Both the position numbers and the translations under genes were made by a program. A stretch of 32,488 bases of DNA, taken from a virus. Location: IMG/VR virus record IMGVR_UViG_3300044647_002964, positions 1 through 32,488 of that record; one strand, 5' to 3'. How positions within the stretch are numbered: position 1 is the stretch's first letter; the number at the start of each line of letters is the position of its first letter. This document shows positions 1 to 32,488 of this stretch, piece by piece. The notes below the pieces were generated by a model, which was not told where the DNA came from, did not search any database, and worked only from the letters and a program-made list of their open reading frames with translations.

Positions 1-1509
1 ATCGCTTCTAGGAGCATAATCTTTTTCTATGGAAGAATACGAAACAATCTGATCAGGCAGATAGTCTCCTATACCTGCAGGGTCAGTAATTTTAACATGG
101 TCGATGGCTGCTTTGGATATAAGCTCAAAATTTCTACGATTTACAGGAAGACCGCTATCGTCAAAAGCTTTTTTCATGGCTTCCATGTAGTATTTTCTGC
201 CATCACCTATTCCTCTGTATTTTACAACTTCGCTAGGATCAATAAGGCCTGTACTCAACACTTGTCCCTGCTCTACTCGGTCTCCTAATTTTACTTTAGG
301 CTCTTGGTCAAATCCAATATAGTGTTCTTGATTATTGATCGATATAAAATGCCCTCCTGCAGCGGCAGGGGTCAAAGCGGTTACAAACCCGTCTTCTTGA
401 GCTAGAGGAGCTTTACCTACAAAAGTTTTGGGAATATTTGCTAGCTGGTTGATTAGTTTGAACCCTTGCTGCCCTCCTAGTGATGTTGCGGCTCCTCCAG
501 AATGTCGTGCTTTCATGGCGCTTTCAGTCAAAGGTTCCGCCACAGCGGTACCTGCTACGAGACCTACATAGCTGTCGAGAGCGGCCATACCTTTCTCGCG
601 TTTACCTACGCACATCTGACACAAGCCTCCAGAGTGATGCTTTTTGTTAGACTGGCATGTCATCGGAGATCGTATAGTAATCTTGTTAACTCCTTTATGC
701 TTTAGGTCGTTGAGCAGCTTGGCAGTTATTTCATTATTTCTGTTATAAGAAGAAATACCTACAGCCAAATATGCGCCTATCGACTCACGGTCGTCCACAG
801 ATACGTCGATACCGTTATGGGTTTCACAATCCGCTTCAACAACCTGCAGAGGCATCAACGCTCTAGCAAACTGTTTGCTGCCGTAACCTCCCTGAGCTAC
901 ACTGATTTTTTTCAAAACTTCTCCGGTTCTAGTTCCAAAAGAAGTAGTCAAATATTCAGGAAGAGTGAGCCCTTCAGCATAAGAGCTTTTGATCGGAATA
1001 TCCATCTTAGGCTTTCCTTCTGCGTCTACGACTATACCTTGAGTGGCTATAGTTCCTCGATACTGTGCAGGAGAACCTCGAGACCCTGCCAAAACAATCT
1101 TGGCTAGAGATCTGTTTTCTTGCAGACCCTTGACCAAGATGTCTTTTTCAAGGTCAGACATCATGGTATTGTAATGATTAAAGATCTTATTATCTTTAAT
1201 TGCCTTAGAGTCTTTGGAGGCTTCTACCTCCTCCTTATATTTTTCAAACCCCTGCCAAAGCTTATTTTTGTCTACAGGCGAAACTAGATCTTTTAAAGTA
1301 ATAGATGTTCCTTGCCTTGTACTAATTTCAAATCCCAATCTGGTAAGGTCGGATACTATTTTACTGTACTGGTCTGGGGATTTTTCTGCCAGCTCAGCAA
1401 AAAGCTTAGATATTCCCTTCTTATCTAGAAGAGTATCTTTAACTGTACTATGTAAGTGTTCAGGAATGAAAAACTTTAATAGTACCTGTCCTACAGTCTG
1501 AATAGCCAT
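1..1509 (-). CDS. RNA polymerase beta' subunit, C-terminal part (3' end beyond window)
   Basis: C-terminal half of the catalytic beta' subunit of a multisubunit RNA polymerase; 503 codons are visible and the frame runs off the left edge. It opens with TVGQVLLKFFIPEHL, matching the conserved start of the bacterial beta' second half. GSRGSPAQYRG (about 142-152) is the bridge-helix-side motif, and the trigger-loop region follows (about 185-215, TTSFGTRTGEVLKK). C228, C285, C297 and C300 match the four ligands of the second beta' zinc site. VAEPLTESAMKARHSGGAA corresponds to the bacterial IGEPGTQLTMRTFH block. Later DPSEVVKYRGIG and ITDPAGIGDYLP match the C-terminal beta' segment. The ATG overlaps the stop of the upstream gene (TAATG), so translation is probably coupled. 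It is the last visible gene of the minus-strand operon that starts at 6040. Confidence 0.93.
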   Translation of the reverse strand, partial: MAIQTVGQVLLKFFIPEHLHSTVKDTLLDKKGISKLFAELAEKSPDQYSKIVSDLTRLGFEISTRQGTSITLKDLVSPVDKNKLWQGFEKYKEEVEASKDSKAIKDNKIFNHYNTMMSDLEKDILVKGLQENRSLAKIVLAGSRGSPAQYRGTIATQGIVVDAEGKPKMDIPIKSSYAEGLTLPEYLTTSFGTRTGEVLKKISVAQGGYGSKQFARALMPLQVVEADCETHNGIDVSVDDRESIGAYLAVGISSYNRNNEITAKLLNDLKHKGVNKITIRSPMTCQSNKKHHSGGLCQMCVGKREKGMAALDSYVGLVAGTAVAEPLTESAMKARHSGGAATSLGGQQGFKLINQLANIPKTFVGKAPLAQEDGFVTALTPAAAGGHFISINNQEHYIGFDQEPKVKLGDRVEQGQVLSTGLIDPSEVVKYRGIGDGRKYYMEAMKKAFDDSGLPVNRRNFELISKAAIDHVKITDPAGIGDYLPDQIVSYSSIEKDYAPRSD

Positions 1510-1904
1510 TATTTGGTCAGTTTAGCTTGTAAAAGATCAAAAAGAGAAAGAGCTGCTCCTTCTTTTTGATTTCCTATGCCTCCAGCGAAATTGTTAGTTT
1601 CAGCTGATTGCAGTTTAGATTCTGGAAGAACTTGTTCTTTTTGCTCTTTTATTTGATTTAGAACTTCTAGCTCCTTAAACGCACCATCCATAAGATCACC
1701 CTCTACATTTTCAGAGGATTGCTGTTCTGGTGTGGCTGTAGTTATGTCGTTATCTTCAAGTTCTTGCTCATCACCATTATTAATCGTTTCAGGGTCTTTA
1801 AAATCCTGAGCGATCTTGTCTTTGATGAATGAAACCAGATCGTAAGAAGGATCTTCCTTATCAAAGGAATCCAGGTAAGCTGCGAGCTTTGTAAAGTCTA
1901 ACAT
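1509..1904 (-). CDS. Acidic hypothetical protein between the two beta' genes
   Basis: A 131-residue acidic, probably partly disordered protein of unknown function. The N-terminus MLDFTKLAAYLDSF looks like an amphipathic helix. The middle is rich in Glu, Asp and Gln, and the C-terminus ends FDLLQAKLTK. No catalytic motif is visible. It lies inside the RNA polymerase operon, 17 bases after the Gln/Pro-rich gene, and its stop overlaps the beta' C-terminal start. This position would suit a polymerase accessory or virion-packaging partner, but that is inference from location only. Confidence 0.75.
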   Translation of the reverse strand: MLDFTKLAAYLDSFDKEDPSYDLVSFIKDKIAQDFKDPETINNGDEQELEDNDITTATPEQQSSENVEGDLMDGAFKELEVLNQIKEQKEQVLPESKLQSAETNNFAGGIGNQKEGAALSLFDLLQAKLTK

Positions 1905-1921
1905 ACAATTATACGGATAGA

Positions 1922-2806
1922 TTACTGTCCGCCTGCCATCATACCTCCTCCACCAGAGGACATTCCTGGAGCAGCGTCCATCGGACTAGGGTATATCCCT
2001 CCGCTCATCATTCCTTGCTGTCCTGCCTGTTGCTCCTGAGCTTGTGCCTGTTGATCGGCCTCGGTCTTTTGCTTAATCTGCTCCATCTTCTGTTTGTGTG
2101 TATCGGCTAGCTGCTTCACCTTCAACAAGGATGCGGTAGCTGTGCCCTTGCCTACAAGGTCCAGAAGTTCACGAACAGTTAAAGATACGCGGACGTTATC
2201 TAACTCATTTTTAGCTTCCATTGCAGCAGATTCTGCTTGAGCGGCATCTTGAGTAGGATCCTCAGCTCCTTCCTGAGGAGGCATAGCTGAAGGATCGCCT
2301 CCGTCTTGAGGAATTCCGCCAAACATATCGTCTGCAGCTTGAGCCTCCATACCCGGACCTCCTTGCTGTGCGCCTCCTTCCATCTGGTGCAGCTGCTGGA
2401 GCAATTGAGCTAGGTGCTGTTCTCTTATTTGAGGAGGCATACTCATCAGCTGCTGCAGCATAGGTGCAATCTGTTGCTGTACTTCAGGAGGTAATTGACC
2501 TACAGCAGCCATTACTTCAGCAGTTAAAGGGCTTGTGTCTTGTCCTCCTTGCTGAGGTTGCTGTTGTTGGGGCGGCTGCTGCTGAGGAGGTTGCTGAGGA
2601 GGAGGGGGTTGCTGTTGAGGAGGTTGCTGAGGAGGCATCTGTCCTTGTGGTGCGGCAGCAGGAGGTTGCCCTCCTTGCTGAGGTTGCCCTCCTTGCTGCT
2701 GAGCAGCCATCTGCTGCATGACATCAGGGTTAGGAACAAAGGCTAGTTTGCGGGATGCCTTCTTGGTGATTTTGGAATATTCCTCAATGAGTTCGGCTAT
2801 TTTCAT
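1922..2806 (-). CDS. Gln/Pro/Gly-rich low-complexity protein
   Basis: A 294-residue protein. An N-terminal helix (KIAELIEEYSKITKKASRKLAF, about 2-23, broken here as KIAELIEEYSK / ITKKASRKLAF) is followed by a long Gln-Gln-Pro/Gly-Gly tract (about 30-90). A helical middle region follows (QLPPEVQQQIAPMLQQLM...), then VRVSLTVRELLDLVGKGTATA (about 205-225, given here as VRVSLTVRELLDL / VGKGTATA) and a Gln/Gly/Met-rich tail. No enzymatic motif is seen. The composition resembles phage virion or scaffold-like proteins and intrinsically disordered assembly factors. Its ATG overlaps the stop of the 66-residue upstream gene by 4 bases. Several reading frames are open across the repetitive tract, but only this one fits the operon spacing. 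Confidence 0.8.
   Translation of the reverse strand: MKIAELIEEYSKITKKASRKLAFVPNPDVMQQMAAQQQGGQPQQGGQPPAAAPQGQMPPQQPPQQQPPPPQQPPQQQPPQQQQPQQGGQDTSPLTAEVMAAVGQLPPEVQQQIAPMLQQLMSMPPQIREQHLAQLLQQLHQMEGGAQQGGPGMEAQAADDMFGGIPQDGGDPSAMPPQEGAEDPTQDAAQAESAAMEAKNELDNVRVSLTVRELLDLVGKGTATASLLKVKQLADTHKQKMEQIKQKTEADQQAQAQEQQAGQQGMMSGGIYPSPMDAAPGMSSGGGGMMAGGQ
2540..2715. repeat. Low-complexity CCTCCTTGCTGAGG-type tract
   Basis: Imperfect short repeats of CCTCC, TGCTG and GAGGAGG run along this stretch and encode the Gln/Pro/Gly-rich tract of the minus-strand protein. Open frames on the other strand and in other phases here are by-products of the repeat and were not called as genes. Confidence 0.8.
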
Positions 2807-3003
2807 AACGGGTTTTCTATTTCAATTATTTTAAATATTTTTTCCTGCAGCTCTTTAGCCTCTACAGCGAGCCTTCCTTGTTTCGAGGTTTTCGATAGAC
2901 TGTGAGCGCCATTATTTATATTTAAAAGTAAATTTAAGTAATTTTGCAGCTCTAAAAATTTTTCATCTTCAGAAAGTTGCATCCATACGTTTTCATCAAG
3001 CAT
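2803..3003 (-). CDS. Small hypothetical protein downstream of the polymerase fusion
   Basis: A 66-residue predicted helical protein (MLDENVWMQLSEDEKFLEL...) rich in Leu, Glu and Lys, with no recognised domain. It starts 37 bases after the stop of the 999-residue polymerase gene. Its stop overlaps the next ATG (ATGA type), so it belongs to the same minus-strand operon. Coupling and spacing support it as a real gene; function is unknown. Confidence 0.7.
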   Translation of the reverse strand: MLDENVWMQLSEDEKFLELQNYLNLLLNINNGAHSLSKTSKQGRLAVEAKELQEKIFKIIEIENPL

Positions 3004-3040
3004 AGCTTAAAGTAGATTAAAAATAAAGGCTTAACTACAG

Positions 3041-6040
3041 TTATAAGTCTACTCTATCGCCAATATCAAGCTTTCCTGCCAGAAAATCTTTAACGACCTC
3101 CTCGGCCGAAGCGTATTTTTTAGGGGTGTTTTTGTTATCTTCAAAACTAGCTGCAAACAGTCCGGTGGCAGCTTCATTGGATGGAGTGTATATAGGACTG
3201 AACGTCCTGTGATAGATTAGGTTTTTCTCAGGAAGCAGCTTTTCTTTAATTTCCTCTTTGGCGTCATCTGAAGCCGGGAGCTGCACATTCAATTGGTCGC
3301 CGTCACTATCTCCGCCATAACCTTTAAATACAAGAGGATTTAGTTTTATAGAAAAATCCTTAGGGTCAGGATTCATCTTCAAATACATTCCTTGGAAATT
3401 ATACTTTGAAAGCTGCGGGTCTCTGGTGACTATCCCAGGACGGTCATCCATCTCCTGCAGCAGCGACTGCAGAGCCAGCGGATGTTTATTTGTCAGATAT
3501 TCTCGAGCTTTTACTGCAGGGATGCCTTGCCTAACCATTCGTCTTACAATGAATGGAGAATAGATGCTCCATGCGACTTGCTGTGGAATACTTGCCTGAT
3601 TCAAATCTAGGTTTGAGTCTGGAAGTAGTACGGCGCGACCGACCAAGTCAATAGGCTTATTTACCACCTTTGCTTGGAACATGCTTTCCTTGGCAGAACC
3701 TCCTTGCAACCCTAGTGCAGATGCAAGCAATCCTTTGTAACCTTTCTCTACACTTTTTTGTCTAATAGGTTCTCCTAGACCATAAATAGCTTTAACGCCT
3801 TTATATATTTCTTTTTTTGCTGTATTTAAATGCTCTGGAGCAATGTCAGCTTCATGCTCGGAAATAGAGCTCAAAGAGTTGTTAACCAGCATCAGATCTT
3901 TATACAGCTCGTTAATGTCTGCTGTAAGCACCTGATCGCCTTGAGCCATAACAGGACGATATTGTGCAGGAATAACAGGAACTTTAGACAGTAGCATGTC
4001 GGTAGGCTTTAGCTCATTTTGCTTAAGCATAGTAAGAAAGCTAAGCGCCTTAATTGCCTCATCTCTACCTGATTTACGTTTTGTAGAAATAAACCCCTTT
4101 AGCTCGTTAATTTTTTGGTCTATATCAATAGCTTTAAGTTTTTTCTCTAAACTTCCATCAGCTACAGCATCTTCGTAGTTTACTTTAGTTAATTTTAGCA
4201 ATTTGCGTATGTGCTCCTCAGCTAAAGGATTTGGAACCTTGTGAGCTAAATTAACATGATTGTAGTTGTCTCCGTTAATTCCGACAAGAGTAGGGTCAAA
4301 CAAACCTCCATCCTCGTGTACTAACTCATCTTTTTTTAGTTTATACGCCAGAGGCTCTTTTATCTCTCCACTAGATAGAGCCACGATATCTTTATCTACT
4401 TGAGGAAAGATGTGAAATTTAGAGCCTTCCTGCACTACATTGACTCCAGAACCTTTAAGATAGCTGATGAATTTGTTAAAGATGAACGGGACTTTTGGAG
4501 CAGGGAGATTGTGCCCTAGTTTAAGTGCAGTCCAGAACTCGTCGTTTTTTGTTGCACGAATAGTTGCAACGTCACGCAAAACAGCTTTCGCATCGTTAGA
4601 GAGAGCTACTGTGGTAGCAAGATTCCCGAGCCTTTTGGCTTTTTCGTGTGAGCCTGCCTTTGACGGCTGCATGTTAATGTCATATGCAGAAGCGGCTGAC
4701 CTTGTGGATATCTTGTCCTCAGCAATATGATGAAGTCGGTTAAAGTATAACGGACCTGTCAGAACATCTATATGCTTTCCTGAGGAAGGGTCGTACAGTT
4801 TTTCTGTATCAGAAATGTTATTCTTTTTTAAGACCTCGATAACTTTCTCGACAGCAGAGCCATTATAGAAACCTGTCATGTTAATGGCTTTGCCTTTCTT
4901 TTCTGCCAGCTTACCTAGCCCTACTGTGTTGACTAGTCCAGGAGCTACGCGAGAAGTGATGCTCATGGTATTTAAAAGAACGTCGACAGGTTTGCCGTCT
5001 TCTCCTTGCGGCATCTTGGTGTCGGAAACAATATGTACTACTCCTTTTGCTCCGAAGGGCATATTGAGTTTGTCTCCGTGCCCCATAGGTCTGCGAGTCT
5101 TCACAGTGACAGCTATCAGCTTTCCTGAGTGAGATACGTCTGTGACCTCACCATCATACTCATACTCCCAGCAGAGAGTGATGTCAGAGAAAGCATTCTT
5201 GATTACCTTGGAAAGCTTCCCTAGCTGAATGTCCAACGATTTTAATGTTTTTGGTTGATAGGCGAGTATGACCGGATCTCCTGACTTGAGAATAGTTCCT
5301 TTCTTAACAACTCCTCGGGAATCCATATTGGAGAGCTGATCATTATAGAACTTGTTAGGAAAAAGAGAAATAAACTTATCCTTGTCTGTAAGAATACCTC
5401 GACCAAGCTCCAGTCTCACAGGAATAAGCTGCTCTCCCTCCAGCTTCTTGGCGGCTGTCTCAGAAATCACCAGAGCATCTTCAAAGTTCAATGAACGGAA
5501 GGGCATTATAGCCGTCTTCAAGTTCATACCCAAGGAAAGGGCTCCGTTGTTATCCGAATAGTTCGACGTGGCGAGCAGCTGTCCTGGTTTGACTTTGTCT
5601 CCGACAGCTACCTTCGGTGTATGGTGTAGATAGCTTTCTCTTCCGATTATGTAGTTGTTATATTTGTCGTAGGTGTGCTCTTTGCCTGAAGAGTCCTTGA
5701 TTACGATAGAGTCGTCGTCGATCTTACTCACAGTGCCTCCAGTCGATGCTGTGATGCTTACCAGCTTACCAAACTGTTTCACAAAACTGTCTACGCCGGA
5801 CCCTTTAGGGGCTGATTGAATCAGTGGGGCTTCACGATTAACCAAAGTCATCGCCTGCAGGGAAGACTTGTCTCCGATCAATACGCGAGCACCTGAGACA
5901 GAACTCAGTCCAGGAATCAGATTAGTGACAGGACTGAAAAAGTCTGACGGATCGGCTATCGAGTATTTTGACTTCTGCGAAGCTGGTACTTTTTTCAACT
6001 TGCCTTGCGCAAGTATAAACTTGGTGTTTTTTGAGGACAT
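3041..6040 (-). CDS. RNA polymerase beta C-terminal / beta' N-terminal fusion
   Basis: A 999-residue chain joining the C-terminal part of beta to the N-terminal part of beta'. Beta section (about 46-540): VLIGDKSSLQAMTLVNREAP aligns with the bacterial beta block that begins the second half of the subunit. NFED is at 185-188. GDK (322-324) and AKG (331-333) keep the two active-site lysines. DGKPVDVLLN and YFNRLHHIAEDKISTRS are conserved beta segments. Beta' section (from about 550): LSSGEIKEPLAYK, GGLFDPTLVG, LLSKVPVIPAQYRP, NQASIPQQVAWSIYSPFIVR, and DSDGD at 911-915, the Mg-binding aspartate triad (DFDGD in bacteria). The four-Cys beta' zinc-binding domain is missing; this stretch has no cysteines. 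The chain ends just before the segment that opens the beta' C-terminal gene. A GAGGT ribosome-binding site lies about 11 bases before the ATG. It is the first gene of the operon. Confidence 0.96.
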   Translation of the reverse strand: MSSKNTKFILAQGKLKKVPASQKSKYSIADPSDFFSPVTNLIPGLSSVSGARVLIGDKSSLQAMTLVNREAPLIQSAPKGSGVDSFVKQFGKLVSITASTGGTVSKIDDDSIVIKDSSGKEHTYDKYNNYIIGRESYLHHTPKVAVGDKVKPGQLLATSNYSDNNGALSLGMNLKTAIMPFRSLNFEDALVISETAAKKLEGEQLIPVRLELGRGILTDKDKFISLFPNKFYNDQLSNMDSRGVVKKGTILKSGDPVILAYQPKTLKSLDIQLGKLSKVIKNAFSDITLCWEYEYDGEVTDVSHSGKLIAVTVKTRRPMGHGDKLNMPFGAKGVVHIVSDTKMPQGEDGKPVDVLLNTMSITSRVAPGLVNTVGLGKLAEKKGKAINMTGFYNGSAVEKVIEVLKKNNISDTEKLYDPSSGKHIDVLTGPLYFNRLHHIAEDKISTRSAASAYDINMQPSKAGSHEKAKRLGNLATTVALSNDAKAVLRDVATIRATKNDEFWTALKLGHNLPAPKVPFIFNKFISYLKGSGVNVVQEGSKFHIFPQVDKDIVALSSGEIKEPLAYKLKKDELVHEDGGLFDPTLVGINGDNYNHVNLAHKVPNPLAEEHIRKLLKLTKVNYEDAVADGSLEKKLKAIDIDQKINELKGFISTKRKSGRDEAIKALSFLTMLKQNELKPTDMLLSKVPVIPAQYRPVMAQGDQVLTADINELYKDLMLVNNSLSSISEHEADIAPEHLNTAKKEIYKGVKAIYGLGEPIRQKSVEKGYKGLLASALGLQGGSAKESMFQAKVVNKPIDLVGRAVLLPDSNLDLNQASIPQQVAWSIYSPFIVRRMVRQGIPAVKAREYLTNKHPLALQSLLQEMDDRPGIVTRDPQLSKYNFQGMYLKMNPDPKDFSIKLNPLVFKGYGGDSDGDQLNVQLPASDDAKEEIKEKLLPEKNLIYHRTFSPIYTPSNEAATGLFAASFEDNKNTPKKYASAEEVVKDFLAGKLDIGDRVDL

Positions 6041-6188
6041 ACACAGATATTACCTCACATTCTATAAAATATCAATACCTCTCCTGGCTGGCCGGACTCA
6101 AAGGCAGCTATATAGTCAATAGTTCACCTGTATTCCACGTATTCTCTCCTATCTGGCGTATCTCTGCTGATTGTGTGACTGAGGGCAT
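6041..6188. other. Divergent intergenic region between polymerase operon and HUH gene
   Basis: 148 bases separate the minus-strand polymerase operon from the plus-strand HUH gene, so it should hold promoters for both directions. It contains AT-rich blocks (around 6060-6075 and 6109-6120) and the GAGGT ribosome-binding site of the polymerase gene on the minus strand. I could not assign a convincing -35/-10 pair on either strand. Confidence 0.5.
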
Positions 6189-7931
6189 ATGGGCAACTCT
6201 CAGAAAATCTCAAAGACTCTGAGGGCTCGTGTGTTGACATCATACACAAAGATGAGGAAGATCCTACACATGCTCTCTTCGGAAAGAATCTCCGGCTCCT
6301 CAGCTCTAGATCTCATATGCTCGGATGCTGCTGTTGCTAGTCACATGGAGAGGAAGCAGCGTGTTATAGAGCCTGCTGATGATGACAGCTACTCTCAGGA
6401 ACTGCTCTCTGCTCGAGTATCGTCTCCCTCCAAGAGTGCTGTTGCTGAGTTTGAATCTCGTGATCCTATGTTCTCCTCATCTGCTGCTCTTGTGCGTAGC
6501 AGCTCTGCTGTAACTGGTCGCTATGATCTCAACTGGTGCTCTCCCTCTGACTATCGCGACAACTGGGAAAAGCTGAGCTCTGAAGACAAGCTCACCTATC
6601 GTAAGCTCATACTCAGCGATACATACGGTAATGCTAACAGGTATGGTGTTAAAAAACTAAATCTCGAGTCTCACCTGCTTCTCAGTGTGGGTTGCGACAT
6701 GACCAACATTGTGGGTAATGGCAGAAATGCTGTTTTGACGAATCTGAAGGACCCTGTGAGCAAGCTCTATGCTTCGAAATGTCTTCATGAGCGTGCTACC
6801 GATCCCAAGACATGCTTGAGGGCGAGCAAAGAGTTTATCAAGAGCCACAATCTAGAGCTTCTCTATAAACAGGGGTTTGTGGCCTATCAGGCTGTGGTGA
6901 GTGTGGACCTTCCTGTACAGGTGGGACCTTCTGATGAGCTGGCTAAAAAATCAGCGTTTCAATCTTTCTTCAAAGGAAACTGCGAGGCCTTCAGAAAGCT
7001 TCAGAAGAAAAAGAAGATCTACAGCTATGTCTATAGTCACGAAATCAGTGTGGATAGCATTCTTCAAGGAGTCTACAGACCTCATACGCACATACTCTTC
7101 TTCCTGCCTAAAGAGAGCAAACCAGTCATACTCGACAAAGTTCGGCTGTTCGAAGCAGAGTTCAACTCGATGTTCTCTGACAGAACCATGAGTGTAGATC
7201 AGATTGACTCTGACGGAGAGTTTGTGCCGAAGGCTGTGAGCAAAGCAGCCAACGCGGAACGCACAGTAGGATACTTCTATCGAGCCTATTCTCTGGCGAA
7301 TCAGTATATGAGAGAGATTCGCTCAGACAATGTGCGTACCCTCAACACAGCTACTGTAGAATGCTATAGAAGGCTGGTGTGGTTTCTTCAGGCAGAAGAG
7401 GCCAACGGACTTAAAGGAGTACGCAGAACAGGCTGCTCTAACATTCCCTCAGCAGAGGACGGAGAGGATTACGTACATCCACTGTTGCAAAAAGGCAAAA
7501 AATCAAATACAATCAAGAAAGAAAAATCTAAAAAAGAAAAAATTCAAGAAGATTATGACCTTACCCAGTATAAACCCTCAGATGCTGCTGTCTATGGATC
7601 TGACCAGCCAGGAACAGCTAGAGAGCTTCAGAAAGACAGCGAGCGAACTGGGATTCGACCAGGCTTTTTCGGATGGTGTGCTGAGGGAATTGGGAGACAT
7701 TCAGGAAAAGACTGCGATAGACCTGCAGTTGAAAGAGAAGAACTACCTGAAGCATTTGCGGAAGGAACTTTCAAAGATGAGCATGGAGCTTGGAGACAGC
7801 TGTCCATATTCTTCAGAAGAGCTCGATCACATCACATCGAGCCTGGAGACATTCCAGAAAGCAGCAGAGCTAGAGGCCAGGGCAGTATGGGAAGGGATGC
7901 GCGAGGAGCTGCTGAAGCAAGGTGCGGATGA
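6189..7931 (+). CDS. HUH-type endonuclease / Rep-like replication protein, frame overruns the next gene
   Basis: Probable HUH-superfamily DNA nickase (Rep-like). The region GFVAYQAVVSVDLP (around residues 231-244) resembles the first Rep strand. YSYVYSHEISVD, a beta-hairpin and RPHTHILFF follow, with H299 and H301 forming the HUH metal site. A later segment, VGYFYRAYSLANQY, offers Y362, Y364 or Y367 as the nicking tyrosine. The first roughly 100 residues are Ser-rich and not recognised. A Lys-rich linker encoded by A-tracts (7488-7542) ends the believable protein. The frame then stays open 377 bases inside the next gene, with an Arg/Gly-rich, out-of-frame-looking tail. A one-base slip after 7531 would end the protein at the TGA at 7556, which overlaps the next ATG (ATGA). 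The functional end is therefore probably near 7531-7558. The fold call is fairly firm; the replication role is inferred. Confidence 0.75.
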   Translation: MGNSQKISKTLRARVLTSYTKMRKILHMLSSERISGSSALDLICSDAAVASHMERKQRVIEPADDDSYSQELLSARVSSPSKSAVAEFESRDPMFSSSAALVRSSSAVTGRYDLNWCSPSDYRDNWEKLSSEDKLTYRKLILSDTYGNANRYGVKKLNLESHLLLSVGCDMTNIVGNGRNAVLTNLKDPVSKLYASKCLHERATDPKTCLRASKEFIKSHNLELLYKQGFVAYQAVVSVDLPVQVGPSDELAKKSAFQSFFKGNCEAFRKLQKKKKIYSYVYSHEISVDSILQGVYRPHTHILFFLPKESKPVILDKVRLFEAEFNSMFSDRTMSVDQIDSDGEFVPKAVSKAANAERTVGYFYRAYSLANQYMREIRSDNVRTLNTATVECYRRLVWFLQAEEANGLKGVRRTGCSNIPSAEDGEDYVHPLLQKGKKSNTIKKEKSKKEKIQEDYDLTQYKPSDAAVYGSDQPGTARELQKDSERTGIRPGFFGWCAEGIGRHSGKDCDRPAVEREELPEAFAEGTFKDEHGAWRQLSIFFRRARSHHIEPGDIPESSRARGQGSMGRDARGAAEARCG

Positions 7932-9273
7932 GGCCTTTATTGAAGGCATAATGAAGGAAGCTGCGTTCACAGGTCTTGGAAATTTTGCGAACACAGCTGC
8001 TCGTGAGGCTGCTAATATCTATCATGCGGTACCAGGACTTTCAAACGTGGGGCGAGTGATCAGTGACGCAGCCAAGATAGTTCCGCACGCAAAAACAATC
8101 ATCAAAAATCCAGGAGCAGCCATAGAGGCTCTTCCTGAACTTTTCACACGCTCTCACTCAGCATCGAGAGAAGCTGCTCAGGAAGTGGGTCAGGCTGCAG
8201 GCAAAAATCTGGCAGCTCGCCAAAAAGGGTATGAGGGAATTGTGCTCGATCCCTCAAGCCGTCCTGTAGGTTTCGAGGCTCCAGGCTCGTTCGGATATGG
8301 AGGAGGTCGAGATTTGCTAAAGAACGTGCGATCAAGAAACTTCTTCAACAAGTTTCAGCAGTCGGCAGGAAACGATCTTACGCAGATGGAACGTACTCGG
8401 TTAATGGACTCTGTGGGCAAGATCGAGGGAAACATGCAAAACAGACTTCAGCAAGGAGGAGATGCTCACATTCAGCAGAAGTTTCAAGAACTCAATCTGA
8501 ATGCTGCAAATCAAAATCATCCCGAGTATCAAAAATCCAGAGACATTCTACAAAAGATACATGGAGGAGACTGGGACGACTTTGCCGCTCACGCAGGGTT
8601 ACATCCAGACTCTGGGCCTCAGCTCAGTGCAGCTGCCAGAGGAAATTTGAGCCCTCAAGACTTTAGAGGCAATGTGCCGTCTCAATCTACCCTGGAAGAT
8701 ATTCAGAATCATGCCAAAGCTTTGCACGACTCGGGCTTCTCTAGCAACACTGCTCGAGAGTATGTTCCCAAGATGGGTCCTATGGCAAAAGGAGAGACTC
8801 CTGGTATGAGCATGGGACAGCGTGCTGCTGTAGGGGCAGGTGTAGGATTTATGTCTCCTATTCCAGGAGGCACTGTTCTAGGGGCAGGTCTCGGAGCACT
8901 AGGTCCGTGGGGAACAACAGCAGCGCTAGGCTACGGAGGCTACCGACTAGCCAAGAGCATGTTCGGAAAAGACGACAGCTCTACCGATGTTACAGGCCAG
9001 CTTGAAGACAGAAACCGAGCCGTGCCTTTCATGAAGAACAAATGGGCAGGAGGAGTAGGAGGAGCACTGCTAGGCTTGTTGATTGCTAATGAAATGCAGC
9101 GCAACGGTATGGGGAACTATGGAATGATCATGCCCATTCTCGGTGGAGTTCTAGGCTACAATTATCTTCCTGGTATGATGAATCGCTGGAAAGATCCTTA
9201 TGGTGTGGGTGCAAACAGTGTGCAGCCTGGAGCTGCAGCCAGCAACAGTCAATACCCATTAACGACCAACTAG
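7555..9273 (+). CDS. Probable virion / internal protein with membrane-active Gly-Ala C-terminus
   Basis: A 572-residue protein with no recognised enzyme motif. The N-terminal 140 residues are helical and hold two related segments, DQAFSDGVLRE (about 34-44) and DEAFIEGIMKE (about 124-134), plus KTA-type motifs also seen in neighbours. The middle is Gln/Asn/Gly-rich. The C-terminal third has glycine- and alanine-rich hydrophobic stretches (AAVGAGVGFMSPIPGG, GGVGGALLGLLIANEM, MIMPILGGVLGYNYLPG) like those of phage proteins that insert into host membranes during DNA entry. The start at 7555 is kept because residues 1-115 read as a normal helical protein while the competing upstream frame does not; AAGAAG just upstream may serve as ribosome-binding site. 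An internal-virion or ejection role is inference. Confidence 0.8.
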   Translation: MTLPSINPQMLLSMDLTSQEQLESFRKTASELGFDQAFSDGVLRELGDIQEKTAIDLQLKEKNYLKHLRKELSKMSMELGDSCPYSSEELDHITSSLETFQKAAELEARAVWEGMREELLKQGADEAFIEGIMKEAAFTGLGNFANTAAREAANIYHAVPGLSNVGRVISDAAKIVPHAKTIIKNPGAAIEALPELFTRSHSASREAAQEVGQAAGKNLAARQKGYEGIVLDPSSRPVGFEAPGSFGYGGGRDLLKNVRSRNFFNKFQQSAGNDLTQMERTRLMDSVGKIEGNMQNRLQQGGDAHIQQKFQELNLNAANQNHPEYQKSRDILQKIHGGDWDDFAAHAGLHPDSGPQLSAAARGNLSPQDFRGNVPSQSTLEDIQNHAKALHDSGFSSNTAREYVPKMGPMAKGETPGMSMGQRAAVGAGVGFMSPIPGGTVLGAGLGALGPWGTTAALGYGGYRLAKSMFGKDDSSTDVTGQLEDRNRAVPFMKNKWAGGVGGALLGLLIANEMQRNGMGNYGMIMPILGGVLGYNYLPGMMNRWKDPYGVGANSVQPGAAASNSQYPLTTN

Positions 9274-9281
9274 TCTATAGT

Positions 9282-10085
9282 ATGAATGTATACATGCCCG
9301 CCTTCTATCTAGGTGTACAGGAAGAACTTGAGAAACAGGCTTTCGACGTAGGCGCTATGCCTATGAATGAAAACATTCTACCCAACATCACAACACAGGC
9401 AAAATGGAAGTACGCTAGAACAAAAGACGGGCTAAACCTGTCCGATGGTAATCTTGTGTATGGCTTTAAAGGGCTTCCTGAGAAATTTCCGGCCGAGGAC
9501 CACAAGCTGAGTCGCTCGGAAGATGACAACATTTTAAACTTTGAAACAGACGCAATCAGTAAAGGAACTGCGCAAATTCACAGGTCTAGTCCAGACAACA
9601 TCTATATGACTCTTGTTGACGGAAGTCAAAATCCTACTTTTATGCTTCAGCACGAGGAAGGTAAAAACTGGAGGTACTCTCCAACAAAGAAGTTTATAGA
9701 GAAGCTAAAGGCTCTCGAGTCTGTTTCGGGCGAGGAGTCTGCTCAGCTAGATCCAGGAGCTCTGATCGACGGAGCTGAAGAGCATGCTAAGACTGCTTTT
9801 GTAAACCCTCACGTTGCTGCAGGTATGCTCGACGCGGACGGACTTGCAGGTTTGCTGCAAGGGGCAGGTAACCTAGGAAAATCTTTCATTCAAGCTCACG
9901 CAGACTATCCGATAGCATCTGGTGTAGGATCGTACGCCCTGAGCAAGATGGTTGGAGGACTACGAGACAAAATGAATCCTGCAAGAATAGGAGAACGTAT
10001 GGCAAATCCTGCAGTTAGAAACAGAAGAGAGCTGATTCCTCTTGCGAGCGCTATACTTCCTTCAGCTCTCTCACAACTAGCTTAA
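9282..10085 (+). CDS. Probable virion-associated protein
   Basis: A 267-residue protein opening with FYLGVQEELEKQAFDVGAMP, the clearest example of the short helix motif shared by this gene cluster; a second copy, EEHAKTAFVNP, occurs around residue 165. The centre (GNLVYGFKGLPEKF, HRSSPDNIYMTLVDGSQNPT) looks like beta structure. The end, ELIPLASAILPSALSQLA, is hydrophobic. No catalytic motif is recognised. It starts 8 bases after the preceding stop, and the next gene starts 1 base after its own stop, so it belongs to the virion-type operon. Confidence 0.78.
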   Translation: MNVYMPAFYLGVQEELEKQAFDVGAMPMNENILPNITTQAKWKYARTKDGLNLSDGNLVYGFKGLPEKFPAEDHKLSRSEDDNILNFETDAISKGTAQIHRSSPDNIYMTLVDGSQNPTFMLQHEEGKNWRYSPTKKFIEKLKALESVSGEESAQLDPGALIDGAEEHAKTAFVNPHVAAGMLDADGLAGLLQGAGNLGKSFIQAHADYPIASGVGSYALSKMVGGLRDKMNPARIGERMANPAVRNRRELIPLASAILPSALSQLA

Positions 10086-10086
10086 T

Positions 10087-10470
10087 ATGGACAAAGAGGC
10101 GTATAACGGAGCTTTTGGAGGAGTCGGAGATGTTTCTGCTCATGGCAGACCTATGTTTGGGCTCGATGTGCTTTCGGACCCTGTCTTGCTGACGAAGTTT
10201 ATTCGACAAGACCATGGTCTTGATGGCAGAAAAAAGCAGTCCCTTTTGACGATGCTAGACAGTCCTGAGTGGTTTGATCATCTTGTGGTTGGCGCAGCAG
10301 GAGCAGCTCTTGCCAAGACCGTGGCATCATATGCGGAGCTTAGTCCTCCAGCACAAACGTTAATGAGCTTGGCTGGTTTCGGTGTAGGCAATATAATATA
10401 TAACACCTATCACACAAAGAAGTTTACCAGCTATAATCAGGATACCGGAAAAGTCAGAATAAAACTATAA
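10087..10470 (+). CDS. Small hypothetical protein with hydrophobic C-terminal half
   Basis: A 127-residue protein. The N-terminal half is soluble in character (GRPMFGLDVLSDPVLLTKF). The C-terminal half has two hydrophobic stretches (HLVVGAAGAALAKTVASY and TLMSLAGFGVGNIIY) that could enter a membrane, followed by a basic tail. It is packed between genes with 1- and 2-base gaps, so it is part of the operon. Unknown function; like its neighbours it may be a minor virion or entry protein. Confidence 0.75.
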   Translation: MDKEAYNGAFGGVGDVSAHGRPMFGLDVLSDPVLLTKFIRQDHGLDGRKKQSLLTMLDSPEWFDHLVVGAAGAALAKTVASYAELSPPAQTLMSLAGFGVGNIIYNTYHTKKFTSYNQDTGKVRIKL

Positions 10471-10472
10471 TT

Positions 10473-10811
10473 ATGGAACTTACAAACTACGCAAAAGCAA
10501 TTAAAGCCGAGATGAGTCTACAGCTCCAGAAGCAGGGCTCGAGCATTGAAAACTTCGAGAAAGCACTAAAAAGTCTAAACACCGGAGAAGGAGTGTATAA
10601 GGTTGCAGAAGATAGCGCTGGGATGCTTTTCGGCTTGCCTGAGATGGCGTTCAAGAGCAGCTTGGCTGGTGGAGCAATGGCTGGTTTGACTCTCGACGAA
10701 ATGGACAAGTCTGTAGACTCTGTGAATGGAGCTCTCGAAAGAGAAAGACAAAAGGTCAATCTGGTCAGGCGAATCACGCAAAACCTTAGAAGAGAACATG
10801 GAATTCAATAA
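10473..10811 (+). CDS. Small hypothetical protein of the virion-type operon
   Basis: A 112-residue mostly helical protein. It opens MELTNYAKAIKAEMSLQLQK, a variant of the neighbours' N-terminal helix motif. A Gly/Ala patch (MAFKSSLAGGAMAGLTLDEM) occurs around 65-84, and the C-terminus is basic (RQKVNLVRRITQNLRREHG). It starts 2 bases after the previous stop; its 3' end overlaps the next gene's first codons. No family recognised. Confidence 0.72.
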   Translation: MELTNYAKAIKAEMSLQLQKQGSSIENFEKALKSLNTGEGVYKVAEDSAGMLFGLPEMAFKSSLAGGAMAGLTLDEMDKSVDSVNGALERERQKVNLVRRITQNLRREHGIQ

Positions 10812-11178
10812 GACTATGGAGTTTAAAGCTACTGAGCATTTTGACTTTGGTGAAAGTTCGTTTGATCCGACATCAAGCAGTAAAAAAAGAAACATCAAAA
10901 ATGAAGTAACAAACAAATCTTTTGATCCTGAAGCTGTAATAGATGCTTACGAAAAAGCAAAAGGAATCAAAAAGAGAGGTGTTGCTTCGGACATGGCCGA
11001 CTACACGTTTAAGAATATTATCCTCGATCCTGAGCAACAAAGAGATCAAGACATGCTCAATGAGTTGTTAAACAATAAAAAGTATCTAATCGCCCTATGG
11101 AAAGACACCTGGACAAACCAGGGAAATTTTAGAGTGTTTGTTATCTACGGATCCAAGAAAGAAAAAGCTAAAGAATAA
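10798..11178 (+). CDS. Hypothetical charged protein
   Basis: A 126-residue charged protein (MEFNKTMEFKATEHFDFGES...). It contains Lys-rich segments and KNIILDPEQQRDQDMLNELL near the middle. The start at 10798 follows AGAAGAG at a good ribosome-binding distance and overlaps the previous stop by 14 bases; ATG at 10816 is the alternative. A still earlier ATG at 10726 would overlap the previous gene by 86 bases and is not preferred. Function unknown. Confidence 0.7.
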   Translation: MEFNKTMEFKATEHFDFGESSFDPTSSSKKRNIKNEVTNKSFDPEAVIDAYEKAKGIKKRGVASDMADYTFKNIILDPEQQRDQDMLNELLNNKKYLIALWKDTWTNQGNFRVFVIYGSKKEKAKE

Positions 11179-11182
11179 AATT

Positions 11183-11944
11183 ATGTCAACTAACGAAAAA
11201 ACCGCACTTACTCAGCTTCCACTGTCTCCTGACGAGCAGTATGAAGCTTCTGAACTGTTTGGGAAGAGTCTATTTAGTGCTATTCAACTAGCTAAAGAAC
11301 AAGAGCTTCGTAAGAAGCTGGAAGAGAAGAAAACTTACGGAGGTGGTGACGAAGATGTGTTAAAGATACCTATCCCTATGCATCTGCTTCCAAATCACGA
11401 AAAAATGGGAGAGGCTTCGGACGCCTACTCCGATCCAGGCATCTTGGCTAGAGCTCTAAAAAGTCAGAACTATCCTATGCGTATGCTGGTAGGAGGGCAG
11501 ACTGGCTTTCGTGACGCCAAGAAAGACTATTTCATGCAAGAGAAGGCGAGGATACAGCAAGAACTCATGCTTGCTCAAAAAGAGTATATTGACACTCTAT
11601 CAAAGATAAAAACAGGAGCTGAACATATCGAAACTCCATGTGTCGACGCTTTCTGTAACGGGCTAGCCTACGCTGCTCTGTTCGATAACGAAAAGGTGGC
11701 TCTATCTTTTGACAACGATGTCGACATCGAAGATGACTCTATGAAGAGAGTAATTCAAGACGCAGCAACTACAATTAAAAAGCCTTTTTCTCCTGTTATA
11801 GATACTGCAGCCAGCGGACTGTTGGGTACAGGAGCAGGCGCAGCGTATCTGACATATCTATTGAGAAAGAAGATGAGAGAAAAGCCGGACAGCTATCTCG
11901 ACGAACATATGCCAACCAGAGTTGAACTTCAACCCTACGCTTAA
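11183..11944 (+). CDS. Hypothetical protein of the virion-type operon
   Basis: A 253-residue protein starting MSTNEKTALTQLPLS, again with a KTA motif near the N-terminus; DNEKVALSFDND recurs near residue 182. A charged helical region (AKEQELRKKLEEKK; KDYFMQEKARIQQELMLAQK) may form a coiled coil. A Gly/Ala stretch near the end (AASGLLGTGAGAAYLTYLL) could be membrane-inserting. ATG 11183 is chosen because it lies 4 bases after the upstream stop; an upstream in-frame ATG (11138) lies inside the previous gene. Function not recognised. Confidence 0.78.
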   Translation: MSTNEKTALTQLPLSPDEQYEASELFGKSLFSAIQLAKEQELRKKLEEKKTYGGGDEDVLKIPIPMHLLPNHEKMGEASDAYSDPGILARALKSQNYPMRMLVGGQTGFRDAKKDYFMQEKARIQQELMLAQKEYIDTLSKIKTGAEHIETPCVDAFCNGLAYAALFDNEKVALSFDNDVDIEDDSMKRVIQDAATTIKKPFSPVIDTAASGLLGTGAGAAYLTYLLRKKMREKPDSYLDEHMPTRVELQPYA

Positions 11945-11946
11945 AT

Positions 11947-12660
11947 ATGAAAATTGACTGGACTGCTCTTAGAGAAGGTTATGAAGAAACACTGGAAAAA
12001 ACAGCAGTAGCGTACAGCCCTCCTGCTGCTCCCTCCTCGCCCGCTCCGCCTGCTGGTGGGGGTGGCGCAAAACCCATGAATCCTCCTGCTCGGAATCCTA
12101 AGCCAGGGTTTGGAACTACTTTTTGGGAGACAGCCACAAGCCCGTTTAAAGCCGTAGCTGATGGTGTTTCTAACTTTGTCGGAAAATTCAATCCAGTCAC
12201 TCCGATAACTCACGCAATCAGCGATGCTGGAGACGCACTAAAATCTGTAGCTCCTTTAGGTTTAGCTGCAGTTGCTGGTGGAGGGCTCCTTGGAGGAGGG
12301 TCCTCTGGAGGTGGAGGAGCAGGCAATAACTACGGCTCAGGAGGAGGATCGCGAGGAGATATTCTTAACTACAACAAAGCAGGGGTGTCCACTATGAATG
12401 CTCCTAAAGTTAAAGTTGGAGGATTCTTGCTCGATCCGTTGATGGCTGCTGCTGAAAGAAGAGCAGCCAACTCTGTTTTAAATGAGGTAACAAAGACCAA
12501 CCCTTTCGGAGAATCAGAGGCTTCGGCAGACGCGCACACACAGCCTCATATGCATGAAAAATCTGATAAAGAAATTCAACTGGTTTCTAAATACCCTGAG
12601 CTTGCTAAGCTGCTGGAAGATGAGAAAAATAAAGCCTATCTAGCGCAGTTGACTAGCTAG
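11947..12660 (+). CDS. Pro/Gly-rich virion-type protein
   Basis: A 237-residue protein. MKIDWTALREGYEETLEKTA is the same N-terminal helix motif as in the 9282 gene. A Pro/Ala/Gly-rich spacer (about 26-55) follows, then a hydrophobic-helical section with a glycine-rich block (about 110-135), and a C-terminal helix-rich part containing HTQPHMHEKSDKEIQ. It starts 2 bases after the previous stop and ends the operon before an intrinsic terminator. The architecture, a short helix plus disordered spacer, suits a virion-incorporated protein. No enzyme motif seen. Confidence 0.77.
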   Translation: MKIDWTALREGYEETLEKTAVAYSPPAAPSSPAPPAGGGGAKPMNPPARNPKPGFGTTFWETATSPFKAVADGVSNFVGKFNPVTPITHAISDAGDALKSVAPLGLAAVAGGGLLGGGSSGGGGAGNNYGSGGGSRGDILNYNKAGVSTMNAPKVKVGGFLLDPLMAAAERRAANSVLNEVTKTNPFGESEASADAHTQPHMHEKSDKEIQLVSKYPELAKLLEDEKNKAYLAQLTS

Positions 12661-12669
12661 TGTAATAAG

Positions 12670-12702
12670 GTCTTGCTTTATACTGAGTAAGACTTTATTT
12701 TT
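12670..12702 (+). terminator. Intrinsic terminator after the virion-type operon
   Basis: GTCTTGCT (12670-12677) pairs with AGTAAGAC (12686-12693), with one G-T wobble and an 8-base loop. TTTATTTTT follows. It sits 9 bases after the stop at 12660. Confidence 0.75.
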
Positions 12703-12710
12703 AATCATCT

Positions 12711-12932
12711 ATGTCCACGTCAAGCAAACAAGTATACATCCCGTCGCTAAAGATAGTTGGATCTTTTATGGAAGAAATTGGAGGTACAGCAGACCGGGTT
12801 ATATATCCAGGCAATCCATTTTCTGTTGAACTATCCTCTGAAGATTTTAAAGATCCTGAAGAGTATCACACTGTCTGGATAGCCATAACAAAGGCCGTTA
12901 AACTAAAACTATCTAAAGATGCCTCAGAATAA
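12711..12932 (+). CDS. Small hypothetical protein upstream of beta-N
   Basis: A 73-residue protein (MSTSSKQVYIPSLKIVGSFM...), probably beta-rich with an amphipathic C-terminal helix (WIAITKAVKLKLSKD). No family recognised. It overlaps the polymerase beta N-terminal gene by 14 bases, so the two are probably co-transcribed and translationally linked. The start follows a terminator closely and has no clear ribosome-binding site. Confidence 0.7.
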   Translation: MSTSSKQVYIPSLKIVGSFMEEIGGTADRVIYPGNPFSVELSSEDFKDPEEYHTVWIAITKAVKLKLSKDASE

Positions 12933-13584
12933 TCCTCCAGCACACACCAGAGCTTTTTTCGATCCTATCAGACTTCGGGGAATGTTGTTTGATACGGCCA
13001 AGGAAGCTTTCACTAAAAAACTCAATGCTATAGAAACCCCAGACTTTAAACTGGCTGTTAAAGATCTAAAAATTGAGAGTACGCACGTCACATCTTCAGC
13101 CAAGAAGAAAGCGATCCTCGAAAAGAAAGACCTTACTGTTCCTTTAAAGGGTACGGTAGATCTCATCCACAAGGCGTCTGGTAATGTGGTGGAGTCTAAA
13201 AATACTACCATAGCTCATATTCCGTATTTAACTAACCACAACACTGTAATATACAACGGGTCAGAGTACGAATCTGTAAACCAGCAAAGACTTCTTCCAG
13301 GAGTATATTCCCGTATCAGACAGGACGGCATCCCTGAAGCTCATATAAATCCAGAAGCTCGCACAGGCCAGTCAGCAAGAATATTATTTCTTCCTGAAAA
13401 GCAACTGTTTATCTTGATGGTCAAAAATTCGCAAGTGAGGTTGTACGGTATCTTAAAAGACATGGGTATAACCGACTCAGTCATCAAGGAAGCTTGGGGA
13501 GAGCAGATATACAATGCAAACAGGTTGCAGTATAAAGGAGACGAGATAGATAAGCTCTACGCACTGTTTGTTGGTCCAGATTAG
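12919..13584 (+). CDS. RNA polymerase beta subunit, N-terminal part
   Basis: A 221-residue fragment matching the N-terminal (protrusion) part of bacterial beta. FFDPIRLRGMLFDTAKEAF leads in. VPLKGTVDLIHKASGNVVES and IAHIPYLTNHNTVIYNGSEY then parallel the bacterial '[20 protein letters not shown]' block. NQQRLLPGVYSRI parallels 'VSQLVRSPGVYF', and LFLPEKQLFILM with LYGILKDMGITDSVIKEAWG parallels the 'LLRALG...EEIL' segment. It ends naturally at TAG, before the region that begins the beta-mid gene on the other strand at 21435, so little conserved beta sequence is lost. No intein-like end is visible. It lies among plus-strand virion-type genes, opposite in strand to the other three polymerase pieces. 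Confidence 0.9.
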   Translation: MPQNNPPAHTRAFFDPIRLRGMLFDTAKEAFTKKLNAIETPDFKLAVKDLKIESTHVTSSAKKKAILEKKDLTVPLKGTVDLIHKASGNVVESKNTTIAHIPYLTNHNTVIYNGSEYESVNQQRLLPGVYSRIRQDGIPEAHINPEARTGQSARILFLPEKQLFILMVKNSQVRLYGILKDMGITDSVIKEAWGEQIYNANRLQYKGDEIDKLYALFVGPD

Positions 13585-13608
13585 AGGCTAAGCTTCTGAT
13601 AAATTTAT

Positions 13609-13639
13609 TTGCATACTATTAAAATATGTGCAATACTAT
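13609..13639 (+). promoter_or_regulatory. Candidate promoter for the 144-residue protein unit
   Basis: TTGCAT (13609-13614) and TACTAT (13634-13639) are separated by 19 bases; a second TACTAT occurs at 13614-13619. The same TACTAT element appears before the beta-mid gene and before the reductase gene. Transcription would start about 13646. The -35 match and spacing are imperfect. Confidence 0.4.
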
Positions 13640-13647
13640 AGGTAGCA

Positions 13648-13761
13648 ATGGAGAAGATCATCGGTCTCTCTGGAAGCCTAGCTTCTGTTGCAGCTTTTGA
13701 AGCTCCTCTGCTACTAAACAACAAACCAAATAAAAACACAATATGGCTACATATAAAGTAA
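13648..13761 (+). CDS. Possible 37-residue leader peptide
   Basis: A short ATG-to-TAA frame (MEKIIGLSGSLASVAAFEAP...) starts 8 bases after TACTAT and overlaps the first 19 bases of the next gene in another phase. It could be a leader peptide coupled to that gene, or chance. No homologue is recognised and composition gives little help, so it is offered at low confidence. Confidence 0.25.
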   Translation: MEKIIGLSGSLASVAAFEAPLLLNNKPNKNTIWLHIK

Positions 13762-14177
13762 AAAAACTAGCATCAGGCGCTTCTGATATTTCCGGACTAA
13801 AGACCTCTCGTTATGAGAAGCTTCAAGTCGCATACGGCGCCATCAGCGACACTGCATACGCGCTCAACGACACCCTCGTTTTTCACGATGTGCCGTCAAA
13901 AGATATCATCAGAGCTACGGTGGTCGCTCATGCGACTGTACCTATTACTCTTGAAGTCTTCCCGGCCACAAATGTCACAGGCTCACCATTCACGCTGACT
14001 CTGTCTACTGGACAAGCTGCCTGTAAGATCAGTTATGTTATTGAGTATATCCGTGGCAACGGTAAAGTCGGTATTGGAGCAGGTCCTTCGGACGGAGAGC
14101 TGTTTGCTGTAACTATCGTTGCTGGAGCGCAAGCTATCCCAGCTACAAGGGAAGAGCAGATTCCTGCTGCCTCCTAG
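13743..14177 (+). CDS. Probable abundant small virion protein (decoration or fibre-like)
   Basis: A 144-residue protein of mainly beta character with Ala, Thr, Val and Gly throughout (TVVAHATVPITLEVFPATNV; FTLTLSTGQAACKISYVIEY). There is no signal peptide or enzyme motif. It stands alone between a candidate promoter and a very strong terminator, and its leader is A/C-rich and unstructured, as is common for highly expressed structural genes. These points suggest a capsid decoration or small tail protein, but the family is not recognised and the role is inferred from context and composition. Confidence 0.75.
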   Translation: MATYKVKKLASGASDISGLKTSRYEKLQVAYGAISDTAYALNDTLVFHDVPSKDIIRATVVAHATVPITLEVFPATNVTGSPFTLTLSTGQAACKISYVIEYIRGNGKVGIGAGPSDGELFAVTIVAGAQAIPATREEQIPAAS

Positions 14178-14208
14178 TAGTCTATCACCTAGCTACTTAC
14201 AGTTTAAA

Positions 14209-14240
14209 AAGGGCGCTGTTAATTCAGCGCTCTTTTTTTT
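14209..14240 (+). terminator. Strong intrinsic terminator
   Basis: AAGGGCGCTG (14209-14218) pairs with CAGCGCTCTT (14225-14234), with one G-T wobble and a 6-base loop, directly followed by a T-run to 14240. It lies 31 bases after the stop of the 144-residue gene. Confidence 0.92.
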
Positions 14241-14285
14241 GTACAAAACCCTTGCAGACCCCTTTCGTCACAGGTACTGTTATTG

Positions 14286-14477
14286 ATGTCTGCTATAACT
14301 AACCAAAGTATGAACGAACAAAAAACCTCAAAAGAAGAACAAATTTACAACCTCGTAATCGAGCTCGAGACTGCAAAAAAGAATAAGCGTGATGTAGTCA
14401 AGGCACATACTGAAGAAGTAAAAAGAATTCAGGCAGAAATTAAAGACTTGCTTGAAGAAAATGACGCACTTAACTAA
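14286..14477 (+). CDS. Short coiled-coil protein
   Basis: A 63-residue, highly charged helical protein; EEQIYNLVIELETAKKNKRD and EVKRIQAEIKDLLEENDAL show heptad spacing of Ile and Leu. ATG 14286 is taken as the start; ATG 14310 (MNEQKTSKEEQ) is an equally plausible shorter choice. The next gene is also a short coiled coil, so the two may pair. Unknown role. Confidence 0.65.
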   Translation: MSAITNQSMNEQKTSKEEQIYNLVIELETAKKNKRDVVKAHTEEVKRIQAEIKDLLEENDALN

Positions 14478-14485
14478 CAAACACT

Positions 14486-14743
14486 ATGAGCACTGATCGC
14501 GTAGAACTTCCGGCCGTTACTCCAGTAGACACTGAAAAGCAACATGTATCTCTTCTTCTGATTGCTGACGCTCTGCGTAACGCAGACTCTGTAATTTCCG
14601 AACAAGAGACTGCCATTACGAAATTGAGCCAACAACTACAGCAGCTCCAAAATAACAGGATCGCTACTGTTGCACAAAAAAACGTACTCACGTCGTTGCA
14701 GGAGAGGATTCTAGAAATCGAGAACACCAACAAGACTCAATAG
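14486..14743 (+). CDS. Short coiled-coil protein
   Basis: An 85-residue protein whose second half is a predicted coiled coil (AITKLSQQLQQLQNNRIATV; LTSLQERILEIENTN). The first 30 residues are extended (MSTDRVELPAVTPVD). It lies 8 bases after the preceding coiled-coil gene and 1 base before the membrane-protein gene, upstream of the fibre gene. It could be an assembly or chaperone-like partner for the fibre; this is inference from position. Confidence 0.7.
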   Translation: MSTDRVELPAVTPVDTEKQHVSLLLIADALRNADSVISEQETAITKLSQQLQQLQNNRIATVAQKNVLTSLQERILEIENTNKTQ

Positions 14744-14744
14744 T

Positions 14745-15080
14745 ATGCAGCTTTCTGAGATAGCCTTCGTGTGTAGTTATCTGCTTTTGATTTGGCTAAG
14801 AACCAATGCTTTTGCAGAGTACTTGACTTTGTTTAGACTCACTAGGCTCTTTAAATTAGATGAGTACAATAAACTTGCCCACGAAGGCTATCCAGGAAAC
14901 TATATTGACTTTTTAGCTGAATACTATCGCCCTCTTTTTATAGTGAGACTAGTTATATGTCCTGTATGTATTAGTTTTTGGCTAGGTGTATCCTCTCTAT
15001 CTTTCCTCGCTGTAGAGGACGCTATCGCATTGGCTCCTTTGACATTGCTTTTCTATACTTTGTTTAATAAAATGCTTTAA
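14745..15080 (+). CDS. Small membrane protein, DUF1360-like
   Basis: A 111-residue protein with three hydrophobic segments: about 3-18, about 69-90 containing VICPVCISFWLG, and about 92-108. The CPxCxxFWxG pattern beside a membrane helix resembles DUF1360-type small membrane proteins, which are common in phages and Bacillus and have no firm function. It starts 1 base after the previous stop, and its TAA overlaps the ATG of the giant fibre gene (TAATG), so it is co-expressed with the fibre. Confidence 0.7.
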   Translation: MQLSEIAFVCSYLLLIWLRTNAFAEYLTLFRLTRLFKLDEYNKLAHEGYPGNYIDFLAEYYRPLFIVRLVICPVCISFWLGVSSLSFLAVEDAIALAPLTLLFYTLFNKML

Positions 15081-18000
15081 TGTCGAACAGCATTAATCCA
15101 GGGTCTATCCATCTAGGAGGAGATGTACCACAATACTACGCAGAGTATTTCCCTGCTTATGATTCGGTAAACAATCCGAAACCTCCTTCCTGTGCTATCC
15201 CTGACGGTATTGAAGTAGCGGTAAGCTCTACCGAACTGCTTCCAATTAACGAAGCCTGTGTATTCCAATTTCCGGATGTTACACCCATTCCTCCGGTGTA
15301 CACCCCTCCGTATATTGCTCCTCCCTCCTGTCTAAGCTTTACAGCAGAATCCAAAATAAAAGCAGTAAACGCAGCTAAAAACAGCACGTTTACTCTTACC
15401 GCTGCAGGACCCAGCAACTGCGGAGTAGTACTAGACGGACAGATTGATGTGGCTGCTTGCGAAGACTTCAAAGCCACAACGAACATAACTTTCGCTGGAG
15501 CTGCTCGTAACACAGCTACAAACAATAGCTCCATAATTATCTCGGCTGCGTCTATACCTAATTGCGGACTAGACATCTCAGGCACTATCAGTGTTGAGGC
15601 CTGTGAGACGTTCACGGCCGATACCTCGAAACTCTCCTTTTCAGGAGCCGCCGCAGGCTCCTTCATGAGTATTGTTTCAACATCCACTCCGAATTGTGGC
15701 TTTGTAATTGATGGGAATATCAACGTAGCGGCTTGTCAGTCTTTTGACGCTAACGTAGATATCAATATTTCCGGAACAGCCGTACAAAAAAGTCTGTTCA
15801 GTATAACTCCGTCCAGTCAACCCAATTGCGGGTTTACCTTGAAAGGAGATGTTGAAATTAATGCGTGTCCCAGTTTCAGCCTTAAAGTGCTGGAAGGACG
15901 TTCTCCTAAAGTGACCGTTAAAGACTATAACGGCGTATTTTTAAGTAGCGCGACAATTACATCAGCATTAACCGTAACAGGCACCGACTGCGAAAAATTT
16001 CTAAAGCTAGATTTTACAGATATAGTGATAGATATACCCCCGGCTTCATACTTTGTTGGAGGAGGGGGAGGAAGCACAACCTTCACTATAGATCAAGACC
16101 GCATAGACATAAAAACTATAGGAGGCGAAGCATCCAGACAATGGACTGCCCTCTCAGATGGTCCTTACCTACGTCAAACAGGAAACGAGCTGCAATTATC
16201 AGGCACTCTGTCTCCTCCCTACTTCGGTTGCGGAGATTCGCAAACCGATGATGGCGATATGGTCTTCAGAACACTTAATCTTGAAGAACTAGATGTTACT
16301 CTGCTGAAGAAAAATAGCTGCTGCTCATTGCCATCAGAAAATGAAATAAACATATGTGATGGAAGTTTGTTCATGACCTGCTCAAACCAGGCAGATCCTA
16401 ACATAATTGACTTGTGTGCCTCTGATCCAAACGCATCAAGACCTACACTTAAATTCTCGGGAGTTGGATCAATAAGCTACATCGACGATTACTACAACAC
16501 AGATTTGCGGGCCTATCATATGCGAGTCGCTGAAGGCGGCACAAATGGAGCTCGTAATTACGCCTCTCTAGAACTAAATTATAGTGCCGGAGGCCTAGCC
16601 AGACTCAACATACAAAACAACGCTACATATAGCACACAGCTGGCAGGGAATACCTTCTATCAAGGAGACAGTCTCTATAATTACATTCAATTTCCTGGTC
16701 CCGACAACGACAATTCAGCATTTCGTATCGTTATACGCAACGACGACGTATTTAAGACTGTCATAACCGGAAGCAATATATACACAGGGATAGACGGTAA
16801 AAACGCAAGCATATCTCCAGGAGATATGTGGATAAAACAATCTAACTCAAGTTATGCACGTATTAACGGAGCTAATGTATATATCACTGACGATGGAGGA
16901 ACTACGAATACAAATATTTCCCCTGGAGATATTTATGTAGTTGATTCTAACTCTGCGTTTACAAGAATTCAAAGCACCAATCTGTATCTAACCTCCGACG
17001 GAGGTACTACAAACACAAGCATCAGCCCTGCAGAGGCCTACTTCAAAAAATCTGCTACAGATTATACAAAAATTGATGGAGGTACGATATACTGTAACGC
17101 CGCTGACGGCACACAGATGTCGGTCAACTCTAACGATCTATGGCTTAAGGATAGCTCGACGTCGTACACACATCTTGATGCAAACACCATATACACCACT
17201 TCGAGCCCTTCTGAAAATTCAAGTATAACTCCAGGTAAGGCAACGATAAAAAAATCGTCAGGCTACACGGATATAGACGGAGCTACTTTATATGTTGGGA
17301 ACGGAGGAGTCGGTGCAAATAACGATAGCATCAGTATAGGTATAGCTTCAGGAGCTCATGTAGAAGTAACCGATGGTACTTCAGGAGGAAAACTAAGCGG
17401 GAATAATCTATATGTCTATTCTGGCTCAGATTCGACAACAGTAAATTCTAACCATGTATTTGTCAATAACTCTACAGGCGAAAGTACTCTAGGTGCGAGC
17501 AGTCTTACTCTCAATGATAACACAAATACAGGAGGCTACTACACCAGCAGTTTGTCTTTAACTCTAGGTTCACACTCTACAGTACTGAACACGAACAATC
17601 TGTATATAGAAAAGGATTCTGCAGGAGCTTGTACTCTGGGTGTCAGTAGTCTGTCTCTTAGTGATGGAACAAACTCAGGCAACTATAACGTTGCTGACCT
17701 TACAGTTCGCAAAGGGACTAAGAGCGTAACCATAGATGCCGCCACTCCGTATGTTGAACTGAGCAGCGGTACAGCTAATGTCACAAAGCTGAGTTACGGA
17801 GCGCTAGCTATACATGACGGAACAAACAAAGCAGATCTTGCTCCCTCTAGTCTCACAGTTAGAGAAGGAACTAAATCCGCTGCTTATAAAGCAACAGGCA
17901 TAGATTATAACGACGCTAATTTACAGTCGCAGCTTTATGCAGGAAATCTTTGGGTAAAGACCGACAGCACAAACTACACACATATAGCAGGATCACGGAT

Positions 18001-19834
18001 TTACTCCGGCAACGGCAGCACGGCTAGTGTAGATATTTCAGGGCTGAACGGTACGGTGGAAGCAACTGCAGGTACGCTAGGAGGTAAACTGACTCCCGGC
18101 AGCCTTTCAGTCTATTCTTCTGCGTCAGTAACATCTGCTTTAACTGCAGCTTTACTAACTTTAACCTCTGGGGTAGCCTCTTCAACGCTAGGTCCCTCAA
18201 GTCTAGAACTAGGTTCCGGTACAAATAAAGGAAACTACAACATAGGTGATTTTACTATTCGAGACATTGCAGCAACAGGAAAGTACGTATCCGCTTCGGC
18301 AGGAGACCCTAGCCTGACTCTCGGAGTAGGAATCAAAACAACAAAGCTGTCGTATGGAGCTCTCAGCCTCAATGACGGCACAAATATAGCTAATTTTACA
18401 CCCAAATCTATAATTCTGCGTGACGGAGCAGAATCCACAACATACGGAGTAGGGCAATTTTCAATAGCTAACGGATCAGGATCTTCTGCTACGGTCGGAG
18501 CTACAGAGATATGGTCGAATATTTCAGGAACAAACTACACAAAAATAACAGGAGCTTCCATATATTCAGGAGACGGCTCAAACTACAGTGTAAATATTGA
18601 AGGTACGCTAGGTAAACTGGGAGTGCAGCAAGGTGCAAATATAGGTGTCGAGACGCTTCCAACTTACCTGTTAGTTTACAATAATGGTATCGGTGCGAGT
18701 AATACTATAAACGCCTCGTCGTCGTCCATAGTGCTCGGCTCGGCCTCCTCTTCTTTAGGACCAAGTAGTTTATCGTTAAGTACCGGGACGGATACCGGAA
18801 ACTATAATGTTTCTGATCTTACATTACGTAAAGGCACCAACACAATTACAGCCAGCGCTGACACCAAGACTTTAGAAATCAACGACACTTCAACTTCTAG
18901 TAAATCTCTACTAAAAGGAAACAGTCTGCGATTAGAGGGATCAGGAAGCGCTAGCGATTACACAAACTCAAGCGTCACAGTAAGAGGCAGTAACAACAGG
19001 TCAGTAGCAATTAGTACCGGAACAAGTCCAAACATACTCATCTCGACAGGAACAATCTCATCTACACTAGGCACATCTAGTCTTGAGCTAGGTACAGGTA
19101 CAATTACTGGAGCAGCGAACTACAATATAGCTGACTGGACTATCCGCGCAGGACTAAACACATACATAAGTGCGGTAGCTTCTAGTACCTCAAACATCTT
19201 AATTTCCGCCTCAGGCGTATCGTCAACTCTAGGAACATTGAGTCTGCAGCTAGGAACAGGAAGCACAAACGCAGCAAGCTATAATGTTAGTGATCTGTCT
19301 ATTAATCTTGGGTCCCACTCGGCTACTCTCTCAACAAACAGTCTGTATATAGAAAAGGATTCTGCAGGAGCTTGTACTCTGGGTGTCAGTAGTCTGTCTC
19401 TTAGTGATGGAACAAACTCAGGCAACTATAACGTTGCTGACCTTACAGTTCGTAAAGGGAATAAGTATGTAACAATTGACTCTAATGCTTCTTCCTTAGC
19501 CTTACATAATGGAGGGCAAACAGGAACATATACCAATGAGAACATTAGCCTTGCGGCTTCTGCAGGAGGCAGCATAGCCATAAACTCTTCGCTAGGTAAC
19601 TTTACCTCTAGTGTAGGCACAAAGACATCGACACTAGGTACAAGCAGCTTATCTCTGTCCGACGGAGCAAACACAGGCAATTATAACGTTTCTGATTTAA
19701 CTCTAAGGTCAGGAACCAAAACAATAACGCTTGACGCAGCAAGTCTTCCTAGCAGCGCATCTTTTCAGCAAATTACAATATGTGTTAATGGTACAAACCG
19801 CACTGCCTGGGTATTAATGACAACTCCTAGCTAA
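15080..19834 (+). CDS. Giant repeat-built tail fibre-like protein
   Basis: A 1584-residue protein, probably a fibre or other host-recognition structure. Residues about 100-270 hold four copies of a 44-48-residue repeat with the pattern N-C-G-x-x-(L/I)-x-G ... (A)-C-x-(S/T)-F. A glycine-rich hinge (VGGGGGST, near 330) follows. Residues about 560-760 contain a series of short repeats of the form (N)xYxxxDGGTTNTxISPGDxY. From about 790 on there are about ten repeats of the form SxLGxSSLxLxxGTxxGNYNxxDLTxRxG. The low aromatic, high Ser/Thr/Gly/Asn content fits an elongated beta-helical or triple-beta shaft. No endosialidase-type chaperone, lectin or enzyme domain is recognised, and the end (ITICVNGTNRTAWVLM) is short. 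Two DNA segments inside are nearly identical. Confidence 0.87.
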   Translation: MSNSINPGSIHLGGDVPQYYAEYFPAYDSVNNPKPPSCAIPDGIEVAVSSTELLPINEACVFQFPDVTPIPPVYTPPYIAPPSCLSFTAESKIKAVNAAKNSTFTLTAAGPSNCGVVLDGQIDVAACEDFKATTNITFAGAARNTATNNSSIIISAASIPNCGLDISGTISVEACETFTADTSKLSFSGAAAGSFMSIVSTSTPNCGFVIDGNINVAACQSFDANVDINISGTAVQKSLFSITPSSQPNCGFTLKGDVEINACPSFSLKVLEGRSPKVTVKDYNGVFLSSATITSALTVTGTDCEKFLKLDFTDIVIDIPPASYFVGGGGGSTTFTIDQDRIDIKTIGGEASRQWTALSDGPYLRQTGNELQLSGTLSPPYFGCGDSQTDDGDMVFRTLNLEELDVTLLKKNSCCSLPSENEINICDGSLFMTCSNQADPNIIDLCASDPNASRPTLKFSGVGSISYIDDYYNTDLRAYHMRVAEGGTNGARNYASLELNYSAGGLARLNIQNNATYSTQLAGNTFYQGDSLYNYIQFPGPDNDNSAFRIVIRNDDVFKTVITGSNIYTGIDGKNASISPGDMWIKQSNSSYARINGANVYITDDGGTTNTNISPGDIYVVDSNSAFTRIQSTNLYLTSDGGTTNTSISPAEAYFKKSATDYTKIDGGTIYCNAADGTQMSVNSNDLWLKDSSTSYTHLDANTIYTTSSPSENSSITPGKATIKKSSGYTDIDGATLYVGNGGVGANNDSISIGIASGAHVEVTDGTSGGKLSGNNLYVYSGSDSTTVNSNHVFVNNSTGESTLGASSLTLNDNTNTGGYYTSSLSLTLGSHSTVLNTNNLYIEKDSAGACTLGVSSLSLSDGTNSGNYNVADLTVRKGTKSVTIDAATPYVELSSGTANVTKLSYGALAIHDGTNKADLAPSSLTVREGTKSAAYKATGIDYNDANLQSQLYAGNLWVKTDSTNYTHIAGSRIYSGNGSTASVDISGLNGTVEATAGTLGGKLTPGSLSVYSSASVTSALTAALLTLTSGVASSTLGPSSLELGSGTNKGNYNIGDFTIRDIAATGKYVSASAGDPSLTLGVGIKTTKLSYGALSLNDGTNIANFTPKSIILRDGAESTTYGVGQFSIANGSGSSATVGATEIWSNISGTNYTKITGASIYSGDGSNYSVNIEGTLGKLGVQQGANIGVETLPTYLLVYNNGIGASNTINASSSSIVLGSASSSLGPSSLSLSTGTDTGNYNVSDLTLRKGTNTITASADTKTLEINDTSTSSKSLLKGNSLRLEGSGSASDYTNSSVTVRGSNNRSVAISTGTSPNILISTGTISSTLGTSSLELGTGTITGAANYNIADWTIRAGLNTYISAVASSTSNILISASGVSSTLGTLSLQLGTGSTNAASYNVSDLSINLGSHSATLSTNSLYIEKDSAGACTLGVSSLSLSDGTNSGNYNVADLTVRKGNKYVTIDSNASSLALHNGGQTGTYTNENISLAASAGGSIAINSSLGNFTSSVGTKTSTLGTSSLSLSDGANTGNYNVSDLTLRSGTKTITLDAASLPSSASFQQITICVNGTNRTAWVLMTTPS
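15416..15890 (+). repeat. Four Cys-containing protein repeats in the fibre N-terminus
   Basis: The NCG signature recurs at codons starting 15416, 15560, 15692 and 15824, so the spacing is 48, 44 and 44 codons. Each copy has a second cysteine about 14-15 residues later (AACEDF, EACETF, AACQSF, NACPSF). The DNA is diverged, so these are old repeats. Confidence 0.8.
17599..17717 (+). repeat. Near-identical 119-base direct repeat, copy 1
   Basis: Matches 19342-19460 base for base except position 17710 (C here, T in copy 2). It encodes the repeat unit containing YIEKDSAGACTLGVSSLSLS. The copies lie 1743 bases apart, exactly 581 codons, in the same frame. Confidence 0.95.
19342..19460 (+). repeat. 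Near-identical 119-base direct repeat, copy 2
   Basis: Second copy of the 17599-17717 segment, with one silent difference at 19453. Sequence on both sides diverges at once, unlike the identical core. This points to recent duplication or gene conversion. Confidence 0.95.
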
Positions 19835-19841
19835 TAATAAT

Positions 19842-20210
19842 ATGTCTTGGTTATTTCCTGTAATACAAGGTACAGAGTGTAAATGTAATTGTCCGGCGCA
19901 ACGCTGTGATGACAAATGTGCCACAAACTATGACCCGTCAGGTACTGCTCCTCCATGCTCCGACAAGTCATGTTGCTCGTATCCAACTGATCCTGTTCGA
20001 GGTTGCACCGACCCTACAGCATCCAATTACAATGAATGTGCTACAATAGATGACAACTCATGCAAATCAGGATCGCGGTGTCCTGCTCCCGAGTGCTGTC
20101 CTGGAGAAACAGGCACCGGTTGCGGACAATGCTCGAACGGTCAACCGTGTTGTATTTGTGGCTCCGGCCAAGCCCCTGTAGGTCCTAATTGCGCTTGCGT
20201 CTTCGTTTAA
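19842..20210 (+). CDS. Cysteine-rich small protein with GCTDPxAxNY motif
   Basis: A 122-residue protein with 21 cysteines, many in CC or CxC pairs. The centre holds GCTDPTASNYNECATIDDNS followed by C, a recognisable 'GCTDP-x-A-x-NY ... DD-x-SC' element found in secreted and surface proteins of aquatic bacteria and their phages. There is no signal peptide; the N-terminus is MSWLFPVIQGTECKCNC. It starts 7 bases after the fibre stop, so it is probably a small structural or fibre-tip protein stabilised by disulfides or bound metal. Role inferred from position. Confidence 0.78.
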   Translation: MSWLFPVIQGTECKCNCPAQRCDDKCATNYDPSGTAPPCSDKSCCSYPTDPVRGCTDPTASNYNECATIDDNSCKSGSRCPAPECCPGETGTGCGQCSNGQPCCICGSGQAPVGPNCACVFV

Positions 20211-20228
20211 AGTTAATAATATGTAGCA

Positions 20229-20765
20229 ATGGAAGAAGAATTGACCAAATATGAAAAGCTTGAGGTTGTAATGTACGCCATGACCTTGACTGAGCGTGCC
20301 GATAAACGTGACCTTTGGCTAAACAAAGGGGCGTTTGCTCGCGTACATAGTCGAGGACCTCGAGCATTGTTTGACTACTGGAAGGCGCGACTGGATTCTG
20401 ATCCTTTGGTAGAAGATTTGCTAAACACTACCTGGGCTAGATTTGTTGCTGAGACAGAAAATCCACCCGCGACCGCCAAGAGCATTTCGGTACAGCCAAA
20501 TAAAGTATCTGCGTTAACAAAAGCAAAAACACTACTACAGGCAGTAAAAAATTTTACAGCAAGCGGGTTCGTTTTTGCTAGTGACGAAGTGTATAATCAA
20601 AGACTAGCTATTTGCAAATCTTGTGAGTTTTGGGACGCTGCTTCTTTTGTCAATACCGGCAGCTGTACTTTGTGTGGGTGCTCTACAAAAGCTAAACTAA
20701 AGCTGCCTCTGGAAAAATGTCCTGCAGATAAATGGCTCCCTGTTAGTGTTCAGGAACATCAATAG
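20229..20765 (+). CDS. Phage protein with C-terminal zinc ribbon
   Basis: A 178-residue protein. Residues 1-110 are helical and charged (LTERADKRDLWLNKGAFARV). The C-terminal 50 residues carry RLAICKSCEFW, SCTLCGCSTKAKLKLPLEKC and PADKW: two cysteine pairs plus a following CP-x-x-KW element typical of zinc-ribbon tails on small phage proteins of unknown function. The 3' end overlaps the convergent beta-mid gene by 23 bases. It closes the fibre-cluster transcript, and no terminator is seen here, so transcription may read into the antisense of beta-mid. Confidence 0.75.
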   Translation: MEEELTKYEKLEVVMYAMTLTERADKRDLWLNKGAFARVHSRGPRALFDYWKARLDSDPLVEDLLNTTWARFVAETENPPATAKSISVQPNKVSALTKAKTLLQAVKNFTASGFVFASDEVYNQRLAICKSCEFWDAASFVNTGSCTLCGCSTKAKLKLPLEKCPADKWLPVSVQEHQ

Positions 20766-21435
20766 TAGAGCTTAAAAATTCCTGATGGTCTATCCATACG
20801 GCTTTGCCTGTACTGTTATCTATTACTTTGCGATAGATTTTTCCGTCGCTTCCTTTGCGTGCGTTATTCACAAAGAAGTTTACAACTCCGATTGTAGTAG
20901 CCTCTACGGTTTGAATGGGATCAAGTAATCCAAACTGACTCTCATTCACTTCTCGAGAACTATCTGGAATAGCTTCACTAGATCCTATTCCTCCCATACC
21001 CATCTTGGTCACTTTGTGAGCAAGCATATACTGCTCCATAGGATTTACTCCCTCGATATTCTGAGCCAGCGAGTTCCCGACAAACACACTCTTCACCTGA
21101 GGACTAAAAAACCCTCCATGCAGCCACGAAAGATTCCTTTTTTGTCTTAGCTTGTTTTTAGCTTTTAGTTGAATCTTGCCTGCGTCATGTTCGATATGTT
21201 CTTTTATAAAATCCTCAGGACCTAAAAATTTCGAAAAGACTACGTTATCACGATCATCAGGCTCCTCTTGTCTTCCGTACACTCTAAGAAGCTTTTGAGA
21301 AGCATTCAGCACAAGGAGAGGACTTAGAGAAGTCGTCGTCAGCCCGAGAGTCCTGCCCATGACGCTAGCATCGAGTTTCATGTTTCTAAAACTCTCTTTA
21401 AGTTTAGTTATTTTTTCTTGTTTACTTAGAGCCAT
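20743..21435 (-). CDS. RNA polymerase beta subunit, middle part (fork / Rif region)
   Basis: A 230-residue fragment matching the central part of bacterial beta. EPDDRDNVVFSKFLGPEDF parallels the 'DDIDHLGNRRVR' block. SLAQNIEGVNPMEQYMLAHK then VTKMGMGGI parallels '[20 protein letters not shown]' then 'ISALGPGGL' without gaps. QFGLLDPIQTVEATTIGVVN parallels '[20 protein letters not shown]', and KIYRKV the following strand. At E. coli positions D516, H526, R529 and S531 this protein has Glu, Leu, Lys and Thr. It ends where the 3041-6040 protein takes up the beta sequence. It is a lone minus-strand gene flanked by plus-strand genes on both sides, with its own candidate promoter and almost no leader. 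Confidence 0.9.
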   Translation of the reverse strand: MALSKQEKITKLKESFRNMKLDASVMGRTLGLTTTSLSPLLVLNASQKLLRVYGRQEEPDDRDNVVFSKFLGPEDFIKEHIEHDAGKIQLKAKNKLRQKRNLSWLHGGFFSPQVKSVFVGNSLAQNIEGVNPMEQYMLAHKVTKMGMGGIGSSEAIPDSSREVNESQFGLLDPIQTVEATTIGVVNFFVNNARKGSDGKIYRKVIDNSTGKAVWIDHQEFLSSTIDVPEH

Positions 21436-21443
21436 ATTAGTTT

Positions 21444-21472
21444 ATAGTAATGTATATCTGACAAAAAAACAA
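21444..21472 (-). promoter_or_regulatory. Candidate sigma70-like promoter for beta-mid
   Basis: On the minus strand, TTGTTT (21472-21467) and TACTAT (21449-21444) are 17 bases apart. Only 8 bases separate TACTAT from the ATG at 21435, so the transcript would be almost leaderless. No other promoter can serve this isolated gene, which adds weight. Confidence 0.55.
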
Positions 21473-21481
21473 CAGAAAGAG

Positions 21482-21670
21482 ATGAGATTTGAATTTGACT
21501 ACGATACAGAAGCAGAGCAAATAACTATCGTCTATGATGGAGTTTTCACTTTGACTGTTGATTATGATGGGGAGAAATTAATTTTCAAGAATTTTGATAG
21601 AGTTGAAGACGACGAGATTGAGAAGATCTTGAAAACCCTTTGTCGTGCAGCCTTCGATGTGTTAGGTTAG
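21482..21670 (+). CDS. Small acidic protein
   Basis: A 62-residue acidic protein (MRFEFDYDTEAEQITIVYDG...), predicted as a short beta-hairpin followed by a helix (EIEKILKTLCRAAFDVL). ATG 21482 is preferred over an upstream in-frame start inside the divergent beta-mid gene because AGAAAGAG sits just before it, one of the few good ribosome-binding sites in the window. It lies 6 bases before the deaminase gene. Function unknown. Confidence 0.72.
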   Translation: MRFEFDYDTEAEQITIVYDGVFTLTVDYDGEKLIFKNFDRVEDDEIEKILKTLCRAAFDVLG

Positions 21671-21676
21671 CCGACC

Positions 21677-22129
21677 ATGAATCCTACAGAAAGAACACGT
21701 CCCGACTGGGATCAGTACGGGCTTTTACTTGCTTATGCCGCAGCTCAAAGATCTCCTGATCCTTATGTGCAAGTGGGAGCTGCAGCATTTAAGTCAGACC
21801 ACTCAACAATAGGTACCGGATACAATGGAACTCCGGCTGGAGTTGAAATAGACTGGTCAGACAGAGATAAGCGACGGCCTTTTGTGGATCATGCTGAATA
21901 CAACTGTCTGAGATATACAAAACAGGGAGAGCCTCACTATCTTTACGTAACTCTATCTCCATGTACGGAGTGCTTAAAGCTGGCAGCAGCTCACGGAGTT
22001 AAAGAAATAATCTACAGTGAACTATATGGCAGAGATCAAGCAGCCTTGCATCTAGCCAGCAGTTTAAATATAAATGTAAGGCAACTAGACAGCTCATATG
22101 CGCACCTCTTTAAACCACACTCCGTTTGA
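21677..22129 (+). CDS. Deoxycytidylate (dCMP) deaminase family protein
   Basis: A 150-residue cytidine/deoxycytidylate deaminase fold protein; dCMP deaminase makes dUMP, the precursor of dTMP. H72-A73-E74 (DHAEYNCL) gives the zinc histidine and catalytic glutamate, and PCTEC (95-99) supplies the two zinc cysteines. The N-terminal RPDWDQYGLLLAYAAAQRSP and GTGYNGTPAG match dCMP-deaminase-type sequences. The length fits the family. It lies just upstream of the amidase-like and ribonucleotide reductase genes, forming a nucleotide-synthesis block. Exact substrate (dCMP versus another cytosine nucleotide) is not proven by sequence. Confidence 0.88.
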   Translation: MNPTERTRPDWDQYGLLLAYAAAQRSPDPYVQVGAAAFKSDHSTIGTGYNGTPAGVEIDWSDRDKRRPFVDHAEYNCLRYTKQGEPHYLYVTLSPCTECLKLAAAHGVKEIIYSELYGRDQAALHLASSLNINVRQLDSSYAHLFKPHSV

Positions 22130-22784
22130 CATATCTTCTAAAAGTTTTGTGTCAGCTCGATCAGACAAAACAAATATTGTTTTGCATGGAAGCCTGTCTA
22201 GAACGAAATATTCCTATACCTCTGAACAGAATAGTGAAAACTATCTGATGAAGACCTGGGGTCTTCTCGGAGACAAGGTAGCAGGGCATTATGTCGTAGG
22301 CAGGTCAGGAGAAATATTTAGCTGCTTCGATGAGGACTACTGGTCGAATCATCTAGGACCTGACAAGCGGGTCTCTTCCTTGAACAAAAGCAGTATCAGT
22401 ATCTATCTGTGTAATGAGCTTTACTTGGAGAAGGAGAATAGTCGGTATTATGCTTTTGGTTATGTACATCCTTCTAACCTATATAAAGGACCAGTTTTTG
22501 AACATAAATTCAAAGGATACAACTACTGGGCAGATTACAGCAAAGAGCAAGTGGCGAGCTTGGTTTTATTGCTTAAAGATATATGCTCTCGCTGGGATCT
22601 CTCGACCACCATGCTTGAAAATACTACGAGGCTGATCCCAAAAGCTTCTGCTCGTGCAACTATAGTTTCTGGAAGTAATGCATCTAGCTCTTCCTACAGT
22701 TTGCCTTTTCCTTCTTGGGCGCTCAACCATCTAAGTCAGTCAGGTGTCTCTATGTTGAGTTGCATTGAAGAAGGCAAGAAGTAA
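22098..22784 (+). CDS. N-acetylmuramoyl-L-alanine amidase-like protein, zinc site degenerate
   Basis: A 228-residue protein with the Amidase_2/PGRP fold signature. NIVLHGSLSRT has one zinc-type histidine (H30). VAGHYVVGRSGEIFSCFDED matches the 'SAHYlidrdGtI' strand pair, YWSNHLGPDKR matches the 'aWHaG' region, and SSISIYLCNEL matches 'SIGIElvN'. The usual second histidine (GHxD) and the Cys/Asp ligand near the end are not seen; there the sequence is IVSGSNASSSSYSLPFPSW. It may be an inactive binding protein, a diverged enzyme or a virion protein. It overlaps the deaminase gene by 32 bases. No signal peptide, holin or membrane segment is next to it. Confidence 0.7.
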   Translation: MRTSLNHTPFDISSKSFVSARSDKTNIVLHGSLSRTKYSYTSEQNSENYLMKTWGLLGDKVAGHYVVGRSGEIFSCFDEDYWSNHLGPDKRVSSLNKSSISIYLCNELYLEKENSRYYAFGYVHPSNLYKGPVFEHKFKGYNYWADYSKEQVASLVLLLKDICSRWDLSTTMLENTTRLIPKASARATIVSGSNASSSSYSLPFPSWALNHLSQSGVSMLSCIEEGKK

Positions 22785-22811
22785 ATTTTTGCGGTAAAAA
22801 ATTAATTTTCT

Positions 22812-22836
22812 GTACCCAAACCTCATATTTGGGTAC
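22812..22836. promoter_or_regulatory. Perfect 9-base inverted repeat before the reductase gene
   Basis: GTACCCAAA (22812-22820) and TTTGGGTAC (22828-22836) are perfect inverted repeats with a 7-base loop. They sit 30 bases before the reductase ATG and overlap TACTAT (22834-22839), which could be a -10 element. There is no T-run, so it is not a terminator; an operator or an RNA hairpin fits better. Confidence 0.6.
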
Positions 22837-22866
22837 TATAAAACCTCACATCAATAACAAACAAAA

Positions 22867-24717
22867 ATGAGCAAGGAATTCCTAAGCAAACTCGTACACT
22901 ACCGCACATACGCAAAATATCTTCCTGAAGAGCTTCGCAGAGAGTCTAAAGAGGAGACTATAAATAGGAATATGCAGATGCATATCCGGAAGTTTCCTGA
23001 GCATGCAGAAGCTATTGAAAAAGCATACGAGCAGGTTTTTGCCGGTAGGGTAGTTCCCAGCATGCGCAGCTTCCAGTTCGCTGGCGAAGCAATTGAGCGT
23101 CGCAATAATCGAATGTTTAATTGCAGTTTCCTAAACATCACAAAGTTTAGAGATTTTGCAGACCTATTCTACATGAGCATGAGCGGTGTAGGTGTCGGCT
23201 TCAGCGTCAAAAAGAAACACATCTCTTCTCTAGGAGCTATTCCCGAAGGCGCTGTGGTCCCTCCCTATGTTGTGGCTGACTCGGCAGAGGGTTGGTGCGA
23301 TAGCTTGCTGGAACTTTTCCGCAACCCTGATCTGCAGTTCGACTATACTCCCATTCGTCCTATGGGTGCTCCTTTGAGTACAGGAGGGACAGCTAGTGGT
23401 CCGAAAGCTCTAATCAAGATGCATGCGAATGTCCGTGCAATTTTGAGGAAGGCTGTCGGACGGCAACTCACCCCTTTCGAATGTCATCGCGTTGCCTGTT
23501 TGATTGCCGATTGCGTTGTTGTCGGAGGCGTTCGTAGAGGAGCACTGATTAGTCTGTTCGATGTGGATGATGAAGAACTTCTGAACTGCAAAGCAAACAA
23601 CTGGTGGGAAAAATATCCTGAGCTTGCTCGTGCAAATAACTCCGCTGTTCTACGCAAAGACGATCCAGACTTTAGAGAAAAAGCAGGCAGGGTAATTGAT
23701 GCTTGTTTTGCTGGCGGTCAGGCAGAGCCTGGCCTGAGTCTCACCAACGATGATGAGATGGGATTCAATCCTTGTCACGAGATTGCACTCAAGAGTATGG
23801 GTGTCTGCAACCTTACAGAAATTAATGCCGCTCAATGCTTCAGCAAAGAAGATTGGCTGAAGGCTGTTGTTAGTGCGACTATTCTAGGAACACTACAAGC
23901 AACCTATACAGACTTTAAATATGTGCAGCCTGAGTGGAAAAAGAACGCAGACGAAGAAGCGTTGCTAGGGGTGAGCATCACAGGACAAGCTGAAGCTCAA
24001 GCCATTTTGACTCCAGAAAACCTTAAAGAAGGTGCAGAGGTAGCAGTTCAGGTAAACAAGCTCTGGGCGCAAAAGCTGGGAATCAACCCTGCTCGCCGAA
24101 TAACTACCACAAAACCTTCAGGAACCAGCAGCAGCTGGCTAGGAACAACTGCAGGTGTACATGCAGGACATGAGATTCGTTATGTGCGTCGTGTACGTAT
24201 GGATAAGTTTAGCGCGCTGGCTAAAGCTTTAGCCAAGAAATTCCCTGCTTTTGTTGCAGAAGATCCATTCAACAGCAACGACATGATCATGCAGGTTCCT
24301 ATCAAACTGTATGACACCACACTCCTCAGAAGCCAGGAAACCGCTGTGCAGTGTTTGGAGCGCGTGAAAGTATTGTATGACAGCTGGATTGTTCCAGGGC
24401 ACATTGTTGGAGACAATACCCACAACATCAGTCTAACCATAAACTACCACGAGCATGAAAAAGAAGCGATCAAGCGCTGGATGCTAGATAACAGAGATTC
24501 ATATTATGGTATCAGCCTCATTCCATATGACGGCGGAGACTATAAATACCTGCCCTACAGCCAGCCTCCACATCCTGAAATTTTTGAAATTTTAGAGAAG
24601 GCTTTTTCTCTCGTCACCGACGAGTTCAAATTTGAAGATATTCGTGAAAGAAAAGATAACACTGACTTCAAAGGAGAGATTGCTTGTGCAGGAGGAGCCT
24701 GTAGCTTAGAGCTGTAG
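22867..24717 (+). CDS. nrdJ: Adenosylcobalamin-dependent (class II) ribonucleotide reductase
   Basis: A 616-residue monomeric class II reductase that converts ribonucleotides to deoxyribonucleotides using the radical from adenosylcobalamin. N301-P-C303-H-E305 is the active-site motif, with C303 the radical cysteine. C86 (FNCSFLN) and C314 (GVCNLTEIN) form the redox pair. The tail CAGGACSLEL carries the C-terminal cysteines (607 and 612) that re-reduce the site. GVGVGFSVKK and TTTKPSGTSSSWLG are further conserved blocks. It is shorter than the roughly 740-residue Lactobacillus enzyme; an N-terminal allosteric region is reduced. The leader is A-rich without a ribosome-binding site. A cobalamin adenosyltransferase gene lies 650 bases downstream. 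Confidence 0.95.
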   Translation: MSKEFLSKLVHYRTYAKYLPEELRRESKEETINRNMQMHIRKFPEHAEAIEKAYEQVFAGRVVPSMRSFQFAGEAIERRNNRMFNCSFLNITKFRDFADLFYMSMSGVGVGFSVKKKHISSLGAIPEGAVVPPYVVADSAEGWCDSLLELFRNPDLQFDYTPIRPMGAPLSTGGTASGPKALIKMHANVRAILRKAVGRQLTPFECHRVACLIADCVVVGGVRRGALISLFDVDDEELLNCKANNWWEKYPELARANNSAVLRKDDPDFREKAGRVIDACFAGGQAEPGLSLTNDDEMGFNPCHEIALKSMGVCNLTEINAAQCFSKEDWLKAVVSATILGTLQATYTDFKYVQPEWKKNADEEALLGVSITGQAEAQAILTPENLKEGAEVAVQVNKLWAQKLGINPARRITTTKPSGTSSSWLGTTAGVHAGHEIRYVRRVRMDKFSALAKALAKKFPAFVAEDPFNSNDMIMQVPIKLYDTTLLRSQETAVQCLERVKVLYDSWIVPGHIVGDNTHNISLTINYHEHEKEAIKRWMLDNRDSYYGISLIPYDGGDYKYLPYSQPPHPEIFEILEKAFSLVTDEFKFEDIRERKDNTDFKGEIACAGGACSLEL

Positions 24718-24732
24718 AGTAGCTGACAGCTA

Positions 24733-24776
24733 AAAAAAACACCCACAACGAATTACTTTTGTTGTGGGTGTTTTTG
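24733..24776. terminator. Bidirectional terminator between reductase and convergent gene
   Basis: AACACCCACAAC (24738-24749) pairs perfectly with GTTGTGGGTGTT (24761-24772), with an 11-base loop. An A-run lies before it and a T-run after it, so it can stop transcription from both the plus-strand reductase and the minus-strand gene at 24795. Confidence 0.95.
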
Positions 24777-24794
24777 TGTTCACGCTAATTCAAA

Positions 24795-25280
24795 TCAGTC
24801 TGTTCCAAGCATAGCTATCAAAGCATCTGTAATGCCTTCCCAGAAGGTAATATGATCCTTTAATTTTCTGCTGACCAAGTTGAAGTGGTACCTGTCCACC
24901 TTTGAATATTCGAGGTCAGGGAACTCGCTGTCGTAGTTTTTCAAACAAAGCACCGTAGGTTCGGCATCCTCCATTTCTCCAGGTTTGAATACTGTGGTGA
25001 ACACTGCTCCGGAATGGAGAGGTAATGTAGTCATTATTTTTTCAACATATCTTTGGATAGTTTCAAATGCCTGACTGTTCACAGCTACCTGTAAAAAACT
25101 CATAGGGTGGCACTCTCCACAAGGACATGCCCAGAAGTTACTAGGCATCACTGCCACACCATTCACATCGTTAATCATCTCCATGTACGGTTTAGCGTTT
25201 TTGCATACCGTTTCGGACTCTACAGCCGCGACGAACATGTCTATCAAGTCTAGTTTTTTGTCTTCGGTTAGTGGTATCAT
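24795..25280 (-). CDS. Hypothetical protein with CPCGEC motif
   Basis: A 161-residue protein, not recognised. N-terminal helices (DKKLDLIDMFVAAVESETVC) lead to a FWACPCGEC cysteine cluster (about 49-57) that could bind a metal or react. A mixed alpha/beta region follows (SGAVFTTVFKPGEMEDAEPT) with a hydrophobic helical C-terminus (FWEGITDALIAMLG). It is a single-gene unit: its own extended -10 promoter lies at 25302-25318 and a shared terminator behind it. The same 17-base promoter drives the DUF3228-like gene, so the two may be expressed together in time. Confidence 0.75.
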   Translation of the reverse strand: MIPLTEDKKLDLIDMFVAAVESETVCKNAKPYMEMINDVNGVAVMPSNFWACPCGECHPMSFLQVAVNSQAFETIQRYVEKIMTTLPLHSGAVFTTVFKPGEMEDAEPTVLCLKNYDSEFPDLEYSKVDRYHFNLVSRKLKDHITFWEGITDALIAMLGTD

Positions 25281-25301
25281 AAAATAAAATCGGGTGATCT
25301 C

Positions 25302-25318
25302 ATCAATATATTATACCA
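25302..25318 (-). promoter_or_regulatory. Extended -10 promoter TGGTATAATATATTGAT
   Basis: On the minus strand this reads TGGTATAATATATTGAT, a consensus extended -10 (TGnTATAAT). The start would fall about 25303, giving a leader of roughly 23 bases. The identical 17 bases recur at 29990-30006. No good -35 is visible, which is usual for extended -10 promoters. Confidence 0.75.
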
Positions 25319-25362
25319 CAAATGTTTGACTTTTGCTGTGAGGAGTCACAAGATTGTGAGCT

Positions 25363-25902
25363 ATGAAGATCGCTACAAAATCAGGAGACAAAGGAAAAAC
25401 AGGAAGATTGTTCGGTTCGAGGGTAAGCAAGACAGACCCGGCCATCGCTGCTGTGGGAGACATTGACGAGCTGAATGCTGCTATGGGTATGCTGAAGTAT
25501 GAGGCTCATCAATACCCCAAGTACGCAGCTTCTTTAAAAGAAATTCAACACAGGCTTACTCTATTGATGGGAGAGATCGCAGCTGAAGCCGAGATGCGTG
25601 ATGAATATGTTTTGAAATATGATTCGATAAAGACAGAAGATCTAGACTCTTTAGATGCTGAAGTTTCTTTACTTGAAAACATGTCTGAATTAGATCAGCA
25701 AGGCTGGGTGCTGTATGGAGAGTCTAAAAGAGGTTCGCTTGCAGACTTCGCCTCTAAGGTTTGCCGTCGCGCAGAAAGATCTGTTTTGCGTATGGAAGAA
25801 GCTGAAGGCAGCGTTGTCAGACCTACACTAAAAAAATACCTCAATAGGCTGAGTGATTTTCTCCATCTACTAGCTAGGTATTTTGATTTTGAAGAAAACT
25901 AG
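25363..25902 (+). CDS. PduO-type ATP:cob(I)alamin adenosyltransferase
   Basis: A 179-residue enzyme that attaches the adenosyl group of ATP to cob(I)alamin, making adenosylcobalamin. The N-terminal TKSGDKGKTGRLFGSRVSK is the ATP-binding signature (family TKxGDkGxTgLxgGxRvxK). VGDIDELNAAMG is the following conserved helix. CRRAERSVLRMEEAEG and YLNRLSDFLHLLARY are the C-terminal family signatures containing the ATP- and cobalamin-contacting Arg and Asn residues. Length is typical. It lies downstream of the B12-dependent reductase, whose cofactor it would supply; the two are separated by a terminator and a minus-strand gene, so they are not one transcript. A weak TTGACT at 25326 may belong to its promoter. 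Confidence 0.93.
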   Translation: MKIATKSGDKGKTGRLFGSRVSKTDPAIAAVGDIDELNAAMGMLKYEAHQYPKYAASLKEIQHRLTLLMGEIAAEAEMRDEYVLKYDSIKTEDLDSLDAEVSLLENMSELDQQGWVLYGESKRGSLADFASKVCRRAERSVLRMEEAEGSVVRPTLKKYLNRLSDFLHLLARYFDFEEN

Positions 25903-25917
25903 AAACTGAAAATTAAT

Positions 25918-26301
25918 ATGAGTACAACCCAATTAAAACTTAAAAAGAATCACAAGAAGGCGTTAGAGGAGTCTTTGAAGGAATTTAACCTGACTGTTGA
26001 TGAAGCTCTGTCCTGGCTGAGCGAAAGCCAACAGGCGCTGCAGCCAAAAAAGCTTTGCGGTTCTGCGTCGTGCGAAAACCCTTATAGATGTAATATTGAA
26101 GGATGTGAGTTTTCCGAAGCCTTGAACTGTGTTAATCCTCCCAGCAACGTCACATTCATTCCAGGAGACTCGATAAACCCTGCCTCTGTTTTTGTAGGCA
26201 CGACCAGAATGACTGGGCTTGTGGAAACTAACGTAACTTACGTTGGAGCAGATTCTCCTGTTTTGCGATTGACTATAAGGGGAGCAAAAATATCTAATTA
26301 A
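25918..26301 (+). CDS. Hypothetical protein with cysteine pairs
   Basis: A 127-residue protein. The N-terminal half is a basic helical region (LKKNHKKALEESLKEFNLTV; EALSWLSESQQAL). The centre has CGSASCENPYRCNIEGCEF, a four-cysteine cluster that could bind zinc. The C-terminal part is beta-rich (VFVGTTRMTGLVETNVTYVG). No family is recognised. It lies 15 bases after the adenosyltransferase and before a terminator, so the two form one short unit. Confidence 0.7.
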   Translation: MSTTQLKLKKNHKKALEESLKEFNLTVDEALSWLSESQQALQPKKLCGSASCENPYRCNIEGCEFSEALNCVNPPSNVTFIPGDSINPASVFVGTTRMTGLVETNVTYVGADSPVLRLTIRGAKISN

Positions 26302-26327
26302 CCGATTGCGAACGAGACCATGTATGA

Positions 26328-26364
26328 TGAGCCTGGATAGTTACCTGTCCAGGCTCATTTTATT
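26328..26364 (+). terminator. Intrinsic terminator after adenosyltransferase unit
   Basis: TGAGCCTGGA (26328-26337) and TCCAGGCTCA (26348-26357) form a perfect 10-base stem with a 10-base loop, followed by TTTTATT. Confidence 0.92.
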
Positions 26365-26405
26365 ATGTGTTGAGCTTGCGGATTAAATGTACTACAATTA
26401 TTGGT

Positions 26406-27620
26406 ATGGCATTTATTATACTTGTAGCTCTTTCTGCATTTTTTGTGGCCGGTTGTGCTGCCTTTTTTAGTATAAAAGGACTTGTTGTATTATTTTCTGG
26501 AAGTTCACTGGCTATAGGCATAATGGCCAGCTCTCTGGAGATAGGAAAGCTTGTTGCTGCTAGCTTTCTTCATAGCTACTGGAAAGATATTAAATTTTTA
26601 CTTAAAGTTTATCTCTGTAGTGCTGTGTTAGTTTTAATGGGCGTTACTAGCTTGGGTATTTTTGGTTTTTTAACAAATGCCTATCAAACACACGCCACCA
26701 CCGTAAGTTCTTTTGAAACCAAAATAAAAACTCTAGAGAACGAGAAGCTCTCGCTGGTTGAGAGTATCAGCAACAACTCAGAAAGAGTTAGAGTGCTGTC
26801 AGATATACGTACAACACAAGAACAGCGCGTAAAAGATGCTGGTAACTACAAAGCCCCCAGAGATCAGGCTTATAAGGCGATAGCCGACGCTAATGAGGAA
26901 GCACAAAAGAAAGAGGCTTTGATTTCCCAATCTAGAGAAAGAAGCATATCTGTAGACAGGGAGATAGAAGATTTAAAAATAGCTATGAATACAACTACAG
27001 ACGTAGGGTCATTCAAATTTATAGCTAATGCACTCAACACTGACGTAGATACCTCTGTTCAATACTTTATATTTGCCCTGATTACTGTTTTTGACCCTTT
27101 GGCAGTCACTCTAATTCTAGCTTTAAACAAGCTTATTGAGCTTAGGAGCGCACGGAAAGAAGCAGAGATGAAAGAGCTGGAAAACCTACTCAGGACCGAA
27201 GTGGTGCCTGAGTACAGCGAGATTTCATCACCATCTACATCTCCAGCCCCTATATTTGTTCCGCCCTCTTCTGCTCCTGTTATTGCTCCCGACATCGCTC
27301 CTGCTTCTGTTGCGCACGAACCTGCAGTGACTGAACTTGTCGAAGAAATAATTCCTCCTGCCGTTCTGGTCGTCCCGCCTGAGCCTGAGGTTGTGTCCTA
27401 CACTCCTGTCATAGTGCATGCCGCTCCAGAAGACCCTCTGTGGGCTCTTGAAGACTCTACGCCTGTTCCGGCTTCAGTGTCAGAGACTTTACGGATTGAC
27501 GTTCCTACAGATATGGTATCAGGTCTTCCTGTAGCTCATGTAGACTCTGAAGACCCACATACTGATACTAAGCGTAGAACAATACAATCAGGCGACAACA
27601 ACTCTATAATCAGAGGCTAA
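26406..27620 (+). CDS. Multi-pass membrane protein with coiled coil and Pro-rich tail
   Basis: A 404-residue membrane protein. Predicted membrane segments: about 2-22 (FIILVALSAFFVAGCAAFF), 24-45, 65-88 (YLCSAVLVLMGVTSLGIFGF) and about 215-240 (YFIFALITVFDPLAVTLILA). A charged coiled-coil region (about 95-200) lies between segments 3 and 4. After a charged stretch the last 130 residues are Pro/Val/Ala-rich and probably disordered. ATG 26406 is chosen; an in-frame GTG at 26367 would add 13 residues. Similar membrane proteins are frequent in large aquatic phages, without known function. Its stop overlaps the stop of the convergent PhoH gene (CTAA shared). Confidence 0.75.
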   Translation: MAFIILVALSAFFVAGCAAFFSIKGLVVLFSGSSLAIGIMASSLEIGKLVAASFLHSYWKDIKFLLKVYLCSAVLVLMGVTSLGIFGFLTNAYQTHATTVSSFETKIKTLENEKLSLVESISNNSERVRVLSDIRTTQEQRVKDAGNYKAPRDQAYKAIADANEEAQKKEALISQSRERSISVDREIEDLKIAMNTTTDVGSFKFIANALNTDVDTSVQYFIFALITVFDPLAVTLILALNKLIELRSARKEAEMKELENLLRTEVVPEYSEISSPSTSPAPIFVPPSSAPVIAPDIAPASVAHEPAVTELVEEIIPPAVLVVPPEPEVVSYTPVIVHAAPEDPLWALEDSTPVPASVSETLRIDVPTDMVSGLPVAHVDSEDPHTDTKRRTIQSGDNNSIIRG

Positions 27621-28372
27621 TTTTTTTTAGACTCCATTACTGCAGGATTCTCTTCAAAAGTTTTCACTATGAATCTGCAGAGTTCGCTACGAACAATGTC
27701 CGAAGAATCAAAAGCTACGCTATATATGCCGAACTGCTGAGCTTCGACAGTATTGAACATGTGAGCGCACTTTTCAAAGCCTCCTTGTTTGTTCTTAGGT
27801 AGGTCAGACTGCTTGGGATCTGCACACAAAATCATTTTTGTAAACTTCCCTATACGAGTCATCAGAGTCTGAATCTCGTTAATTGTTAGATCTTGGCACT
27901 CGTCGATTATAATTAATTTAGCTGTCCAGCTAGCCCCTCTAACAAAATTAATGGGCTGGTAGATAAACCTATTTTCAGCTTTTAGTTTTTTAACATCTCC
28001 GGCACACAGCAACTCTTCCAGTTTATCTTCGAAAGGTCCCATATAAGGCTCATACTTTCCGTTAATGTCTCCAGGAAGATAGCCGAGCTTTGAGTCTGCA
28101 GACTCTACAGCAGCCCGCACAAAGACAAGGTCGGACACCTTCTTACTGTTTAACATCTCTAGTCCGATTCTCATTGCGCAGGTGGTCTTGCTGCTTCCTG
28201 CAGGACCAGACAAGAAGATAATTCTGCTGTCTCTAGCTGATCCTAGCTCAATTAAAGCTTTTTGCTTTTCGGTCCATGGAAGCTCGCGAATTTTAAGCTC
28301 GAAAGAAATTTTTTCTCTCTGGTACACCTTAGGGCTAGTGTCTGGTTTTGCGGGCGTTTTTGGTTTTGTCAT
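27617..28372 (-). CDS. phoH: PhoH-like ATPase
   Basis: A 251-residue P-loop ATPase of the PhoH family, related to superfamily 1 helicase cores. Walker A is GPAGSSKT (56-63) and Walker B is LIIIDECQDL (D157, E158). TEKQKALIEL precedes Walker A as the Q-like motif, and LCADPKQSDLP matches the sensor-type motif of the family. PhoH genes are very common in phages of aquatic bacteria; their cellular role is unsettled (RNA metabolism or phosphate stress). It is the last gene of a three-gene minus-strand operon starting at 29077 and starts 1 base after the preceding stop. Confidence 0.93.
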   Translation of the reverse strand: MTKPKTPAKPDTSPKVYQREKISFELKIRELPWTEKQKALIELGSARDSRIIFLSGPAGSSKTTCAMRIGLEMLNSKKVSDLVFVRAAVESADSKLGYLPGDINGKYEPYMGPFEDKLEELLCAGDVKKLKAENRFIYQPINFVRGASWTAKLIIIDECQDLTINEIQTLMTRIGKFTKMILCADPKQSDLPKNKQGGFEKCAHMFNTVEAQQFGIYSVAFDSSDIVRSELCRFIVKTFEENPAVMESKKN

Positions 28373-28373
28373 A

Positions 28374-28820
28374 TTATTTTACGTATATGCCTTTGGTTGG
28401 ATTGTCCGGATAAATCTGTTTGTATTTTTCACTCAGACTTACCGCGTGCAGGACATTTAATCTTAGCCCAGCCAGCTTAAACGCTGCTTTTATCTTATGG
28501 GCTCTGCGAAAATTACTTCCGTTAATCAGATACTTATTGTGAAACGGGATATCAAACAGGGAGAACAGCTCTATCCACACCTTTCGCCTAAGGTATCCTT
28601 CGTTAATTACATCAGTGCAAAACAAGAGGTCAAAATCTGCTCCTGTTGTTTGATGTATATGTATTTGAAGCTCAAAAATGATTTGCCTAAATTCTCCTAA
28701 GAACTCTTTAAAGTCCAGCTTTAACAGAGCCTGTAACGCTTCTATAACTTCTCCAAGTAGTGAAGTTAGCGGGTACTTTCTACCACCTAACAACTCTTCG
28801 CAAACCTGTTTAACTTTCAT
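28374..28820 (-). CDS. Hypothetical protein, possibly MazG-like
   Basis: A 148-residue protein. The N-terminal half (LLGEVIEALQALLKLDFKEF followed by LGEFRQIIFELQIHIH) has spaced glutamates in helices like those of all-alpha NTP pyrophosphohydrolases (MazG). The full ExxE...ExxD metal motif is not clearly present, so this is tentative. The C-terminal half (HKIKAAFKLAGLRLN) is basic. The start overlaps the stop of the 86-residue gene by 4 bases. It may be a replication- or nucleotide-related helper of PhoH's operon. Confidence 0.6.
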   Translation of the reverse strand: MKVKQVCEELLGGRKYPLTSLLGEVIEALQALLKLDFKEFLGEFRQIIFELQIHIHQTTGADFDLLFCTDVINEGYLRRKVWIELFSLFDIPFHNKYLINGSNFRRAHKIKAAFKLAGLRLNVLHAVSLSEKYKQIYPDNPTKGIYVK

Positions 28821-29077
28821 TTATATTCTATATTTGAAGGAATCAGCTTTCTTTGCGTGTGTATTTTAAATCCGGAAGGAATATGCGTTATGCCTACATA
28901 TTTTTCATTTAACTTTGAGTCTATCTTAAACTGCTTGGGGCTTTTGTTAAGAATGTCTTGAAGTATTTTATTTTTTGTTGTGTAGTCGCCTGCGTCAGAC
29001 CGCTCCTTGGCCTCAATAAGCTTTCTAAGCTCTAAAGACTTGGCTAGCTTAACTATATTGGCAGGCAGCAATCGCAT
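28817..29077 (-). CDS. Small hypothetical phage protein
   Basis: An 86-residue protein: MRLLPANIVKLAKSLELRKL, a charged helical middle, then KYVGITHIPSGFKIHTQRKL, which looks like a small beta unit. It is similar in layout to short phage proteins of unknown function. It is the first gene of the PhoH operon. A candidate extended -10 (TGCTATTAT) ends 6 bases before the ATG, so the message may be leaderless. Confidence 0.7.
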   Translation of the reverse strand: MRLLPANIVKLAKSLELRKLIEAKERSDAGDYTTKNKILQDILNKSPKQFKIDSKLNEKYVGITHIPSGFKIHTQRKLIPSNIEYK

Positions 29078-29083
29078 ACTTCT

Positions 29084-29092
29084 ATAATAGCA
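29084..29092 (-). promoter_or_regulatory. Candidate extended -10 promoter for the PhoH operon
   Basis: The minus strand reads TGCTATTAT here, close to the TGnTATAAT consensus. A promoter is needed in this gap because a strong minus-strand terminator lies immediately upstream (29122-29153). The predicted start is at or next to the ATG. Confidence 0.4.
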
Positions 29093-29121
29093 GGTTCTAG
29101 CCTAAAAGCCACCTAATAGCT

Positions 29122-29153
29122 AAAAAAAGGGCGGAGAATATCTCCACCCTTTT
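29122..29153 (-). terminator. Intrinsic terminator ending the DUF3228-like unit
   Basis: AAAAGGGCGGAGA (29125-29137) and TCTCCACCCTTTT (29141-29153) pair with one mismatch around a 3-base loop. Read on the minus strand the hairpin is followed by a run of seven T. It could act weakly on the plus strand too. Confidence 0.85.
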
Positions 29154-29184
29154 CTTGTATGCCTAACTCTTGTTTAGCCTGGCT

Positions 29185-29388
29185 TCAGGGACGTTTTTTA
29201 CCTCTCTTTCTAATGCGTCCTAGGGTGTCCCATACCCCAGTCCTTTTAAGCTGAGGAAACAACCAAGGCCGCTCCATGATTATGGGCTGCCAATAATCCT
29301 CGTCTCTGAGCATGCTGCTTCGGGCATTCGCAGATTCTGCGATAGTCCTCGCGCTTCCGTGCGGGTTAGGCATGTATGGAGAGCACAT
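29185..29388 (-). CDS. Small basic hypothetical protein
   Basis: A 67-residue protein, not recognised. It contains a Trp/Pro-rich middle (DEDYWQPIIMERPWLFPQLK) and a strongly basic C-terminus (RIRKRGKKRP) that might contact nucleic acid. It starts 1 base after the stop of the DUF3228-like gene and ends just before the terminator, so it shares that transcript. Confidence 0.65.
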   Translation of the reverse strand: MCSPYMPNPHGSARTIAESANARSSMLRDEDYWQPIIMERPWLFPQLKRTGVWDTLGRIRKRGKKRP

Positions 29389-29389
29389 A

Positions 29390-29944
29390 TCATCTGTCCG
29401 CGAGTATCACTTTGTCGGCCCAGAACACATAGCTCTGCTTGAGTCTTACAGCAAACTCGTCGACCGAGATCGCCATCGGTGAACCTCCAGGCAGCAAGAA
29501 GTAATTCTTGATGAGAGTGTCAGGATGGATTGGCTGCGGACCAGTGCCCTGCTTCGTGATTATAGTCACAAGCTCGAAGGTTGAATCTTCGTGTGTCGCA
29601 TCTCTCCCCAGAGCAGTTCTTCCGTACATCACGAGCTCCGCAGAGTCAAACGGATCAGGAGTTAGAGAAGCGTCAGCTCGCAGGCGCTTCGACGGAAGTT
29701 CATCTACTCCGGGTCTGGCTTCGAACGTAAACGTTCCTGTATCTCCAGGCTTTAAAGTAACAAGTACCGGATTCACCCATTCTGTGGGAATGGTTATCAG
29801 GTACGTGTCAGGCTTGTCTCCTTCTGTAAATGCTCTGGTTTTAAAAGCATTTTCTGCGGCTTCGACCAAAGTCGCGGCATCGACATTGACGCGGCTGAGC
29901 TGGCTTTCAGTGAAGTACTTATTCAGGTTAATTTTAACGTTCAT
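29390..29944 (-). CDS. DUF3228-like protein
   Basis: A 184-residue protein that resembles the DUF3228 family in layout and motifs. FTFEARPGVDELPSKRLRAD is followed by DSAELVMYGRTAL, STFELVTIITKQGTGPQPIH, then DTLIKNYFLLPGGSPMAISV and DEFAVRLKQSYVFWADKV. The family has no known function. A long antisense frame covers this gene, but base-level conservation of the DUF3228 pattern favours the minus strand. It is transcribed from the extended -10 promoter at 29990-30006. Confidence 0.72.
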   Translation of the reverse strand: MNVKINLNKYFTESQLSRVNVDAATLVEAAENAFKTRAFTEGDKPDTYLITIPTEWVNPVLVTLKPGDTGTFTFEARPGVDELPSKRLRADASLTPDPFDSAELVMYGRTALGRDATHEDSTFELVTIITKQGTGPQPIHPDTLIKNYFLLPGGSPMAISVDEFAVRLKQSYVFWADKVILADR

Positions 29945-29989
29945 GTTTTGTTGGGTGGTTAAAAGGCTACCAGGACAACATGTCTAGGT

Positions 29990-30006
29990 ATCAATATATT
30001 ATACCA
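29990..30006 (-). promoter_or_regulatory. Extended -10 promoter TGGTATAATATATTGAT, second copy
   Basis: Identical on the minus strand to 25302-25318, and similarity extends a few bases beyond (ACCAyAAAT on the plus strand). The predicted start near 29991 leaves a leader of about 46 bases before the DUF3228-like gene. Confidence 0.75.
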
Positions 30007-30038
30007 TAAATTTGCCCTATTATTTAATCAGGCAATAC

Positions 30039-31040
30039 TTAGATTTCGTAGTCTTCTTCGATTTTGTCGAAGGTTAAAATAGGTTTAATGGTGAAGTTCA
30101 GTTTTGAGTCGTAGTCTTTGAATCCGACATTATTGCTAGCATAAGACGTACGTCCTATGAGATGTACATACAAGTGCTCGCAAGAATCGTAAGCATTTGC
30201 AAAGCTCTTGCGAAAAACCCTGCCGTCTAAATACGCAAAATACTGCTCTTCAAAATTTTTAAAAGTTGTTTGAGCTACTCCATTTGGTAGCTTTTCAGGG
30301 AATTCAAACCTGGCCTGTAGCTTATCAAAATATAATTTATTTTCAGCTCCTGGGTGATAAGTGTCTGCCACTATTCCCGAGTAAGCAGTATAAAAATACT
30401 TGAACTTATCAGGATAAAGTCCGGCATACATTTTAAGTGTACATTGAAACCATCCCTCATCTAGTAGGTGTTGATCTCTAGTCTTCGGGATACTTTCCTT
30501 GGCTTCTTTTAGTCTAGACGGCATGTAATTTGGGTGATTTGGCCAGTTAGACACATCCAATAAAATATTTTTAGCTTTGTCCCCTTTCTTTAAAAAACAA
30601 AGATGACCTCTGTTGCCTATAAAGTCGTATTGTTCAAAGTCTTGAAGAAATTTGGAAGCATCTCCAAAAATAAGATCGCAGTCTACAAACCCCCAATAAG
30701 GGTAGCTCTGCAATTCTTCAGCAAACACGTCACCATAAAGAAATTTGTAATCGCACAGTTTATACAGCGCCGGTCTTCCGTTGGACATCTTGCCTTCAGG
30801 AAAGGGTGTAGCCACATCTACCGAAAACCAATCTTTGATAGCTGCAGTTATTCTCTTACCTACCTCATCAACTGAATAGATTTTGTTATAAACGTTCGAG
30901 GGTAGATCGGGCACAGGATGATCTGTAACCAGCAACAAATCAAAAAAGTCTTTGTTTCTGCCTACACTATGTAGAAACAAATTAAAGTAGGCATGAAACG
31001 GTCCGTAATAGGGAAGAACCAAACAAATTTTATTTTTCAT
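30039..31040 (-). CDS. Glycosyltransferase (GT-A type)
   Basis: A 333-residue probable glycosyltransferase. KICLVLPYYGPFHAYFNLFL opens a Rossmann-like sugar-nucleotide domain. YWGFVDCDLIFGD (116-128) carries D120 and D122 as the DXD metal-binding motif. FIGNRGHLCFLKK and DEGWFQCTLKM follow. Bacterial capsule and LPS enzymes with a 'WGFxDxDLxxGD' motif are related. ATG 31040 is used because it overlaps the preceding sulfotransferase stop by only 11 bases and begins the fold; a longer version from 31115 would overlap that gene by 86 bases. It likely acts with its two neighbours on a glycan. Confidence 0.82.
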   Translation of the reverse strand: MKNKICLVLPYYGPFHAYFNLFLHSVGRNKDFFDLLLVTDHPVPDLPSNVYNKIYSVDEVGKRITAAIKDWFSVDVATPFPEGKMSNGRPALYKLCDYKFLYGDVFAEELQSYPYWGFVDCDLIFGDASKFLQDFEQYDFIGNRGHLCFLKKGDKAKNILLDVSNWPNHPNYMPSRLKEAKESIPKTRDQHLLDEGWFQCTLKMYAGLYPDKFKYFYTAYSGIVADTYHPGAENKLYFDKLQARFEFPEKLPNGVAQTTFKNFEEQYFAYLDGRVFRKSFANAYDSCEHLYVHLIGRTSYASNNVGFKDYDSKLNFTIKPILTFDKIEEDYEI

Positions 31041-31938
31041 ACATTCTCTTATAGTTAAACGCGGTAAAGTCTTTTGCAAATATCTCGTAAAACAAGCTCT
31101 CTGTGTCCGGATCAAACATAGTGAAATGATCTGGTAGTGTGTTGGTTTCTGTAGCCAATTTCACAATTTCGTCTCCGTGTGTGGTTGCAGAAATGCTGCC
31201 TCTCAGATCTTTTTTAGGGGCGGTGCTGTTCCTGTTCGCATGTACTTTTAAATTTTGTGCAGTCAGCTCTTTTATCCGGGCAAGATCCCCTTCGCTTAAA
31301 AATCTTCCGTAAAACTCTGCTACACCGTCAGGAAGACGTTCAATATCCATTACATATATATCTTTTAAAATCCTGTCGAGCTCCCAGCCAGGGTAGGGAT
31401 AAAAGCACTGAAGTTCGTGGTGCTCTTCGAGATTGAAGATTCCGTTAGCTTTAAAGAACTTTAAAAACTCCAGATACCTTCTAAACGAAGTATCAAAGTC
31501 GTCAGGCACATCACCTAGGTTGATCGGCAGCTTCGCCTTTCTGATCAATGATTTTAATGACGGAGACAATCTATGCAGCTCGTCATTGTCTGAAGCAGTG
31601 GCTACCAGCTCTGCATCTTTTGTAATACAGTACAATTTAAATAAATTTACAAACTTTACAGAAAGAGTTGTTTGGCTTCCCTGGACATGTAAGAACTTAT
31701 CATAGTAGGCGCTGAGTACTCGCTTATAAGGATTCCTAACCAAAATAAACTTGTTGCTTGTTGCATAGACCTGAGGCTTGTCGTTGCCGGTAACAAATAG
31801 CGAGCTGAAATTAAGCCCGTCCCAAGAAGAGTACTCATCTTCGTGAAAGTCTTTGTATATTTTACGCATGAGGCTGCATCCTGCCTTGGGCACGTAACAC
31901 ATCACGTAGTCGTGTTTTTTATTGTAGATAATATTCAT
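31030..31938 (-). CDS. Carbohydrate sulfotransferase-like protein
   Basis: A 302-residue protein of the membrane-type carbohydrate sulfotransferase group (Sulfotransfer_2-like), here without a membrane anchor. YVPKAGCSLMRKIY (15-28) is the 5'-phosphosulfate loop, which binds the donor PAPS. FILVRNPYKRVLSAYYDKF (64-82) is the 3'-phosphate loop with Arg68 and Ser76. The rest is helical and charged. Its ATG overlaps the stop of the upstream GT8-like gene (ATGA), and its 3' end overlaps the next glycosyltransferase, so all three are made together. It would add sulfate to a sugar. The acceptor cannot be read from sequence. Confidence 0.85.
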   Translation of the reverse strand: MNIIYNKKHDYVMCYVPKAGCSLMRKIYKDFHEDEYSSWDGLNFSSLFVTGNDKPQVYATSNKFILVRNPYKRVLSAYYDKFLHVQGSQTTLSVKFVNLFKLYCITKDAELVATASDNDELHRLSPSLKSLIRKAKLPINLGDVPDDFDTSFRRYLEFLKFFKANGIFNLEEHHELQCFYPYPGWELDRILKDIYVMDIERLPDGVAEFYGRFLSEGDLARIKELTAQNLKVHANRNSTAPKKDLRGSISATTHGDEIVKLATETNTLPDHFTMFDPDTESLFYEIFAKDFTAFNYKRMYEK

Positions 31939-32488
31939 AAAGTTTTTAGCAGGCTTTGAAATTTACGATAATAGTGAATTATTGATTCCTCCGCGTGTTT
32001 ACTATGACATACCAGCGGCTTTAATCCAGGGATTCGTTCAGCAAAAAGAGAGGCTCCAAGCTCAATCAGTTTTTCAGCACGATCGCTCTGCATTCCGTGA
32101 TAATGTATAATGCTTGCATCATCATTTATACCCCAGTAAGTTTTCCAATTCAATAGATCGCTAAGCTTTTTAACTGAGGTCTTATAAAAGCTATTCAGAG
32201 CTCCCTGGTCTCTTCCTGCGAATTTAAACTGTTTATCTGTAATGCTTGTGATGAGCGCGTCGTATGTTTCGAGCATGTACTCACTATTGCACCACAGCAC
32301 TCCTGCATTAAAATGTTTGCTTACATCACAATTTTTAGCGTTCTCTCCTGCAGCAGCAAAAGTCTCTGGCAAATAGCTGTTGAGTAACTCGTACGGGTCA
32401 CTTTGGAAAAGAACATCCACATCCGTATACAGATAATGCGATGCTTTAACCTCGAGCTTTTTAAGTACAACAGGAACATCTAACCTAA
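31935..32488 (-). CDS. GT8-like glycosyltransferase (5' end beyond window)
   Basis: 184 complete codons are visible, and the frame stays open to the right edge, so the N-terminus is missing. HYLYTDVDVLFQSDPYELL holds the DxD (TDVDV) metal motif of GT-A family 8-type enzymes. HFNAGVLWCNSEYM, GRDQGALNSFY and SIIHYHGMQSDRA are the usual later GT8 motifs. GTG at 32420 is not the true start because the motif continues upstream of it. The stop overlaps the sulfotransferase ATG by 4 bases. It is the first visible gene of the glycan-modification operon. Confidence 0.85.
   Translation of the reverse strand, partial: RLDVPVVLKKLEVKASHYLYTDVDVLFQSDPYELLNSYLPETFAAAGENAKNCDVSKHFNAGVLWCNSEYMLETYDALITSITDKQFKFAGRDQGALNSFYKTSVKKLSDLLNWKTYWGINDDASIIHYHGMQSDRAEKLIELGASLFAERIPGLKPLVCHSKHAEESIIHYYRKFQSLLKTL

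Follow-up and report, generated by a model that had tools for sequence, protein, structure and literature searches.

The fusion gene and its catalytic motifs

The stretch of DNA analyzed here, referred to as the window, is a virus fragment of 32,488 bases from IMG/VR. On its minus strand, one open reading frame encodes a 999-residue protein in which the C-terminal ~54% of RNA polymerase (RNAP) beta runs into the N-terminal part of beta', and both the frame and its length agree with the initial annotation. Since the frame measures only 1002 aa from stop to stop, 6040 is its natural start. The features of this chain are as follows.

3041..6040, minus strand: beta-C::beta'-N fusion gene, 999 aa (open reading frame, motifs, Pfam, PDB, relatives)
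4421..6040, minus strand: beta-C part, residues 1-540, E. coli beta ~623-1342 (Pfam Rpb2_6, E. coli alignment, VIA-align)
5477..5488, minus strand: NFED motif, residues 185-188
5069..5077, minus strand: GDK, residues 322-324, with the first catalytic lysine K324 (E. coli K1065 by alignment)
5042..5050, minus strand: AKG, residues 331-333, with the second catalytic lysine K332 (E. coli K1073)
4397..4420, minus strand: joint, residues ~541-548 (AlphaFold2 pLDDT 76-90; ATG absent here; pN similar to the flanks)
3044..4396, minus strand: beta'-N part, residues 549-999, E. coli beta' ~28-550 without the zinc domain
4265..4285, minus strand: deletion site of the beta' zinc-binding domain, residues ~586-592 (E. 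coli ~65-100 absent)
3296..3310, minus strand: DSDGD, residues 911-915, with the Mg triad D911/D913/D915

Pfam, PDB matches, and motifs agree that both sides of the active site lie on one chain. Pfam recognized Rpb2 domain 6 at residues 98-461 (E 4e-43) and, on the same chain, Rpb1 domain 1 at 667-731 and Rpb1 domain 2 at 865-933. Solved structures of bacterial beta matched residues ~12-552 (best E 2e-39), and those of bacterial beta' matched ~607-999 (best E 7e-35). VIA-align, which covered residues 1-539 of the predicted model, returned Z scores of 31-33 to bacterial beta chains; the beta' part was assigned from sequence matches. The signature of a two-barrel RNAP is present, with the beta lysines and the beta' DxDGD triad inside beta and beta' domains. 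NFED at 185-188, the GDK/AKG lysines within 322-333, and DSDGD at 911-915 all lie at the residues first proposed for them. Their catalytic letters are invariant across relatives, while the second letter of DSDGD varies (S, C, N, or Y). The absence of the beta' zinc-binding domain, also part of the original reading, is borne out by the alignment, where E. coli ~65-100 has no counterpart.

The joint had been expected near residues 540-555 and was located at about 540-549; in E. coli numbering, the chain passes there from the C-terminal end of beta (1342) to residue ~26 of beta'. The structure prediction proposed for this junction was run with AlphaFold2, and the region is well predicted, with strands at 533-538 (the last of beta) and 541-546 ahead of a beta' helix at 549-555. 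The pTM of 0.60 for the fusion-chain model means that the placement of its domains is uncertain. Between the window and six relatives, pN was 0.12-0.26 at residues 531-570, similar to the flanks, and pS was 0.57-0.97, mostly near saturation. The fusion is evidently kept by selection as one reading frame through the joint. Internal initiation was considered and rejected, as there is no ATG between residues 457 and 671, and the alternative starts GTG 536/553 and TTG 580/614 are without a well-spaced ribosome site.

Relatives of the fusion chain

A scan of viral contigs found the same chain in nine other IMG/VR loci at 69-81% identity, on contigs of up to 204 kb, and a profile scan added further loci at 51-70% identity plus a wide set at 30-37%. 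Searching metagenomic phages for the same fusion, as the initial annotation had suggested, thus yielded more than a dozen independent contigs that carry it at 51-81% identity, although most relatives are fragments. Four annotated phage genomes, those of one Salmonella phage and three Vibrio phages, are 30-32% identical to the window over the fusion chain.

Salmonella phage Arash: GenBank OQ632216 (gp206/gp216)
Vibrio phage D69: GenBank OZ195729
Vibrio phage D181: GenBank OZ196140
Vibrio phage D148: GenBank OZ196545

One record labeled "Acinetobacter phage" (L086) was rejected as a phage because its rpoB and rpoC adjoin ribosomal protein genes, which marks it as bacterial DNA, and it was taken as an outgroup. 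Unannotated Staphylococcus and Listeria matches are probably of the same kind.

The remaining chains of the polymerase core

In Arash gp206 and D69_0261, everything from the start of beta to the end of beta'-N (beta-N1, beta-N2, beta-C, and beta'-N) forms a single chain of 1525-1527 aa. With the first 470 residues of these chains as queries, the part of beta missing from the fusion was found as two more genes in the window. A separate gene for the rest of beta' lies downstream of the fusion, as the initial annotation had stated in describing beta' as cut again.

12919..13584, plus strand: beta-N1 chain, 221 aa, E. coli beta ~35-229, the first lobes of beta
20743..21435, minus strand: beta-N2 chain, 230 aa, E. 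coli beta ~403-607
1..1509, minus strand: beta'-C chain, E. coli beta' from ~569, 503 aa visible before it runs off the contig end
1509..3003, minus strand: three small genes (131, 294, and 66 aa) between the fusion and beta'-C

Beta-N1 aligns with residues 28-222 of Arash gp206, its family profile matches bacterial beta (E 6e-13), and its predicted model matches the B1-B2 region of solved PDB beta chains. Beta-N2 aligns with residues 231-469 of the same protein, matches Pfam Rpb2_3 over the cut-off, and has a family profile that matches bacterial beta with E 2e-21. Beta'-C matches Rpb1_5 and, weakly, Rpb1_3, and is ~616-618 aa long in close relatives. The window therefore holds a full set of beta and beta' regions, with beta'-C truncated by the contig end and whole in relatives. 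Because the missing part of beta is accounted for by the two additional genes, the predicted core consists of four chains: beta-N1, beta-N2, beta-C::beta'-N, and beta'-C.

This arrangement is not peculiar to the window. Beta-N1 is a separate gene in 8 of the first 9 relatives, and so is beta-N2; the ninth contig stops shortly before the fusion gene. In these relatives, beta-N2 lies 4-7 kb from beta-N1, and beta-N1 lies 7-18 kb from the fusion, with order and strands constant. Both genes are also separate in the deeper clade members L033, L039, L056, and L088, with order and strands unchanged. The last of these (RXKB01000001.1, 226,528 bp) was binned into a metagenome-assembled genome (MAG) of Candidatus Dependentiae and has all three genes, those for the fusion, beta-N1, and beta-N2; it is possibly a phage contig and would then give a hint at the host.

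In E. coli numbering, beta-N1 and beta-N2 part between about 229 and 403-419 of beta, where the lobe region is reduced, beta-N2 and beta-C part near 622 of beta, and beta'-N and beta'-C part at about 550/569 of beta'. A single-chain relative (L042) reads straight across the last of these sites with a couple of extra residues. The three small genes between the fusion and beta'-C had no Pfam or PHROG match; those of 294 and 131 aa keep the same position in relatives, and we regard them as neighbors of the polymerase genes only.

Chain topologies in the family

Scanning 85 loci with module profiles revealed five ways of distributing the same core.

One frame of ~2034-2044 aa, whole beta::beta': L042, L043, and L044, and L053 with an insert
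Beta::beta'-N plus separate beta'-C: Arash, D69, L040, L049, L059-L067, and others
Beta plus the first ~115 residues of beta'-N, then the remainder of beta'-N, then beta'-C: L069-L084
Beta-N1, then beta-N2-beta-C::beta'-N: L055
Four chains: the clade of the window

Four places break in one member or another, and among the complete loci of the survey, none breaks at the joint between beta-C and beta'-N. Within the Arash/D69-type family, as far as these reading frames reveal, the joint stays in place while the breaks shift. In the sister group L069-L084, where beta' breaks ~115 residues into beta'-N, some of the frames are nearly adjacent or overlapping and may reflect a programmed frameshift.

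Inteins and introns in the polymerase genes

Several relatives carry mobile elements in these genes. In L034, L054, and L056 (~12700-14400), an intein sits inside the DxDGD motif (AD, intein, SDGD); it has LAGLIDADG and intein-splicing domains and the same length in all three assemblies, and these two-ORF genes have a frameshift about 14 residues into it. Inteins or intein-like inserts also occur in L053 (8543-16384), after the DxDGD motif, and in L052 (7559-14167) and L055 (8045-13993), at two sites each in beta. In D148 (L013:7051-7331, E 1e-26) and L068 (11536-11817, E 1e-28), a shared site in beta holds a group I intron (Rfam RF00028), and the two-ORF genes of L048/L068 and of D148 are interrupted in this way. 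Given that the D148 intron is accompanied by a homing endonuclease gene, the two annotated coding sequences of D148 are probably one spliced gene.

With such elements in L052, L053, L055, L034, D148, and L068, one possibility is that the chain breaks themselves are direct scars of homing. The inserts, however, occupy conserved segments, for example ~40 residues downstream of the break between beta-N2 and beta-C, and not the breaks. Split inteins that would rejoin the chains were considered separately and rejected, because beta-N1, beta-N2, and the fusion match their family profiles almost end to end and leave no room for them.

Order of fusion and breakage

FastTree trees were built from the concatenated modules and from the beta-C/beta'-N core, with the root set by three distant bacterial-type outgroups on a long branch of about 1.2 substitutions per site. 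In both trees, the split-beta clade groups with L049, L052, and L055 (support 1.0), and L049 and L052 carry beta::beta'-N in one frame. Unsplit beta::beta'-N occurs in both main clades, and beta of the outgroup is likewise unsplit, which argues that the splits in beta came later. The halves-only fusion of the window is most simply read as an ancestral fusion involving the whole of beta, which later split twice. In the sequence of events that we propose, an ancestral beta::beta' fusion would have broken first in beta', past the Mg-binding domain, and later twice in beta, in the clade of the window.

The opposite direction has a precedent, since a fragments-first origin has been proposed for jumbo-phage RNAPs (PMC7824862). 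Applied here, the four-chain state would be ancestral and its chains would have been joined stepwise, up to the single chain of 2040 aa, in an enzyme that works the same way throughout. The placement of the single-chain contigs leaves some room for this: L042, L043, and L053 branch deep in one tree and elsewhere in the other, so the direction of change in beta' is not firmly fixed. For beta, the one-frame beta::beta'-N of both main clades and the unsplit outgroup speak against it, and we consider a fragments-first history unlikely overall.

Comparison with known polymerases

Nearest to the window are the Arash/D69-type enzymes, which likewise have the C terminus of beta joined to the N terminus of beta', lack the zinc domain, and keep beta'-C separate. 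They differ in carrying the whole of beta on the fusion chain, for a two-chain core, whereas beta-N1 and beta-N2 are separate genes in the window. The window polymerase is by sequence a member of this family, with beta further split.

The natural fusions of Helicobacter and Wolbachia join whole beta and beta' in one chain that works with alpha and omega. Their order is that of the window, beta C terminus to beta' N terminus, but whole subunits are joined there into one chain, in contrast to the four chains here. The initial annotation had drawn the same contrast in noting that only halves are joined. This is true of the window and does not extend to its family, in which whole beta is joined to beta'-N (Arash and D69) or to whole beta' (L042/L043), so that the contrast dissolves. 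The chains of ~2040 aa in L042, L043, and L044, with whole beta and beta', resemble a phage version of the Helicobacter and Wolbachia fusion.

RNAPs of the PhiKZ/AR9 type have their beta and beta' pieces on separate chains and come as a virion and a non-virion enzyme (PMC7598289, PMC7824862). The window shares with them a beta and a beta' in pieces, a beta' cut after the Mg-binding barrel, and, as predicted from its relatives, a core without alpha or omega; among PHROG families, those named RNA polymerase beta subunit match its polymerase moderately. The beta' of cyanobacteria and of jumbo phages is cut in the region after the Mg-binding barrel (PMC7598289), the same region as the break at ~550/569 in the window. 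However, beta-C and beta'-N share one 999-aa chain in the window in place of the separate pieces of the PhiKZ/AR9 type, and the window polymerase is for that reason not of this type.

The mReC phages, like the window, encode beta and beta' that can still be aligned with cellular RNAP. The paper describing them gives no account of fusion or splitting among its own enzymes and mentions a fusion only for crAss-like phages; its capsid family PF07068 was found in only 8 contigs (PMC7481178). That capsid family, a marker present in so few of their contigs, was found in 0 of 19 records of the Arash/D69 family, with a T4 control positive. The RNAPs of crAss-like phages and YonO also have both active-site barrels on one chain but are very divergent, whereas the beta and beta' domains of the window are recognized by ordinary profiles. 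In the PMC full texts searched, we found beta-beta' fusion in phages described for crAss-like enzymes only, and not for the Arash/D69 family.

A probable four-chain core with a covalent joint

These data support a model, which we consider very probable, that the window encodes a working phage RNAP core of four chains in which the covalent joint helps hold beta and beta' together. The fusion would be translated as one polypeptide carrying the two lysines of the beta barrel and the beta' DxDGD triad, and we infer that this chain stays intact in vivo and is part of an active polymerase. The other three chains would add the protrusion and lobe region of beta, the fork region, and the jaw and trigger-loop side of beta', assembling on the fusion chain without alpha or omega. 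In line with this, neither alpha (PF01193) nor omega (PF01192) was found in 10 long contigs of relatives, themselves possibly incomplete, with control genomes positive. As the joint sits where the beta C terminus and the beta' N terminus meet in other RNAPs, it probably takes over part of the holding together done by alpha and omega in bacteria. Whether the joint goes further and is a fixed scaffold in place of alpha and omega, around which the other breaks come and go from one chain (~2040 aa) by way of two and three to four, with the window at the four-chain end, is a proposal that we hold with evenly balanced confidence.

A fusion gene need not mean a fused enzyme if a phage or host protease were to cleave the product at the joint, leaving five working chains as in PhiKZ/AR9. 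Many phages process large proteins, and the joint is a short stretch between domains where a cut could fall. Against cleavage, the linker is short, predicted to be structured, and as conserved as its flanks; no intein, protease, or insert was found at the joint in the window; and no complete member of the survey breaks there, despite breaks at four other places. We therefore regard a precursor as improbable, more so than the fragments-first history, and the intact fusion chain as the probable working form. It is very improbable that the polymerase is a decaying or inactive relic, for although its fragmentation resembles decay at first sight, catalytic residues are invariant, purifying selection is apparent, and all pieces are retained in distant members of the clade. 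An assembly artefact joining two genes, the objection foreseen in the initial annotation, has next to no probability, since the identical joint recurs in independent assemblies from different samples and in cultured or annotated phage genomes, and purifying selection acts on it as on its flanks.

RNA polymerase is a universal enzyme, and the extent to which its large subunits tolerate cutting and joining bears on how it assembles and on ideas that it originated from pieces. The jumbo-phage enzymes described so far are split, and the known fusions of bacteria are whole; the Arash/D69 family is both at once. It also bears on whether the split RNAPs of phages are ancient fragments or products of later breakage, and here the breakage of beta looks later. 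With a graded natural series of chain topologies that includes the cultured members Arash and D69, the idea that a covalent tie between beta and beta' replaces alpha and omega as the assembly platform becomes directly testable.

Sigma factors, candidate promoters, and other genes of the window

Phage genes are the probable templates of the polymerase, which in some members probably works with a phage sigma factor. Sigma-70 region 2 was detected in 5 of 10 contigs (3 over the cut-off). For region 4, the count was 7 of 14 records, among them the MAG with its host genes. In Arash (L011), a motif made of GGTATAAG, about five bases, and a GTGTAAACA-like word has seven upstream copies in 33 kb.

7039, 11054, 11237, 11515, 21088, 22587, and 22864, minus strand: sites of the Arash motif

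This GGTATAAG-N~5-GTGTAAACA motif is a candidate promoter, which the phage RNAP would use. In Vibrio phage D69, TTTGTTATAAGTAATAT or a close variant stands at four upstream sites, and in relative G001, a search for a shared promoter motif gave nothing beyond TATAAT-like words. Just 3' of beta'-C, seven relatives (L002:16476, L004:16457, L007:16413, and others) share a conserved GGTTCTTGATATACAAG...ATAAAAT; this element contains the inverted repeat TTCTTG/CAAGAA and is also readable as TTGATA-N17-TAAAAT.

Diverging from the fusion gene on the plus strand, a frame at 6189-7931 weakly matches the G2P replication-protein family (E 0.006, below the cut-off) and overlaps a second long plus-strand frame at 7555-9273 by 377 bases. 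Elsewhere, the window encodes a dCMP deaminase (21677-22129), a ribonucleotide reductase (22867-24717), a PhoH-like protein (27617-28372), and a DUF6625 protein (30039-31115).
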